From Nocardiopsis potens DSM 45234 (GTDB taxonomy: Bacteria; Actinomycetota; Actinomycetes; Streptosporangiales; Streptosporangiaceae): DNA of 64,000 nt. The notes beneath the pieces were generated by a model. That model did no database searches and was not told the origin of the DNA. It was given only the letters and a program-made list of their open reading frames with translations. Made by a program: the position numbers and the translations under genes. Within the stretch, counting starts at the first letter, position 1. Every line of letters begins with the position of its first letter. Below, piece by piece: positions 1-64,000 of the stretch. The stretch is from assembly GCF_000341105.1 (NCBI RefSeq), contig NZ_ANBB01000002.1:124001-188000 (forward strand), read 5' to 3'.

Positions 1-885
1 GCCTCGGCGGTGGTCGCGGGGCGCCGGTGGGCGCTCTGCGTCGCCCTGGGGCACGGCGTCGTCGACATCGCCGGCCGGGTGCTGCTCGGCCTGGACATCA
101 CCGCCGCGGTACCGCGCGGCGTGGTACTGCTGCTGCTGGCCGGGTACTCGATGGGCTACCTCGCGCACTACGCGCTCCGCGCCGAGCGGCGGCTCGCGGA
201 GGCGGTCGCGATCGAGGCCCGCACCTCCGAGCGGGAGCGGCTGGCCCGCTCCATCCACGACTCGGTGCTGCAGGTACTGGCGATGGTGAGCCGGCGCGGG
301 GCGGAGATCGGCGGCGAGGCGGCCGAACTCGGCCGGCTCGCCGGCGAGCAGGAGGTCCGGCTGCGCACCCTGATCAGCAGCGGCCCGCCGGCCCGGCCGC
401 CCGGCCCGGAAGGGGCCGCGCCCCCCGAGCAGGGGTGCCGGTCGCCGATCCGCCCCGGCGGGAGCGGCGGCCCCCCGTCCGGCGGCGGCGACCTGCGCGC
501 CGCGCTGGCCGGCTACGAGTCGTCGCGGGTCACCTTCTCCGCCCCGGCCGACCCGGTGCCGCTGCCCGCCGACGCGGTCGCGGAGATCGCCGCCGCGGTG
601 GGCGCGGCGCTGGCCAACGTCGAGCGGCACTGCCCGCCGGAGACCCGCGCCTGGCTCTTCCTGGAGGACGAGGGCGAGGCGGTCACCGTGACCGTCCGCG
701 ACGACGGGCCCGGAATGCCGCCCACCCGCCCCGCCGAGGCGGAGGCCCAGGGACGCCTCGGCCTCGCCCAGTCCGTCCTCGGCCGCATCCGCGACCTCGG
801 CGGCGAGACCGAGGTCACCACCGCCCCCGGCGAGGGCACCGAGATCGAGATGCGCGTCCCGCTCTCCCCGGACGCCCGGGGCTGA
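1..885 (+). CDS. MacS-like sensor histidine kinase, 5'-truncated by window edge
   Basis: The reading frame is open from base 1, so the gene begins upstream; 294 C-terminal codons are present. Visible in order: remaining hydrophobic segments of an N-terminal membrane sensor (to about codon 58), a dimerisation/phosphoacceptor helix with RLARSIHDSVLQVLA (H is the phosphorylated histidine), a Pro/Gly-rich linker, then an HATPase_c domain with a degenerate N box (NVERH), RDDGPGM, and a closing GEGTEIEMRVPL. The helix plus the sequence EAAELGRLAGEQEVRLRTLI is typical of the actinobacterial MacS (DUF5931) family, which works with a LuxR-type regulator. A MacR-like regulator lies at 16327-17040 on the other strand, so a partner exists but is not adjacent. 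Family call is from remembered family features; signal unknown. Confidence 0.85.
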   Translation, partial: ASAVVAGRRWALCVALGHGVVDIAGRVLLGLDITAAVPRGVVLLLLAGYSMGYLAHYALRAERRLAEAVAIEARTSERERLARSIHDSVLQVLAMVSRRGAEIGGEAAELGRLAGEQEVRLRTLISSGPPARPPGPEGAAPPEQGCRSPIRPGGSGGPPSGGGDLRAALAGYESSRVTFSAPADPVPLPADAVAEIAAAVGAALANVERHCPPETRAWLFLEDEGEAVTVTVRDDGPGMPPTRPAEAEAQGRLGLAQSVLGRIRDLGGETEVTTAPGEGTEIEMRVPLSPDARG

Positions 886-926
886 GCGCGGCCCCGGGTG
901 CGGCGCCGGAAAGACCACCGGGAAAG

Positions 927-957
927 TGAACCGCTCGGGGCGCGGCCGCTACGTACC
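927..957 (+). promoter_or_regulatory. ECF-type promoter P1 for ABC module 1
   Basis: TGAACC (927-932) and GCTACGTACC (948-957) are separated by 15 nt. The same two boxes occur at 9111-9141 before the ECF sigma gene and at 5944-5975 before ABC module 2. CTACGT ends 7 nt before the ATG at 962, which places the transcription start at or next to the start codon (leaderless mRNA). Confidence 0.75.
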
Positions 958-961
958 CGCC

Positions 962-1576
962 ATGGCGGAACCGGGCGTGTGGGCGTACGAGGCCGGGCGG
1001 GCCGGCCCGGCGGCGATCGCGGCGCCGGCCGGCATCGCGGTGCTGATCGCCGCCGCGACCGCCGGGGCCGGCATCGACCCGGGGCCGCTCGGGGCGCGGG
1101 GGGCCGGCGCGGTGGTCGCCCTGGCCGCCGGGATGGCCGCGGTCGCGGCGGTCGGGCGCGAGCACGCGCTCGAACTGCAGCTCACCCTTCCGGTCTCCTA
1201 CCGGGTGACCGTACTGCGCAGGCTCGCGCCGGTGGCCGTCGCGGCCCTGGCCGGCGGAGCGGCGGCCGCGGCCGCCGCGGCGGCGGGGCACCCCCGGGCC
1301 GGGCCGGCCGAGGCGGTGCTCGGCGCGTGCGGTTTCATCCTGCTGATGATCGGTGCCGGAGCCTGGGGAGCGATCCGCACGGGGTCGGCCGCGGGCGGTT
1401 CGTCCCTGGTGCTCGGGGTGTGGGCGGCGAAGCTCTTCCTCCTGGACCGGCTCGCCGGGCCGCCCGCCCTGCAGGCGGTGCTGTCCGGAGCCGGCGCCGC
1501 GCTGCTCGTCTGCCTCGCCGTGCGGCGGCTGGGCGACACGGAGGCGCTGATGGAGAAGGGGCGGCGGGACGGATGA
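962..1576 (+). CDS. ABC-2-type membrane protein, module 1 permease A
   Basis: 204 residues with about six hydrophobic segments rich in Ala, Gly and Val; no enzymatic motif. It is the first gene of a permease-permease-ATPase operon and overlaps the next gene by ATGA, so the two are probably translationally coupled half-permeases. A GTG at 926 would also open the frame, but it lies inside the -35 box of the promoter; the ATG at 962, 7 nt after the -10 box, is preferred and implies a leaderless transcript. Substrate not predictable. Identity as a permease rests on context and hydrophobicity only. Confidence 0.7.
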   Translation: MAEPGVWAYEAGRAGPAAIAAPAGIAVLIAAATAGAGIDPGPLGARGAGAVVALAAGMAAVAAVGREHALELQLTLPVSYRVTVLRRLAPVAVAALAGGAAAAAAAAAGHPRAGPAEAVLGACGFILLMIGAGAWGAIRTGSAAGGSSLVLGVWAAKLFLLDRLAGPPALQAVLSGAGAALLVCLAVRRLGDTEALMEKGRRDG

Positions 1577-2361
1577 CGGTGCTTTCGGCGCAGGGGGCGC
1601 TCGGCGCGCTGCGCTACGAGGCGTTGATGGCGGTGCGGCGGCGGATCCTCTGGTACGCGATGGCGCCGCTGTCGCTTCTGGCGCTGCTGGCGTCCGCGGC
1701 CCCGCCGGGCTCCATCGACGACGGCGTCCGGCACGCGGGGCACGCCGCGGTGGTGGTCGCGATGATCTGCGTGCCCGGAGTCGCGGTCGCACTGGCCGAC
1801 CGCCTGGCCGAAGGGACGCGCGCGGGCATGGGGGAGCTGCTCGCGGCCGCGCCGTACGGCGCGGCGGTGCGGCCGGCGGCGATGATCGCGGCGCCGCTGG
1901 GGGTCGCGCTGCTGCCGCCGCTGCTGGTCGTGCTCGGCGCCGGCCTCATGGGGGCGCTGGCCGACGGCGGACCCGCCCCGATCGGGGCGGCCCTGTTCGC
2001 CTTCTCCGTGGTCCTGCTGCCGGGGGCGGCGGCCGCCGCCGCGTTCGCCGCACTGCTGGGCCTGCTGATGCCGCCGGTCCTGGCGAGGACGGCCGCCGCG
2101 CTGGTCTGGTTCTGGAGCACCATCGCCACACCGCAGCTGAGCCCGGTGCCGACCCCCACGGGGACCCTGCTCTCCCCGAGCGGCGGCTACCCGGCGGCGG
2201 CCTGGGCGGGGCAGCCCGAGGTGCTGGCGCACAGGTTCCTGGACGGCCCGCTGAGCCCGCCGGCCGATACCGGGTGGGCTCTGGCCAACCTGGCGATCGT
2301 CGGCGGGATGGCGGTGCTGTTCACGGTCCTTTCCGGCCTGGTCGTCGCCGGGCGCCGGTGA
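1573..2361 (+). CDS. ABC-2-type permease, module 1 permease B
   Basis: 262 residues. It starts with a short cytoplasmic stretch (LRYEALMAVRRRILWYA) typical of the region before the first helix in ABC-2 permeases, followed by six hydrophobic segments. Starts by ATGA overlap with the upstream permease and ends 31 nt before the ATPase gene. Probably forms the membrane channel with its neighbour and exports or removes an unknown substrate. No binding protein is encoded nearby, which argues for export. Confidence 0.8.
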   Translation: MTVLSAQGALGALRYEALMAVRRRILWYAMAPLSLLALLASAAPPGSIDDGVRHAGHAAVVVAMICVPGVAVALADRLAEGTRAGMGELLAAAPYGAAVRPAAMIAAPLGVALLPPLLVVLGAGLMGALADGGPAPIGAALFAFSVVLLPGAAAAAAFAALLGLLMPPVLARTAAALVWFWSTIATPQLSPVPTPTGTLLSPSGGYPAAAWAGQPEVLAHRFLDGPLSPPADTGWALANLAIVGGMAVLFTVLSGLVVAGRR

Positions 2362-2392
2362 GCGGGAGAGAACGAGGGGCGGCGGGAGCACC

Positions 2393-3259
2393 GTGCACAT
2401 CGAGATCAGCGGACTGACCAAGGTGTACAAGGGCGGGCACCGGGCGCTGGACGGCGTCGACCTGCGCATCGACGGGGGGATGCTCGGCCTGCTCGGCGCC
2501 AACGGCGCCGGGAAGACCACCCTGATGCGCGTCCTCACCGGGACCGTGCGGCCCACCTCCGGCCGGGTCGCCGTCGGCGGCCACGATCTCGCCACCGGTG
2601 CCGGCCGCACCGCGGCCAAGCGGATGATCGGCTACCTGCCCCAGGAGCTCACCCCCTACCCGGACCTGACCGGCCGGGAGTTCCTCGATTACCTGGCCCT
2701 GCTCAAGGGGGTCGGGGGCAGGCGCGCGCGCCGCGCCCGGATCGACGGCCTGCTCGCCCAGGTCGGCCTGGAGGAGGAGGGCGGCCGGCGCATCGCAGGG
2801 TACTCGGGCGGCATGCGGCGCCGGATCGGCATAGCGCAGAGCCTGCTGGGCGACCCGCGCCTGATCATCGTGGACGAGCCGACCGCGGGCCTGGACCCCG
2901 AGGAGCGGATGCGGTTCCGCTCGCTGCTGGCCTCCCTGGGGCGGGACCGCACGGTCCTGCTCAGCACGCACATCCTCGACGATGTGGGGCAGAGCTGCCC
3001 GCACGCCGCGGTGCTGGACCGGGGGCGGGTGGTGTTCCAGGGGCGCACCGGGGAGCTGGCGCAGGCGGCCGCCGGGCGGGCCTTCGAGGTCCCGGCGGAC
3101 GCACCCCTCCCCGCCGACGCGGCGGTGGTCGGTGCGGCCGGCGCCGAGCGGCGCATCGTCACCGACGCCCCGCCGCCGGGCGCCCGCCCGGTCGCCCCCA
3201 CCCTGGAGGAGGGCTTCACCGCCCTGCTCCGCTCGGTCCGCGCCGGCGAGCGCCCCTGA
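2393..3259 (+). CDS. ABC transporter ATP-binding protein, module 1
   Basis: 288 residues with all nucleotide-binding motifs: Walker A GANGAGKTT, Q loop YLPQE, signature YSGGMRRR, Walker B LIIVDEPTAGLDP and the switch histidine in STHILDD. After the ATPase core comes a tail of about 70 residues ending in RRIVTDAPPPGARPVAPTLE. The same tail (RRIVTDTPPPAARPTAPSLE) ends the ATPase at 6640-7470, so the two are close paralogues although they sit in different operons. Start is GTG with GGGAG upstream. Confidence 0.93.
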   Translation: MHIEISGLTKVYKGGHRALDGVDLRIDGGMLGLLGANGAGKTTLMRVLTGTVRPTSGRVAVGGHDLATGAGRTAAKRMIGYLPQELTPYPDLTGREFLDYLALLKGVGGRRARRARIDGLLAQVGLEEEGGRRIAGYSGGMRRRIGIAQSLLGDPRLIIVDEPTAGLDPEERMRFRSLLASLGRDRTVLLSTHILDDVGQSCPHAAVLDRGRVVFQGRTGELAQAAAGRAFEVPADAPLPADAAVVGAAGAERRIVTDAPPPGARPVAPTLEEGFTALLRSVRAGERP

Positions 3260-3521
3260 CCGGTCCAGGAGACGGCGCCCGGCCGGTGCCCGGCGCACCG
3301 GGCGACGCCTCCCCGTGCCCGCCGTAGACCGGAAGGCCCGCGCCCCGGGCGTCCGGGCCCTGCCCTGCGGCCCGTCCAGGGCGCGGCCGCGGGAGCGGTG
3401 TCCGCGGAGCCGCCCGCCTCGTACGGCCGTCCCGGATGAACGCCGCCGCCCCGCCGGCCACCGGGAAGCGGCCCGGGGACCCGGCCGCCGCGGGAGGCGG
3501 GCCGCGGCGGCCGGGCCGGGG
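3260..3521. other. Gap between convergent ABC operons
   Basis: About 260 nt of very GC-rich sequence separating the stop codons of the module 1 and module 2 ATPase genes. No plausible gene. It holds several short inverted repeats, the clearest being the hairpin at 3481-3514. Confidence 0.6.
3481..3514. terminator. Hairpin terminator of convergent ABC operons
   Basis: Perfect 13-bp inverted repeat (CCGGCCGCCGCGG, 8-nt loop, CCGCGGCGGCCGG) just downstream of the stop codon of the minus-strand ATPase gene. It has no T-tract, which is common for actinomycete terminators. Confidence 0.6.
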
Positions 3522-4238
3522 TCAGCGGACCCCGGGAGAGGTCTGCTCGACCAGGGAGAAGAACCCCTCCTCCAGGTCGCCGCCGCGGGCCAGGCCGTCC
3601 AGCGGGCCCTCGTAGCGGGTCCGGCCGCGCACCAGCACCCCGACCCGGTCGCAGGTGCGGGCGATCTGGTCGAGCTGGTGGCTGGAGACCAGCACGGTCG
3701 AACCGGCGTCGGCCAGCCGCCGCAGCAGCGCGCGCACGTCCCGCATGCCGATCGGGTCGAGGCCGTTGGTCGGCTCGTCCAGGATGAGCAGCCGGGGACG
3801 GCCGACCAGGGCGATCGCGATGCCCAGCCGCCAGCGCATGCCCAGCGAGTAGGCGGCGGCCCGGCGGTCGGCCACCTGCTCCAGGCCCACCAGGGGGAGC
3901 AGCTCGGCGACGGCCGCCCCCGGGTCCACCCCGCGCAGCCGGGCGTGCGCGCGCAGGTGCTGCCGGGCGTTCAGCCGGGGCCACAGCCCGGGCCCGTCCA
4001 CCAGGGAGCCGATGCCGCGCAGCGAGTCCCGCCCGAACGGGCGGCCCGCCACCTCGATCGTCCCCGAATCCGGCACCAGCAGGCCGGACACCGACTTCAT
4101 CAGGGTCGTCTTGCCGGCGCCGTTCGGGCCGAGCAGGCCGTACACCTCGCCCTCGGGCACGGTCAGGTCCGCGCCGTCCAGGGCCCGGTTGCGGCCCAGT
4201 CGCTTGCCGAGGGCGCTGATGCGCAGTGCGGTGGGCAT
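3522..4238 (-). CDS. LanF/BcrA-like ABC transporter ATPase, module 2
   Basis: 238 residues. Walker A GLLGPNGAGKTT, signature YSLGMRWRLGIAIAL, Walker B LLILDEPTNGLDPIG and switch SSHQLD resemble lantibiotic-immunity ATPases (LanF) and BcrA. LanF proteins carry an E-loop in place of the Q-loop; the aligned stretch here, IGSLVDGPGLWPRL, has Asp at that position. It lies 1 nt after the upstream permease gene, with AAGGAG inside that gene as its ribosome site. With the two 267-residue permeases it forms a complete LanF-E-G-like set. No lantibiotic genes are in the window, so self-immunity is unlikely; defence against foreign peptides or another envelope-active compound is an inference. Confidence 0.9.
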   Translation of the reverse strand: MPTALRISALGKRLGRNRALDGADLTVPEGEVYGLLGPNGAGKTTLMKSVSGLLVPDSGTIEVAGRPFGRDSLRGIGSLVDGPGLWPRLNARQHLRAHARLRGVDPGAAVAELLPLVGLEQVADRRAAAYSLGMRWRLGIAIALVGRPRLLILDEPTNGLDPIGMRDVRALLRRLADAGSTVLVSSHQLDQIARTCDRVGVLVRGRTRYEGPLDGLARGGDLEEGFFSLVEQTSPGVR

Positions 4239-4239
4239 C

Positions 4240-5043
4240 TCAGATCTCCTTGCGGTCGACGTGGCGGGCGCCGACGGCGAGCAGCACCGCGGCGACCAGG
4301 ACGGACAGGGCGACCACCGCGGGCAGCACGGCGGTCGAGTGCAGCGGGTCGCCGGGCTGCAGCGGGACGCCGCTCGCCTCGACCCCGGCCAGCGGCACGA
4401 CGGCGCGCATCGGCCACACCGGGGGCAGCGCCCACCAGAACGGCGCGTCCCCGGCGAGGGCGGAGAGCAGCATGCCCGCCACCCCGGTCCCCGCGGTGGC
4501 GGCGAACCCCCACCGCTCCGCGACGGCGAGGCAGAGCGCCAGCGTCGCCGCGCCGCCCAGCCAGGGGACGAGCACCCCGGGCACGACCCGGACGGCCTCC
4601 TCCGGGGAGCCGAGCAGCACCGCCGCGGCGGACAGCAGCAGGATCAGCAGCGCGGAGCCGCACAGGCCGGCGGTGAGCAGCGCGGCGTACTTGCCGAGCA
4701 GCAGCCGGTGCCGGGGGAAGGCGTAGCCGTACATGATCCGGCGGGCGCCCCGGTCGGCGCGGACCGACGCGGCCGCGTACACCGCCGCGGCCATCGGCTG
4801 GACCGTGCCCCAGAACATCAGGACGACGCCGAACCACACCTGCCAGAGCGCGCCGGCCCGCCCCTCCGGGGAGGCCGCCGAGATCAGGCCGAGCGGCAGC
4901 ACGAGGACCACCGGGAGCAGCACGGTGAGCCAGAACGGGAGGCCGGTGCGGAGCCGGCCGAGCTCCACGGCGAAGACGGCGGCGAGCGACGGGTCGTCCC
5001 GGACCGGTTCCTGCGGTCCGGGGCGGGCGGTGGCGGCGGTCAC
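4240..5043 (-). CDS. MutG/EpiE-like ABC permease, module 2 permease B
   Basis: 267 residues, six hydrophobic segments, with the motif FWWALPPVWPMRAVVPL between the fourth and fifth, as in lantibiotic-immunity permeases (MutE/MutG type). It is homologous to the upstream permease, which has FPPAWPTRAAVPL at the same place; both are 267 residues, which suggests an ancient duplication and a heterodimeric channel. The GTG at 5043 is chosen because GGAGGAG precedes it; a GTG at 5091, overlapping the upstream stop as GTGA, is the alternative. Confidence 0.85.
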   Translation of the reverse strand: MTAATARPGPQEPVRDDPSLAAVFAVELGRLRTGLPFWLTVLLPVVLVLPLGLISAASPEGRAGALWQVWFGVVLMFWGTVQPMAAAVYAAASVRADRGARRIMYGYAFPRHRLLLGKYAALLTAGLCGSALLILLLSAAAVLLGSPEEAVRVVPGVLVPWLGGAATLALCLAVAERWGFAATAGTGVAGMLLSALAGDAPFWWALPPVWPMRAVVPLAGVEASGVPLQPGDPLHSTAVLPAVVALSVLVAAVLLAVGARHVDRKEI

Positions 5044-5087
5044 GGTCTGCTCCTCCTCGGAGGCGGGGGACGGGGCGGAGGGGCGCG

Positions 5088-5891
5088 TCACAGCGGCCTC
5101 CGGTCGACGTACAGGGCGGTGGCGGCGGTCAGCGCCGCGGCCAGCGCGAGCGCCATGCCGGTCAGCACCGGCAGCACGGCGGGGTCGGACATCGGGTGCC
5201 CCGGCGGGAAGAGCCCGCCGGGCGCCGGCGCCTCGGCGAGCGGGACGGCCGCCCGGGTCGGCCAGGCCGGCGGGAAGAACCACCACACGGACTTGTCGCC
5301 GAGCAGCGCGCCGAACATCGTGCCGGCGGTGCCGGCGCAGACGGCCCCGGCGATGCCCCACGCCTCGGCCGCGGCCGTGCAGACCACGAGCATCGGCAGC
5401 GCCGCGACCACCGGCAGCGTCCCGGCTGCGAAGGCGGCCGGGACGTCGCCGGGGGCGCCGTGCAGCACCGCGGTCAGCGCGGCGAGCGCGCCGAACAGCA
5501 GGCCGGAGCCGGCCCACAGCGCGGTGACCGCGCACAGCGTCCCGTAGAGCAGCCTGCGCCGGGGGAACGCGTAGCCGTACATCACCCGCTTGGCGCCGGC
5601 GTCGGTCTGCTGGGCGGCGCCCGCGTACAGCGCGGCGACGACCGGCGCGAGGACCGCCCAGCCGTACACGCTCAGGCCGAACCAGCGGCCGTAGACCGCA
5701 TCGCGGGTGGCGGCGGGCTCGGCCAGCACCGTCGCGGCCAGCACCCCGCCGAGCAGGGCGGGCGGCAGCAGGGTGAGCCAGAGGAACGGGGCGGAGCGGA
5801 ACCGGGACAGCGCGTCCGCGGCGATCAGGACCGCGGACGGGTCGTCCCGGGCGGTTCCGGGGGTCCGGCCGGGGGCTCGGGTGACGGGCAT
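5088..5891 (-). CDS. MutG/EpiE-like ABC permease, module 2 permease A
   Basis: 267 residues. Soluble N-terminus of about 35 residues, then six hydrophobic segments. Shares MYGYAFPR after the second helix (MYGYAFPRRRLLYG here, MYGYAFPRHRLLLG in the next gene). First gene of a three-gene operon read from the ECF-type promoter at 5944-5975. Start ATG has AAGGAGCG upstream, and the leader is about 50 nt, unlike the leaderless starts of the other two modules. Confidence 0.87.
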   Translation of the reverse strand: MPVTRAPGRTPGTARDDPSAVLIAADALSRFRSAPFLWLTLLPPALLGGVLAATVLAEPAATRDAVYGRWFGLSVYGWAVLAPVVAALYAGAAQQTDAGAKRVMYGYAFPRRRLLYGTLCAVTALWAGSGLLFGALAALTAVLHGAPGDVPAAFAAGTLPVVAALPMLVVCTAAAEAWGIAGAVCAGTAGTMFGALLGDKSVWWFFPPAWPTRAAVPLAEAPAPGGLFPPGHPMSDPAVLPVLTGMALALAAALTAATALYVDRRPL

Positions 5892-5943
5892 CGGGAGGCG
5901 CTCCTTCGTACTCCGCGCGGAGCCGGTGCGGCTCGCGGCACGG

Positions 5944-5975
5944 GGTACGTAGCGGGGCGGCCGGCGCCCGGTTCA
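5944..5975 (-). promoter_or_regulatory. ECF-type promoter P2 for ABC module 2
   Basis: Read on the minus strand: TGAACC (5975-5970), 16 nt, GCTACGTACC (5953-5944). Identical boxes to those before the sigma gene and before ABC module 1. Confidence 0.75.
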
Positions 5976-6639
5976 CTCCTCCCGCCGGAAGCCGGGCGCC
6001 CCCGCCGCCGAGCGCGGAGCGGGGGAGGCGGGAGAGGCCGCCGGGACGCGGGCGACCGGCCGATCAGGCCGCCGGACGGCCGCTCCGGCGGGGCGCCGGC
6101 CGGTGCCTCCCCCGCCTGCCGCGGGGAAGAGGCGGCGACCCCGGCCGGGGCGTCCTTGCCCCTCCGGGGAGGGCGGCGCCGCGGACGGGCGGCGGAAAGC
6201 ACGGTCCCTCGCCACGGGGCAGGCACCCGCACGCCCAGCGGTCTCCAAGGCGCGTCCGCCACCCGCCGGGCCTCGCCCTTCCGGGCCGTTCCCCGCCCAC
6301 CGCGGACGGGGGCACCGGGCGGAGGCGGGCCCGGCACGGGCAGCGGCCTCCTCGCCGCCGTGCGGCCGGAGGCCGTACGCGGACTCCCTGGCCCTGGGGA
6401 AGGCGATCCGATCCTCGGGGCGGGCGGCCGCCCGACGGCGTCCAGAGGGCGAGGCCGGGGTGGGGCGCTCCCGGGGCCCGGCCGCCCCCTTCGGACGCGG
6501 GGCACCGGGCGGCCGTGCGGCCGGAGGCCGTACGCGGAATCCCCGGCCGAAGGGAAGGCGGTCCGGTCCGCTCCCGGGCTCCGGCCGTTCCCCGGATCCG
6601 GGGCGCCGGCCGGCGGGATCGGGTGGGGCCCGGTGGGGG
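5976..6639. other. Non-coding gap with direct repeats
   Basis: About 660 nt of very GC-rich DNA between the P2 promoter and the stop of the module 3 ATPase gene. Open frames here are long on both strands only because of GC content; none shows a recognisable domain. It contains the 27-nt direct repeat listed separately. Confidence 0.6.
6357..6538. repeat. 27-nt direct repeat, two copies
   Basis: The same 27 nt, beginning GCCGTGCGGCCGGAGGCC, stands at 6357-6383 and 6512-6538 (period 155 nt). Similarity continues imperfectly for about 30 nt after each copy (GGGGAAGGCGATCCG versus AAGGGAAGGCGGTCCG). Each copy contains the palindrome GGCCGGAGGCC. Probably a dispersed intergenic element; function unknown. 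Confidence 0.7.
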
Positions 6640-7470
6640 TCAGGGGGTGTGTGCCGCCCGGAGGTCGGACATCAGGGCCGCGTAGCCGTCCTCCAGGGAC
6701 GGGGCGGTCGGGCGGGCGGCGGGCGGGGGCGTGTCGGTGACGATCCGCCGGTCGGGTGCGCCATCGGGGGCGGGGAGCAGGAAGACCCGGTCGGCGGCGA
6801 TCTCGGCGAGGCCGGCGGCGGGGCCGGTGTAGGCGGTCCGGCCGCCGGCCAGCACGGCCACGTCCGGGCAGAGCGCCGCGGCGTCGTCCAGCAGGTGGGT
6901 GGAGAACAGCACGGTCCGCTCCGCGCCGAGGCCGGACAGCAGGCCGCGCAGCCGGATCCGCTCCTCCACGTCCAGGCCGGCGGTCGGCTCGTCCAGCAGC
7001 ACCAGCTCCGGGTCGCCCAGCAGCGCCTGGGCGATGCCGACCCGGCGCCGGGTCCCCGCGGACAGCGCGCCGATCCTGCGGTCCGCCTCGAACACCAGGC
7101 CGAGCCGGTCCAGCAGCTCGCCGGCGCGGCGGCGGCGCTCCCGCGGGTCGTCGATCCCCTTGAGCAGGCCGGCGTGGTCGAGGAAGTCCCGCGGCGTCAG
7201 GTCGGGGTAGAGCGCGGCGTCCTGCGGCAGGTAGCCCAGGACGCGCCGGAGCGCCCGCCGCCCGGCCCGGGTGCGCAGGTCCAGGCCGCCGGCGCTGACC
7301 CGCCCGGCACGCACCCGGAGCACCCCGGCGAGCAGCCGGATCAGCGTGGTCTTCCCGGCGCCGTTGGGACCGAGCAGCCCGAAGACGCCCGGCCCGAACT
7401 CCGCGTCGACGCCGTCGAGCACCCGGCGGCGCCGGAACGAGTGGGCCAGGCCGCTGATCGCGACGTGCAT
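6640..7470 (-). CDS. ABC transporter ATP-binding protein, module 3
   Basis: 276 residues. Walker A GPNGAGKTT, Q loop YLPQD, signature LSAGTRRR (Gly-to-Ala-Gly variant of SGG), Walker B LVLLDEPTAGLD, switch STHLLDD. The C-terminal tail RRIVTDTPPPAARP matches the module 1 ATPase, its closest relative in the window. It lies 166 nt downstream of the anti-sigma/permease fusion gene in the same direction, so it probably energises that protein's membrane domain. The signature serine-glycine change could lower ATPase activity. Confidence 0.92.
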   Translation of the reverse strand: MHVAISGLAHSFRRRRVLDGVDAEFGPGVFGLLGPNGAGKTTLIRLLAGVLRVRAGRVSAGGLDLRTRAGRRALRRVLGYLPQDAALYPDLTPRDFLDHAGLLKGIDDPRERRRRAGELLDRLGLVFEADRRIGALSAGTRRRVGIAQALLGDPELVLLDEPTAGLDVEERIRLRGLLSGLGAERTVLFSTHLLDDAAALCPDVAVLAGGRTAYTGPAAGLAEIAADRVFLLPAPDGAPDRRIVTDTPPPAARPTAPSLEDGYAALMSDLRAAHTP

Positions 7471-7544
7471 GCGGCGGCTCCCGAGCGAGGTCTGCGGGGC
7501 CGGCCCGGCCCGGCCGCAGCGGCGCGGCCTCCCGGGGAGCCGGG

Positions 7545-7670
7545 CCCGGCCCCCTCCGGAAGGGCGCGCTCCCACCGCGGGGCGAGCCCGGGCCGCCCCC
7601 TTGGAAGAGCGCGGTCCTTCCGGGGCCGAGCCCGGCTCAGCCCTCCGGAAGGGCGCGGTCCTCCCGGGCG
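7545..7670. repeat. Three degenerate ~43-nt repeats at a gene end
   Basis: Three related units, centred on CTCCGGAAGGGCGCG, TTGGAAGAGCGCGGTCC and CTCCGGAAGGGCGCGGTCC, follow each other at about 43-nt spacing. The last unit lies inside the 3' end of the anti-sigma/permease gene and the others in the gap before the ATPase gene. They may be remnants of local duplication or pairing arms within the operon mRNA. Confidence 0.55.
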
Positions 7671-8557
7671 ACCAGCCGCGCCGCCCAGGCCAGCAGGGCC
7701 GCGGCGAGCAGCAGGCTCACCGGCCCGGTGGACCACACCGGGCCGATCGTATCGGCCAGCGGCCCCAGCGGTCCCCGGGCCGCAGGTCCCGCCCCCGCGC
7801 CGGCCGCCGCCGCGAGCGCGGAGGCCAGCCACGAGGAGGCGCCCAGCGCCGCGCCGACCGCCGGCGAGCGCCAGACCGAGCCGAACACGGCCAGCGCGGA
7901 CCCGAGCAGCGCGGGCCCCAGCCAGGACGCGGCCAGCACCGCGGCGTCCCCCGGCCCGCCGTGCACCAGCCCGGCCGCCAGCGAGACCGCGCCGGCCGCC
8001 GCCAGGTCCGCGCCGAGCACCAGGGCCAGCCGGGACAGCCAGACCGCCACCGGCGGCACCCGCATGGTGCGCATCGGCTCCATCCGCGGATCGCGCCGCG
8101 GCTCGCACGCGGCCAGCGCGCCCACCGTCACCACCAGGGTCGCCCCCGGCCCCAGGAACAGCGCGCCGAGCCCGGCGGACGGGGCCTTCAGCGCGGCGGC
8201 GAGCAGCACCGCGAAGCCCACCGCGGACAGCGGCCACAGCAGCCGGGGGACCATCCGGGCCTGCCGCGCCACCAGCCCGGCGGCCAGCCGCAGCGACGCC
8301 CGCGCGGAGAGCCCGGGGGCCGGCGCGGTGCCGCGCACGGGCCGCTCCGCGGCCAGGGCCGGGGCGATCAGCGCGTCGAAGGAGGGCGGGCGGGCCTCCG
8401 GCTCGGCCGCGCGCAGCACCGCGCCGAGCCGGGCGGTCCCGGCGACCCGGGCCGCGCACTCCGGGCAGCCGTCCAGGTGGCCGCGGGCGGCGGCCGCCAG
8501 ACCGCCGGGCCCGCGCCCGCCGGCCAGCCGGATCTGCTCCTCGTCGAGATGGGTCAT
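7637..8557 (-). CDS. Anti-sigma zinc finger fused to six-helix ABC permease-like domain
   Basis: 306 residues. The N-terminus has the zinc anti-sigma signature His-x3-Cys-x2-Cys (H27, C31, C34 in GHLDGCPEC), as in anti-sigma factors of the zf-HC2/ZAS type. A cytoplasmic linker (about 40-85) leads to six hydrophobic segments to residue 300. Most anti-sigma factors have one or no membrane helix, so the C-terminal half looks like an ABC-2 half-permease; the ATPase gene follows in the operon. It starts immediately after the sigma stop (no gap), typical of a co-translated sigma/anti-sigma pair. Inference: it holds the sigma factor at the membrane and releases it in response to a transported or membrane-active compound. 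Confidence 0.8.
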   Translation of the reverse strand: MTHLDEEQIRLAGGRGPGGLAAAARGHLDGCPECAARVAGTARLGAVLRAAEPEARPPSFDALIAPALAAERPVRGTAPAPGLSARASLRLAAGLVARQARMVPRLLWPLSAVGFAVLLAAALKAPSAGLGALFLGPGATLVVTVGALAACEPRRDPRMEPMRTMRVPPVAVWLSRLALVLGADLAAAGAVSLAAGLVHGGPGDAAVLAASWLGPALLGSALAVFGSVWRSPAVGAALGASSWLASALAAAAGAGAGPAARGPLGPLADTIGPVWSTGPVSLLLAAALLAWAARLVAREDRALPEG

Positions 8558-9106
8558 TCAGCTCACCAGCCCTCGGCGGAGCGCGCCGGCGAGGCGCGCG
8601 CGGGCCTTCGACATGCGGCTCTTCACGGTACCGACGGGGATGCCGAGCACTTCGGCGATCTCCGGGTAGGGCAGCTCCTCGACCAGGGCCAGGTGCACCA
8701 CTTCGCGGTGCCTGCGGGGGAGCGCGCCGATCGCGGTGAGGATCTCCCGGTGCCCGGCCGCGGCCAGCACCTCGGCCTCCACGTCGGCGCCGGCGTCGGC
8801 CGGGTCCGGGGCCTCCTCGCCGTCCAGGGCCACGGTGGCCGGCCCGGCCCGGCGCAGCCGGTCGTGCGCCTTGCGCCGGGCCACTCCGAGGATCCAGCCG
8901 CGCACCGAGGAGGCGCCGCGGAAGGTGTCCGCGGAGCGCCACACGGCGAGCCAGCTCTCCTGCATGATCTCCTCGGCGGTGCCGGCGTCCGAGGTGAGGC
9001 GGCGCAGCAGCCGCAGCACCGCCCCGGCGTGCCGGTCGTACAGTTCGCGCAGGGCGCCCTCGTCGCCCTGGGCGACGGCGGCCAGCGCTCGGCGGTCGGG
9101 ATCCAC
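8558..9106 (-). CDS. ECF RNA polymerase sigma factor
   Basis: 182 residues. Region 2 (about 15-85: LYDRHAGAVLRLLRR, IMQESWLAVWRSADTFRG, VRGWILGVARRKAHDRLRR) and region 4 (about 120-175: LPRRHREVVHLALVEELPYPEIAEVLG, then the helix VGTVKSRMSKARARL) make an ECF sigma. The frame is open to an ATG at 9142, but that codon lies in the promoter -35 box. The GTG at 9106 stands 7 nt after CTACGT, exactly as at gene 962, and is chosen. Followed without gap by its presumed anti-sigma factor. The same promoter motif before two other ABC operons marks them as its likely targets. Confidence 0.92.
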   Translation of the reverse strand: MDPDRRALAAVAQGDEGALRELYDRHAGAVLRLLRRLTSDAGTAEEIMQESWLAVWRSADTFRGASSVRGWILGVARRKAHDRLRRAGPATVALDGEEAPDPADAGADVEAEVLAAAGHREILTAIGALPRRHREVVHLALVEELPYPEIAEVLGIPVGTVKSRMSKARARLAGALRRGLVS

Positions 9107-9110
9107 GCCG

Positions 9111-9141
9111 GGTACGTAGCGGGCGGGGCGCGGAAGGTTCA
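9111..9141 (-). promoter_or_regulatory. ECF-type autoregulatory promoter P3
   Basis: On the minus strand: TGAACC (9141-9136), 15 nt, GCTACGTACC (9120-9111), ending 4 nt before the GTG of the sigma gene. ECF sigma genes usually carry their own promoter type, so this motif is probably what this sigma factor recognises. Confidence 0.77.
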
Positions 9142-9245
9142 CTTCTTCCGCTCCGGGAGGGGAGCGGCCCCGGACCCCGCCGGCGGCCCCGCCGCCCCGT
9201 CCGGCGCCGGAGCGGCGGCCCCGGGGCGGCCGGGGGAGGGACGGG

Positions 9246-9848
9246 TCAGGCCAGCGGCGGGCCCTGGCCCGGTTCCTCCTGGTAGGAGTAGCGCTGCTCG
9301 GACCAGGGGTCGGCGATGTTGTGGTAGCCGCGTTCCTCCCAGAAGCCGCGGCGGTCGCCGGTGAGGTACTCGATCGCGCGCAGCCACTTGACGCTCTTCC
9401 AGCCGTACAGGTGCGGGACGACCAGGCGGAGCGGGTGGCCGTGCTCGGGGGTGAGCGGGGCGCCGTCGCGGTGGGTGGCCAGCAGCACGCCCTCGGCCAG
9501 GAAGTCGTCCATCCGGACGTTGGCGCTGTAGCCGTACTCGGCCCAGACCATGACGTGGGTGGCCTCCGGCGCGGGGGGCGCCAGCGCGACCAGCTCGGCG
9601 GCGGGGACGCCGCTCCACCGCACCTCCGGCAGGGTGAACCTGGTCACGCAGTGGAAGTCGGCGACCACCTCGGTCCGGGGGAGGGCGGAGAACTCCTCCC
9701 ACCCCCACCGGTGGCCCCCGGCTTTCTCGGTCGCCCCGTAGACCCGGAAGTCCCAGCGCAGCGGGCGGAACCGGGGCACCGGGCCGTAGTGCACCGGCGT
9801 GTGGTCACGCGGGATGTACTGCCCCGGTGGCAGCCGCTTCTCCGGCAC
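9246..9848 (-). CDS. Sulfite oxidase-like molybdopterin oxidoreductase
   Basis: 200 residues, a stand-alone oxidoreductase molybdopterin-binding domain. Evidence includes the Cys in DFHCVTRFT (molybdenum ligand position in sulfite oxidase and YedY families), HVMVWAEYGYSANV, and GHPLRLVVPHLYGWKSVKWL near the end. No Tat signal is visible, so it appears cytoplasmic, unlike YedY/MsrP. The GTG at 9848 is chosen because GGAGGGG lies just upstream; a longer frame to 9887 lacks such a site. Substrate unknown. Confidence 0.85.
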   Translation of the reverse strand: MPEKRLPPGQYIPRDHTPVHYGPVPRFRPLRWDFRVYGATEKAGGHRWGWEEFSALPRTEVVADFHCVTRFTLPEVRWSGVPAAELVALAPPAPEATHVMVWAEYGYSANVRMDDFLAEGVLLATHRDGAPLTPEHGHPLRLVVPHLYGWKSVKWLRAIEYLTGDRRGFWEERGYHNIADPWSEQRYSYQEEPGQGPPLA

Positions 9849-9954
9849 TGTGTCCCCTCCGTCCGCCTCCCGCCATCCTGCCAGCACCCGCCGGCGGGCG
9901 CGCCGCGCGCCCCCGGTGTGACCGGCGCCGCATGGAACCGTCGCCGGTGTGCGC

Positions 9955-9960
9955 TATAGT
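9955..9960 (+). promoter_or_regulatory. -10 element of aroF leader transcript
   Basis: TATAGT ends 7 nt before the ATG of the leader peptide at 9968, so the transcript probably begins at that ATG. A -35 match is weak (TGGAAC at 9933-9938). Confidence 0.55.
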
Positions 9961-9967
9961 CGCTGCC

Positions 9968-10042
9968 ATGCAGCAGAGCTTTTGGCGCTTTTATGGCTAC
10001 CGGCCCATGGGATGGACGGTCGCCCGCCGAGCGCTGCTCTAG
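9968..10042 (+). CDS. Aromatic-residue-rich leader peptide of aroF
   Basis: 24 codons encoding MQQSFWRFYGYRPMGWTVAR followed by RALL. Six of codons 5-16 are aromatic: F5, W6, F8, Y9, Y11 and W16. A strong intrinsic terminator follows 18 nt after the stop and lies before aroF. This is the standard layout of a ribosome-mediated attenuator: stalling at Phe, Tyr or Trp codons would alter folding and let transcription enter aroF. Mixed aromatic codons fit a gene at the common entry to all three amino acids. Confidence 0.75.
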   Translation: MQQSFWRFYGYRPMGWTVARRALL

Positions 10043-10060
10043 ACGGACGAACCTCGAAAA

Positions 10061-10089
10061 GCCCCGGGCCGGAAGGCCCGGGGCTTTTT
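10061..10089 (+). terminator. Intrinsic terminator/attenuator before aroF
   Basis: Perfect 10-bp stem (GCCCCGGGCC, loop GGAA, GGCCCGGGGC) followed by TTTTT and preceded by AAAA. It is one of the few T-tailed terminators in the window and stands between a leader peptide and aroF, so it most likely acts as an attenuator. Confidence 0.85.
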
Positions 10090-10156
10090 CGTGGTCCCGG
10101 ACCGACGCCTCCACCGCCCGGTTCCACACACCCCGATCGCCGAAGGAACCCGAATC

Positions 10157-11197
10157 ATGGTCATCGTGATGGCGCCCGACGCCACCTCCGACAACATCGA
10201 CAGCCTGGTCGATCTGGTCGCCACCGCCGGGGGTGAGGCCTACGTGACGCGCGGCGTGAGCCGCACCATCATCGGCCTGGTCGGCGATGTCCGGCAGTTC
10301 GAGACCCTCGACCTGCGGGCGATGCCCGGGGTCAGCGACGTGCTGCGCATCTCCGCCCCGTACAAGCTGGTCAGCCGGGAGAACAACGCCGAGCGGTCGA
10401 TGGTGAGCGTGCGCGGCGTGCCGATCGGCGGCGGCCACAACACGGTCATCGCCGGCCCCTGCGCGGTGGAGACCCCGGAGCAGACCCTGGAGGCCGCCCG
10501 GATGGCGCAGGCGGCCGGCGCGGCGCTGCTCCGCGGCGGCGCCTACAAGCCGCGCACCTCCCCCTACGCCTTCCAGGGCCTGGGCGAGGCGGGCCTGAAG
10601 ATCCTCTCCGACGTGCGGGACGAGACCGGCCTGCCGATCGTCACCGAGGTGGTGGACGCCGCCGACGTGGAGCTGGTCGCCGGCTACGCCGACATGCTCC
10701 AGGTCGGCACCCGGAACATGCAGAACTTCGCGCTGCTCCAGGCGGTCGGCGAGTCCGGCCGGCCGGTGCTGCTCAAGCGCGGCATGAACGCCACCATCGA
10801 GGAGTGGCTGATGGCCGCGGAGTACATCGCCCAGCGCGGCAACCTCGACATCGTGCTGTGCGAGCGGGGCATCCGCACCTTCGAGAAGGCCACCCGCAAC
10901 ACCCTGGACATCAGTGCGGTGCCGGTCGCGCAGAACCTCTCGCACCTGCCGGTCATCGTCGACCCGTCGCACTCCGGCGGCAAGCGCGAGCTGGTCCTGC
11001 CGCTGACCCGGGCCGCGCTGGCGGTCGGCGCCGACGGCGTCATCATCGACGTGCACCCGCGCCCGGAGACCGCGCTGTGCGACGGCCCGCAGGCGCTGGT
11101 CGAGGAGGACCTCCCCGAGCTGCGGGACATGGCCTCCACGCTGACCGCGCTGCTCGGCCGCACCCTCAGCGCAGCGCCGCAGCCGCTGGCGGTCTGA
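10157..11197 (+). CDS. aroF: 3-deoxy-7-phosphoheptulonate synthase
   Basis: 346 residues. Catalyses the first step of the shikimate pathway, condensing phosphoenolpyruvate and erythrose 4-phosphate. An N-terminal ferredoxin-like regulatory domain (about 1-75) precedes the type I-beta barrel with GPCAVET, LLRGGAYKPRTSPYAFQG, and the C-terminal PSHSGGKRELVLP and IDVHPRPETALCDGPQAL. This matches Bacillus/Thermotoga-type AroF rather than the large type II enzyme common in other actinomycetes. ATG at 10157 has GAAGGA upstream. Expression is probably set by the leader-peptide attenuator at 9955-10089. Confidence 0.95.
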   Translation: MVIVMAPDATSDNIDSLVDLVATAGGEAYVTRGVSRTIIGLVGDVRQFETLDLRAMPGVSDVLRISAPYKLVSRENNAERSMVSVRGVPIGGGHNTVIAGPCAVETPEQTLEAARMAQAAGAALLRGGAYKPRTSPYAFQGLGEAGLKILSDVRDETGLPIVTEVVDAADVELVAGYADMLQVGTRNMQNFALLQAVGESGRPVLLKRGMNATIEEWLMAAEYIAQRGNLDIVLCERGIRTFEKATRNTLDISAVPVAQNLSHLPVIVDPSHSGGKRELVLPLTRAALAVGADGVIIDVHPRPETALCDGPQALVEEDLPELRDMASTLTALLGRTLSAAPQPLAV

Positions 11198-11224
11198 GGC
11201 GCCGGGGCGGACCGGAGGGGGAGC

Positions 11225-11268
11225 CGCGGCGCCGCCCCGGGGAGCGGGATCCCCGGGGCGGCGCCGCG
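11225..11268. terminator. Bidirectional hairpin terminator aroF/thiI
   Basis: Perfect 19-bp inverted repeat starting CGCGGCGCCGCCCCGGGGA with a 6-nt loop, filling the space between the convergent stop codons of aroF and thiI. No T-tract. Confidence 0.7.
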
Positions 11269-11272
11269 CGGG

Positions 11273-12553
11273 TCAGACCTTGGCCGGCGCGGCGTCGCCC
11301 AGGAAGCTCGGCTTGTGCAGCTGCGCGGTGGAGACCAGGTGCTCGGCGACCTCCTCCACGTCCAGCCGCTTCTCGATCTGGCGCAGGTCGGGGATCTTGG
11401 CGGCGGTCTCCACCTGGCGCGGGGTGAGCAGGGTGCAGCAGTCCTCGTCGGGCAGCTCGGAGATGGACAGGGTGCCGATCCGGCGGGCCTGGTCCATGAT
11501 CTCGGTCTTGTCCATCCCGATCAGCGGCCGCAGGATGGGCAGGTCCACCGCGTCGTCCAGCGCGGTCAGGTTCTCCATGGTCTGGCTGGAGACCTGGCCC
11601 AGGGCGTCCCCGGTGATCAGCGCCTGCGCCTTGAGGTCGTCGGCCAGCGCCTCGGCGGTCTTCAGCATCAGCCGGCGCTGCGCGACGATCTGCAGCCGCT
11701 CGACGCCGGAGCTCTTCAGCTGCTGCTGGGCCTTGCCGAACGGGATCACGAACAGCCGGGAGCCGACCTGGAACCGGTCCAGCTGGCGGACCAGGCTGTA
11801 GGCCTTGTAGATCGACTCCGGGCCGGTGAACGGCATCCCGGAGAAGTGCAGGAAGTCGACCTTGAGGCCGCGCCGCATCATCCGGTGCGCGGCGACCGGG
11901 GAGTCGATGCCGCCGGACATCAGCACCAGGCCGCGGCCGCTCATCCCGACCGGCAGCCCGCCCTGGCCGGGGATGCCGTCGTTGAACACGAACACCTCGT
12001 CCTTGTCGACCTCGACGAAGACGGTGTTGTCCGGGCGCTTCAGGTTCACCGGGAGGCCGTGCACCTCCTTGATCCGGGCGCCGATGGCGCCGGCGATCTC
12101 CGAGGAGGTCATCGGGAACCGCTTGTCGCGGCGGCGGGCCCGCACCGCGAAGCTGCCGCTGCGGCCGGCCAGCGAGCGCACCGCGATGTCGGTGACCGCG
12201 TCCAGGTCCTTGGCGACCCGCCGCACCTGGTGCACCCAGACGACGCCCATCACGTTGCGCATCCGCTCGGCGAGCTCGGCGACCTCCAGGTCGGAGGCGC
12301 CGGGCATGCGCAGGATGATGACGCCGGCGCCGCGCTGGGTCAGCCGGATCTCGCCCAGCCCGCGGGCGGCGTTGCGGATGTTGTTGTGCAGGCGCCGCTC
12401 GAAGAGCTTCCGGTTGCTGCCTTTGAGGACGATCTCGCCGAGCTTCATCAGCACGCACAGTTCGCCCAGTCCGGACTCGGACGCCGCCGGGCCGGGGGCG
12501 GCGCCCGCGGACACGGTCGCGGTGTCGGAGGCGGAGTCGGACGTGACTGCCAT
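11273..12553 (-). CDS. thiI: tRNA 4-thiouridine synthase ThiI, without rhodanese domain
   Basis: 426 residues. NFLD/THUMP RNA-binding region (about 45-190, with MKLGEIVLKGSNRKLFERRL), then the PP-loop adenylation motif LMSGGIDSPVAA. The protein ends soon after DEDCCTLLTPRQVETAAKI and lacks the C-terminal rhodanese domain of E. coli ThiI. It resembles the short Bacillus-type enzyme that makes s4U in tRNA with a dedicated cysteine desulfurase, so a role in thiamine is not assured. GGAG precedes the ATG. Confidence 0.92.
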   Translation of the reverse strand: MAVTSDSASDTATVSAGAAPGPAASESGLGELCVLMKLGEIVLKGSNRKLFERRLHNNIRNAARGLGEIRLTQRGAGVIILRMPGASDLEVAELAERMRNVMGVVWVHQVRRVAKDLDAVTDIAVRSLAGRSGSFAVRARRRDKRFPMTSSEIAGAIGARIKEVHGLPVNLKRPDNTVFVEVDKDEVFVFNDGIPGQGGLPVGMSGRGLVLMSGGIDSPVAAHRMMRRGLKVDFLHFSGMPFTGPESIYKAYSLVRQLDRFQVGSRLFVIPFGKAQQQLKSSGVERLQIVAQRRLMLKTAEALADDLKAQALITGDALGQVSSQTMENLTALDDAVDLPILRPLIGMDKTEIMDQARRIGTLSISELPDEDCCTLLTPRQVETAAKIPDLRQIEKRLDVEEVAEHLVSTAQLHKPSFLGDAAPAKV

Positions 12554-12727
12554 CGCGGCATCTCCAGATATTGCGTCGGGTGGTGCGGTCGAGGGGCCGG
12601 GCCTCGCACACGGGGGCCGCCGGTCCCGGATCCCTCCAGTATCGGCCACCGCCGATACCGGTCGGAACGCATTTTCCGGGAAGGGCGGGCGCGCCCCCGC
12701 GGGGCGGCGCCCCGCGCGCCCCCGGGC

Positions 12728-12751
12728 GCGCACTCGGCCGCGCACTCGGCC
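12728..12751. repeat. 12-nt tandem duplication
   Basis: Two exact copies of GCGCACTCGGCC lie head to tail in the pfkA-thiI gap, flanked by CCCGGGCGC on one side and GCGCCCCCGGGCG on the other. Confidence 0.7.
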
Positions 12752-12771
12752 GCGCCCCCGGGCGTGCGAAA

Positions 12772-12792
12772 GGCCCCGCGGAGCGCGGGGCC
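12772..12792 (-). terminator. Terminator downstream of pfkA
   Basis: 9-bp perfect stem GGCCCCGCG with a 3-nt loop. On the minus strand it is followed by TTTCG, which fits termination of pfkA before thiI. Confidence 0.6.
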
Positions 12793-12832
12793 CGGCGCCC
12801 GGCGGGCGCGATCGAGGAGGGGACCGCCCGGG

Positions 12833-13858
12833 TCAGCCGAAGAAGACCTCGGCCTCGGCGTAGCGCTCCGTGGGCACGGTCTTGAGCTCGTCGGTGGCCT
12901 CGGCCAGCTCCACCCGGACGATGTCGGTGCCCTGCAGGGCGACCATCTTGCCCCAGTCCCGGTCGTGCACCGCGGAGATGGCGTGCACGCCCAGGCGGGT
13001 GGCGAGCACCCGGTCGAACGCGGAGGGGGTGCCGCCGCGCTGCACGTGGCCCAGGACCACCGAGCGGGCCTCCTCGCCGGTGCGCTTCTCGATCTCGTCG
13101 GCCAGCCGCTGGCCGATCCCGCCGAGGCGGACGTGGCCGAAGGAGTCGGTCTCCCCGGTGGCCAGCTCCATCTGGCCGTCCTTGGGGTGGGCGCCCTCGG
13201 CGACGACGATGATCGGCGCGTACTGGGTCTTGAACCGGCTCTCCACCCAGCCGACGACCTCGTCGATGTCGAACGGGCGCTCCGGGATCAGGATGGCGTT
13301 GGCGCCGGCCGCCATGCCGGAGTGCAGCGCGATCCAGCCGGCGTGCCGGCCCATGACCTCCACGACCAGGGCCCGGTGGTGCGACTCGGCGGTGGTGTGC
13401 AGCCGGTCGATCGCCTCGGTGGCGATGTTCACCGCGGTGTCGAAGCCGAAGGTGTAGTCGGTGGCGTTGAGGTCGTTGTCGATCGTCTTGGGGACGCCGA
13501 CGACGTTCACCCCGCGCTCGGTGAGCCGCGCGGCCACGCCCAGGGTGTCCTCGCCGCCGATGGCCACCAGGGCGTCGATGCCCAGCCCGGCCAGGTTGTC
13601 CTTGACCCGCTCGACACCGCCCTCGATCTTCATCAGGTTGGTCCGGGAGGAGCCCAGGATGGTCCCGCCGCGGGGCAGGATCCCGCGCACCGCCGCGCGG
13701 TCGAGGGGCATGGTGTCGCCCTCCAGGGGGCCGCGCCAGCCGTCCCGGAAGCCGACGAACTCGTACCCGTAGTCATTGATGCCCTTGCGGACGACCGCCC
13801 GGATCACGGCGTTCAGCCCCGGGCAGTCGCCGCCGCCGGTCAGCACCCCGACTCGCAT
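12833..13858 (-). CDS. pfkA: 6-phosphofructokinase
   Basis: 341 residues, group III PfkA of actinomycete type. Visible: MRVGVLTGGGDCPGLNAVIR, the phosphate-donor loop GGEDT in place of the bacterial ATP-PFK GGDGS, PKTIDNDL (catalytic Asp, with the Lys seen in PPi-type and group III enzymes), and MGRHAGW. From motifs alone ATP and pyrophosphate use cannot be separated with confidence; related Streptomyces enzymes use ATP and the Amycolatopsis one uses PPi. Converts fructose 6-phosphate to the 1,6-bisphosphate. Single gene with its own terminator. Confidence 0.94.
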   Translation of the reverse strand: MRVGVLTGGGDCPGLNAVIRAVVRKGINDYGYEFVGFRDGWRGPLEGDTMPLDRAAVRGILPRGGTILGSSRTNLMKIEGGVERVKDNLAGLGIDALVAIGGEDTLGVAARLTERGVNVVGVPKTIDNDLNATDYTFGFDTAVNIATEAIDRLHTTAESHHRALVVEVMGRHAGWIALHSGMAAGANAILIPERPFDIDEVVGWVESRFKTQYAPIIVVAEGAHPKDGQMELATGETDSFGHVRLGGIGQRLADEIEKRTGEEARSVVLGHVQRGGTPSAFDRVLATRLGVHAISAVHDRDWGKMVALQGTDIVRVELAEATDELKTVPTERYAEAEVFFG

Positions 13859-14155
13859 GCGCCTAACTCCTCGATGTCGTATGGGAAGGTCGTGTGGTTC
13901 CGGGGTGCGGGCGCGAGCCCGGACCCGGTGCGGCGGAGCGCGCCGCCGTTGAGAACACTTGACCTCGGGGCCCGCTCCCGTCAGCCTAACGGCATTGATG
14001 TGACGGGCATCACGGTGCGTCCCGTGCCGTGCGTTCCACCTCCGTCGCCGAGGGGTAGATCCCAGCGGTGACGGCCGGAGCGAGGGAGGAGACGACTCCC
14101 TTCCGCCGCCCACATGGTCTAGACCATAGTCGCCCGAAGCACTGGAGGCCAATAC
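13859..14155. promoter_or_regulatory. Divergent pfkA/glpK promoter region
   Basis: About 300 nt between divergent starts. It contains a moderately AT-richer stretch (13980-14020) and, close to glpK, the perfect palindrome listed next. No other clear operator or RNA element is recognised. Confidence 0.5.
14114..14127. promoter_or_regulatory. DasR-type (GntR/HutC) operator before glpK
   Basis: ATGGTCTAGACCAT is a perfect 14-nt palindrome whose core, TGGTCTAGACCA, equals the core of the dre site bound by Streptomyces DasR and the YvoA/NagR class. It overlaps the presumed -10 (CATAGT, 14125-14130) and lies 28 nt before the glpK start codon, a typical repressor position. No GntR gene is in the window. 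Confidence 0.65.
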
Positions 14156-15634
14156 ATGTCCGTGCTGACCATCGACGCCGGAACCACCGGCGTCACCGCC
14201 CTCGTGGTCGGCGAGAACGGCCGCGTTCTCGCCCGGGGATACCAGGAGTTCGCCCAGCACTATCCGGAGTCGGGATGGGTGGAGCACGTCCCCGAGGAGA
14301 TCTGGCAGGCCACCCTGGCCGCGTGCCAGAGCGCCCTGGACGCGACCGAAGAGGCCCCCACCTGCATCGGGATCACCAACCAGCGGGAGACCGCGGTGCT
14401 GTGGAACCGCCGGCGCGGCTCCTCGCCGCGGCGGGCGATCGTCTGGCAGGACCGCCGCACCGCCGGCATCTGCACCGAGCTGCGCGAGGCCGGGCACGAG
14501 CAGAGAGTCACCGAGCTCACCGGGCTCCGCCTCGACCCCTACTTCACCGCCACCAAGCTCACCTGGATGAAGCGGAACGACCAGCGCGCCTGGGCCGGGG
14601 TGGAGGAGGGGGAGACCGCGGTCGGCACGGTCGACTCCTACATCATCTCCCGGCTCACCGGCGGCGCCCGGCACGTCACCGACGCCAGCAACGCCTCGCG
14701 CACCCTGCTCTACGACATCCGCGCCGGCGGCTGGTCCGAGGAGCTGTGCGACCTGTTCGGGGTGCCGAAGTCGGCGCTGCCCGAGGTGGTGCCCTCCTAC
14801 GGCGTGGTCGGCGAGTCGGTCCCCGAGGAGTTCCTCGGGCTGCGGCTGCCGATCGCCGGCATCGCCGGCGACCAGCAGGCGGCCATGTTCGGCCAGAACT
14901 GCTACACGCCCGGCTCCTCCAAGTGCACCTACGGGACCGGCTCGTTCGTTCTGCTCAACACCGGCGGCGAGGTGATCGCGCCGGAGCACGGCCTGCTCAG
15001 CACGGTGCTGTGGCAGCACCCGGACGGCCGCCTGGAGTACGCCCTGGAGGGCTCGATCTTCGTCACCGGCGCCGCGGTGCAGTGGCTCCGCGACGGCCTG
15101 GGCCTGATCGACACCGCGCCGCAGTCCGAGGCGCTGGCCGCCAGCGTGCCCGACTCCGGCGGCGTGGTGTTCGTGCCCGCGCTGACCGGCCTGGGCGCCC
15201 CGGACTGGGACCCCTACGCGCGCGGCGCGATCTTCGGCATCACCCGCGGCACCGGCCGCGCCCACCTGGCCCGGGCCACCCTGGACGCGATCGCCTTCGA
15301 GGTGCGCGACGTCGCCGAGTCGATGTCCCGCGCCTCCGGCACCAGCCTGCCCGAGCTGCGGGTGGACGGCGGCGCCTCCGCCAACGACCTGCTCTGCCAG
15401 ATCCAGGCGGACCAGCTCGGCGTCTCCGTGGCCCGCCCGGAGGTGCAGGAGACCACCGCCCTCGGCGCCGCCTTCCTGGCCGGCCTGGGCACCGGCGTCT
15501 GGTCCTCCACCGAGGAGCTCTCCCGCACCTGGAAGCTGGACCGCAGGTTCGAACCGGGCAAGCGCGACGAGACCCACTACAAGCGCTGGCGCACCGCCGT
15601 CGAACGCTCCAAGGGCTGGGCCGAACTCGGCTGA
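14156..15634 (+). CDS. glpK: Glycerol kinase, FGGY family
   Basis: 492 residues. ATP-dependent phosphorylation of glycerol (or a related polyol) in the cytoplasm. Phosphate-1 loop DAGTTGVTALV at the N-terminus, GITNQRETAVLWNR, WQDRRT, GIAGDQQAAMFGQ, the FGGY signature region GSSKCTYGTGSFVLLNTG and the C-terminal ELRVDGGASANDLLCQIQAD. Length and the long match to GlpK motifs favour glycerol over other FGGY substrates. CTGGAGG lies 7 nt before the ATG. No glycerol facilitator or dehydrogenase is adjacent. Confidence 0.9.
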   Translation: MSVLTIDAGTTGVTALVVGENGRVLARGYQEFAQHYPESGWVEHVPEEIWQATLAACQSALDATEEAPTCIGITNQRETAVLWNRRRGSSPRRAIVWQDRRTAGICTELREAGHEQRVTELTGLRLDPYFTATKLTWMKRNDQRAWAGVEEGETAVGTVDSYIISRLTGGARHVTDASNASRTLLYDIRAGGWSEELCDLFGVPKSALPEVVPSYGVVGESVPEEFLGLRLPIAGIAGDQQAAMFGQNCYTPGSSKCTYGTGSFVLLNTGGEVIAPEHGLLSTVLWQHPDGRLEYALEGSIFVTGAAVQWLRDGLGLIDTAPQSEALAASVPDSGGVVFVPALTGLGAPDWDPYARGAIFGITRGTGRAHLARATLDAIAFEVRDVAESMSRASGTSLPELRVDGGASANDLLCQIQADQLGVSVARPEVQETTALGAAFLAGLGTGVWSSTEELSRTWKLDRRFEPGKRDETHYKRWRTAVERSKGWAELG

Positions 15635-15639
15635 CCCGC

Positions 15640-15676
15640 CCCGCCCGGCACCGCCACCCGCGCGGTGCCGGGCGGG
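15640..15676. terminator. Bidirectional terminator glpK/Uma2
   Basis: 14-bp perfect stem (CCCGCCCGGCACCG and complement, 9-nt loop) starting 5 nt after the glpK stop, between convergent genes. Confidence 0.65.
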
Positions 15677-15687
15677 CGGCACGCTTC

Positions 15688-16251
15688 TCAGCAGGCCCGG
15701 AAGGCGCCGGTGTCCAGGGTGAACCCGAACGGTTCCGGGATGTCCAGCGGCTTGCCGAAGGCCACCGTCTCCGACTCCCGGTACTCGCCACCCTCCGGGG
15801 TGGTGTACAGCGTCGCGGCCCTGCGGAGCGGGTCGATCAGCAGGTAGAGCGGGATCGCGGCGGCGGGGTAGATGCCGAGCTTGCGGCTCCGGTCGTGCTC
15901 TTTGCTACCGGGCGAGACCACCTCGGCCGCCAGCAGGACCTCTTCGGGGGGGACCCAGTGCTCCGGGGTGGCCAGCACCTCCACCGGGGCCACGAACAGG
16001 TCGGGGATCACGCTGCGGCCGATGCCGAACATCCGTACTTCGAGACGGCCCTCGGTGCGGGTGCGGGGCGGCAGGTTCGGGTGCAGCAGTTCATCGAGCC
16101 GCCAGACGTTGTGCCGGTGCAGCCCGCTGGGGGTAGGGGACATCACGATGCCTTCGTCTCCCAGGATCTCGGCCCGGTACCCCGGGGGGGCGTCGAATCC
16201 GTCCAGAGCCTCGAAGAGCCGGTGGCCCTGCCGTTCGGCGATCGCCGACAT
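15688..16251 (-). CDS. Uma2 family PD-(D/E)xK nuclease-fold protein
   Basis: 187 residues. The restriction-endonuclease-like core is visible as SVIPDLFV (Asp), LLAAEVVSPGSKEHDRSRKLGIY (Glu and Lys) and PLYLLIDP, the usual end of a Uma2 domain. The family is abundant in actinomycetes and cyanobacteria; its biological role is not established. The ATG at 16251 is preferred to that at 16269 because GGAGG stands 6 nt before it. Single gene with a terminator shared with glpK. Confidence 0.85.
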   Translation of the reverse strand: MSAIAERQGHRLFEALDGFDAPPGYRAEILGDEGIVMSPTPSGLHRHNVWRLDELLHPNLPPRTRTEGRLEVRMFGIGRSVIPDLFVAPVEVLATPEHWVPPEEVLLAAEVVSPGSKEHDRSRKLGIYPAAAIPLYLLIDPLRRAATLYTTPEGGEYRESETVAFGKPLDIPEPFGFTLDTGAFRAC

Positions 16252-16326
16252 GTCGTGCCTCCGTGCCATGAGGTGCCGTCCCCTCGATCCTGGCGTACCG
16301 TGCGCCGGTGCCGCACGGATTCCAGA

Positions 16327-17040
16327 TTACTCGTCCAGTTTCCGCTCGATCGCGTAGCGGACCAGCTGGGCGCGGTTGTGCAGGTGGAGTTTGGTGAGCG
16401 TGTTCTGCACGTGGTTCTGGACCGTGCGGTGGGCGATGCCCAGGCGGGAGGCGATCCGCTTGTACTCCAGGCCCTTGGCGACCAGGCGGAGGACCTCGGT
16501 CTCGCGCGGGGTGAGCTCGGGGGCGGCGGGTTCGGCGGCGGCCGGGGCGGGGGAGGCGGCGAGCCGCCGGTACTCGCCGAGCACCAGGCCGGCCAGGCCG
16601 GGGGTGAACACCGCCTCGCCGGCGTGCACGCTGCGCACCGCCTCCAGCAGCTCCTCGCGGCCGGCGGACTTCACCAGGTAGCCGGTGGCCCCGGCCTTGA
16701 CCGCGTCCAGCACGTCGCGGTGCTCGCCGCTGGCCGACAGGATCAGCACCCGCGGCGGCGCCGCGCCCTCCAGCAGCCGGCGGGTCACCTCCACCCCGGT
16801 GGTGTCCGGCAGCTGCAGGTCGAGCAGGACCACCGTGGGGCGGGCGGCCGGGGCGACGCGGACCGCCTTGGCGCCGTCGCCGGCGGTCGCCACCACCTCG
16901 AACCCGGCCTCCGCCAGGTCGCGGGCGACCGCGTCGCGCCACATCGGGTGGTCGTCCACGACCATGACGCGGATCCCCGCGCCGCCGTCCGCGTCCCGCC
17001 GCGCGCCGCCCGGGCCGCCGATACCGTCCGTCTGCTCCAT
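16327..17040 (-). CDS. MacR-like response regulator, NarL/FixJ type
   Basis: 237 residues. Receiver domain (about 20-140) with acidic pocket VVDDH, phosphoacceptor Asp in LLDLQLPD and the Lys in YLVKSAG. An unusual connecting stretch VFTPGLAGLVLGEYRRLA is followed by an Ala/Pro linker and a LuxR HTH (LTPRETEVLRLVAKGLEYKRIASRLGIAHRTVQNHV). The connecting stretch is characteristic, as I recall, of MacR of the MacRS system. The only histidine kinase in the window, MacS-like, is 15 kb away on the other strand. ATG at 17040 with AGGGTG upstream. Confidence 0.88.
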   Translation of the reverse strand: MEQTDGIGGPGGARRDADGGAGIRVMVVDDHPMWRDAVARDLAEAGFEVVATAGDGAKAVRVAPAARPTVVLLDLQLPDTTGVEVTRRLLEGAAPPRVLILSASGEHRDVLDAVKAGATGYLVKSAGREELLEAVRSVHAGEAVFTPGLAGLVLGEYRRLAASPAPAAAEPAAPELTPRETEVLRLVAKGLEYKRIASRLGIAHRTVQNHVQNTLTKLHLHNRAQLVRYAIERKLDE

Positions 17041-17109
17041 GGACGGCACCCTACTGCGGCCGGGCGGCGGCGGTCAGGCCCCGGCGGCCGGGTCCCGGGG
17101 CCCGGCCGC

Positions 17110-19116
17110 TCAGTCGTCGCCCCGGTCCCCGCGGCCGTTCCCCTGGCCGCCCCCGTTGCCGTTCCCGCCGCCACCGCCGCCGCCGAAGGGCGTCACGATC
17201 AGCTCGACCTCGTCGCCCTTGCGGACCTTGCCCTTGGGCTTGTAGTCGGTGACCCGGTCCCCGCCGAGGATGACGGTGACCTTCACCTTCAGGCCGAGGT
17301 CCTTGAGCTCCTTCTCGGCCTCCTCGACGGTCTTCCCGCGCACGTCGGGGACGTCGAACTCCTCCTTGCCGTCGGAGACGGTGAGGGTCACCGTGTCGCC
17401 CGGGCCGACCTGGGCGCCCTCCTCCGGGTCCTGGGAGATGACGGTGTTCTTCTCCACGTCGTCGCTGAACTCCCGGACCACCTCGACCGCGATCCCGGCG
17501 TCCTCCAGCTGCTTGCGGGCCTCGCCGGCCTTCTGCCCGGTCACGTCGGGGACCGGGATGCCCGCGCTGACGGTGAGCGTCACGGTGCCCTCCCGGTCGG
17601 CCTCCGAGCCCGGCTCGGGGTCGCAGGAGAGCACGGTGCCCGGCTCGGCCTCGCGCGAGTCGGCCTCCTCCACCTCGATGTTGCTGAAGCCCTCGTCCTC
17701 CAGGGCCTTGCGCGCGTTCTCCACCGGCTCGCCCACCACCTCGGGCAGCTCGACGCTGCGCGGGCCCTTGGAGAGCGCGACGGTGACCGTCTCGCCGGGC
17801 AGGATGCTCTCCCCGGCCGCCGGGGAGACCTCGGCGACCTCGCCGGTGGCGGCGTCGTCGCTGTAGACCTCCTTCTCCGACACGCGCAGCCCCAGGTCGG
17901 CCTCTGAGAGCAGCCGGGCCGCCTCCTCGCGGTCGGCGCCGACCAGGTCGGGCACCTCCGCGTAGCGGCCGAAGAAGACCCACCAGCCGGTGCAGAGCAG
18001 CACCACCGCCAGCACGCCCGCGGCGGCGGCGAGCATCCGCCGGTCCCGCCACCACGGGTCGCCCGGGTCGGGGTAGCCGTCGTCGGGGTCGTCGTCCGGG
18101 TCGAGCACCGGCGGCAGGTCGACCGCGACGGTGCGGTTCTCCCCGGCCGGCTCGGGGAGCGGGACGCCCGGGGCGGTCGGGTTGGTCGGGTCGATCGGGC
18201 CGGCCGGAGCCCCCGGGTCGGTCGGGGCGGCGGCGAAGGCCGCGGACAGGTTCGGACCGGAGTCCGCCGAGCCCCCGCTGACCTGGAGCACCGCGGAGAG
18301 GAACTGGTTGGCGTCCCCGGGCCGGTACCGCGGGTCGCGCTCGGTGGCCCGGGTGACCAGCCGGTCCACCTCGGGCGGGATGCCCGACACCACCCGGGAG
18401 GGGCGCGGGACGTCCTCGTTGACGTGCTGGTAGGCGACGGCGATGGTGCTGTCGCCGGTGTGCGGCTGGGACCCGGTCAGCAGCTCGTAGAACATCACGC
18501 CGGCCGCGTAGACGTCGCTGCGCGCGTCGGAGACGCCCCGCTCGATCTGCTCCGGCGCGAGGTAGGCGGCGGTGCCCATCACGGTGCCGGTCTTGGTCAG
18601 CCCCTGGCCGGACGACTCCACCGCCCGGGCCAGGCCGAAGTCGGCGACCTTCACCCCGCCGTCGTCGGTGAGCAGCACGTTCTCCGGCTTGACGTCCCGG
18701 TGCACCAGGCCGGCCTGGTGCGCCGCGCCCAGCGCGCCCAGCACCGCGGCCATCACCTGGAGCGCCTCGCGCACCCCGAGCCGCCCCATGGCGGTGAGCA
18801 TGTCGCGCAGCGTCCGCCCCGGGACGTACTCCATGGCCAGGAAGACATGGCCCTGGTCCTGGCCCTGGTCGAAGACCTGCACCACGTTGGGATGGGAGAG
18901 CCGGGCCGCGGAGTGCGCCTCGTTGATGAAGCGGCGCACGAAGTCCGGGTCGGTGGCCAGCGACGGATGCATCACCTTCAGCGCCACGGGCCGGTCCAGC
19001 CGGAGGTCGTGGGCGAGGTAGACGGTTGCCATGCCGCCGCCGGCGACGCGCGACTCGACGGAGTAGCGACGGTCGAGCGTCGCACCTATCAGCGGGTCGG
19101 CAGTCGTGAAGTCCAC
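17110..19116 (-). CDS. Serine/threonine protein kinase with four PASTA repeats
   Basis: 668 residues. Hanks kinase domain (about 15-280): glycine loop AGGGMATVY, K47, HRDVKPEN with D141, DFG at 159-161 and APE in YLAPEQ. A Pro/Asp-rich linker with DPDDDPDDGYPDPGDPWW leads to one membrane helix (about 365-385, LAAAAGVLAVVLLCTGWWVFF), then four extracellular PASTA repeats and a Gly/Asn tail. This is the PknB/PrkC layout, in which PASTA repeats bind peptidoglycan fragments. The GTG at 19116 has no ribosome site but lies 8 nt after TAGACT, so the mRNA may be leaderless. It follows thiG by 11 nt and could also be read from the thi operon. Confidence 0.93.
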   Translation of the reverse strand: MDFTTADPLIGATLDRRYSVESRVAGGGMATVYLAHDLRLDRPVALKVMHPSLATDPDFVRRFINEAHSAARLSHPNVVQVFDQGQDQGHVFLAMEYVPGRTLRDMLTAMGRLGVREALQVMAAVLGALGAAHQAGLVHRDVKPENVLLTDDGGVKVADFGLARAVESSGQGLTKTGTVMGTAAYLAPEQIERGVSDARSDVYAAGVMFYELLTGSQPHTGDSTIAVAYQHVNEDVPRPSRVVSGIPPEVDRLVTRATERDPRYRPGDANQFLSAVLQVSGGSADSGPNLSAAFAAAPTDPGAPAGPIDPTNPTAPGVPLPEPAGENRTVAVDLPPVLDPDDDPDDGYPDPGDPWWRDRRMLAAAAGVLAVVLLCTGWWVFFGRYAEVPDLVGADREEAARLLSEADLGLRVSEKEVYSDDAATGEVAEVSPAAGESILPGETVTVALSKGPRSVELPEVVGEPVENARKALEDEGFSNIEVEEADSREAEPGTVLSCDPEPGSEADREGTVTLTVSAGIPVPDVTGQKAGEARKQLEDAGIAVEVVREFSDDVEKNTVISQDPEEGAQVGPGDTVTLTVSDGKEEFDVPDVRGKTVEEAEKELKDLGLKVKVTVILGGDRVTDYKPKGKVRKGDEVELIVTPFGGGGGGGNGNGGGQGNGRGDRGDD

Positions 19117-19127
19117 GGGAGGGGAGT

Positions 19128-20157
<1,030 letters not shown>

Positions 20158-20180
20158 TGCGTTCTCCTCTCGGTACCGGA

Positions 20181-21365
20181 TCAGTGCCGGCCTCGGACGC
20201 CGGCCGGCTCGAACCGGGCGGCCGCGAACCTGCGGGCGAAGTCCGGCAGCGCCCCGCCGGCCAGCACCTCGGCCATCGCGTCGGCGGTGCCGGGGGTGAG
20301 CAGCACCCCGTGCCGGAAGTGCCCGGTGGCCAGGTGCAGCCCGGCCGGGCCCAGCGGCCCCAGGAGCGGCTCGTTGTCCGGCGACCCGGGGCGCAGCCCG
20401 ACGCAGGCCTCGGCGATCTCCAGCTCCCCGACGCCCGGGACCAGCTCGTGCGCGTCGCGCAGGATCTGGTAGACGCCGCCGGCGGTGAGCCGGGTGTCCG
20501 CCCCCATCTCCTCCTGGGTGGCGCCCAGCACGATCTCGCCGTCGGCGCGCGGCACCAGGTAGACGGGGGTCCCCTTGACCAGGCCGCGCACGGTGCGGGA
20601 GACGATCGGCTCCTCGCCGGCGGGGGTGCGCAGCCGCAGCAGCTGCCCCTTGACCGGGCGCACCGGCGGGATCAGCCCGTCGGGGAGGCCGCCGATGGAC
20701 GGGGTCCACACCCCGGCGGCCAGCACCACCTGCTCGGCGCGGACCTCCGCGCCGCCGGCGGTGCGGACGCCGCGCACCCGGCCGCCCTCGCAGAGCACCT
20801 CGGCGGCGCGGTCGGCGACGAAGTCCGCCCCGCGCGCCGCCGCGGCCGCGCGCAGGGCGCGGGCCAGCCGGCGCGGGTCGACCGAGTGGTCGCCGGGGAC
20901 GTGCACGCCGCCGCGCACCCCGGGGGCGAGCATCGGCTCCAGCCGGCGGCACTCCCGGGAGGTGATCCGCTCGGCCTTCAGCCCCAGCCGGGACTGGAGC
21001 TCGCCGAGCTCGGTCAGCCGGGACAGGTCGTCGGTGTCGAAGGCGATCTGCAGGGTGCCGCGCTCCCGGTAGCCGGCGTCCTCCCCGGAGTCGGCCTGCA
21101 CGTCGCGGACGAAGCCGGGGTAGCGGTCGCGGGAGTCGGCGCCGAAGCGCATCAGCTCCTCTTCGCCGAACATCGCCTCGGTGGCCGGGGTGAGCATGCC
21201 CGCGGCGACGCCGGAGGCCGCGGCGGGGTCGCCGGCCGGGGCGACGACGGCGACCCGCAGCCCGCGCCGGGCGGCGCGCCAGGCGGTGGCCAGGCCGATC
21301 AGCCCGCCGCCGGCGACCGCGGCGTCGTAGCCGCCGCGGTGGGCGGGGGTCTCTGCTGCACGCAT
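20181..21365 (-). CDS. thiO: Glycine oxidase ThiO
   Basis: 394 residues, FAD-dependent amine oxidase of the D-amino-acid oxidase family. FAD fold YDAAVAGGGLIGLATAWRAARRG near the N-terminus, GGVHVPGDHSVDPRRL in the middle and CVGLRPGSPDNEPLLG plus GLHLATGHFRHGVLLTPGTA at the C-terminus. It oxidises glycine to the imine used by ThiG. First gene after the TPP riboswitch; its ribosome site is at the 3' edge of the riboswitch. Confidence 0.95.
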   Translation of the reverse strand: MRAAETPAHRGGYDAAVAGGGLIGLATAWRAARRGLRVAVVAPAGDPAAASGVAAGMLTPATEAMFGEEELMRFGADSRDRYPGFVRDVQADSGEDAGYRERGTLQIAFDTDDLSRLTELGELQSRLGLKAERITSRECRRLEPMLAPGVRGGVHVPGDHSVDPRRLARALRAAAAARGADFVADRAAEVLCEGGRVRGVRTAGGAEVRAEQVVLAAGVWTPSIGGLPDGLIPPVRPVKGQLLRLRTPAGEEPIVSRTVRGLVKGTPVYLVPRADGEIVLGATQEEMGADTRLTAGGVYQILRDAHELVPGVGELEIAEACVGLRPGSPDNEPLLGPLGPAGLHLATGHFRHGVLLTPGTADAMAEVLAGGALPDFARRFAAARFEPAGVRGRH

Positions 21366-21375
21366 GGCGGAGATG

Positions 21376-21466
21376 CCACTCCCTTCGCCGGCATGACCCG
21401 GATCAGGTTCGTGCGGTCGGGGGCTGACAGCCCCCCTCTCAGCCGGGTCCCACCCGGCTCCCGCGG
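21376..21466 (-). ncRNA. TPP riboswitch (THI element)
   Basis: Read on the minus strand: CGGCTGAGAGGGG then, after a hairpin GGGGGCTGTCAGCCCCC, the thi box ACCTGATCCGGGTCATGCCG and GGCGAAGGGAGTGG. CTGAGA and ACCTGATCNGGNTAATNCNG-like segments are the hallmark of the TPP aptamer. GGGAG at its 3' end stands 16 nt before the thiO ATG. The likely mode is closing of this ribosome-binding region when TPP is bound, repressing thiO-thiS-thiG. Confidence 0.95.
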
Positions 21467-21620
21467 GAACGTTCGCTTCGCGGACCCGTACCCGGTGGCC
21501 GGATCCGCCCCCATCCTAGCGACGGCCGTGGCCGGGCGGCCGGAGAGGTCGGACCACCGGACGGCGGGGCGGCGGCGCGCAGCGCCTCCGGGCAGGGGCC
21601 GGATATGGCACATTGGGGGT

Positions 21621-21980
21621 GTGAACGAGAACGACAACCGCATCGACGCCCTGGTCGGCGACTGGATGACCGTCAAGGACGCCGCGGCCGCCCTCAACGT
21701 CTCCCCGAACAGGATCAAGCAGTTCATCCGGGACCACCGCCTGGTCGGTCTGAAGCGCGGCGGCGAGCTGCGGATCCCGGCGGCCTTCATCTCCGGCGGC
21801 GACGTCCTCAAGGGCCTCCCCGGGACCCTCACCGTGCTGGCGGACTGCGGCTTCACCGAGGAGGAGGCGCTGGACTGGCTGTTCACCCCGGACGAGACGC
21901 TGCCCGGGGCGCCGATCGACGCGCTGGCGCAGAACCGCGGCACCGAGGTGCGCCGCCGGGCGCAGGCGATGGCCCTGTGA
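21621..21980 (+). CDS. Rv2175c-like small DNA-binding protein
   Basis: 119 residues. N-terminal winged helix-turn-helix (about 15-65: WMTVKDAAAALNVSPNRIKQFIRDHRLVGLKRGGELRIPAAF) followed by a C-terminal domain with GTLTVLADCGFTEEEALDWLFTPDETLPGAPIDAL. This matches the actinobacterial Rv2175c family; in M. tuberculosis Rv2175c is a substrate of the neighbouring kinase PknL. Here a kinase gene lies 2.5 kb away beyond thiG-S-O. GTG at 21621 has GGGGG upstream. Divergent from the thi operon. Confidence 0.85.
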   Translation: MNENDNRIDALVGDWMTVKDAAAALNVSPNRIKQFIRDHRLVGLKRGGELRIPAAFISGGDVLKGLPGTLTVLADCGFTEEEALDWLFTPDETLPGAPIDALAQNRGTEVRRRAQAMAL

Positions 21981-22070
21981 TCCGGGTCCGCTGACCCCGA
22001 GCCCTCCGCCGCGGCCCCGGCCGCGGCGCCTCCGGGCCGGGGCGGACCGCCTCCGCCCCGGCCCCGGGCC

Positions 22071-23273
22071 TCACCCGCGCCGCCGCTCGGTCCAGAGCAG
22101 CGCCAGCGCGGGAACGAGCAGGGCGGCGCCCAGGTAGCCCAGCTGCGCCGGCTCCAGCCAGGCCAGCGCCGCGCCGCCGGTGATCCCGCCCAGCGACATC
22201 CCGCCGTACAGGGCGGAGCTGTTCAGCCCGATCAGCACCGGCGCAGAGGACGGGTCGACCTCGACCGCCCGCTGCTGCTGCGGCACCGCCACCAGCCAGC
22301 CGAACGCGCCGTAGAGCAGCATCCAGACGAACGCCCCGGACAGCGTCGCGGCGGCCGGTTCGACCAGCAGGAAGAGCGCGATCAGCACCGGCAGCGCGAC
22401 CGCCATCACGGTGCGCGGCCCGCGGGCGTCGGAGGCCCGCCCGGCGGCCAGGTTGCCCGCCACCGAGGCCAGCCCCCACACCCACAGCAGCGCCGCGCCG
22501 ACCGCCCCGCCCCCGGTGACCGGGGCGAACACCGGGACGATGTAGGCGAACACGGTGAAGCTGCCCCAGAAGACGAGCAGGGTCTGCGCGGTGACCGCCA
22601 GCAGCCGGGGGCGGCCCAGCGCGCGCAGCCGCTCGGCGAGCCCCGCCGAAGGGAGCCGGACCCCGCCGGGCAGCAGCGCCATCCCGGCCAGCGCGGCCAG
22701 TGCGGCGAGCACCACCATCCACAGTGCGGCGCGCCAGCCCAGCGCGGTGCCGAGCCAGGTGCCCAGCGGCACCCCGAGGGCGGTGGCCGCGGTCATCCCG
22801 CCGAGCACCACCGCCATCGCCCGGCCCTGGAACCGGGGCGGGCTGAGCACCGAGGCCATCACCGCGGCGTTGGGCGTGTAGAGCGCCGCCCCCGCCGCGG
22901 CCACCGCGCGCGAGGCGATCAGCACCCCGAAGGACGGGGCGAGGGCGCCGGCGGCGCTGCCGGCGGTGAACAGCAGCAGCCCGCCGACGAGCACGGAGCG
23001 CCGGTCCATCCGCCCGGTGAGCGCGCCCAGCACCGGGGCGAGCACGGCGTAGGCGAGGGCGTAGGCGGTCACCGCCTGCCCGGCGGCGCCGGTGCCGACG
23101 CCGAGCCCCTCGGCGATCTCCGGCAGCACGCCGGAGGTGACGAAGGTCGCCGTGCCCATCGCGAACGCGCCGGCGGCCAGCGGCAGGATGCGGGCGGCGG
23201 AGTAGTCCTGCGGCGGCGCCGGGGGACCGGCGGCGCCGACGCCGGAGGGGGAGGCGGGCGGAGAGGTGGCCAT
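22071..23273 (-). CDS. MFS transporter, DHA1-type exporter
   Basis: 400 residues, 12 hydrophobic segments, with an intracellular loop LTGRMDRRSVLVGGLLLF after helix 2 (major-facilitator A-motif position) and PLGTWLGTALGWRAALWMVV. It resembles the arabinose-efflux/chloramphenicol-resistance branch of DHA1 drug:proton antiporters. The start ATG at 23273 has CTGGAG upstream. It is divergent from the ArsR gene, with AT-rich inverted repeats in between, and is probably repressed by it. Substrate unknown; linkage to thiE leaves open a thiamine precursor or antimetabolite. Confidence 0.9.
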   Translation of the reverse strand: MATSPPASPSGVGAAGPPAPPQDYSAARILPLAAGAFAMGTATFVTSGVLPEIAEGLGVGTGAAGQAVTAYALAYAVLAPVLGALTGRMDRRSVLVGGLLLFTAGSAAGALAPSFGVLIASRAVAAAGAALYTPNAAVMASVLSPPRFQGRAMAVVLGGMTAATALGVPLGTWLGTALGWRAALWMVVLAALAALAGMALLPGGVRLPSAGLAERLRALGRPRLLAVTAQTLLVFWGSFTVFAYIVPVFAPVTGGGAVGAALLWVWGLASVAGNLAAGRASDARGPRTVMAVALPVLIALFLLVEPAAATLSGAFVWMLLYGAFGWLVAVPQQQRAVEVDPSSAPVLIGLNSSALYGGMSLGGITGGAALAWLEPAQLGYLGAALLVPALALLWTERRRG

Positions 23274-23301
23274 GCCGGACTCCAGGATCGTTGGATGCGT
23301 G

Positions 23302-23349
23302 TCAAACGATTTGAAGGCTGGCATGATGGTTTGAAGATTGTCAAACCAT
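23302..23349. promoter_or_regulatory. AT-rich operator pair between MFS and ArsR genes
   Basis: Two related inverted repeats: TCAAACGATTTGA (23302-23314) and ATGGTTTGA-N6-TCAAACCAT (23326-23349). Both are built from TCAAA/TTTGA half-sites in an otherwise very GC-rich region of 100 nt separating divergent genes. This is the expected arrangement for ArsR repressor sites controlling both directions. Confidence 0.7.
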
Positions 23350-23373
23350 TCTGCAGGGGTGACGGTGGAACCC

Positions 23374-23766
23374 ATGTCCCGACTTCCCCAACCGGACCGC
23401 GCCGAGCTGCGGCTCTCCGCCGTCCTGGACGCCCTGGCCGACCCCGTCCGACTGCGCCTGCTCGCCGACCTCGCCGCCGACGGCGCCGAGGCCGACGCCG
23501 AGCGCAGCTGCGGGATCGAGGCGTGGAGCGTGAAGGTGCACAAGTCCACGCTCTCCCACCACTTCAAAGTGCTGCGCGACGCCGGCGTGACCAGCACCCG
23601 GGTCGTGGGGCGGAACCGGTGGATCCGGCTGCGCCGCGACGACCTGGAGGCGCGCTTCCCCGGCCTGCTCGGCGCGGTGCTGGCCGCGCTCCCCGAGGAG
23701 CTGGAGCGGGCCGGCGCGCCCCGGCCCGAGGGGAGCGGCGGGCAGGCCGCTAATCTGGCCCGATGA
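23374..23766 (+). CDS. ArsR-family helix-turn-helix repressor
   Basis: 130 residues. Winged HTH with [21 protein letters not shown], recognition helix [19 protein letters not shown] and wing [25 protein letters not shown]. One cysteine (SCGIEAW) precedes the recognition helix, but no metal-binding Cys pair is evident, so the signal is probably not arsenic or another soft metal. ATG at 23374 with GGTGGA upstream. Its stop overlaps the thiE start as ATGA, coupling a repressor to a thiamine gene; it probably controls itself, thiE and the divergent exporter. Confidence 0.88.
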
Positions 23767-24425
23767 GCCAGCCGCAGAGCCTGCGCGAGCGCCTTCGGAG
23801 CGCCCGCCTCTACCTGTGCACCGACGCCCGGACCGAGCAGGGCGACCTCGAGGAGTTCCTGGACGCCGCCCTCGCCGGCGGCGTGGACATCGTCCAGCTC
23901 CGGGACAAGGGCCTGGAGGCCCGCCAGGAGCTGGAGGCCCTGGAGGTGATGCGCGCGGTGTGCGAGCGGCACGGCGCGCTGCTGTCGGTCAACGACCGCG
24001 CCGACGTCGCCCGCGCGGCCCGCGCCGACGTGCTGCACCTGGGCCAGAACGACCTGCCGGTGCACCACGCCCGGGAGATCATCGGCGACGGGCCGCTGAT
24101 CGGCCGGTCCAACAACACCCCCGAGGCCGCCGCCGCGTCCGCGGTGGAGGAGGGCGTCGACTACTTCTGCACCGGCCCCACCTGGGCCACCCCGACCAAG
24201 CCGGGCCGCCCGGCGGCCGGCCTGGACCTGGTCCGCCGCGCCGCCGCGCTCGCCGGCGACCGCCCCTGGTTCGCGATCGGCGGCATCGACCTCGGCAACC
24301 TCGGCGAGGTCCTCGCCGCGGGCGCCCGCCGCGTGGTGGTGGTCCGCGCCATCACCCGGGCCGACGACCCCCGGGCCGCCGCGGCCGAGTTCTCCCGCCG
24401 CCTCGCCGAGGCGTCCCGCGCCTGA
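23763..24425 (+). CDS. thiE: Thiamine-phosphate synthase
   Basis: 220 residues. Joins hydroxymethylpyrimidine pyrophosphate with thiazole phosphate. TIM barrel with [56 protein letters not shown] (phosphate loop) and [29 protein letters not shown]. The start overlaps the ArsR gene (ATGA). Unlike thiO-S-G it has no riboswitch of its own, so thiamine synthesis here is split between two regulatory units. Followed by a 64-nt palindrome. Confidence 0.96.
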
Positions 24426-24432
24426 CCGCCTC

Positions 24433-24496
24433 CGATGATCTCGGCGCTGCGGCCCTATCAGAGCGCTCTGATAGGGCCGCAGCGCCGAGATCATCG
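24433..24496. terminator. Perfect 64-nt palindrome after thiE
   Basis: Starts 7 nt after the thiE stop: each base from 24433 to 24464 pairs with its partner from 24465 to 24496, without a mismatch (arm begins CGATGATCTCGGCGCTGCGG, centre GAGCGCTC). A long hairpin without T-tract, probably the transcription terminator of the ArsR-thiE unit; it could also extrude as a cruciform or bind a dimeric protein. Confidence 0.75.
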
Positions 24497-24509
24497 CGCC
24501 GAAGCGCCT

Positions 24510-24524
24510 CCTAACACCGTTAGG
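24510..24524. promoter_or_regulatory. TetR-type operator before acyl-CoA synthetase gene
   Basis: CCTAACACCGTTAGG: inverted repeat with 6-bp arms and a 3-nt spacer, of the TAAC-N3-GTTA type bound by several TetR-family regulators of acyl-CoA metabolism. It stands about 100 nt before the ATG at 24628; a possible -10, TAGTTT, is at 24569-24574. Confidence 0.5.
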
Positions 24525-24627
24525 TAACGATCGGGGCGACCTCCTTCACCCCTCGCGGGCGCGTCTCCTAGTTTCGGTGGCACCCATCACACCGGCGCAG
24601 GCCGGGCGGCGACGAGGGGACACGCGA

Positions 24628-26253
24628 ATGCGCAGCACCATGCAGGACGCACCGCTGTCGATCGGAGACCTGGTCCGCTACGGGACCACCGTGCACGGGG
24701 ACGCCGAGGTCGTCACCTGGACCGGGGGCGAGCCCCGGCGGGCGACCTTCCGGGAGGTCGGGCGGAGGGCGGCGCGGCTCGCGCACGCGCTGCGCGAACT
24801 CGGGGTCACCGGCGACCAGCGGGTGGCCACCTTCCAATGGAACGACCAGGAGCACCTGGAGGCCTACTTCGCGGTGCCCGCGATGCGCGCGGTGCTGCAC
24901 ACCCTCAACATCCGGCTCCACCCCGAGCAGATCGCCTACATCGCGAACCACGCCGAGGACCGCGTGGTCATCGTCGACGCAAGCCTGCTGCCGCTGTTCG
25001 AGCCGCTGCTGCCCCGGCTGACCACCGTCCGGCACGTGATCGTGGCCGGCGGCGACCCCGGCGGGCTGGCCGCCGAAGGCGTCCGGGTGCACCGCTACGA
25101 GGAGCTGATCGCCGGCCGGCCGGACACCTTCGACTGGCCCTCCGGCGACGAGCGGGACGCCGCGGCCATGTGCTACACCTCCGGCACCACCGGCGACCCC
25201 AAGGGCGTCGCCTACAGCCACCGCTCCATCTGGCTGCACTCCATGCAGGTGTGCATGACCGACGGCAAGGGGCTGCGCCAGTCCGACACCGCGCTGGCCG
25301 TGGTCCCCATGTTCCACGCCATGTCCTGGGGGCTGCCCTACGCCGCGCTGATGGTCGGCGCCTCGCTCCTGCTCACCGACCGCTTCCTGCAGCCTGCCGC
25401 GCTCGCCGACATGATCCAGGCCGAGCGGCCGACGCTGGCCGCCGCGGTGCCCACCATCTGGCAGGGCCTGCTGCAGGAACTGGAGGCCGCGCCGCGCGAC
25501 ACGTCCTCGCTGCGCAGCGTCGTCGTCGGCGGGGCCGCCTGCCCGCCGGCGCTGATGCGGCGGTTCGAGGAGCTGTGCGGAGTGCCGGTGGTGCACGCCT
25601 GGGGCATGACCGAGACCTCGCCGCTGGGCAGCGTGGCCAACCCGCCGGCCGCCTCGGAGGGCGAGGAGCGCTGGTCCTACCGGCTCTCCCAGGGGCGGCT
25701 GCCCGCCTCGGTGCAGGCCCGGCTGGCCGGCGACGGCGGGGCCGAGGTGCCGCACGACGGCGAGAGCGTCGGCGAGCTCCTGGTCCGCGGCCCGTGGATC
25801 ACCGGCTCCTACCACCGGGACCCGGCGCCGGACAAGTTCGAGGACGGCTGGCTGCGCACCGGCGACGTCGGCTCGCTGAGCCCGGACGGCTTCCTCCGCC
25901 TCACCGACCGGGCCAAGGACGTGATCAAGTCCGGCGGGGAGTGGATCTCCTCGGTTGCGCTGGAGAACCAGGTCATGGGGCACCCGGCGGTCGCCGAGGC
26001 CGCGGTCGTCGCGGTGCCCGACCCGCGCTGGGACGAGCGGCCGCTGGCGGCGGTCGTGCTCGCCGAGGGCGCCTCGGCCGACGCCGCCGAACTCCGCGCC
26101 TTCCTGTCCGGCCGGGTGGCCCGCTGGCAGCTGCCCGAGCGGTGGGCCTTCATCGACGAGGTGCCCAAGACCAGCGTCGGCAAGTACGACAAGAAGGCGC
26201 TGCGCGCCCGGTACGCGGAAGGGGACCTGAAGGTGGTCGAGGCCCGGGACTGA
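24628..26253 (+). CDS. Long/medium-chain acyl-CoA synthetase (AMP-binding)
   Basis: 541 residues, ANL superfamily. P-loop YTSGTTGDPKGV, VPMFHAMSWGLPYAAL, A5 region HAWGMTETSPLG, A7 GWLRTGDVG and the C-terminal lysine motif VPKTSVGKYDKKALR, so both half-reactions (adenylation, CoA transfer) should be intact. The pattern matches fatty-acid CoA ligases such as FadD-type and dimethylmethylpropionyl-CoA ligase-like proteins. Exact chain length cannot be read. ATG at 24628 preceded by GAGGGGA. Single gene with a candidate TetR operator. Confidence 0.92.
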   Translation: MRSTMQDAPLSIGDLVRYGTTVHGDAEVVTWTGGEPRRATFREVGRRAARLAHALRELGVTGDQRVATFQWNDQEHLEAYFAVPAMRAVLHTLNIRLHPEQIAYIANHAEDRVVIVDASLLPLFEPLLPRLTTVRHVIVAGGDPGGLAAEGVRVHRYEELIAGRPDTFDWPSGDERDAAAMCYTSGTTGDPKGVAYSHRSIWLHSMQVCMTDGKGLRQSDTALAVVPMFHAMSWGLPYAALMVGASLLLTDRFLQPAALADMIQAERPTLAAAVPTIWQGLLQELEAAPRDTSSLRSVVVGGAACPPALMRRFEELCGVPVVHAWGMTETSPLGSVANPPAASEGEERWSYRLSQGRLPASVQARLAGDGGAEVPHDGESVGELLVRGPWITGSYHRDPAPDKFEDGWLRTGDVGSLSPDGFLRLTDRAKDVIKSGGEWISSVALENQVMGHPAVAEAAVVAVPDPRWDERPLAAVVLAEGASADAAELRAFLSGRVARWQLPERWAFIDEVPKTSVGKYDKKALRARYAEGDLKVVEARD

Positions 26254-26295
26254 GCGGCCCGCCGCGCCGGGCGGGAGCACCGTCCGGCGCGGCGG

Positions 26296-27180
26296 TCAGA
26301 CGTCCACGTGGGACAGGGCGCTGGGGTGGCGGCGGAGGAAGCCCTCGATGGTCTGCGCGGGGTGGCCGGTGATGTCGGGGACGGCGGGGGAGACCAGGTC
26401 CAGCTCGCCCGCGGCGATCGCGGCGTAGGAGCTGGCCCACCCCTCGATCTCCCACTCCTCGGCGCCGGAGGAGCGGCGCGAGGCCAGCGCCTCCTCCCAG
26501 GTCTCCGGGACGTAGCGGACGGTCTTGCCGGTGAGCAGGGAGAGCCGCCGCGCGGTCTCGCCCAGGGTGACGGCCTCGGGCCCGGTCAGGTCGTAGCTCC
26601 GCCCGTCGTGCACCCCGGGGGAGAGCAGCACCTCCGCGGCGACGTCGGCGATGTCGTCCCGGGACACCCAGGCGACCCGGCCGCTGCCGGCCGGGCCGCG
26701 CACCACGCCGGCCGGGTCGACCCAGCGCGGCAGCAGGTCCAGGTAGAGGCCGGGGCGGAGGAAGGTGTGCTCCACACCGGTCGACCTGATGTGCGCCTCG
26801 GTGAAGAAGTGGTCCCGGGCGAAGGTGAAGACCGCGGCCGGCCCGGCGTTGAGGAAGGACAGGTAGACGATCCGGGAGACGCCCGCCGCCACCGCCGCGT
26901 CCACCGCCGCGATGTGCCGGTCCACCCGGTCGGCCGACTCCGTCGCGGAGACGAGGAAGAGCGTCTGCGCGCCGCGCAGCGCCCGCTCCATGCTGCGCGC
27001 GTCCTCGTAGGCGGCCATCGAGGCGGACGCCTCCGGCAGCTCCGGGGCCCGGTTGAGGTCCCGGACGATGAGCCGCAGCGCGGCGCCCTTCCGGGCCAGC
27101 CGCGCGGCCACCCGGCCCCCGACCGCACCGGTGGCTCCGGTGACCGCGATGGCGTGCGTTATTGCCTGATCGTCACCCAT
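26296..27180 (-). CDS. NmrA-like NAD(P)-binding protein (atypical SDR)
   Basis: 294 residues. N-terminal dinucleotide motif VTGATGAVGGRVAARL, then IVYLSFLNAG and RPGLYLDLLPRW; no Tyr-x3-Lys catalytic pair is obvious, as in NmrA/HSCARG redox-sensor proteins and some NAD(P)H-dependent quinone reductases. Start uncertain: ATG at 27180, ATG 27189 or GTG 27195, none with a strong ribosome site. Convergent with the acyl-CoA synthetase gene. Confidence 0.85.
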   Translation of the reverse strand: MGDDQAITHAIAVTGATGAVGGRVAARLARKGAALRLIVRDLNRAPELPEASASMAAYEDARSMERALRGAQTLFLVSATESADRVDRHIAAVDAAVAAGVSRIVYLSFLNAGPAAVFTFARDHFFTEAHIRSTGVEHTFLRPGLYLDLLPRWVDPAGVVRGPAGSGRVAWVSRDDIADVAAEVLLSPGVHDGRSYDLTGPEAVTLGETARRLSLLTGKTVRYVPETWEEALASRRSSGAEEWEIEGWASSYAAIAAGELDLVSPAVPDITGHPAQTIEGFLRRHPSALSHVDV

Positions 27181-27227
27181 GCTCGACATTGTCACCGGAA
27201 CCCGGGGCCGGCGCACGAACCGGGTGC

Positions 27228-28490
27228 TCAGCGCGTCGCGCCGGAGGAGCGGCCGGGCTCGGCGGCGGCCGGCCGGCGGTAGGCGAGCCGGCGCAGCGCC
27301 GCCTCCGCGGGCCCGCGCCGGCCGGACCGCTCCAGCCCCACCGCGAGCAGGACCGTGGCCAGCCAGACCCCGGCCGCGAACAGCGCCATGGCCGCGCTGC
27401 CCAGCACGCCGCCCAGCCCCAGTCCCCAGGCGCTCAGCAGCGGCGCGCACAGCACCGACTGGGCGAGGTAGCAGGTGAGCGACCGCTTGCCCACCGCGGC
27501 CACCGCGCCGCCCACCGGCCCCGGCGCCCGGCCGTGCAGCCGGGCGCCGATCAGCCCGAACAGGGCGACGTAGCCGAGGCCGCAGAGCAGCCCGGTGGAC
27601 ATCTGGGTGAGCGCGAAGACCCAGTCGGCGCTCGCCGGCACGTCCAGCACGCCGACGTGGTCCAGGGCGTACGGCAGGCCGCCGAGCCAGCCGGCCGGGA
27701 TGCCGACGGCGGCGGTGGCGCGGAGCAGCCGGAGGTGGTTCCACGGCTCCTCCAGGACCCGCCGGCGGGCGGCCCAGAAGGCCAGCAGGATCGCCACCGG
27801 GACGGTCAGCCCGAGCAGCCCCTGCCCCAGCACGATCACCGGCCAGGTGGAGATGCGCAGCAGCGCCGCCTGCAGCGGGTCCTCCGCACTGGCGCTGGCG
27901 GTCAGGAAGGCGGTCGGCCCGGTCTCCTCGGGGGCGGGCGCGCCGCCGGCGGCGGCGAAGTAGGCGCCGACCGCGCCCAGCACCGTCATGGCGGCCAGCA
28001 GCGCGCCGCCGAGCCCGGCCCACACCAGCAGGGTGCGGTCGGCGCGGCGGATGAACAGCCAGGCCAGTACCAGCCCGGCGAGCCCGTAGGCGCCCAGCAC
28101 GTCGCCGGTGAACAGCAGCAGCGCGTGCACCGCCCCGAAGGCCAGCAGCCACAGGTTGCGCCGGCGCAGCAGCGCCAGCGCGTCCCGCTCGGAGGTCCCC
28201 GAGGCCCGCTGCCGGGAGAGGAGCTGCACCATCCCGTAGCCGAACAGGAACGCGAACATCGGGTAGACCCGCATGTCGACGCCGGTGATGATGACGGCCT
28301 GGACCACGCGGTCGGCCACCGTGCCGTCCGCGGGGTGGAACCCGACCGAGCCGTACTCCCGGCCCCACAGGTAGAAGGGGGTGTTGGCGAGCGCGATCAG
28401 CAGCAGCATGGCGCCCCGGGCGAGGTCGGGCGCGGGCGCCCGCTCTCCGGCGCGCACCGGGCCGCGCAGCGGCCTGTGCGTGTCGTCCAT
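27228..28490 (-). CDS. DUF418 family membrane protein (first copy)
   Basis: 420 residues with about ten hydrophobic segments, including the acyltransferase-3-like N-terminal half and the DUF418 C-terminal region ([16 protein letters not shown] to [20 protein letters not shown]). Motif [19 protein letters not shown] marks the first helices. Function of the family is unknown; some members sit near envelope or lipid genes. ATG at 28490 has GAGGAGG upstream. A paralogue of the same length lies at 48642-49904. Confidence 0.88.
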
Positions 28491-28752
28491 GGGCACGGCC
28501 TCCTCAGGGGCGGCGGCGGTCGGCGGCCCCGCCCCGATCATCCCCCGGCCCGCCGCCGCGGGGGATCCGCCCGGAGGGGGAACCCCGCCCCTCCCCCGGG
28601 GGAGGCCCCGCTCTCCTCCGGAAGAAGGAGCGGCCCCCGCCGACGGGCGCGGGCCGTCCCGCGCGCTCCGAGGACGGCCGGGGCACCGGGCACCGCGCGG
28701 TCGGAACGGGGCGGCGCCGGCCTCCGCGCGCTCCGGGCGGGCCGGCCCGGAG
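28491..28752. other. Gap downstream of polyprenyl synthase gene
   Basis: About 260 nt, GC-rich, no gene recognised. It contains the 16-nt palindrome CCTCCCCCGGGGGAGG at 28590-28605, which may end transcription of the upstream polyprenyl synthase gene. Confidence 0.5.
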
Positions 28753-29823
28753 TCAGAACTTGCGGGCGGTGGCGGCGACGATGAGGTCGGCCAGGGCGGA
28801 GCGGGCCTCGGAGGCGATCAGGTCGCTCTCCAGCGCCTCGGTGGCCTGGGCGACGTGCTCGTCGATCATGCGCTCGCAGGCGGCGAGCGCGCCGGAGTCC
28901 TCGGCGAGGCCGCTCATCCAGGCGATGGTCTCCGGGGACAGCTCCGGGTCGCCCAGGTGGCGGCGGAACTCCGCGGCGTCGGCCGCGCCGGCCCGGGACA
29001 GCGTCTCGGCGACGAGCACGGTGCGCTTGCCCTCGCGCAGGTCGTCGCCGGCCGGCTTGCCGGTCCGCTCCGGGTCGCCGAACACGCCGAGCAGGTCGTC
29101 GCGGAGCTGGAAGGCCAGGCCCAGCGGGCGGCCGTAGGCGGTGTAGACCGGGGCCAGCTCGTCGTAGCGGCCGGCCAGCGCCGCGCCCAGGTGCAGCGGG
29201 CGCTCCACGGTGTACTTGGCGGACTTGTAGTCCATCACCCGCAGCGCGGCCTCCGCGGTCTCCCCCTCGCGCACCTGCTCCAGGGTGTCCAGGTACTGGC
29301 CGGCCATCACCTCGGTGCGCATCGCGTCGAACGGGCGGCGGCCGGCCGCGAGCGCCTCCGCGGGCAGCCCGCTGCCCTGGTACATCTCGTCCGACCAGGC
29401 CAGGCAGAGGTCGCCGATGAGGATGGCGGCGCCCTGCCCGAACTCCTCGGCGGAGCCGCTCCACCCGGATTCGCGGTGCAGCCGGGCGATCCGCCGGTGG
29501 GTGGAGGGCAGGCCGCGCCGGGTGTCGCTGTTGTCGATGACGTCGTCGTGGACCAGCGCGCACGCCTGGAGCAGCTCCAGGGAGGCCGCCGCGGTGAAGA
29601 TCTCCGGCACGTCGGTGCCGCCGGCGCCGCGCCAGCCCCAGAAGCAGAACGCGGGGCGGAGCCGCTTGCCCCCGCTGAGCATGGACTCCAGCGCGTCGGC
29701 GGCGGGCGCCAGCTCGGCCCCGATCTCCAGCAGCAGGGCGCGGTGGTCCCGGATGAAGCCGTCGAGCGCGGCGTCCACCGCAGGACGGACATAGGAGACG
29801 GGGGAGGAAGGCGAGGACGTCAT
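28753..29823 (-). CDS. Polyprenyl (geranylgeranyl-type) diphosphate synthase
   Basis: 356 residues. trans-Isoprenyl synthase with both Asp-rich motifs: [11 protein letters not shown] (first) and [13 protein letters not shown] (second), plus the substrate lysines/arginine in GGKRLRPAF. Two residues before the first motif are Leu-Val (after QACA), giving no large blocking residue, which suggests a C20 or longer product, but chain length is not certain. It resembles IdsA2/GrcC next to metF in mycobacteria. ATG at 29823 lacks a ribosome site and lies 7 nt after TACCCT, so it is probably leaderless. Confidence 0.93.
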
Positions 29824-29830
29824 AGGAGGA

Positions 29831-29915
29831 AGGGTATCGGGCGTGTGAGCAGGCGGATAACGGCCCCGTGGAACCCGGCTCCGGGCGATGCCCACCGAAC
29901 CGGTGGGCTTAGAGT
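29831..29915. promoter_or_regulatory. Divergent leaderless promoters idsA-like/metF with hairpin
   Basis: Minus strand: TACCCT (29836-29831), 7 nt before the polyprenyl synthase ATG. Plus strand: TAGAGT (29910-29915), 7 nt before the metF ATG. Immediately before the latter lies the inverted repeat GCCCACC-GAACC-GGTGGGC (29890-29908), in the -35/-10 spacer of metF, where a regulator could bind. Confidence 0.55.
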
Positions 29916-29922
29916 GGGGGCC

Positions 29923-30873
29923 ATGTTTGGCTCACCGACACGCACCGGACCCGCCTTCGAGGCCGCTCCGCGGCCCAAGCGCATCGGAGACCTGCTCAAA
30001 GCCGGCGAACCGACATTCTCCTTCGAGTTCTTCCCGCCCAAGACCCCGGAAGGCCAGCAGCGGCTCTGGAAGGTCATCCGCGAGATCGAGGCGCTGCGGC
30101 CCTCCTTCGTCTCGGTCACCTACGGCGCGGGCGGCGGGACCCGCGACCGCACCGTGGAGATCACCGAGCGGATGGCGACCGACACCACCCTGCTGCCGGT
30201 CGCCCACATGACCGCGGTGAACCACTCGGTGCGCGAGCTGCGCCACCTCATCGGCCGGTTCGCCGCCGCCGGGGTGAGCAACATGCTCGCGCTCCGCGGC
30301 GACCCGCCCGGCGACCCGCTGGGCGAGTGGGTCAAGCACCCCGAGGGCCTGGAGTACGCCGACGAGCTGGTCAGGCTGATCAAGGAGAGCGGCGACTTCT
30401 CGGTGGGCGTGGCCGCCTTCCCCTACAAGCACCCGCGCTCGGCGGACGTCGACACCGACGTCGAGTACTTCGTGCGCAAGTGCCGGGCCGGCGCCGACTA
30501 CGCCATCACCCAGATGTTCTTCGACGCCGACGAGTACCTCCGGCTGCGCGACCGGGTCGCCGCCAAGGGCTGCGACGTGCCGATCATCCCGGAGATCATG
30601 CCGGTGGTGAAGACCAGCACGATCGAGCGCTCCGAGCAGCTGTCCGGCGCCCCGTTCCCGCGCCACCTGGCCGCGGAGTTCGAGAAGGTGGCCGACGACC
30701 CCGAGGCGGTCCGGCGGCTCGGCCTGGACCAGGCGCACCGGATGTGCGAGCGGCTGCTCGACGAGGGCGCGCCGGGCATCCACTTCATCACCTTCAACCA
30801 GTCCACCGCCACCCGCGAGATCTACCAGCGGCTCGCCGCCGGTCGCCCGGTAGCGGCAGCGGCGCGGCCATGA
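29923..30873 (+). CDS. metF: Methylenetetrahydrofolate reductase
   Basis: 316 residues, FAD-dependent TIM barrel. [18 protein letters not shown] near the N-terminus (catalytic Glu), [46 protein letters not shown] and [10 protein letters not shown]-like [10 protein letters not shown]. Makes 5-methyl-THF for methionine synthesis. Probably leaderless. Its last 80 bases overlap, tail to tail, with the end of the acetyltransferase gene on the other strand. Confidence 0.95.
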
Positions 30874-31399
30874 TCGCGAACGGGCGGTCCGGGCTGCCGG
30901 GGAAGGCGAACTCCGGTAGCACGTCGGCGAACCCGCACGAGGTGTAGAGCCGCCGCGCGACGGTCGGCCCGATCGGGGTGGACAGCACCGCGGTGCGCTC
31001 CGGTCGGGTCTCGGCCAGCAGTTCCAGCAGCCCGCGCCCGGCGCCCCGCCCCTGGTGGGCGGGGTGCACGTGCACCTCGGCGATCTCGAAGGAGTCGGTG
31101 AACCAGCGGCGCAGCGCGTCGGGGTCGGTGCGCTTCAGCTCCGCGGTGACCACGTCGTGCCACCACTGCCCGGAGCGGCCGTGGAACCCGTAGGCGAAGC
31201 CGGCCGCGCCGCCGTCGGGGGCCAGGGCCAGCACCGACCGGAACCGCGGGTAGCGGGAGTGCTGCTCCATGATGCTGCGCCGGCCGGGGAGCTGCTCGGG
31301 CGCCGGGTCCATCGCCGCGGTGTAGACCTCCAGCAGCGCCGGCAGGGCGTGGACGAAGGAGGGAGCGGTCAGCTCCCGCAGCTCGATGTCGGTGCCCAC
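30794..31399 (-). CDS. GNAT family N-acetyltransferase
   Basis: 201 residues. Acetyl-CoA loop [22 protein letters not shown] with flanking strands ([40 protein letters not shown]) is the GNAT core. Substrate unknown. GTG start at 31399 with AGGGTGG upstream. The C-terminal 27 codons overlap the end of metF in antisense; that tail ([15 protein letters not shown]) is low complexity and may be read-through past the natural domain end. Confidence 0.87.
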
Positions 31400-31925
31400 G
31401 CCGCCACCCTACGCCCCGGGGGCGCCGTCGTCGGGAGGCCGGCGCGGCGCGGTGCGGCGCCTCCCCGGCACCGCGCGCCGCGCCCGTCCGGCACGGTGCG
31501 CCCGTCCGGTATGCGCGCCGGCCCCGGCGGGCAGGGGCGCCGCCTCGGCGCGGCCTCCTTGACGGAGCGTGCCGGGGTGGGGTTAACTTGGCCTTGTTCG
31601 TACACCAGTTCGAACCGAGTGGGCGGAGGTCTCCGACGCCCCAGAGGCGGTGTGGAACACGTGTCCGGGCGCTGCCCCCGTGGCGGCCGGACGCCGGCGG
31701 TCGGGCGGAGGAGGGGAAGCCTCTTGCCCGGCCGCCCCCCCTTTGCGCGGCGGGGGCGGGCCGTGCGCCGCCCGGTGCTTCGCGCCGCGCCGCAGGGGCG
31801 CGCGGCGGCACCGGCGCGGGCGGGTCCCCCTTCTTCGCTCCCGGGGCGCCCGGCCCCTGGGGCAGGGGAGCCGGGGCGGGAGCGGGCGGAGGCGGACCCC
31901 GCGGGCCGGTGTGCGCGGAGCGCCG
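31400..31925. other. Non-coding gap before bldD 3' end
   Basis: About 525 nt between the start of the acetyltransferase gene and the stop of bldD. A short AT-richer stretch (31580-31620, with GGTTAACTTGGCC and TTCGAACC) may hold the acetyltransferase promoter. The rest is GC-rich; open frames there are low-complexity Gly/Ala/Arg and are not called. Confidence 0.55.
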
Positions 31926-32420
31926 CTAGAAGGCGTCCACGGCGCGGCGGGCCTCAGGGTCGAGCACGCCCCAGTTGATCAGCTCCTCGGTGAGGTCGCC
32001 GGGCGAGCGGTCGTAGATGACCGCCAGCGACCGCAGGTCCTCCTGGCGGATGGAGAGCACCCGCCCGTTGTAGTCGCCGCGCTGGCTCTGGATGGTGGCC
32101 ACGTAGCGTGCCAGCGGCCCGGCCTTCTCCTGGGGCAGCTGCTGCATCCGCTCCAGGTCGATGACGAGCTTGGGCGTCGGCCCCAGCGGCGTCGGGGCGG
32201 CGCCCCCGGGCAGCAGCTCCGACATCGGGACGCCGTAGAAGTCCGCCAGCTCGGCCAGCTTCTGGACGGTCACCGCGCGGTCACCGCGCTCGTAGGAGCC
32301 CACCACGACGGCCTTCCAGCGCCCGTGGGACTTCTCTTCCACCCCGTGCAGGGAGAGCCCCTGCTGGGTGCGGATGGCGCGCAGCCGCGCGCCGAGGGAC
32401 TTCGCGTATTCGGATGGCAT
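31926..32420 (-). CDS. bldD: Developmental master regulator BldD
   Basis: 164 residues. N-terminal XRE helix-turn-helix (5-70) with an intact DNA-binding segment, linker, and a C-terminal c-di-GMP-binding domain with the bipartite signature R114-G-D116, eight residues, R125-Q-E-D128. The Streptomyces signature is RGD-x8-RQDD, so only a conservative D-to-E change at 127 is seen, and c-di-GMP-dependent dimerisation is likely kept. BldD represses sporulation genes during growth. It stands beside pyrR as in Streptomyces. The upstream gap holds several palindromes that could be its own sites. Confidence 0.95.
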   Translation of the reverse strand: MPSEYAKSLGARLRAIRTQQGLSLHGVEEKSHGRWKAVVVGSYERGDRAVTVQKLAELADFYGVPMSELLPGGAAPTPLGPTPKLVIDLERMQQLPQEKAGPLARYVATIQSQRGDYNGRVLSIRQEDLRSLAVIYDRSPGDLTEELINWGVLDPEARRAVDAF

Positions 32421-34541
<2,121 letters not shown>

Positions 34542-34596
34542 CGCGGCACGGGCGCAGAGGCGGCCGCCGGGGCGCGGTCGCAGCAGACTTCCGCAC

Positions 34597-34618
34597 GGCG
34601 CCGCCGGACGGCGGCGCC
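34597..34618 (+). other. Hairpin between pyrB and pyrC
   Basis: GGCGCCGCC-GGAC-GGCGGCGCC, a perfect 9-bp stem with tetraloop, in the 110-nt gap between pyrB and pyrC. It lacks a T-tract and lies inside an operon, so it may be an mRNA-stability or partial-termination element. Confidence 0.5.
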
Positions 34619-34651
34619 GGGGCGGCCGAAGGACGAAGGGAAAAGCGGACC

Positions 34652-35971
34652 ATGTCCGATGAGAACGAGAGCGGCGGCACGGAGTACCTGATCCGCGGGG
34701 CGCGGCCGCTCGGCGGGGAACCGGCCGACATCCTGGTCCGCGCCGGCGAGATCGCCGCGGTCGGACCGCGGGCCGCGGCCGAGGCCGGCGCACCGGCCCG
34801 GACCGTGCAGGCGGACGGCATGATCGCCCTGCCGGGCCTGGTCGACCTCCACACCCACCTGCGCGAGCCGGGCCGGGAGGACGCCGAGACGGTGGCCAGC
34901 GGCTGCCGCTCGGCCGCCATGGGCGGCTTCACCGCGGTGCACGCCATGGCCAACACCGACCCGGTCGCCGACACCGCCGGCGTGGTCGAGCAGGTGTGGC
35001 GGCTGGGCCGCGACTCCGGCCACTGCGACGTGCGCCCGGTCGGCGCGGTCACCCGCGGCCTGGCCGGCGAGCGCCTCGCCGAGCTGGGCGCGATGGCCGA
35101 CTCGGTGGCCCGGGTGCGGGTCTTCTCCGACGACGGCATGTGCGTCTCCGACCCGCTGCTGATGCGGCGCGCGCTGGAGTACGTCAAGGCCTTCGACGGC
35201 GTCGTCGCCCAGCACGCCCAGGACCCCCGGCTCACCCAGGGCGCGCAGATGAACGAGGGCGAGGTCTCCGACCGGCTCGGCCTGGCCGGCTGGCCCGCGG
35301 TCGCCGAGGAGGCGGTCATCGCCCGGGACTGCCTGCTCGCCGAGCACGTCGGCTCCCGGCTGCACGTCTGCCACGTCTCCACCAAGGGCTCGGTGGAGAT
35401 CATCCGCTGGGCCAAGCAGCGCGGCTGCGACGTCACCGCCGAGGTGACCCCGCACCACCTGCTGCTCACCGACGACCTGGTGGAGGGGTACGACCCGATC
35501 TACAAGGTCAACCCGCCGCTGCGCACCGCCGCCGACGTGCACGCGCTGCGCGAGGGGCTGGCCGACGGCACGATCGACTGCGTGGCCACCGACCACGCCC
35601 CGCACCCGATCGAGGCCAAGGAGACCGAGTGGGCCAACGCGGCCATGGGCATGCTCGGCCTGGAGACCGCGCTCTCGGTGGTCCAGCACACCATGGTCGA
35701 CACCGGCCTGCTGGACTGGGCCGCGGTCGCCGACCGGATGTCGGCCGCACCCGCCCGGATCGGCCGCCTCACCGGCCACGGCCGGCCGCTGGCCGCAGGG
35801 GAGCCCGCCAACATCGCGCTCTACGACGCCTCCGCCGAGCGGGTGGTCGACCCCGCGGCGATGGAGTCCAAGAGCACCAACAGCCCGTATCGGGGCATGC
35901 GCCTGCCGGGACGCGTCACCGGCACGTTCCTGCGCGGCGTCCCGACGGTCCTCGATGGGAAGATCCAGTGA
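34652..35971 (+). CDS. pyrC: Dihydroorotase
   Basis: 439 residues, class I amidohydrolase. Metal site [14 protein letters not shown] (His-x-His), later His in EVTPHHLLL and [14 protein letters not shown] (catalytic Asp). Converts carbamoyl aspartate to dihydroorotate. GAAGGG lies upstream of the ATG. Its end overlaps carA as GTGA. The gene found between pyrC and carA in Streptomyces is absent. Confidence 0.96.
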
Positions 35972-37149
35972 CTGCACAACCGACCGCTGCCGAAACCGCC
36001 GTCCCGGCCACCCTGGTGCTGGAGGACGGGCGCGTCTTCCGCGGCCGCTCCTTCGGCGCGCGCGGCGAGACCTTCGGCGAGATCGTCTTCAACACCGGCA
36101 TGACCGGCTACCAGGAGACGCTGACCGACCCCTCCTACCACCGCCAGATCGTCACCATGACGGCGCCGCACATCGGCAACACCGGGGTCAACGACGACGA
36201 CCCCGAGTCCGGCCGCATCTGGGTGGCCGGCTACGTGGTGCGCGAGCCCGCGCGGGTCCCCTCCAACTGGCGCGCCCAGCGCACCCTGGACGAGGAGCTG
36301 CGCCGCCAGGGCGTGGTGGGCATCGCCGTCGACGGCACCCGGGCGCTCACCCGGCACCTGCGCGACCGCGGGGCGATGCGCGCGGTGATCAGCACCGAGG
36401 AGCACGACCCGGCCCGGCTGCTGGAGAAGGTGGCCGCCTCGCCGAAGATGACCGGCGCCGACCTGTCCGGCGAGGTCACCACCGCCGAGCCGTACACCGT
36501 GCGGCCGCCGGAGGGGACCCCGGTCCGGTTCACCGTCGCAGCGGTCGACCTGGGCATCAAGGCGATGACCCCGCAGCGCCTCGCCGAGCGGGGCTGCGAG
36601 GTCACCGTGCTGCCCGGCACGGCCACCGCCGAGGAGATCCTGGCGCTCGGCACCGACGGGGTGTTCTTCAGCAACGGCCCCGGCGACCCGGCCACCGCGG
36701 ACGCCAGCGTCGAGGCGCTCCGCGCCGTCCTGGAGGCCCGCAAGCCGTTCTTCGGCATCTGCTTCGGCAACCAGATCCTCGGCCGCGCCCTCGGGCTGGG
36801 CACCTTCAAGCTGCGCTTCGGCCACCGCGGGGTGAACCAGCCGGTGCAGGACGTGCACACCAAGCGGGTCCACATCACCAGCCACAACCACGGCTTCGCC
36901 GTCGACGCCCCCACCGACGGGCCGTTCGACACCCCGTTCGGGCGGGCCGAGGTCAGCCACGTCGACCTCAACGACGGGGTGGTGGAGGGGCTCCGGCTGC
37001 TCGACCGGCCGGCGTTCAGCGTCCAGTACCACCCCGAGGCCGCCGCCGGCCCGCACGACGCCGCCGACCTGTTCGACGCGTTCTGCGACCTGATGGAGGC
37101 CGAGCGGGCCTCCGCGGGCGCCCCGCAGACCAACCGGCACGATCAGTAG
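35968..37149 (+). CDS. carA: Carbamoyl-phosphate synthase small (glutaminase) chain
   Basis: 393 residues. N-terminal CPSase small-chain domain ([27 protein letters not shown]) and C-terminal class I glutamine amidotransferase with nucleophile in [16 protein letters not shown], and HPE in VQYHPEA. The motif reads CFGNQ where most have CLGHQ, as in other actinomycetes. GTG start overlaps the pyrC stop, so expression is tied to the pyr operon. Confidence 0.96.
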
Positions 37150-37157
37150 AGGGAACC

Positions 37158-40460
<3,303 letters not shown>

Positions 40461-40472
40461 CCGCCCGGTAAG

Positions 40473-40523
40473 GGGCGCGGCGGGCCGGCGGGGGAGCGGC
40501 TCCCCCGCCGGCCCGCCGCGCCC
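40473..40523 (+). terminator. Large hairpin between carB and pyrK
   Basis: About 23-25 bp of perfect pairing (left arm begins GGGCGCGGCGGGCCGGCGGG, 5-nt loop) directly after carB and 34 nt before pyrK, no T-tract. It could end or reduce transcription at the end of carB; pyrK-pyrD would then depend on read-through or a separate control. Confidence 0.65.
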
Positions 40524-40530
40524 GCCCCAG

Positions 40531-40553
40531 TGTCGCAGTGAGGCAGGACGACA
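40531..40553 (+). promoter_or_regulatory. Second PyrR-binding loop, before pyrK
   Basis: TGTCG (40531-40535) pairs with CGACA (40549-40553) around CAGTGAGGCAGG (40536-40547). The same 12 nt, CAGTGAGGCAGG, stand at 32901-32912 before pyrR. Here too the element sits directly before a gene that starts with TTG and covers the purine-rich GAGG/AAGG sequence before it. Probably a PyrR target for pyrK-pyrD. Confidence 0.65.
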
Positions 40554-40556
40554 AGG

Positions 40557-41459
40557 TTGAGCGACTTCGGTCCGTTGCAGATGCGCTGCCCGGTGCTGAC
40601 CGTGCGGAGGGTGGACGCCTACTACGCCATCACCGTGGTCGCCCCGGGGATCGCCGAGCGCTTCCGGGCCGGGCAGTTCGTCGCGGCCGCGGTCGGCGGC
40701 GAGCAGTCCAGCATGCTGCTGCGCCGGCCGTTCGCGGTGCACGACGTCAAACCGGACTACGGCGGCACCGTGGAGTTCCTGTTCTCGGTGCGCGGCGCGG
40801 GCACCGCCTGGCTCGCCGAGCGCCGCTCCCGGGACCTGCTCGACCTGGTCGGCCCGCTGGGCCGGCCCTTCCCGCTGCCCCGCGACCCGGTCAACTGCGT
40901 GCTGGTCGGCGGCGGCTCGGGCAGCGCCCCGCTGTTCCCGCTGGCGCACGCGCTGCGCCGCCGCGGCTGCCGGGTCGACGCGGTGTTCGGCGGCGCCTCG
41001 GCGGACCGGGTGTTCAGCGCGATCACCGCCCGCCGCATCGCCGAGACCGCCACCTTCACCACCGACGACGGCTCCTTCGGGGTGCGCGGCCCGGTCACCG
41101 CGCCGCTGGGCCGGGTGATCGAGGAGGCCCGCTCGGACGTGGTCTACGCCTGCGGGCCGATGCCGATGCTGCGCGAGGCCACCGCGGTCGCCGCCGAGCA
41201 CGGCATCCCGATCCAGGTGGCGGTGGAGGAGACGATGGCCTGCGGCACCGGGGTCTGCATGGCCTGCGTGGTCCCGGTCGCCGGGGAGGACGGCATCACC
41301 CGGATGGTCCGCGCCTGCGTGGACGGCCCGGTCTTCCGCGGCGAGCGGGTGCGCTTCGACGACGTCGGCACCATCCCCTTCGACGCGCTGGGCGCCCCCG
41401 GCTGGAAGCCGGCGGCCGACACCGCCGCGGTGGACCCGGCCGACCGCGAGGCCGGATGA
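40557..41459 (+). CDS. pyrK: Dihydroorotate dehydrogenase electron-transfer subunit PyrK
   Basis: 300 residues. FAD/NAD(P)-binding ferredoxin-reductase fold (AGQFVAAAVGG, LLRRPFAVHD, LVGGGSGSAPLFPLAHAL) and a C-terminal [2Fe-2S] motif CGTGVCMACVVPV with a further Cys in RACVDGPVF. Passes electrons from the PyrD flavin to NAD+. TTG at 40557 is the likely start by analogy to pyrR; the ATG at 40581 is the alternative, with no ribosome site. Longer than Bacillus PyrK (about 256). Confidence 0.92.
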   Translation: MSDFGPLQMRCPVLTVRRVDAYYAITVVAPGIAERFRAGQFVAAAVGGEQSSMLLRRPFAVHDVKPDYGGTVEFLFSVRGAGTAWLAERRSRDLLDLVGPLGRPFPLPRDPVNCVLVGGGSGSAPLFPLAHALRRRGCRVDAVFGGASADRVFSAITARRIAETATFTTDDGSFGVRGPVTAPLGRVIEEARSDVVYACGPMPMLREATAVAAEHGIPIQVAVEETMACGTGVCMACVVPVAGEDGITRMVRACVDGPVFRGERVRFDDVGTIPFDALGAPGWKPAADTAAVDPADREAG

Positions 41460-41500
41460 GCCCGCCCCCGCCGGGCGGGACGGGAGAGCGAGGAGGCTCG

Positions 41501-42466
41501 ATGAGCACCGACCTGCGGGTCCGGCTCAAGGACGTGGAGTTGGCCAACCCGGTGCTCGCCGCGGCGGGCTGCGCCGGGACCGGCCGGGAGCTGGCCCAGT
41601 TCTTCGACCTGGCCGGGATCGGCGCGCTGATCACCAAGTCGGTGACGGTGGAGCCGCGGGCCGGCCACCCGGCGCCGCGGATCGCCGAGACGCCCAGCGG
41701 GATGCTCAGCGCCACCGGCCTGCAGGGGCCGGGCATCGAGGTCTTCCTCCAGCGCGACCTGCCCTGGCTGCTCTCCCGCGGGGCCCGGGTCGGGGTCTCG
41801 CTGGCCGGCGGCGGGGCGGCGGAGTACGGCGAGCTGGCCCGGCGGCTCTCCGAGGCGTCCGGGGTCTCCTTCGTGGAGGTCAACCTCTCCTGCCCGAACC
41901 CCTCCGACCAGGGCCGGCACTTCACCGACGACCCGCGGGAGGCGGCCCGGGTGGTGCACGCGGTCCGCTCGCACACCCGCTCCGACATCCCGGTCTTCGC
42001 CAAGCTGGCCGCGGACGTGCCCGACCCGGTGGAGCTGGCCGAGGCCTGCGCGCAGGCCCGCGCGGACGGCCTGTCGCTGATCAACACGGTGCGCGGGATG
42101 GCGATCGACCCGCGCACGCTGCGCCCGGCGGTGGCCGGCGGCATGGGCGGGGTCTCCGGGCCGGCGATCCGCCCGATCGCGGTGGGCTGCGTGCACCGGG
42201 TGCACGCGGCCCTGCCCGAGCTGCCGATCATCGGCGGCGGCGGGGTGCGCACCGGGGGCGACGTCCTGGAATTCCTGGCCGCGGGCGCCTCGGCGGTCGC
42301 GGTGGGGACGGTGACCTTCCACGACCCCTCGGCCTGCGTGCGCATCGTCCGGGAGCTGGAGGAGGCGCTCGCCGAGCACGGCGTGGACCGGGTCCGCGAC
42401 GTGGTCGGCGCGGCGCACCGCCCGCTCGGCGCGGCGGCCGGCGCGGGACCGCTCCCGCGCGGCTGA
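41501..42466 (+). CDS. pyrD: Dihydroorotate dehydrogenase, class 1B catalytic subunit
   Basis: 321 residues. FMN barrel with NPVLAAAGCAGTG, catalytic Cys loop VEVNLSCPNPSDQGRHFTDDP and C-terminal IIGGGGVRTGGDVLEFLAAGASAVAVGT. The active-site Cys (not Ser) and the adjacent pyrK make it the NAD-linked class 1B enzyme, whereas most actinobacteria have membrane-bound class 2. Strong GAGGAGG before the ATG. The C-terminal ~20 residues are Ala/Gly-rich. Confidence 0.95.
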   Translation: MSTDLRVRLKDVELANPVLAAAGCAGTGRELAQFFDLAGIGALITKSVTVEPRAGHPAPRIAETPSGMLSATGLQGPGIEVFLQRDLPWLLSRGARVGVSLAGGGAAEYGELARRLSEASGVSFVEVNLSCPNPSDQGRHFTDDPREAARVVHAVRSHTRSDIPVFAKLAADVPDPVELAEACAQARADGLSLINTVRGMAIDPRTLRPAVAGGMGGVSGPAIRPIAVGCVHRVHAALPELPIIGGGGVRTGGDVLEFLAAGASAVAVGTVTFHDPSACVRIVRELEEALAEHGVDRVRDVVGAAHRPLGAAAGAGPLPRG

Positions 42467-42767
42467 GCACGGGGTTCGCCCCGCCCCCGGCGGCGGTGGC
42501 CGGACCCCGTGAGACAGCCTGTGGCGGCGCGGACACGCTTCCGCGTCCGAGGTGTGCCGACGGCGGCTCCCGGGGCCGCTGGGGCCGTTTCAGGGCCGGG
42601 GAGGCGCGTCGTGCCCCCGATGGGCGCGACGTGCATGAACCGGCCGATGCAGGGAACCAGCACGGTGCGGTGGACCGGGTCGCCGCGCCGCCCGTGAGGT
42701 TCGCCCTCCCGCAGCCGCCCGGCTGCGGGGGACCCCCGCTCAGTACCGCTCACGAAGGAGAAGGACC
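42467..42767. other. Gap between pyrD and pyrF
   Basis: 300 nt. Opposing open frames (42496-42789 plus, 42228-42536 minus) have no recognisable product. It may hold a separate pyrF promoter. No PyrR-type CAGTGAGGC is found here. Confidence 0.5.
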
Positions 42768-43472
42768 GTGGCCGCGCCCATCGCAGTAGCCATCGACGCA
42801 CCCGAGATCGAGACCGCGGCCCGCTGGGCGTCCGCGGTCGCCCCGCACGTCAGCACCGTCAAGGTCGGGCTGGAGCTCTACCTGCGCTACGGCCCCGAGG
42901 TGATCGGCACGGTGCGCGGGGCCAACCCCGTCTCGGTCTTCCTCGACCTGAAGCTGCACGACATCCCGGCCACGGTGGCCGGGGCCGCGCGCAACGTGGC
43001 CCGGCTGAAGCCGTCCATCCTGACCGTGCACGCGGCGGGCGGGGCGGACATGGTCAAGGCCGCGGTGGAGGCGGCGCCGGACACCCGGATCGCCGCGGTC
43101 ACCGTGCTGACCTCGCTGGACGACGCGGCGCTGGAGTCCATCGGGATGCGCGGCCCGGCGGCCGACGCGGCCCGCCGGCTGGCGGTGCTCGCGGTGGGGG
43201 CCGGGGCGCAGGCGCTGGTCTGCTCGCCGCACGAGGTGCCCGCGCTCCGCGCCGAGGTCGGCCCGGACGTGCAGCTCATCACGCCGGGCGTGCGCCCGGC
43301 CGGCGCGGACCGGGGCGACCAGGCCCGGGTGGCGACGCCGGAGGAGGCCCTGGCGGCCGGCGCGGACCTGCTCGTCATCGGCCGCCCGATCACCCGGGCG
43401 GCGGACCCGGGCGCGGCCGCGGCCTCGCTGGCGGCGGCGCTGCGCCGGGCGGAGGCGGCCGGCCGGTCCTGA
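42768..43472 (+). CDS. pyrF: Orotidine 5'-phosphate decarboxylase, type I
   Basis: 234 residues. Catalytic tetrad [11 protein letters not shown] (Asp-x-Lys-x-x-Asp), [14 protein letters not shown] near the start, [13 protein letters not shown] and [39 protein letters not shown] phosphate-binding end. This is the short type I enzyme, while Streptomyces and mycobacteria carry the longer type II. GTG start with AAGGAGAAGG. Confidence 0.96.
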
Positions 43473-43491
43473 ACCGGCCGGAGGGCGAGAC

Positions 43492-43529
43492 GAGGGCGGG
43501 TCCCCGCGGGCACGGCGGGGCCCGCCCTC
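43492..43529 (+). terminator. Terminator after pyrF
   Basis: GAGGGCGGG(T)CCCCGC pairs with GCGGGGCCCGCCCTC apart from one bulged T, about 20 nt after the pyrF stop; no T-tract. Confidence 0.6.
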
Positions 43530-43883
43530 GGACGTGTCCGGGGTCGGCCGCACGGCCTTCTCGTGCCCCACAGTATCCGATTGCGGACGCAAGGTGCCGC
43601 CGTATTCAGGTGTCCGAAACCCGGAGGTCCGGACCGGGCGCGACCGGTTCCGGCCCAGGAGGGGAGCGGTTCGCGGGAATGAGGCGCTCGCGGGGCGGAG
43701 GGCCAAAAGTCCTGAATTCAACCGCACAGCGCGATCGCACGAGGACAGAGCGTGATTAATTGGATGAATTGCCGCTCTATTAGCGCTCGAAGGGCCACTT
43801 TGCGTTGCCGAACGGGGTCGGAACCTACTAACTTGCGCAGGCGTCCGCCCTCCACGAACGAGAGAAAACCGAGGTGACCCGGC
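43530..43883 (+). promoter_or_regulatory. AT-richer mihF upstream region
   Basis: About 350 nt, noticeably richer in A and T than neighbouring DNA (for example GTGATTAATTGGATGAATTG at 43751-43770, and CCTACTAACTTG near 43825, a possible -10). mihF is usually highly expressed, and a long AT-rich upstream region fits. No RNA element recognised. Confidence 0.5.
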
Positions 43884-44204
43884 GTGGCCCTTCCTCCCCT
43901 CACACCCGAGCAGCGCGCCGCGGCTCTGGAGAAGGCCGCTAAGGCCAGAAAAGAGCGCGCGGAAGTCAAGAACCGCCTGAAGCACGGCGGCGTCTCCCTG
44001 TCGGAGGTGCTCGCCGACGGCCAGACCGACGACGTCATCGGCAAGATGAAGGTCTCGGCCCTGCTCGAGTCGCTCCCCGGCGTCGGCAAGGTCCGCGCCA
44101 AGCAGATCATGGAGCGGCTCAACATCGCCGAGTCGCGCCGCGTCCGGGGGCTGGGCGCCAACCAGCGCGCCTCCCTGGAGCGCGAGTTCGGCGGCGCCAA
44201 GTAA
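43884..44204 (+). CDS. mihF: Mycobacterial-type integration host factor
   Basis: 106 residues. Lys/Arg-rich N-terminal helix (EQRAAALEKAAKARKERAEVKNRLKHG) and a helix-two-turn-helix ending in LPGVGKVRAKQIMERLNIAESRRVRGLGANQRASL. Nucleoid-associated protein of actinobacteria (mIHF/sIHF), unrelated to enterobacterial IHF. GTG start with GAGGTGA upstream. Position between pyrF and gmk is conserved across actinomycetes. Confidence 0.95.
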   Translation: MALPPLTPEQRAAALEKAAKARKERAEVKNRLKHGGVSLSEVLADGQTDDVIGKMKVSALLESLPGVGKVRAKQIMERLNIAESRRVRGLGANQRASLEREFGGAK

Positions 44205-44227
44205 GGCGGTCGATCCAACCGCCCGAC

Positions 44228-44251
44228 GCGGCCCCGTGCTGACGGGGCCGC
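44228..44251 (+). terminator. Hairpin terminator after mihF
   Basis: GCGGCCCCGT-GCTG-ACGGGGCCGC, a perfect 10-bp stem with tetraloop, 23 nt after the mihF stop. Confidence 0.65.
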
Positions 44252-44396
44252 TCCGGAGCCGCCCGGCCGCCCGCATCCAGCGGCGGCGGCCGGCGGCACC
44301 GGGGGCGGAGGCATGAAGCGCCGCGGTCCGGCATGACCCGCCGCACACCCCGCTCAGGGGGCGTGCGGACGGGCCCGCCGGGCCGCGGCGCGGTGG

Positions 44397-44402
44397 TATA
44401 AA
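44397..44402 (+). promoter_or_regulatory. gmk promoter -10
   Basis: TATAAA in GGTATAAAAG, a rare AT-rich hexamer in this DNA, about 110 nt before the gmk start. It gives gmk its own promoter with a leader of about 100 nt. Confidence 0.55.
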
Positions 44403-44512
44403 AGACCAATCATCACCGGCCCGGGGAAGCGTCCCCTCGTGCGGACCCACCGGAGCCGGGCGCCTCCGGCGCCAAGCCAGCCTCAGCGTCGCACCGAGAG
44501 TTCGAACACCAC

Positions 44513-45124
44513 GTGCCTATCGATCGCGAAGACCGTCCCGCAGCGGGGCCGGAGGACACCGGCGCCCCGGAGCGGCGGCTGACGGTCCTCTCCGGCCCCT
44601 CCGGGGTCGGCAAGAGCACCGTCGTCAAGGAGATCCGGGCCCACCACCCCGAGGTGTGGCTCTCGGTCTCGGTCACCACCCGCGCCCCCCGCCCCGGGGA
44701 GACCGACGGCGTGGAGTACTTCTTCGTCGACGCCGACGAGTTCGAGCGGATGGCCGCCGACGGCAGCCTGCTGGAGTGGGCCGAGTTCGCGGGCAACCGC
44801 TACGGCACCCCCCGCGCCCCGGTCGAGCAGCGGCTGCGGGCCGGCGTCCCGGTCCTGCTCGAGATCGACCTGCAGGGCGCCCGCCAGGTCCGCGAGAGCA
44901 TGCCCGACTCCTTCCACGTCTTCCTCGCCCCGCCCTCCTGGGAGGAGCTGGTGCGCCGGCTCACCGGGCGCGGGACCGAGGCGCCCGAGGTGGTCCGGCG
45001 CAGGCTGGACGCCGCCCGGGTCGAACTGGCCGCGGAGAAGGAGTTCGACGCGACGCTGGTCAACACGTCCGTCGAGAACGTGCGCGACGAGCTGCTAGCG
45101 TTGGTCCTCGCGCCGAAGGTGTGA
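44513..45124 (+). CDS. gmk: Guanylate kinase
   Basis: 203 residues. P-loop [15 protein letters not shown] site [19 protein letters not shown] and [23 protein letters not shown]. Phosphorylates GMP to GDP. GTG start at 44513; the ribosome site is weak (GAGAG 12 nt upstream). N-terminal extension of about 20 residues compared with E. coli. Confidence 0.95.
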
Positions 45125-45126
45125 CC

Positions 45127-45147
45127 CCGGCGCCCTCCCGGCGCCGG
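45127..45147 (+). other. Hairpin after gmk
   Basis: CCGGCGCC-CTCCC-GGCGCCGG immediately after the gmk stop, 8-bp stem, no T-tract. A separate -10-like TATCCT (45170-45175) follows and may serve rpoZ. Confidence 0.45.
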
Positions 45148-45287
45148 ACCCGGGCACACGCAGCGCGGATATCCTGGAGGTTCCGCGAGCCCCGCGGGCT
45201 CCGCGCAGGCCGCGCAGCGCGGCCACCGCACCATCCGTCAACGCAGGCCCCGCATCCGGGGGCCGCCGACCGTCCAGGGGGACGCAC

Positions 45288-45554
45288 GTGGCAGGCACCG
45301 AGCCCGTCGCCGAAGGCATCACCAACCCGCCCATCGACGACCTCCTCGAGCTCGTCGACAGCAAGTACAGCCTGGTCACCATGGCCTCCAAGCGGGCCCG
45401 GCAGATCAACGCCTACTACGCCCAGCTGGGCGAGGGCCTGCTGGAGTACGTCGGCCCGCTGGTCGAGACCCAGGTCCAGGAGAAGGCCCTGTCCATCGCC
45501 CTGCGCGAGGTCAAGTCCGGGCTGCTCACGGCGGAGCCCTACGAGGGCAACTGA
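45288..45554 (+). CDS. rpoZ: RNA polymerase omega subunit
   Basis: 88 residues. [37 protein letters not shown] is the conserved omega core that wraps the beta-prime C-terminus. GTG start with AGGGGGA upstream. Conserved gmk-rpoZ-coaBC order. Confidence 0.97.
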
Positions 45555-45628
45555 GCGCCGAGGGACGGAGGCGCGGTGCGCGCCCGGGCGCTGCCCGGGG
45601 CGGCGCCGGCCGCCGCCCCCGCCTCGGC

Positions 45629-45634
45629 TAGAGT
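45629..45634 (+). promoter_or_regulatory. Leaderless coaBC promoter -10
   Basis: TAGAGT ends 6 nt before the coaBC GTG. The same hexamer at 29910-29915 ends 7 nt before metF. Confidence 0.5.
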
Positions 45635-45640
45635 CCGAAC

Positions 45641-46867
45641 GTGAACACACCGACTGACGACGGCGCCGCGCCCGAGGTGGTCCTCGGCGTCGGCGCGGGC
45701 ATCGCCGCGTACAAGGTCTGCGAACTCCTCCGCCGCTTCACCGAGTCCGGGCACGCCGTGCAGGTCGTGCCCACCGCCGAGGCGCTGCGCTTCGTGGGCG
45801 AGCCCACCTGGGCCGCGCTCTCCGGCCGCCCGGTGGCCACCGGTGTCTGGGACGCCGTGCACGAGGTCCCGCACGTGCGCATCGGCCAGCGCGCCGACCT
45901 GGTCTTCGTCGCCCCGGCCACCGCCGACCTGCTGGCCCGGGCCGCGCACGGGCTCGCCGGCGACCTGCTCACCAACACCCTGCTCACCGCGCGCTGCCCG
46001 GTCGTCTTCGCCCCCGCCATGCACACCGAGATGTGGGAGCACCCCGCGACCCGGGCCAACGTCGCCCTGCTCCGCGAGCGCGGCGCCATCGTGCTGGAGC
46101 CCGCGGAGGGACGGCTCACCGGCGCCGACACCGGCAAGGGCCGGCTGCCCGACCCCGAGGCCCTGTTCGAGGCCGGCCGGGCCGTGCTGCGCCGCGGGAG
46201 CCTCCCCGCCGACCTGGCCGGACGGCGGGTGGTGGTCTCGGCCGGCGGCACCCGCGAGGCCATCGACCCGGTCCGCTACCTGGGCAACCGCTCCTCCGGG
46301 CGGCAGGGGTACGCGCTGGCCGCCACAGCGCTGGCCCGCGGCGCCCGGGTCACCCTGGTCAGCGCCGCCACCGGGCCGACCGCCCCGGCCGGGGCCGACC
46401 TGGTCCGGGTCGAGTCCGCGGTGCAGATGCGCGACGCCGTGCTGGAGGCCCGGCGGGACGCCGACGCGGTGGTGATGGCCGCGGCCGTGGCCGACTTCCG
46501 CCCGGCCGAGCAGGCCCCCGGCAAGATCAAGAAGACCGGCGCCGGCCCCAAGCCGATCGAACTGGTGGAGAACCCCGACATCCTCGCCGAGCTCTCCCGC
46601 GAGCGGACGGCCCCCGGGCAGGTGGTGGTCGGCTTCGCCGCGGAGACCGACGACGTGCTGGCCAACGGCCGGGCCAAGCTCGCCCGCAAGGGCTGCGACC
46701 TGCTGGTCGTCAACCAGGTGGGCGAGGGGAAGGCGTTCGGCACCGAGGACAACCAGGCGGTGATCCTGGACTCGGCCGGCGGCTCGGCCGAGGTGCCGCA
46801 CGGCCCGAAGAGCGCGCTGGCGGACCGGGTCTGGGACCTCGTCCGCGACCGCCTCCCGCCAGTGTGA
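45641..46867 (+). CDS. coaBC: CoaBC: phosphopantothenoylcysteine synthetase/decarboxylase
   Basis: 408 residues. N-terminal CoaC flavoprotein half (VLGVGAGIAAYKVCELLRRF, APAMHTEMWEHPATRANV) and C-terminal CoaB half (VSAGGTREAIDPVRYLGNRSSGRQG, AVVMAAAVADFRPAEQAPGKIKK). Two steps of coenzyme A synthesis. The segment corresponding to the CoaC LACG motif reads EGRLTGADTGKGRLPD and lacks the Cys; I recall similar sequence in mycobacterial CoaBC, so this may be an actinobacterial variation. No ribosome site; probably leaderless. Confidence 0.95.
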   Translation: MNTPTDDGAAPEVVLGVGAGIAAYKVCELLRRFTESGHAVQVVPTAEALRFVGEPTWAALSGRPVATGVWDAVHEVPHVRIGQRADLVFVAPATADLLARAAHGLAGDLLTNTLLTARCPVVFAPAMHTEMWEHPATRANVALLRERGAIVLEPAEGRLTGADTGKGRLPDPEALFEAGRAVLRRGSLPADLAGRRVVVSAGGTREAIDPVRYLGNRSSGRQGYALAATALARGARVTLVSAATGPTAPAGADLVRVESAVQMRDAVLEARRDADAVVMAAAVADFRPAEQAPGKIKKTGAGPKPIELVENPDILAELSRERTAPGQVVVGFAAETDDVLANGRAKLARKGCDLLVVNQVGEGKAFGTEDNQAVILDSAGGSAEVPHGPKSALADRVWDLVRDRLPPV

Positions 46868-47230
46868 AAAGATCCCCTCCGATGTTGCGCGTGCGGCGAC
46901 CCTGTTTCGCTGTACGCTACGGAAATCCCAGCGCATGGGCATGATCGGTTCCGGCTGTGGAACTTTTCATGTGTCATGCGTCACACTTGGTCCGTGAGCG
47001 CCTGAAGTGGCGTTCCGCGGACCGGCGGCGGGCGACCGCCGCCGGACGAAAAGCTGGAGCGGACCCGACAGAGCCGCACGCCCCGGGCGCGACGGACAGG
47101 GCACCACTACAGTGGAGCAGGAAACCAACCCCGCGGGTCGGTAAAGCCCGGTGGACCCCCACCTCCCCGGCGCGGCACCGCCCTGCAGAGACAACTGTCA
47201 GCCAGCAGCCGCTGCAAGGAGTCACTCAAC
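46868..47230 (+). promoter_or_regulatory. metK upstream region with Crp-like site
   Basis: About 360 nt without a gene. TGTGT-CATGCG-TCACA (46970-46985) differs by one base from the Crp-family palindrome TGTGA-N6-TCACA. Further down lie a GC hairpin (GCGGCGGGCGACCGCCGCC near 47024-47042) and a purine-rich stretch. No known SAM riboswitch class can be recognised in it. AAGGAG (47216-47221) is the metK ribosome site. Confidence 0.45.
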
Positions 47231-48424
47231 GTGTCCCGTCGCCTTTTCACCTCCGAGTCGGTCACCGAGGGCCACCCCGACAAGATGGCCGACCAGATCA
47301 GTGACGCGATCCTCGACGCGATGCTCAAGGACGACCCGTCCAGCCGGGTCGCCGTGGAGACCCTGATCACCACCGGCCAGGTGCACATCGCCGGTGAGGT
47401 CACCACCAAGACCTACGTCGACATCCCCTCGATCGTCCGGAAGAAGATCCTGGAGATCGGGTACGACTCCTCCGCCAAGGGCTTCGACGGGGACTCCTGC
47501 GGGGTCTCGGTCTCCATCGACCAGCAGTCGCCCGACATCGCCCAGGGCGTCGACACCGCCTACGAGGCGCGCGTCGACGGCGAGGACGACGCACTGGACC
47601 GGCAGGGCGCCGGCGACCAGGGCCTCATGTTCGGCTACGCCAACCGCGAGACCCCCGAGCTGATGCCGCTGCCGATCAAGCTCGCGCACGCGCTCTCCCA
47701 GCGCCTCTCCCAGGTGCGGCACGACGGGACCGTCCCCTACCTGCGTCCGGACGGCAAGACCCAGGTGACCGTCGAGTACGACGGGGCCACCCCGGTCCGG
47801 CTGGACACCGTGGTCGTCTCCAGCCAGCACGCCCCGGACATCGACATGAACGAGCTCCTCACCCCGGACATCAAGGAGCACGTGATCGCCCCGGTGGTCG
47901 CCTCCTACGGGCTGGAGGCCGACGACTACCGGCTGCTGGTCAACCCCACCGGCCGGTTCGAGATCGGCGGCCCGATGGGCGACGCGGGCCTGACCGGCCG
48001 CAAGATCATCGTCGACACCTACGGCGGCTACGCCCGGCACGGCGGCGGCGCCTTCTCCGGCAAGGACCCGTCCAAGGTCGACCGCTCCGCCGCCTACGCG
48101 ACCCGCTGGGTGGCCAAGAACATCGTCGCGGCCGGCCTCGCCGACCGCGCCGAGGTCCAGGTCGCCTACGCCATCGGCAAGGCCCACCCGGTCGGCGTCT
48201 TCATCGAGACCTTCGGCACCGAGCAGGTCGCCCCGGACGTCATCGAGAAGGCCGTCAAGGAGGTCTTCGACCTGCGTCCGGCCGCCATCGTGCGCGACCT
48301 GGACCTGCTCCGCCCGATCTACTCCAGCACCGCGGCCTACGGCCACTTCGGCCGCGAGCTCCCCGAGTTCACCTGGGAGTCCACCGAGCGCGCCGCGGCC
48401 CTCAAGGCCGCCGTCGGCGCCTAG
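47231..48424 (+). CDS. metK: S-adenosylmethionine synthetase
   Basis: 397 residues. [24 protein letters not shown] (ATP site), [12 protein letters not shown], and [19 protein letters not shown] (phosphate loop). Forms SAM from methionine and ATP. GTG start with AAGGAG 9 nt upstream. Provides the ligand of the SAM-IV riboswitch 6 kb downstream. Confidence 0.98.
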
Positions 48425-48447
48425 CGCCCGAGCGGAACCGGACCACC

Positions 48448-48477
48448 GGCGGCCGCCCCTCCCCGGGGGCGGCCGCC
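48448..48477 (+). terminator. Terminator after metK
   Basis: GGCGGCCGCCCC-loop-GGGGCGGCCGCC, a 12-bp perfect stem with a 6-nt loop, 24 nt after metK and before a convergent gene; the rest of the gap to 48641 is GC-rich and holds no gene. Confidence 0.65.
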
Positions 48478-48641
48478 GCCGTCGTCCCCGAAGGTCCCGC
48501 CGGCGGGACCGCGCCGCCGGAGCGGCCGGCCCGCGCCTCCCGGAGCCCCGGCCCCGGCCCCACCGCGCCGGCGGCGGCCGCTCCGGGCCCCGGCGGGGCC
48601 GGGCGGCGGGCCGCCCGGCCGCGGAGGCCTGCCGCCGCGGG

Positions 48642-49904
48642 TCAGCCGCGGCCGACCCGGGACAGCACCGCCTTCTGCACCGCCTCCAGCGGCCCGGTGT
48701 CGAACCGGCGCAGCCAGAGCGCGCTCCCGGCGACCAGCACGGCGCAGAGCGCCGCCCACAGCCCGAACACCCACCACGGCCCGGTCCCGGCGAACCGGGA
48801 GGCCAGGCCCAGGCCGAAGCCGTAGCAGACCAGCATGGCCAGCACGTTCTGCAGCACGTAGCCGCTGAGCGCGGTGCGGCCCACGCCGGACAGCGCTGCG
48901 GTCACCGGGCCGGTGCGGCGCATCCGGTCGTAGACCAGACCGACCAGGCCGGCCAGCCCGATCGCCGCGATCGGTGCGCCGACGTACCGCTCGACCAGCA
49001 GGAACTCGGCTCCGGCGAGCGAGGCGGCGGCCTTCAGCGGCAGCCCGGCGCCCAGCCCCCAGGCGGCCGTCCGCACCCGCAGCCGCCGCCCCTCGGCGCC
49101 GGGGGAGAACGCGCCGGCCCGGAACAGCGCCGCGCCGGCCAGGAACAGCACCAGCAGCAGCCCGAAGGTGAGCACCGGCTCGATCCGCAGCAGCAGCAGG
49201 TTCTCCAGCCGGAAGGCGATCTGCTCCGGGTAGCTCCCCTCGGCGTAGAGCCGCACCACGCCGGGGTCGACCGGGAGCCCTTCGCCGGCCTCCGCGGCCG
49301 CCAGCAGCAGCGCGGTGCCCGCCGCCATCAGCAGCAGGTGCAGGGCCCCGGCGGTCCAGGCCGCGGCGGCGCGCAGCCGGGGCCCGCGGGCCAGCAGCCA
49401 GGCGGTGACCAGCGCGGTCACCGCGTAGCCCATCAGCACGTCCCAGGCGAAGACCAGGGTGAAGTGGACCAGCCCCTCGAAGAACAGGAACAGCGCCCGC
49501 CACTTGTACGGGCCCGGCCAGCGCTCCCCGCGCTTGGACGCGGAGCGGAACTGGATCGCCAGCCCCGCGCCGAACAGCAGGGTCAGCAGGGAGAGCGAGG
49601 TGCCGTTGGCGGCGAACCGGAACAGCGCCTCGGCGATGACCGCGGGCACCGGGTCGGCCGGGATCGAGGCGAGCGAGGGCGCGCCGCCCCCGCTGAGCAT
49701 GCCGATCTCCGCTCCGGGGGAGGTGAAGATCCAGATGTTGGTGCCGAGCGTGCCCATGATCGCCAGGCCGCGCAGCACGTCGAGCAGGGGCAGCCGGCCG
49801 GCGCCCCGCCCTCCGGGCGCCGCCGGCGGTGCGGGCCGCTCGGCTCCGGCCGGCGGTGCGGCCCCGGCGCCGCCCCGCCGGGCGCCGGTCGCGGTCTCGT
49901 CCAT
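48642..49904 (-). CDS. DUF418 family membrane protein (second copy)
   Basis: 420 residues with about ten hydrophobic segments; LDVLRGLAIMGTLGTNIWIF at the first helix, FGAGLAIQFRSASKRG and VGRTALSGYVLQNVLAMLVCYGFGLGL mark the family. Same length and layout as the copy at 27228-28490, but sequence similarity is moderate. Function unknown. ATG at 49904 with GGAG 5 nt upstream; the N-terminal ~40 residues are Pro/Ala-rich. Confidence 0.87.
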   Translation of the reverse strand: MDETATGARRGGAGAAPPAGAERPAPPAAPGGRGAGRLPLLDVLRGLAIMGTLGTNIWIFTSPGAEIGMLSGGGAPSLASIPADPVPAVIAEALFRFAANGTSLSLLTLLFGAGLAIQFRSASKRGERWPGPYKWRALFLFFEGLVHFTLVFAWDVLMGYAVTALVTAWLLARGPRLRAAAAWTAGALHLLLMAAGTALLLAAAEAGEGLPVDPGVVRLYAEGSYPEQIAFRLENLLLLRIEPVLTFGLLLVLFLAGAALFRAGAFSPGAEGRRLRVRTAAWGLGAGLPLKAAASLAGAEFLLVERYVGAPIAAIGLAGLVGLVYDRMRRTGPVTAALSGVGRTALSGYVLQNVLAMLVCYGFGLGLASRFAGTGPWWVFGLWAALCAVLVAGSALWLRRFDTGPLEAVQKAVLSRVGRG

Positions 49905-50141
49905 CGTGACTCCGTCCCCGTGGTCCTCCCCGCCGCGCGGCGGGCACCGGGCGGGTCCCCGCTCCGGCCCCGGCGGCTCCACCATGGCGCGGATCGCCCC
50001 CGCGGGCCTCCTGCGCGCTGCGGAAAGGGGGATGGTGCTTTGGATGTAGCCGGCGGCGGTCCGTCCGCCCGGCGGGCACGGGAAAGGGCGGCCCCGATCG
50101 GGACCGCCCTCACCGGAAAGGCGCCGCCGGCGCGCCCGGAC
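49905..50141. other. Gap upstream of second DUF418 gene
   Basis: About 240 nt, GC-rich, no gene. A hairpin (GGGCGGCCCCGATCGGGACCGCCC, GGGCGGTCCCGATC-type symmetry at 50088-50111) lies just after the flavoprotein gene's stop and may terminate it. Confidence 0.5.
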
Positions 50142-50606
50142 TCAGATCCGGACCGTGGTGCTGCGCACGATCTCGAACACCGGGTGCCGGTGCGCCTCGT
50201 CGCGGAACCACTCCACCGGGGAGTCCGGCGCGGCCTGGAAATAGGGGCCGACCACCGCGACCCGGGGGTGCTGCAGGTACTCCTTGAGCACCGGCGCGGC
50301 GCGGTCCGGGCCGACCTCGACCACGCTCACCAGCTCCAGCCAGCCGCCCTGGCGCAGGGTCGCGAAACCGTCCTTGCGGATGTTGCGCACCCAGCCGACC
50401 TCGCCGTAAGGCGCGACGAGGAACCGGCCCTGCTCGTTCTCGAGCAGGTTGATCGGGGTCGAGCGGAGCAGCCCCGAGGTGCGGCCGCGAGTGGTCAGCA
50501 CCCACACGTCCGATGTGACGCACCCGTACTTGGCCAGGCGCTCCACCAGCGCGTCGAAGGTGTGCCGGAGCCTGCCGGCCCGGAACACCTTGGGTTCGTT
50601 CCCCAT
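50142..50606 (-). CDS. Nitroreductase/quinone reductase family flavoprotein (Ddn-like)
   Basis: 154 residues, FMN/F420-type split barrel of the deazaflavin-dependent nitroreductase (DUF385) family: VWVLTTRGRTSGLLRSTPINLLENEQGRFLVAPYGEVGWVRNIRKDG matches the family core. Actinomycete members use F420H2; cofactor is inferred. Start ATG at 50606 has GAGGGAG upstream; a longer frame to 50636 has none. Same direction as the acyl-CoA dehydrogenase gene 66 nt upstream. Confidence 0.87.
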   Translation of the reverse strand: MGNEPKVFRAGRLRHTFDALVERLAKYGCVTSDVWVLTTRGRTSGLLRSTPINLLENEQGRFLVAPYGEVGWVRNIRKDGFATLRQGGWLELVSVVEVGPDRAAPVLKEYLQHPRVAVVGPYFQAAPDSPVEWFRDEAHRHPVFEIVRSTTVRI

Positions 50607-50672
50607 CGACAACTCCCTCACTCGGTTCACCCCCATTGTGCTGGGTTCGCCGGCGCCCGGGCGACGCCCGGG

Positions 50673-51863
50673 TCAGCGGAACGCCGAGACGCCGGTCACC
50701 GCCTGCCCGATGCTCAGCGCGTGGATCTCCTCGGTGCCCTCGTAGGTGGCCACCGTCTCCAGGTTCACCATGTGCCTGATCACCGGGTACTCCAGGGTGA
50801 TGCCGTTGGCGCCGTGCACCGAGCGGGCGGTGCGGGCGACCCGCTGCGCCGCCGCCACGTTGGCGAACTTACCGAAGCTGACGTGGTTGTGGTGGCAGGC
50901 GCCGTCGTCCTTGAGCCGGCCGATCTGCAGCGCGGTCAGGCCGGCCTGGTTGACGTCGACCACCATGTCGGCGAGCTTGCGCTGGGTGAGCTGGAAGGCG
51001 CCGATCGGCCGGCCGAACTGCTCCCGGGTGCCGGCGTAGTCCAGCGCGGCGGTGTAGCAGGCGCGCGCGGCCCCCGCCGCGCCCCACACGATGCCGAAGC
51101 GGGCCTCGTTCAGGCAGGACAGCGGGGAGCCCAGCCCCTTGGAGCCGGGCAGCAGCGCCTCGGCGGGCAGCCGCACCCCGTCCAGGACCAGCTCGGAGGT
51201 GATCGAGGCGCGCAGCGACAGCTTGTGGTGGATGGTGCCGGCGGTGAAGCCGGGGGTGCCGGCCGGCACCAGGAACCCGCGGACGCCCTCGTCGGTCGCG
51301 GCCCAGACCACCGCCACGTCGGCCACGGAGCCGTTGGTGATCCACATCTTGGTGCCGTCCAGCACCCAGTCGGTGCCGTCCCGGCGGGCGCGGGTGCGCA
51401 TCGACCCGGGGTCGCTGCCGGAGTCGGGCTCGGTCAGCCCGAAGCAGCCGATGGCCTCGCCGGCCGCCATCCGCGGCAGCCACTCCCGCTTCTGCTCCTC
51501 GGAGCCGAACCGGTGGATCGCGGTCATCGCCAGCGAGCCCTGGACCGAGACGAAGCTGCGCAGCCCGGAGTCGACCGCCTCCAGTTCGCGGCAGGCCAGG
51601 CCGTAGGAGACCGCGCCGGCCCCGGCGCAGCCGTAGCCCTCCAGGTGCATGCCGAACACGCCGAGCCCGCCGAAGCGCTCGGCCAGCCCGCGCGGGTCGG
51701 GGATGGTCCCGGCCTCGAACCACTCGGCGACGTTGGGCGCCAGCTCCGCCTCGGCGAAGGCGCGCACCGCGTCGCGGACGTCCCGCTCCTCGTCGGTGAG
51801 CGAGCGGTCCACGGCGAGGAAGTCGGCCGGGTCGGGTGCGGGGGCCCTGTGCTGGTCGGTCAT
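50673..51863 (-). CDS. Acyl-CoA dehydrogenase, glutaryl-CoA dehydrogenase-like
   Basis: 396 residues. FAD-binding region CFGLTEPDSGSDPGSM, WITNGS, and the C-terminal stretch TYEGTEEIHALSIGQAVTGVSAFR, whose Glu aligns with the catalytic base of glutaryl-CoA dehydrogenase and whose Arg-Pro-rich AGTREQFGRPIGAFQLTQRKLADM is typical of the superfamily. The tail resembles GcdH more than short-chain enzymes, but no substrate assay can be read from sequence. It follows a CoA-transferase gene by 88 nt and probably acts with it. GAGGAG before ATG. Confidence 0.9.
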   Translation of the reverse strand: MTDQHRAPAPDPADFLAVDRSLTDEERDVRDAVRAFAEAELAPNVAEWFEAGTIPDPRGLAERFGGLGVFGMHLEGYGCAGAGAVSYGLACRELEAVDSGLRSFVSVQGSLAMTAIHRFGSEEQKREWLPRMAAGEAIGCFGLTEPDSGSDPGSMRTRARRDGTDWVLDGTKMWITNGSVADVAVVWAATDEGVRGFLVPAGTPGFTAGTIHHKLSLRASITSELVLDGVRLPAEALLPGSKGLGSPLSCLNEARFGIVWGAAGAARACYTAALDYAGTREQFGRPIGAFQLTQRKLADMVVDVNQAGLTALQIGRLKDDGACHHNHVSFGKFANVAAAQRVARTARSVHGANGITLEYPVIRHMVNLETVATYEGTEEIHALSIGQAVTGVSAFR

Positions 51864-51951
51864 CGGGAACTCCTCGGGATACGGCCTCCGGCGGGGGCCG
51901 GGAGGCGGCTGCGGTCGTCGGGACGGGTGGACGGGTGCGGGCGCGCCGCTG

Positions 51952-53247
51952 TCACGGCCGCTCCGCTGCGGGGGAGGGCGGGTCGGCCTGGTGCACGGCG
52001 CCCCGGTCGATCAGGGCCGAGATGCGCTCCTCGGGCAGCCCGAGCCCGCGCAGGAGCGGCACCGAGTGCTCGCCCAGCAGGGGCGGCGGCAGCGGCGGGC
52101 CGGCCGGCGCCCCGGCGCCCTCCGGGTCGGCGAGCAGCCGGAAGCCGGCCCGGACCGTGTCCAGCGGCCCGGCGGTGGGGTGGTCGACCCGGACGGTCAC
52201 GTCGTCGCCGGCGGCGCCGGCGGAGCGGATCGCGTCCAGCACGCCGCGCACCCGGCCCACCGGGACGCCCGCGGCCAGCAGCAGCTTGAGCCACTCGGCG
52301 GCGGGGCGGGAGCGCAGCGTCCGGGTCAGCTCGCCGACCAGGACCTCCCGGTGCCGGACCCGGTCGGGGTTGGTGCCGAACCGCGGGTCGGCGGCGAGGT
52401 CGGGCCGGTCCAGGGCGCCGCACAGCTTCTGGAAGAGCGCGTCGTTGCCGGCCGCGACGACCAGGTCCGCGTCGGCGGTGGGGAAGACCTGGTAGGGCAC
52501 GATGGTGGAGTGGGCGTTGCCCATCCGGGGCGGTTCGGCGCCGGTCACCAGGGCCTGCTGGGCCAGGTTCACCAGGCCGGACAGCGCGGAGTTGACCAGG
52601 GTCGCCTCGACGTGGGCGCCCTGCCCGGTGGCGCGGGCGCGCAGCAGCGCCCCGAGCACCCCCACCGCGGCGTTCAGCCCGGTGAGCACGTCGGTGATGG
52701 CCACGCCGACCTTGAACCCGGGGCCGTCGGGGTCCCCGGTGGCGCCCATCAGGCCGCTCTCGGCCTGCACGATCACGTCGAAGCCGGGGCGCCCGGCCGG
52801 GTCGTGCTCCGGGCCGAAGCCGCTGATGGAGCAGTAGACCAGGGCCGGGTTGCGCTCGCGCAGCGCCTCGAAGCCCAGGCCGAGCCGCTCGGCGACGCCC
52901 GGCCGGAAGTTCTGGACGACCACGTCGGAGCGGGCGCACAGCTCCTGCACGGCGGCCCGGCCCTCGGGGTCCTTCACGTCCACGGCGAGGCTGCGCTTGC
53001 CGCGGTTGACGGCCAGGTAGTAGGCGGCCTCGCCGCCGGCGTGCGGCGGCCCCCAGGCGCGGGTGTCGTCGCCGCGCGCGGGGTGCTCGACCTTGACCAC
53101 CTCGGCGCCCATGTCGGCGAGGAGCATGGTGGCGTAGGGCCCGGCCAGGACCCGGGACAGGTCGGCGACGCGGACCCCGGCGAGCGGTCCGGGCGCGGGG
53201 GAGGGGGGCGCGGGCTCCGCGCCGGCCGTGGGCGGGGTGTCGGTCAT
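51952..53247 (-). CDS. CaiB/BaiF family (class III) CoA-transferase
   Basis: 431 residues. VRVADLSRVLAGPYATMLLADMGAEVVKVEHPARGDDTRAWGPP is the typical N-terminus, followed by NRGKRSLAVDVKDPEG, NFRPGVAERLGLG and the active-site Asp in GFDVIVQAESGLM. Transfers CoA between organic acids. ATG at 53247 is chosen; a GTG at 53259 shares the same frame. Middle gene of DUF3870-CaiB-acyl-CoA dehydrogenase; with a GcdH-like partner, a dicarboxylate (for example glutarate) route is an inference. Confidence 0.92.
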   Translation of the reverse strand: MTDTPPTAGAEPAPPSPAPGPLAGVRVADLSRVLAGPYATMLLADMGAEVVKVEHPARGDDTRAWGPPHAGGEAAYYLAVNRGKRSLAVDVKDPEGRAAVQELCARSDVVVQNFRPGVAERLGLGFEALRERNPALVYCSISGFGPEHDPAGRPGFDVIVQAESGLMGATGDPDGPGFKVGVAITDVLTGLNAAVGVLGALLRARATGQGAHVEATLVNSALSGLVNLAQQALVTGAEPPRMGNAHSTIVPYQVFPTADADLVVAAGNDALFQKLCGALDRPDLAADPRFGTNPDRVRHREVLVGELTRTLRSRPAAEWLKLLLAAGVPVGRVRGVLDAIRSAGAAGDDVTVRVDHPTAGPLDTVRAGFRLLADPEGAGAPAGPPLPPPLLGEHSVPLLRGLGLPEERISALIDRGAVHQADPPSPAAERP

Positions 53248-53264
53248 GGCGGCGTGCACGCTCC

Positions 53265-53645
53265 CTACTCGGCGCCGCGGCCGTCGCGGTCGCCGCGCTC
53301 GTCTCGGAGTTGGCGGTAGGTCTCCAGGCAGCGGCGGAGCGCGGTGGTGAGCGCGGCGCCGGACTGCCCGGCGTACCTGGTCCTGACCCGTTCGGCGATC
53401 TCGGGGAGGTCGTCGTCGACGGAGAGCCCTTCGACCAGGGCGCGGAAGAACTCCTTGGCCAGGTCGGTGAGGAGGGTGGTGTCGGCCGCGACGACCACCC
53501 CGTCGGACAGGCGCACGGCGAGCACCACGCCGAGGCGCTCGTACTGGGAATGGCTCGCGACCGCGTCGGGCAGCCGGGCGTAGCCCGAGACCAGGACGGT
53601 GTCGGGGTCGCTGAGCAGCCCCCGGATGTCAACGTGTCGGTACAC
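53265..53645 (-). CDS. DUF3870 family protein
   Basis: 126 residues. VLVSGYARLPDAVASHSQYERLGVVLAVRLSDGVVVAADTTLLTDLAKEFFRALVEG and RYAGQSGAALTTALRRCLETYRQL fit the DUF3870 pattern. GTG start at 53645, AAGGG 9 nt upstream. The family often stands beside CoA-transferase and acyl-CoA genes, but its role is unknown. First gene of the operon; it ends 17 nt before the CaiB ATG. Confidence 0.8.
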   Translation of the reverse strand: MYRHVDIRGLLSDPDTVLVSGYARLPDAVASHSQYERLGVVLAVRLSDGVVVAADTTLLTDLAKEFFRALVEGLSVDDDLPEIAERVRTRYAGQSGAALTTALRRCLETYRQLRDERGDRDGRGAE

Positions 53646-54012
53646 GCGGATGACCCTTCCGTTTTCAGGCAGCCGAAGAACTCCGTCGACTGGAGTCTCG
53701 CGCCTGTCCGGGCGGCCCGGGAAGAGCGGGGCGCCCTCAGCGGGAGGGCAGACGCTCCGAGTATCCCCGAACCGGGTGGTCGGTTGTCAACGCCGCCGCG
53801 GCCCGGTCCGGGCGCCGTCCCCGGCCGCCGGCGGTCGCAGCGCGGACACTCCGTCTCGGATGCCGAGACGAACGCCGCGGTCGCCGGATCCTGTGAGGCG
53901 GCGCACAGGTCCGGCTCCGTCCCAGGTGGGAAGGGGTTTTCCGGTGAGGGCGGAGCAGCGGGCGGCCGCCGCCGCGCGCCGCCCTCCTTGCGCGGAACCG
54001 GACATCGTGAGC
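53646..54012. other. Divergent region between DUF3870 operon and SAM-IV leader
   Basis: About 365 nt without a gene. It carries the probable minus-strand promoter (53760-53790) and, near 53680, an inverted repeat ACTCC-GTCGACT-GGAGT. The part next to the riboswitch holds its likely promoter. Confidence 0.5.
53760..53790 (-). promoter_or_regulatory. Promoter of DUF3870 operon
   Basis: TTGACA (53790-53785) and GATACT (53765-53760) on the minus strand, spacer 19 nt: a good housekeeping-sigma match, about 110 nt before the DUF3870 gene. Confidence 0.6.
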
Positions 54013-54018
54013 TATAGT
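54013..54018 (+). promoter_or_regulatory. -10 of SAM-IV transcript
   Basis: TATAGT, ending 8 nt before the riboswitch aptamer. Same hexamer as before the aroF leader. Confidence 0.5.
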
Positions 54019-54025
54019 CCCGCAC

Positions 54026-54106
54026 AGGTCATGAGCGCCAGCGACAAGCCCCGGCTAGCTGGCCGGCAACCCTCCTTCCGCGGTGGGGTGCCCCGGGTGA
54101 GGACCA
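54026..54106 (+). ncRNA. SAM-IV riboswitch
   Basis: AGGTCATGAGCGCCAGCG, then AAGCCCCGGCTAGCTGGCCG, GCAACCCTCCTTCCGCGGTG and GGGTGCCCCGGGTGAGGACC: the ordered conserved blocks of the actinobacterial SAM-IV class. GGTC (54027-54030) pairs with GACC (54102-54105) as P1. Binds S-adenosylmethionine. Directly followed by a terminator, so it probably switches transcription. Confidence 0.9.
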
Positions 54107-54128
54107 GGTCGAGACACGACCGCTTTTT
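54107..54128 (+). terminator. Terminator/expression platform of SAM-IV
   Basis: GGTCG-AGACA-CGACC stem followed by GCTTTTT. In SAM-IV RNAs a short 3' hairpin belongs to the aptamer in some models, so this could serve both purposes. It precedes the coding region by 118 nt. Confidence 0.65.
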
Positions 54129-54246
54129 CGTAACCGTGTCAGGCAAGCGCGGACCCCCGCGGGTTCGAGTCGGACGCACCCCTGTGCGCAGCGATGCCGC
54201 TGGGGGCGCCTTCTCCGGGGTCCCGATGACCTCAAGAGGAGAAGCG

Positions 54247-55563
54247 ATGACCACCGCAACCGCCCCCGCCGCCCGCCCCGCCCAGCCGCGCACCGCCCCG
54301 CCCGCCGTGGTGGGCGCCGGAGCGCTCATCCCGCTGGCCGACGGGACCCGCACCGACTACGCCAACTTCGACTACGCGGCCAGCGCCCCGTGTCTGGAGG
54401 CGGTCCGCGGCGCCCTCGACGAGGCGCTGCCGCTCTACGCCAGCGTGCACCGCGGCGCCGGCTACCTCTCCCAGGTGAGCACCGCCGCCTACGAGCGCGC
54501 GCGGCGCGCCGTCGCCCGCTTCACCGGCGTCCGCGACGACGACGCCGTGGTGTTCGTGCGCGGCACCACCGACGCCCTCAACCTGCTCGCCCGGTCGCTG
54601 CCGGAGGGCTGCACCGTGGTCGTCTCCTCCGCCGAGCACCACGCCAACCTGCTGCCCTGGGAGCACGCGGGGAGCAGGGCGGCGCGGGTGGTCCGGCTGC
54701 CGCTGCCGGCCTCGCCGGGGCAGGCGGTGGAGGACGCGCGCGCGGCGCTGCGCGGGGCCCCGGACGGCCCGAAGCTGCTCTGCGTGACCGCCGCCTCCAA
54801 CGTCACCGGTGAGATCTGGCCGGTGCGCGAGCTGGTCGAGGCGGCGCACGCCGAAGGGGCGCGGGTCGCGGTGGACGCCGCCCAGTACGTCCCGCACCGC
54901 CGCTTCGACCTGGCCGACTCCGGCGCCGACTACGTGGCCTACTCCGGGCACAAGCTGTACGCGCCGTTCGGCGCGGGCGTGCTCGTCGGGCGCACCGACT
55001 GGCTCCGCGACGCCGCCCCCTACCTGGCCGGCGGCGGCGCCACCGGCAGCGTCACCGAGGACGACGTGCGCTGGAACGACCTGCCGGCGCGGCACGAGGC
55101 GGGCAGCCCCAACGTGCTCGGCGCGGTCGCCCTCGCCGCCGCCTGCGACGCCCTCACCGAGGCCGGCCAGGAGGCGCTGCACGAGCGGGAGGAGCGGCTG
55201 CTGCGCCGGCTGCGCGCCGGGCTCGCCGAGATCCCCGGCGTGCACGACCTGTCGCTGTGGGAGCCGGACCGCCCGCGGGTCGGCATCGTGTCGTTCGTGG
55301 TCGACGGGGTGCCCGCGGGGCTGCTGGCCGCGGCGCTCTCCGCGGAGTACGGCATCGGCGTCCGGGACGGCCTGTTCTGCGCCCACCTGCTGACCCGCCG
55401 GCTGCTTCCGGAGGGGCACGCCCAGGCGGTCCGGGCCAGCCTGGGCCTGGGCACCACCGAGGAGCACGTGGACCGGCTGCTCGCCGCGGTCGCCCGGATC
55501 GCCGAGCACGGCCCGGCCCTGGAGTACCGGGACGACGCCGGCCGCCTGGTGCCGGCCGAGTAG
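54247..55563 (+). CDS. Cysteine desulfurase-like class V aminotransferase
   Basis: 438 residues. PLP lysine in YSGHKLYAPFGAGVLVG, ASNVTGEIWPV, HHANLLPWE and a Cys in DGLFCAHLLTRRLL, aligning with the sulfur-accepting Cys of SufS-like enzymes. AGAGGAG upstream of ATG. Controlled by the SAM-IV riboswitch and therefore likely part of sulfur or methionine metabolism (cysteine/selenocysteine or related lyase). No suf or nif genes are adjacent, so a house-keeping Fe-S role is unlikely. N-terminal ~30 residues are Ala/Pro-rich. Confidence 0.9.
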   Translation: MTTATAPAARPAQPRTAPPAVVGAGALIPLADGTRTDYANFDYAASAPCLEAVRGALDEALPLYASVHRGAGYLSQVSTAAYERARRAVARFTGVRDDDAVVFVRGTTDALNLLARSLPEGCTVVVSSAEHHANLLPWEHAGSRAARVVRLPLPASPGQAVEDARAALRGAPDGPKLLCVTAASNVTGEIWPVRELVEAAHAEGARVAVDAAQYVPHRRFDLADSGADYVAYSGHKLYAPFGAGVLVGRTDWLRDAAPYLAGGGATGSVTEDDVRWNDLPARHEAGSPNVLGAVALAAACDALTEAGQEALHEREERLLRRLRAGLAEIPGVHDLSLWEPDRPRVGIVSFVVDGVPAGLLAAALSAEYGIGVRDGLFCAHLLTRRLLPEGHAQAVRASLGLGTTEEHVDRLLAAVARIAEHGPALEYRDDAGRLVPAE

Positions 55564-55600
55564 GGCGGGCCGGCCGCACCGTGCGGCCGCCGCCCGGAGC

Positions 55601-55628
55601 ACGGCCCCGCGGGCTTCCGCGGGGCCGT
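55601..55628 (+). terminator. Terminator after cysteine-desulfurase-like gene
   Basis: ACGGCCCCGCGG-GCTT-CCGCGGGGCCGT, a perfect 12-bp stem with tetraloop, 37 nt after the stop. Confidence 0.7.
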
Positions 55629-56092
55629 TCCCGTGCCCGCGGAAGCCCGCGCGGCCGCGCGGGGCGGCGCAGGGGAGGGAAGGGCGGAACGTCCCGAAGA
55701 ACCTCCCGCCAACGTCGCGAACGGGCGAAAACAGGGAAATAGAGCGACAAAGCGGTGCAATTTCCGCTGATTCTCCGGTGCGGGCCGCTGACCGCGATCA
55801 ATGGCGCGTCCGGCGGCCGGCGCACTCCGCCGGGGGAGGGCGGAACACGGCGCCGCAGAGTGCGGCGGCCGTCCGCCGGACACCGCGCGGGCGGCCGCAC
55901 GCCTCCGGCGTCCGCGCAGGTGGAAGCGGGCGGGCACCGGCCCGGAGAGGGGGCGTCCGGGGCGGGGGCAAATAGCGGTGCCTTCCACTCCGGCGGAAAA
56001 CCCGCGTTTATTAGCGGTGAATTTATCCCCGGGTGAATGACCTGGCTCACACCAGGTAACATCGGTCGGCAACGGACCCCGGGAGCGCGATC
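55629..56092. other. Gap with AT-richer ends before methyltransferase gene
   Basis: About 460 nt. Two AT-rich patches (GAAAACAGGGAAATAGAGCG near 55728-55747; GTTTATTAGCGGTGAATTTA near 56005-56024) may hold promoters. CCTGG-CTCACA-CCAGG (56041-56056) is a small inverted repeat 36 nt before the next gene and a possible operator. No gene recognised. Confidence 0.5.
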
Positions 56093-56836
56093 GTGACTGA
56101 TGAGTGGCCGGTACCGCACCTCGTCGAAGACCCGATGGCCGTCGGCGTCCCCCGCCCGCGCGTCGTCGGCCTCGACGGCAGGCCCGTGGACGGGGCCGAC
56201 GGCGCCGCGCCGCCCAGGCCGGCCGCCGACCCCGCGGACCGCGCCCGCCTCGCCTTCGCCGCCCGGGCGGCGCACTACCTCGCCGCCGACGCGGGGATCC
56301 GCCAGTTCGTCGACTTCTCCTCCGGCCTGCCCACCTGCGACGCCCTGCACGGAGTGCTGGGGGAGCGCTCCCCGGCGGTGCGCACCGTCTACGTGGAGGC
56401 CGCCTGCGGGATCGCCCTGCACCCCGGGGCCTCCCCGCACCGGGCCGCCGCCCCGGTGCTCTCGCTGCGCGGCCGGACCCCGGAGGCGGCCGCCGCGGAG
56501 CTGGCCGCCAGCGGCCTGGTCGACTTCGGCGAACCGGTCGGGGTCCTGCTGCTGGACACCGCGCCGCAGCACCGCGCGCCCGGCGCGGTCGACGCGCTGC
56601 TGCGCGCCCTGCACCGCGAGATGGCCCCGGGCGGCCACGTGATCGCCTCGTTCGGCCCGCGCGCCCCGCACACCGCCGGACCGGGGCCGGCCCCCGCCCG
56701 GCTGCTCGCCCCGTTCACCCCGCTGGACCCGGGCACCGCCGACATCGCCTGGTGGCCCTACCCGGACGACGCGGTCGCGACCGAGGGCACCGGCATCACC
56801 GGCGGCATGGCCCGCCGGGACCCCGGCAGAGGGTGA
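56093..56836 (+). CDS. S-adenosyl methyltransferase (PF04672/DUF574 type)
   Basis: 247 residues. The pattern VPHLVEDPMAVGVPRPRVVGLDG, HYLAADAGIRQFVDFSSGLPTCDALHGV, VYVEAACGIALHPG and LLLDTAPQHRAPGAV fits the SAM-methyltransferase family PF04672, but with features replaced: usual members have a RxxFDxGxGxPxxxN-type motif at FVDFSSGLPTCD and VDxDP where VYVEAACG stands. Many copies exist per actinomycete genome; substrates unknown. GTG start with GGGAG upstream. Confidence 0.8.
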   Translation: MTDEWPVPHLVEDPMAVGVPRPRVVGLDGRPVDGADGAAPPRPAADPADRARLAFAARAAHYLAADAGIRQFVDFSSGLPTCDALHGVLGERSPAVRTVYVEAACGIALHPGASPHRAAAPVLSLRGRTPEAAAAELAASGLVDFGEPVGVLLLDTAPQHRAPGAVDALLRALHREMAPGGHVIASFGPRAPHTAGPGPAPARLLAPFTPLDPGTADIAWWPYPDDAVATEGTGITGGMARRDPGRG

Positions 56837-56917
56837 CGGCCCTCCTCCCGGACGGGTCCTCGGACGGATTTCCGGAGAACACCGGCCGCGGGGCCATGGT
56901 GCGTGCAGACTGCGGTC

Positions 56918-57169
56918 ATGACGGTCGTGGTCACGGTCAGAGACGTTCCGGAGCAGGTGCGCGATGCCCTGGCGGAGGAGGCCCGGTGCCGGGGGAGGTC
57001 CCTGCAGGCGCACCTTCTCGGCGTACTGGAGCAGCAGGCGCGCTTCAGCGGCAACCGCCGGATCCTGGCGGACATCGAGCGGGAGCTCGCGGCAGGGGGC
57101 GGGGCCGGCCCCGACGCCCCCGACGCGGCCGACCTGATCAGGGCGGAGCGTCCGGGGGAAGGCGGATGA
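56918..57169 (+). CDS. FitA/VapB-like antitoxin without recognisable toxin
   Basis: 83 residues. Ribbon-helix-helix-like VTVRDVPEQVRDALAEEARCRGRSLQAHLLGVLEQQA, then an acidic C-terminal part (ILADIERELAAGG) that in such proteins contacts the partner toxin. The ATG at 56918 is preferred; a GTG at 56903 gives five more residues. Antitoxins of this kind normally precede a PIN-domain ribonuclease; none of the three frames after it encodes one. Confidence 0.72.
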   Translation: MTVVVTVRDVPEQVRDALAEEARCRGRSLQAHLLGVLEQQARFSGNRRILADIERELAAGGGAGPDAPDAADLIRAERPGEGG

Positions 57170-57422
57170 GGCGCAAGCCCTCCGTGCGGTGCAGCGCATC
57201 CTCCGCCTCAGGGGCGAACCCGGGGTCGGAACAGTGCCGTCGGAACCGCTTCTCCCGCGCACGCGGCGGTCGGGGCACCCGGTCGGCGCCTGCGATGCGG
57301 CCTGCGTCGCGCCGGCCGAGAGCCGTGCGGCGGAGCCCGGTCGGCCCGGGCCGCGGTCGCGTACTGCCGCGCGGATCCGGCCGACCCGGGCGGTCCGTTC
57401 GGCCGCCGGCCCGCCCGGAGGG
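57170..57422. other. Gap where a toxin gene would be expected
   Basis: About 250 nt. The plus-strand frame that starts at ATG 57167 (MRRKPSVRCSASSASG) is Arg/Ser-rich and shows no PIN-domain acidic residues. No toxin remnant is recognised. Confidence 0.5.
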
Positions 57423-58211
57423 TCAGACCGGAAGCAGTCCGCGCCGCGCCCAGGACCGCTGGTAGGCCTCGGCCAGCCAGGCGTCGGCCCAGGCCCGGTC
57501 GGGCTCCTCTGGGAGCGGGGAGGTCTCCAGCAGCCGGGTGAGCCGCTCCTCCTGCTCGGCCGCGGCGTCCAGGGCCTCCTGCATGGTGTGCTCGCCGCGG
57601 CGCAGCTCGCGCAGCCACTCGGCCCGCGGCTCGGGCATCGGCAGGGTGAGCCGGCCGGTCTCCAGCAGCTCGGCGCCCTGCACCCCCAGCCGCACCATGT
57701 GGTAGGCGAACTTCACGTCGAACCCGTACAGCTCGATCAGCTCGGGGCGGTTGGTGTGCCGGCCGCCGCGCCGGCCCAGCATGCTGTCCCGCTGGGCGCG
57801 CAGGTAGCCGAGGAACCGGCGGCCGACGTTGCGGGAGAGGATCCGCCCGGCGGAGGCGCGCAGCCCGCGGCCGATCTCCTCCTCCCGGACGATCTCCTCC
57901 TCCGGGACGAACAGCGGCAGCAGCACGGTCGGGTTGCCGTCCAGCGCCAGCCGCATCCACTTGCGCAGCGAGTACACGGTCAGGTCGAGGTCGCCCGGAC
58001 CGGACCGCACGCCCTCGGGTTGAGTCCGGAAGATGTACTGCTCGAACCGGCGGAGCCCGACCACGTACTCCGGCGGCTCGACGCAGATCCCCATCTCGTC
58101 CCGGTCGTCCTGGTCCTTCACGGTGATCCCGTGCACGCCCGACCCCACCTGGCACTGGAGGATCGTCCCCTGCTCGGCGACCGCGGCGAACTCCGGAGCG
58201 GAATGGTCCAT
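57423..58211 (-). CDS. Nucleotidyltransferase superfamily protein (PF10127 type)
   Basis: 262 residues. Near the N-terminus CQVGSGVHGITVKDQDDRDEMGICVEPPEYVVGL has the GS motif and Asp pair of a polymerase-beta-like nucleotidyltransferase; YSLRKWMRLALDGNPTVLLPLFVP, GYLRAQRDSMLG and DVKFAYHMVRLGVQGAELL follow, as in RlaP-like proteins. Substrate unknown. ATG at 58211 with GGGAGAG upstream; the frame extends to 58358 without another ribosome site. Confidence 0.85.
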   Translation of the reverse strand: MDHSAPEFAAVAEQGTILQCQVGSGVHGITVKDQDDRDEMGICVEPPEYVVGLRRFEQYIFRTQPEGVRSGPGDLDLTVYSLRKWMRLALDGNPTVLLPLFVPEEEIVREEEIGRGLRASAGRILSRNVGRRFLGYLRAQRDSMLGRRGGRHTNRPELIELYGFDVKFAYHMVRLGVQGAELLETGRLTLPMPEPRAEWLRELRRGEHTMQEALDAAAEQEERLTRLLETSPLPEEPDRAWADAWLAEAYQRSWARRGLLPV

Positions 58212-58386
58212 CGTGTCTCTCCCGTCCGGCCCCTCGGGGCCGGTGTCCGTGGTGCGGCGCCCCGCACCGGGGACTTCCCGCGGGAGGGAAGTCGAACAAC
58301 GTACCACGGGCGGAATACCGTGGCGGACCGGTTTTCCGGCGCCCGCGGTCAAGATCATCGGCTACGGGGAACGCGGGGACGGCGGC

Positions 58387-61038
58387 TCAGACCACGTGCA
58401 GCGGGTCGACGCGGATCTGGGCCAGGTTGTCGTCCTTGCGGGCGCTGCGGCCCGCGGCCGCCGCCTTCAGCGCGGCGGTCAGCGCGTAGGCGTCCCGGTG
58501 CGGGACGCGCAGCAGGGCCCGCTCCAGCGGGCCGGACGGCGTGCGGCCCCGGCCCTCGCGCGAGGCGGCCGCCTCCGGGCCCTCCACCGGCACCGGGCCG
58601 AGCAGCTCCGCCGAGGGCGGCAGGGAGAGCGCGTCCAGCAGCTCGTGCACGTGCGCCGCCTCGCCGGTGACCGAGGCCATCGTCACCGCCGGCGGGAACC
58701 CCAGCTCGCGCCGCTCGGCCAGCTCCCGCTCGGCGAACCCGGCGGGGTCCCAGCGGATCAGCGACTGCACGGCCGGCTCCCGGGCGTCGGCCACGACCAC
58801 CACCTGCCCGCCGTCCCCGGCCGGCCGGACCAGCGCGGCCGCGCCGAACCAGCGGCGCAGCGCCTCCTCGGCGGCGCGCAGGTCGGCCCGGCCGAGCAGC
58901 GCCCAGCCGTCCAGCAGCAGCGCCGCGGCGTACCCGCCCTCGGCGGCCGGTTCCGCCCCCGGCGTCGCCACCACCAGCGCGGGCTTCCCCGGCACCGAGG
59001 TCAGCACCTCGTCCCGGCCCGAGGTGCGCACCGGCAGCGACGGGAAGGCGCGGCCGAGCTCCTCCGCGGTGCGCCGGTCGCCCACCACGCCGGCGCGCAG
59101 CCGCCGGTGCCCGCAGTCGCCGCACTGCCAGTCGCCCGCGATCCGGCCGCACCACCGGCAGTACGGCATGGCGTGCGCGCTGCGCAGCGCCAGCGGCCCC
59201 TGGCAGGACTCGCAGCGCGACGGGGACCGGCACAGCGCGCAGGCCAGCGAACCCAGGTAGCCGCGCCGGGGGACCTGCACCAGCACCGGGCCGTGCGCGG
59301 CGGCCTCCCGGGCGATGCGCAGGGCGACGCTGGGCAGCCGCGCGGAGCGGGCCGCCTCGTCCCGGGAGAGCTCGTGGTCGTCGCCGGCGGCGCGGATCCG
59401 GGGGGCGAGGCGGCGCACCGTCGGCCGGTCGCCGGCCAGCGCGCCCGCCCAGCCCGACTCCACCAGCCGGGCGCCCTCGGTGGTCCGGGTGAAGCCGCCG
59501 ATCAGCGCGGCGGCGCCGGCGCGGTGCGCGCGCAGGGCGAGCACGGTCCGGGCGTTCGGGTAGGGGGCGTGCGGGTCGGTGTGCACGTCGTCGCCGTCGT
59601 CCCAGAGCACCACCAGCCCGAGGTCGCGCACCGGGGCGAACATCGCGGCCCGGGTGCCGACCACGATCGGGACCTCGCCGCGCAGCACGGCCAGCCAGCG
59701 GCGGTACCGCTCGGCCGGGCCGAGCTCGGCGGTGAGCGCCACGTGCCGCCCTTCGCCCAGGCGCTCCCGGAGCGCGGCGTCGACGGTGTCCACGTCCCGC
59801 CCGTCGGGGACGACGACCACGGTGCCCCGCTCGGCCGCCGCCGCGGTTCCGGCGGCCACCGCGATCGCGTCCGCCCAGCCCGGGCCGGGCAGCGCGGTCC
59901 ACACCGCCCGCGGGGCGGCGCCGTCGTGCAGCGCCCTCAGGAACGACTCGCCGGCGGAGTAGTCCCGCCACGGCCCGGGCGGGACCGGCGGCGGGGGCGG
60001 GGCGCAGGCCTCGGCCTCGCCGACGGAGAAGATCGCCGGCGCGCCGGCCTCCGCCCCGTCCTGCTCCGCCGCCTCGCCCTCCCCTGCACCGGCTTCCGCC
60101 GGGGAGGGGGCGGCGTTGTCCGGGGCGGCGTCCTCGGCGGGGGAGGGGCCCGCGAGGTCTTCGCCGTCCGGGAGGGCGGCGGCCTCTGCGGGCCGGTCCG
60201 GCCCCTCCTCGGCGGGGCCGGGGGCGTCCGGACCGCCGGGGGCGGGCCCGTCGGCGGCTTCGCCGGCCTCCGTGCGGGAGAAGACCGCGGGGGCCTCCGC
60301 CGGGCCGCCCGGCTCGGCGGGCCCCTCCCCGGCCGCGCCCTCCTCGGGACCCGGCCGGTCCGCTTCGGGCGCCTCCGCCCGGTCGGCGGTGCCGGTGCGC
60401 TCCCCGTCCTCCGGGGCCCCGGCTCCGTCCTCCGCCGGGCCGACGGCCTCCTGCTCGGCCCGCTCCCGCTCCTTCCGCTCGCGCTCGGCCTTCTCCTTCT
60501 CCACCCGGGCGTGGCGCGGCGGGACGGCGAGCCGGAGCACGTCGCTGAGCGTGCCCGCGTAGCGGTCGGCGACCGCGCGGGCCAGACCGCGGATCTCCGC
60601 GGTGAGCACGGGCTCGGCGGAGACCACGCCGGTGAGGTAGGCCAGGGTCCCGGTGTAGTCGCTGCTCTCGGCCCGCTCGATGAGGAAGCCGCTCAGCGCC
60701 TGGCCGTGGAAGGGGACCCGGACCCGGCAGCCGGGGACGGCGTCATCGGCCATCTCCTCCGGCACCCGGTAGTCGAAGAGCCGGTCCAGGTGGGGCAGCG
60801 GCGTCTCCACCGCGACCCGGGCGATCGGCAGCTCGGCGGCGGGGCGCCTGCCCCGCTTCGGCCCCTTCTTCGCGCCCTTCCCGGCCCCGTTCTTCCCGGC
60901 GCCGTTCTTCGCGGCGCCGCCGGACCGGGCGCCCCGCCCGGGACCGGAGGACGCCGGGCCGCCCCCGCCGTTCCCGCCCGGCGGGGCCGGGGGCACGTCG
61001 AAGAGGGCCCCTGCGTCGGGGCCGGGCTGCGGACTCAT
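58387..61038 (-). CDS. priA: Primosomal protein N' (PriA), with acidic insertion
   Basis: 883 residues. N-terminal 3'-DNA-binding domain (about 70-170: [21 protein letters not shown]) is separated from the helicase-like part by about 175 residues rich in Glu, Pro, Ala and Gly (178-355). The place of Walker A reads [16 protein letters not shown], lacking GKT, and motif II reads WDDGDDVH instead of DEEH. This loss is known in actinobacterial PriA, so helicase activity is doubtful. Eight Cys (CALC, RCESC, CRWC, CGDC type) form the zinc sites. Restart role at replication forks may be structural. ATG at 61038 is chosen. Confidence 0.93.
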
Positions 61039-61265
61039 GTGCCCAGGTTTACCAGAGGGCACCGACCTTTCCGGTCCGGCCGCGGGGCGCGCCCGGACCG
61101 CGTACCGCGCGGCCTGCTGGTAGACAGGAGACCGCAGACGACACCGGGCCCCGGGGGCGGCCGATCCGAGAGGACCGCCCGGCGCCGAACCGGCGCGAAG
61201 AGCCGGGCGGCGCCCCGGGTTCGGAGCGCGCCGACCGGGGCGGGGCGCGTGTGGAGAGGGTGCCG
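61039..61265. other. Divergent priA/fmt region
   Basis: 227 nt between the starts of priA and fmt. A possible plus-strand -10, TAGACA, occurs near 61122. No operator or RNA element is recognised. Confidence 0.45.
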
Positions 61266-62204
61266 ATGAAACTGGTCTTCGCGGGGACACCGGAGGTGGC
61301 GGTCGCGTCCCTCAAGGCCCTGCTGGAATCGGAGCACGAGGTCGCCGCGGTCGTCACCCGGCCCGACGCCACCGCCGGCCGGGGGCGCAAGGTCGCGCCG
61401 AGCCCGGTCGCCCGGCTCGCCGAGGAGGCGGGGGTGGAGGTCCTCAAGCCGGCCAAGGCGAGCGACCCCGCCTTCCTGGACCGGCTGCGCGAGATCGCCC
61501 CGGACTGCTGCCCGGTGGTCGCCTACGGGGCGCTGCTCCGCAGGGAGGCGCTGGACATCCCCCGGTACGGCTGGGTCAACCTGCACTTCTCCCTCCTGCC
61601 GGCCTGGCGCGGCGCCGCCCCGGTCCAGCACGCGGTGCTGCACGGCGACGACGTCACCGGCGCCTCGGTCTTCCGGATCGAGGAGGACCTGGACTCCGGC
61701 CCGGTCTACGGCACGCTCAGCGAGCCGATCGGCCCCCGCGACACCAGCGGCGACGTCCTGGAGCGGCTCTCCCGCTCCGGCGCCGGGCTGCTGCGGGAGG
61801 TCCTGAACGGCATCGAGGCGGGCACCCTGGAGGCCCGCCCGCAGGACGGCGACGGCCTCTCCTACGCCTCGAAGCTCTCCCCGGAGGACGCGGAGGTGGA
61901 CTTCACCGCCCCCGCGATGCGCGTCGACCGGCTCATCCGCGCCTGCACCCCGGCGCCGGGGGCCTGGACCACCTTCCGCGGCGCCCGGCTCAAGCTCGGC
62001 CCGGTCACCCCGGTGACCGACACGGTCGGCGGCCCGGACCTGGCCGCCGGGGCGCTGGCGGTGGAGAAGAAGCAGGTCCTGGTCGGCACCGCCACCCACC
62101 CGGTCCGCCTGGGCGACGTCCAGGCCCAGGGCAAGCGGATGATGAGCGCGGTCGACTGGGCCCGCGGTGTCCGCCCCGGCCCGGACGAGCGCCTGGGCGG
62201 CTGA
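61266..62204 (+). CDS. fmt: Methionyl-tRNA formyltransferase
   Basis: 312 residues. [24 protein letters not shown], formyl-transfer site [26 protein letters not shown] and the catalytic-loop Asp in [11 protein letters not shown]-terminal OB domain for tRNA. Formylates initiator Met-tRNA. The ATG at 61266 is chosen because GGAGAGGG stands 6 nt upstream; the frame opens earlier with GTG at 61251. Confidence 0.97.
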
Positions 62205-62208
62205 CCGC

Positions 62209-62265
62209 CTCCCCTTCCGCGGCCCGTGCGCTCCCGCCGGGGAGCGCCGAGCCGCGGAAGGGGAG
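62209..62265. terminator. Two-tier hairpin terminator after fmt
   Basis: Outer arms of 15 bp (CTCCCCTTCCGCGGC with its complement) enclose an inner 8-bp hairpin (GCGCTCCC-GCCG-GGGAGCGC). It starts 5 nt after the fmt stop codon. Confidence 0.65.
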
Positions 62266-62568
62266 CCGGCGCGCCGCCGTCCCCGCCCCCGCTCCGGACC
62301 GGGAGCGGCGACCTCTGCGGGCCCGGCCGCCTGCGGCGATGGCCGGAGCCGCTCCGGTCTCCCCGCAGCAGGCCGGCCGGACCGGCCGCCCGCCTCCCCG
62401 ATGCCCATCGCACCCCGTCCGCCGAAGGCGGACCCCTCGGGGCGGCTCCCCGCCGGCGGCGAGGGGCACGGCGCTGCTGCCGCGTCGCGCGTCTTCGCGC
62501 ATCCGTCCGGCGCCGGGGCCGGGCCGGGGCGCATGGCCGCGCGAGGCCGCCGCCGGTGGTCGAGGGAG

Positions 62569-62600
62569 CGCACTGCGCGGCGGCACCGCCGCGCAGTGCG
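62569..62600. other. 15-bp perfect hairpin in fmt-rsmB gap
   Basis: CGCACTGCGCGGCGG-CA-CCGCCGCGCAGTGCG. Its position in mid-gap does not assign it to either gene; it may be an upstream terminator or a protein site. Confidence 0.5.
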
Positions 62601-62833
62601 GGGCGCGCACCCGTCCGGCGCCGGGAGGGCCGGCGCCGGACGCCGGTCCGCCGACCGGGCTCCAGCGGGGCGGCGGCGTCCGCGGTCGCGGGGCCCGGCG
62701 GGGTGCGCCGGGGGCGGGGGCCACCGGCGCTATCCTCGGAAGAGGCGGTGCGCGCCGTGCGGGCGCGCCGGGGCAGAGCCCGACCGCCCACCCGTTCCTC
62801 TCCACCCTTCTCCGACGCGAGGCGATGCCGACG

Positions 62834-64000
62834 TGACCGACCGCTCCCGCTCCCCGTACCGTTCCGGACGCCGAGGGCCCGGCAAGGGCGGCGGGCAGCC
62901 GGGCCGGCCGGCCCCCGCCCCCGGGACGGCGGTCCGCAGGGTCGCCTACGACGTGCTGCGGGCGGTGCAGGAGCGCGACGCCTACGCCAACCTGCTGCTC
63001 CCCGCCAAGCTCAAGGACCGCCGCCTGGACGGGCGGGACGCCGCCCTGGCCACCGAGCTGACCTACGGCACCCTGCGCCGCCAGGGCACCTACGACGCGA
63101 TCCTGGACGCCTGCGTGGACCGCTCGCTCTCCTCGGTCGACGCCGAGGTGCTGCCGCTGCTCCGGCTCGGCGCGCACCAGCTGCTGTCCACCAAGATCCC
63201 GCCGCACGCCGCGGTGAGCGCCACGGTGAACGTGGCCCGCCGCGCCGTCGGGCAGCACCGGGCCCGGTTCGCCAACGCGGTGCTGCGCAAGGTCGGCGCG
63301 CGCGACCTGGACGCCTGGACCGGCATCGTCGCCCCGGACCGGGCCGCCGACCCCGCCGGCCACCTCGCCGTGGTGCACAGCCACCCGCGGTGGATCGTCG
63401 AGGCGCTCGCCGCGGCCCTCGGGGACGACCTGGCCGGCGGCCTGGCCGAGACCGAGGCGCTGCTCGCCGCGCACAACGAGCGCCCCGGCGTCACCCTGCT
63501 GGCCAAGCCGGGCCGGGCCTCCGTGGCCGACCTGGTCGAAGGCGGCGCGCAGGCCGCCCGCTACTCGCCGCACGCCGCCTACCTCCCGGAGGGCGACCCG
63601 GCGCTGGTGCGCGAGGTCCGCCAGCGCCGCGCGGCGGTGCAGGACGAGGCCAGCCAGATGGTCGCGCTGGCGCTGGCCCGGGTCCGGGCCCAGGGCGCCG
63701 ACGCCCGCTGGCTGGACGCCTGCGCCGGCCCCGGCGGCAAGTCGGCGCTGCTGGCCGGGCTGGCCGGGCGGCGCGACGCCCGGCTGCTCTCCGCGGAGGT
63801 CCAGCCGGCCCGCGCCGGCCTGGTCGCCTCGGCGGTCGAGCGGTCGGTCCGGGACGCCGCCCGCGTGGTGGTGGCCGACTCCACCCGGCCCGCCTGGCGG
63901 GACGGCGCCTTCGACCGGGTGCTCGCCGACGTCCCCTGCACCGGCCTGGGGGCGCTGCGCCGCCGCCCGGAGTCCCGCTGGCGCCGCACCCCGCAGACCG
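62834..64000 (+). CDS. rsmB: 16S rRNA cytosine-967 methyltransferase RsmB, 3'-truncated by window edge
   Basis: 389 codons are present. Arg/Gly/Pro-rich start, NusB-like N-terminal domain (about 35-170: AVRRVAYDVLRAVQERDAYANLLLP, ELTYGTLRRQGTYDAILDACVDR), then the methyltransferase domain with WLDACAGPGGKSALLA (SAM loop) and ADVPCTGLGALRRRPESRWRR (one active-site Cys). GTG at 62834; an ATG at 62826 is out of frame and stops at once. The C-terminus lies beyond the window. Confidence 0.95.

Follow-up and report, generated by a model that had tools for sequence, protein, structure and literature searches.

The closest known systems to the one analysed here are MibX/MibW of microbisporicin (NAI-107) in Microbispora corallina (PMC4973701) and PspX of planosporicin (PMC6001450). 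MibX is the ECF sigma factor of the microbisporicin cluster and is accompanied by a membrane anti-sigma factor and by MibEF, a Lan-type immunity transporter. Its promoter consensus, tested by reporter fusions, is GAACC-N15-GCTAC and is found on the sigma factor's own gene and on the immunity ABC operon (mibE), and it is left open whether MibW-type anti-sigma factors perceive the lantibiotic peptide or envelope stress (PMC4973701). LanFEG transporters are composed of an ATPase and two permeases. NisFEG, EpiFEG and MutFEG are lantibiotic immunity transporters of this kind. In the BceAB-BceS modules of Firmicutes the transporter also carries the signal, with antimicrobial peptides as input and a histidine kinase as output, and the sigY-yxlCDEFG operon of Bacillus subtilis combines an ECF sigma factor, small inhibitors and an ABC transporter, the inhibitor and permease being separate proteins.

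The window, a stretch of 64,000 nucleotides from Nocardiopsis potens DSM 45234, holds the following features of a comparable system:

927..957, + strand: ECF promoter box of the permA1-permA2-ATPase operon, TGAACC-N15-GCTACGTACC
962..1576, + strand: permA1, small ABC-2-like membrane protein (weak: ABC2_membrane_2 in 1 of 7 aligned homologues, E 0.0054)
1573..2361, + strand: permA2, ABC-2 permease (best Foldseek matches PmtCD and NosY; Pfam ABC2 families in homologues)
2393..3259, + strand: atpA, ABC ATPase of the permA operon (Pfam, NCBIfam)
3522..4238, - strand: LanF-like ATPase (best NCBIfam match TIGR03740, lantibiotic protection ATPase, 218.1 bits against a cut-off of 309.75)
4240..5043, - strand: LanE/G-like permease (TIGR03732 MutE/EpiE, E 1.7e-20, 73.4 bits against a cut-off of 145.2)
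5088..5891, - strand: second LanE/G-like permease (TIGR03732, E 1.7e-10, 40.7 bits against a cut-off of 145.2)
5944..5975, - strand: ECF promoter box of the LanFEG-like operon, TGAACC-N16-GCTACGTACC
6640..7470, - strand: atpC, ABC ATPase adjoining the anti-sigma gene (Pfam, NCBIfam)
7637..8557, - strand: anti-sigma factor, with a cytosolic zinc-type domain (Hx3Cx2C) and a six-helix ABC-2-like membrane domain
8558..9106, - strand: ECF sigma factor (Pfam sigma regions 2 and 4)
9111..9141, - strand: ECF promoter box of the sigma operon, TGAACC-N15-GCTACGTACC

The three proteins of the LanFEG-like operon rank best with the lantibiotic protection families of NCBIfam, all under the curated cut-offs, and three ABC ATPases (atpA, the LanF-like protein and atpC) are recognised in the system by Pfam. 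The Pfam search gave no match for permA1 and permA2 themselves; permA2 was modelled with a pLDDT of 90, and each Pfam ABC2 family concerned is matched in up to 4 of its 19 aligned homologues. The original prediction had named an ECF sigma gene, a zinc anti-sigma domain fused to six membrane segments, an ABC ATPase in the sigma operon, a permease-permease-ATPase operon behind a promoter box, a LanFEG-like operon and three identical boxes. All of these were recovered, with the reservation on cut-offs for the LanFEG-like genes: the sigma regions and atpC have Pfam matches, permA1-permA2-atpA follow the box at 927..957, and the boxes are in place with spacers of 15, 16 and 15.

As in MibX/MibW, an ECF sigma factor, a membrane anti-sigma factor and a Lan-type transporter occur together, and the box equals the MibX consensus GAACC-N15-GCTAC, standing before both the sigma gene and the immunity ABC operon; the spacer is 15 at the sigma and permA operons but 16 before the LanFEG-like operon. 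The likeness is drawn from the promoter and from homologues in two relatives (G239, G250). There, the genes of a homologous sigma/anti-sigma pair have LanB and a microbisporicin-like precursor as neighbours; a related system has therefore already been described, contrary to the earlier statement of knowing none with this layout. The window sigma factor is 62% identical over 173 residues to one encoded divergently from a LanB/LanC/precursor cluster, the precursor core of which has 19 of 24 residues in common with NAI-107; the next best ECF factor in its own genome is 40% identical to it. In N. kunsanensis (L034) the module has lanB/lanC and a lanD-like gene as neighbours; altogether, three module loci adjoin lantibiotic genes.

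Unlike MibX/MibW, where lantibiotic biosynthetic genes are in the same cluster, the window lacks class I genes (no LanB was found in it) and a further regulator behind a box, and has an ATPase adjoining the anti-sigma gene and the permA exporter as a target. Its anti-sigma factor keeps the Hx3Cx2C motif, which those of the microbisporicin-like clusters in G239 and G250 lack. The LanFEG-like operon differs from LanFEG, besides its scores, in its ECF-type promoter and in that a single permease was found by homology in 14 of 21 loci. Transporter-borne signalling and peptide input would be shared with BceAB-BceS, but in place of a histidine kinase an ECF sigma factor held by a fused domain would form the output. 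With sigY-yxlCDEFG the combination of sigma, inhibitor and ABC genes is shared, but here the inhibitor and the permease-like part are fused. The MibX/MibW-type sigma switch is of a known kind; the most interesting part of this variant is the anti-sigma factor with its fused ABC-2-like domain. No paper on a fusion between a zinc anti-sigma domain and an ABC-2 domain stood out in literature searches that took in few subscription papers, and such a protein may be described elsewhere.

The GCTAC element lies 9 nt from the permA1 ATG at 962, 9 nt from the sigma GTG at 9106 and 57 nt from the first gene of the LanFEG-like operon. This GTG is most likely the start codon of the sigma gene, which corrects the earlier assignment, and the sigma mRNA is therefore probably leaderless; the permA1 mRNA is probably leaderless too. 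The box at 9111..9141, in front of the sigma factor's own operon, supports autoregulation. Chance occurrence of the boxes is ruled out, as none of 100 dinucleotide shuffles of the window contained a match to the pattern and the exact pattern has three places in the 6.9 Mb genome, all in the window, against 0 for a backward control. No exact box beyond these three points to a wider regulon in this genome. Relaxing the pattern to TGAACC-N14..17-GCTAC gives 6 places against 3 for the backward control; a wider regulon on this basis was rejected because the three extra matches equal the control number and all sit within long open frames.

The operon layout was found again in many relatives. Across 41 loci, 22 of 37 sigma genes have a loose box within 150 nt upstream, as do 11 of 12 permA1 genes and the leading LanE/G gene of all 21 operons, with a reversed-motif control of 0 for every gene; when six loci that entered the survey for holding a box (L063-L068) are left out, these counts become 20/35, 9/10 and 17/17. 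There is no such box upstream of anti-sigma (0/30), atpA (0/27), atpC (0/12) or LanF genes (0/20), and just one upstream of the 28 permA2 genes, at L032, where permA1 is absent. Among the 15 boxless sigma genes, four are preceded on their own strand by LanGF genes (L038, L041, L042, L043), five are weak relatives with a GAACC...GTACC variant and six have nothing clear. In three genomes (L063, L064, L066), LanFEG operons located apart from the sigma gene still carry the box. Boxes at four loci with no module gene (L069-L072) are taken as chance and were excluded from the counts. A search for LanG homologues that took no account of the box found them in 23 of 345 genomes, and 22 of these 23 have an anti-sigma match as well (Fisher 1.9e-20, kinship uncorrected).

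Comparison gives strong support to a single predicted promoter type, conserved on three operons and tied to LanFEG operons and lantibiotic clusters, as in the one autoregulated regulon with a LanFEG-like pump that the original prediction had proposed. Its further claim of three efflux systems induced together is supported as far as a regulon of three operons goes, but the sigma operon more plausibly encodes a sensor and an ATPase than one more efflux pump. The box is not supported as a feature of lantibiotic clusters in general: 39 LanB loci gave 4 loose boxes, none continuing as GCTACGTAC, and no such sigma factor. The original mib cluster was not among these loci, the search for it being a partial look, since 192 of 342 genomes have a LanB and 39 loci were examined.

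The best explanation, to which we give a probability of about 0.7, is that the locus is a stand-alone switch of the MibX/MibW type, taken over for resistance and triggered by lantibiotics, and the pumps it turns on appear to protect against microbisporicin-like antibiotics. At rest, the ECF sigma factor would be held at the membrane, and so inhibited, by the zinc-type domain of the anti-sigma factor, whose ABC-2-exporter-like membrane domain would probably pair with the adjoining ATPase atpC. We infer that when the inducer, either a lantibiotic or another peptide of this kind that acts on the cell-wall precursor, arrives at the membrane, the anti-sigma domain would free the sigma factor, which would directly recognise and drive the GAACC-N15/16-GCTAC promoters. 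Acting on its own operon it would provide positive feedback, and it would switch on the LanFEG-like peptide pump and the permA1-permA2-ATPase exporter for the presumed transport.

The anti-sigma gene lies directly downstream of the sigma gene, as expected for an ECF factor with a class I zinc anti-sigma partner, and its Hx3Cx2C residues (H27, C31, C34) are invariant in 16 aligned homologues picked for clear gene limits. A profile search of the PDB gave only three matches up to E 1, all weak (E 0.17-0.26), these being RsiW and ChrR. The fusion to an ABC-2 domain is less firmly shown by comparison. ABC-2 (type V) permeases have six helices, an elbow helix, a short coupling helix after helix 2 and a short helix before helix 6. 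The AlphaFold model has six membrane helices and fits this pattern, with helices at 85-102, 107-124, 128-151, 161-164, 169-199, 202-229, 232-254, 265-275 and 279-297 and low confidence at 157-159. An ABC-2-exporter-like fold is suggested with modest scores: the top Foldseek matches of the membrane domain are PmtCD and NosY (probability 0.96-0.99, TM-score 0.43, best E 0.21, which is not significant), and ABC2_membrane_3 is matched in 2 of the 16 homologues (best E 1.3e-4), the window protein itself matching no Pfam family. Profile comparison gave no support for the membrane part being a copy of permA2 or LanEG, to which it found no likeness, and showed weak similarity to permA1 (hhalign probability 33%). 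A mirror-tree comparison of sigma and anti-sigma over 15 loci gave r 0.76 for the cytosolic and 0.87 for the membrane part; kinship was uncontrolled and these values are not counted as evidence.

The anti-sigma factor may also be a component of an ABC transporter. Tentatively, it could form the membrane half of an exporter, the zinc domain holding the sigma factor and the ABC-2 domain working with the neighbouring ATPase, so that the transport cycle or a bound peptide would set sigma release; the transport state would then pass directly to RNA polymerase without a kinase or protease. It is also possible, at rather less than even odds, that the six helices transport nothing and serve just to anchor the protein or to sense stress, that atpC serves another permease and that the sigma factor is freed by regulated proteolysis, which PMC8103513 gives as the most frequent release route of membrane-bound anti-sigma factors. 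The low sequence likeness to the permeases and the Foldseek E-value fit such an anchor, as does the presence of atpC-type ATPases in 12 loci against 30 anti-sigma matches. In ABC-2 permeases the stretch after helix 2 contacts the ATPase. This region is among the most conserved parts of the anti-sigma protein, with P153, R155, P157, P169, V172, W173, R176 and L177 invariant in the 16 homologues, which argues against a simple anchor.

A general envelope-stress module, with the same circuit, any membrane or cell-wall damage as inducer and pumps for lipids or diverse peptides, is somewhat unlikely. Such a role is allowed by PMC4973701, which lets MibW sense envelope stress besides the peptide. The LanFEG-like genes are the only lantibiotic pointer in the window, with models under cut-off, and distant relatives have sigma, permA2 and ATPase genes without LanFEG in the fetched stretches (e.g., L052, L054-L058, L060-L062, L168-L170). 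Against it stand the anti-sigma match in nearly all genomes with LanG and the three loci adjoining lantibiotic genes.

That the module protects the cell from a lanthipeptide of its own, either as what is left of a class I cluster since lost or on behalf of a LanM-type cluster, is unlikely: N. kunsanensis and the two microbisporicin-like clusters have the module beside biosynthetic genes, and a LanM-like class II synthetase is encoded in this genome, which may therefore make another lanthipeptide, but it lies on contig C8, away from the window contig, with no box in its 4 kb stretch and no exact box anywhere outside the window, and a class I dehydratase (Lant_dehydr_N) was not found in this genome by the search that detected one in the 192 genomes above.

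The proposed module suggests that a switch for lantibiotic production is used for resistance in a strain that has no class I lantibiotic genes. As a compact, conserved, stand-alone version with an ABC-2-like anti-sigma factor and adjoining ATPase, it could offer a testable answer to how MibW-type proteins perceive lantibiotics, and the promoter pattern can be used to spot modules of this type in genomes and, in some cases, lantibiotic clusters close to them. LanF ATPases have an altered Q-loop, called the E-loop. Where atpA and atpC read GYLPQ, the window LanF reads SLVDGPGLW, the Q being lost but with D rather than E.

In the window, three ECF-type promoter boxes (TGAACC, a spacer of 15 or 16 nt and a -10 element including GCTAC) lie before the sigma operon, the permease-permease-ATPase operon and the LanFEG-like operon, just as the original prediction had claimed.

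927-957, + strand: promoter box of the permA operon, spacer 15
962-3259: permA1-permA2-atpA
3522-5891: LanFEG-like operon
5944-5975, - strand: promoter box of the LanFEG-like operon, spacer 16
6640-7470: ATPase gene (atpC)
7637-8557: anti-sigma gene with the Hx3Cx2C motif
8558-9106: ECF sigma gene
9111-9141, - strand: promoter box of the sigma operon, spacer 15

Shuffling the window 100 times produced no exact box, and in the whole genome it occurs only at these three sites (control 0). Relaxing the -10 element to GCTAC gives six sites against three in the control, with the three additional sites all located within long frames. The GCTAC element is 9 nt from the start codon of both sigma (GTG 9106) and permA1 (ATG 962). 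As the consensus of the mib genes lies 8-10 nt upstream of transcription starts according to PMC4973701, the sigma and permA1 mRNAs of the window are probably leaderless. An imperfect 115-nt direct repeat (71%; 6300-6414 and 6455-6569) is present between the LanFEG box and atpC. A partial sensor histidine kinase gene enters from the window edge (1-885, + strand), and the same gene also precedes the permA operon of G002 (93%, locus L031).

The anti-sigma query matches 48 of the 345 genomes of the order (E<=0.001), many of them weakly, and in five genomes (G138, G161, G180, G256, G327) only the first ~75 residues match. Up to 20 kb was fetched around 32 of these sites, including that of the window, to which were added six loci picked for having a box (L063-L068) and three from another family (L168-L170), giving 41 loci. 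A loose box (GAACC-N14..17-GCTAC) was scored when no more than 150 nt upstream of a gene, once matches below set bit-score limits had been removed, along with L043 LanF and L049 permA2, which sit at the ends of their loci. It precedes 22 of 37 sigma genes, 11 of 12 permA1 genes and the first LanE or LanG gene of all 21 LanEG operons (LanE 7/7, LanG 14/21, the remaining seven LanG genes sitting behind LanE). The corresponding figures are 1/28 for permA2, 0/30 for the anti-sigma gene, 0/27 for atpA, 0/12 for atpC and 0/20 for LanF, and the reversed motif gave 0 for every gene class in the 41 loci. Leaving out the six box-selected loci, the box remains at 20/35 sigma genes, 9/10 permA1 genes, 1/26 permA2 genes and 17/17 LanEG operons (6 LanE, 11 LanG). 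Of the 15 sigma genes with no loose box within 150 nt upstream, four stand behind same-strand LanGF genes (L038, L041, L042, L043), five weakly related ones carry a GAACC...GTACC variant (L052, L054, L055, L060, L061) and six have no clear box (L040, L045, L046, L050, L051, L053). A strict box (TGAACC-N14..17-GCTACGTA) was found at 44 sites in 31 of the 345 genomes, with eight backward-control sites in all; 38 of the 44 lie in the 48 anti-sigma genomes and six in the remaining 297, while 23 of the 48 are without it. In G002, whose anti-sigma is 90% identical, a short frame (L031:5512-5650, + strand) takes the boxed leading place of permA1 before permA2. The anti-sigma gene of L047 (G133, a genome of one contig) is split across two reading frames (about 9578-10529, - strand).

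A search for LanG homologues that ignored the box (E<=1e-10) identified them in 23 of the 345 genomes, 22 of which also have an anti-sigma match. Twenty-one of these contribute a LanEG operon to the box count, every one boxed, and the last, G329, has a strict box ~97 nt upstream of LanG. G330 is the only LanG genome with no anti-sigma match; here (L154) LanFE-type genes are clustered with LanB and LanC, the cluster has no GAACC-N14..17-GCTAC box and it has a sigma match of only 28%. The LanEG-F operon is apart from sigma yet boxed in G002 (another contig), G098 (~31 kb) and G298 (~41 kb), and this separation gives the strongest comparative argument for a single sigma factor serving these promoters. 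On this comparison of sequences, LanFEG is assigned to the regulon.

In a wider survey with the anti-sigma profile (E<=1e-6), 11 of 394 genomes drawn from the class gave matches. Three of these, G595, G637 and G534, which belong to another family, carry genes for sigma, permA1, permA2 and the ATPase, boxed before sigma and before permA1, and gave no LanG match in the fetched stretches; the sigma-permA core may therefore be older than the LanFEG addition.

The anti-sigma AlphaFold model (16 sequences, mean pLDDT 83, pTM 0.65) predicts N-terminal helices at 6-15, 22-30, 32-51 and 60-71, presumably on the cytosolic side, a helix at 85-102, membrane helices at 107-124 and 128-151, a short helix at 161-164, and further helices at 169-199, 202-229, 232-254, 265-275 (short) and 279-297. 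The loop following helix 2 is strongly conserved. Foldseek returned nothing below E 0.001 for this model; its first 13 matches are by name ABC transporters or efflux pumps, led by PmtCD (probability 0.99, E 0.21, TM-score 0.43) and NosY, with unrelated membrane proteins lower in the list. PermA2, modelled likewise, has the same leaders at E 0.006. Among the 16 anti-sigma homologues, two match Pfam ABC2_membrane_3 (best E 1.3e-4); the window protein does not. Profile comparison was weak with permA1 (probability 33%) and negative with permA2 and LanEG, and in the PDB sequences the profile's matches up to E 1 were confined to the zinc anti-sigmas RsiW and ChrR (E 0.17-0.26). A zinc anti-sigma domain joined to a permease-like part, as originally proposed, is regarded as a likely fusion to an ABC-2-like membrane domain, a putative transporter part.

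The link of the module to lantibiotics has good support. LanB was matched in three of the 41 module loci (L050, L051, L034; control loci 40/40) and not in the window. In L050 (G239) and L051 (G250) it is divergent from the sigma gene, with boxed permA1-permA2-atpA genes on its opposite side, and Pfam confirms LanB (542 bits) and LanC in L050. Next to LanB, both loci encode a microbisporicin-like precursor that resembles NAI-107 (e.g. L050:7797-7988, - strand); the L050 core, last residue omitted, shares 19 of 24 residues with the NAI-107 sequence given in PMC10715042. The window and L050 sigma factors are 62% identical over 173 residues and the anti-sigma membrane parts 43% over 218 columns; the N-terminus of the L050 and L051 anti-sigmas has no Hx3Cx2C. 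In L034 (G106, 13996-17343, - strand) a flavoprotein gene, read as lanD, comes after the module, then lanC and a LanB N-part of 406 residues covering the first 350 of 649 model positions, a truncated or interrupted LanB.

In the proposed mechanism the anti-sigma would hold sigma until a lantibiotic-like peptide, or damage from such a peptide, alters its ABC-2-like part, and sigma, once freed, would induce both transport systems, the permA exporter and the LanFEG-like pump, as well as its own operon. Comparative data strongly support the promoter logic; the release step is put forward solely by analogy with MibX/MibW of the microbisporicin cluster.

Lant_dehydr_N was not found in the N. potens genome (99.44% complete) at E<=0.001, a search in which the control genomes were silent, or at E<=1e-20, which detected it in 192 of 342 genomes. 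One protein with a LanC domain is encoded on contig C8 and also carries DUF4135 (L177, G000:C8:89202-90254, - strand; DUF4135 + LANC_like); we take it to be a LanM-like class II lanthipeptide synthetase. No box lies within the 4-kb stretch around this gene; given the synthetase, the cell itself may make another lanthipeptide.
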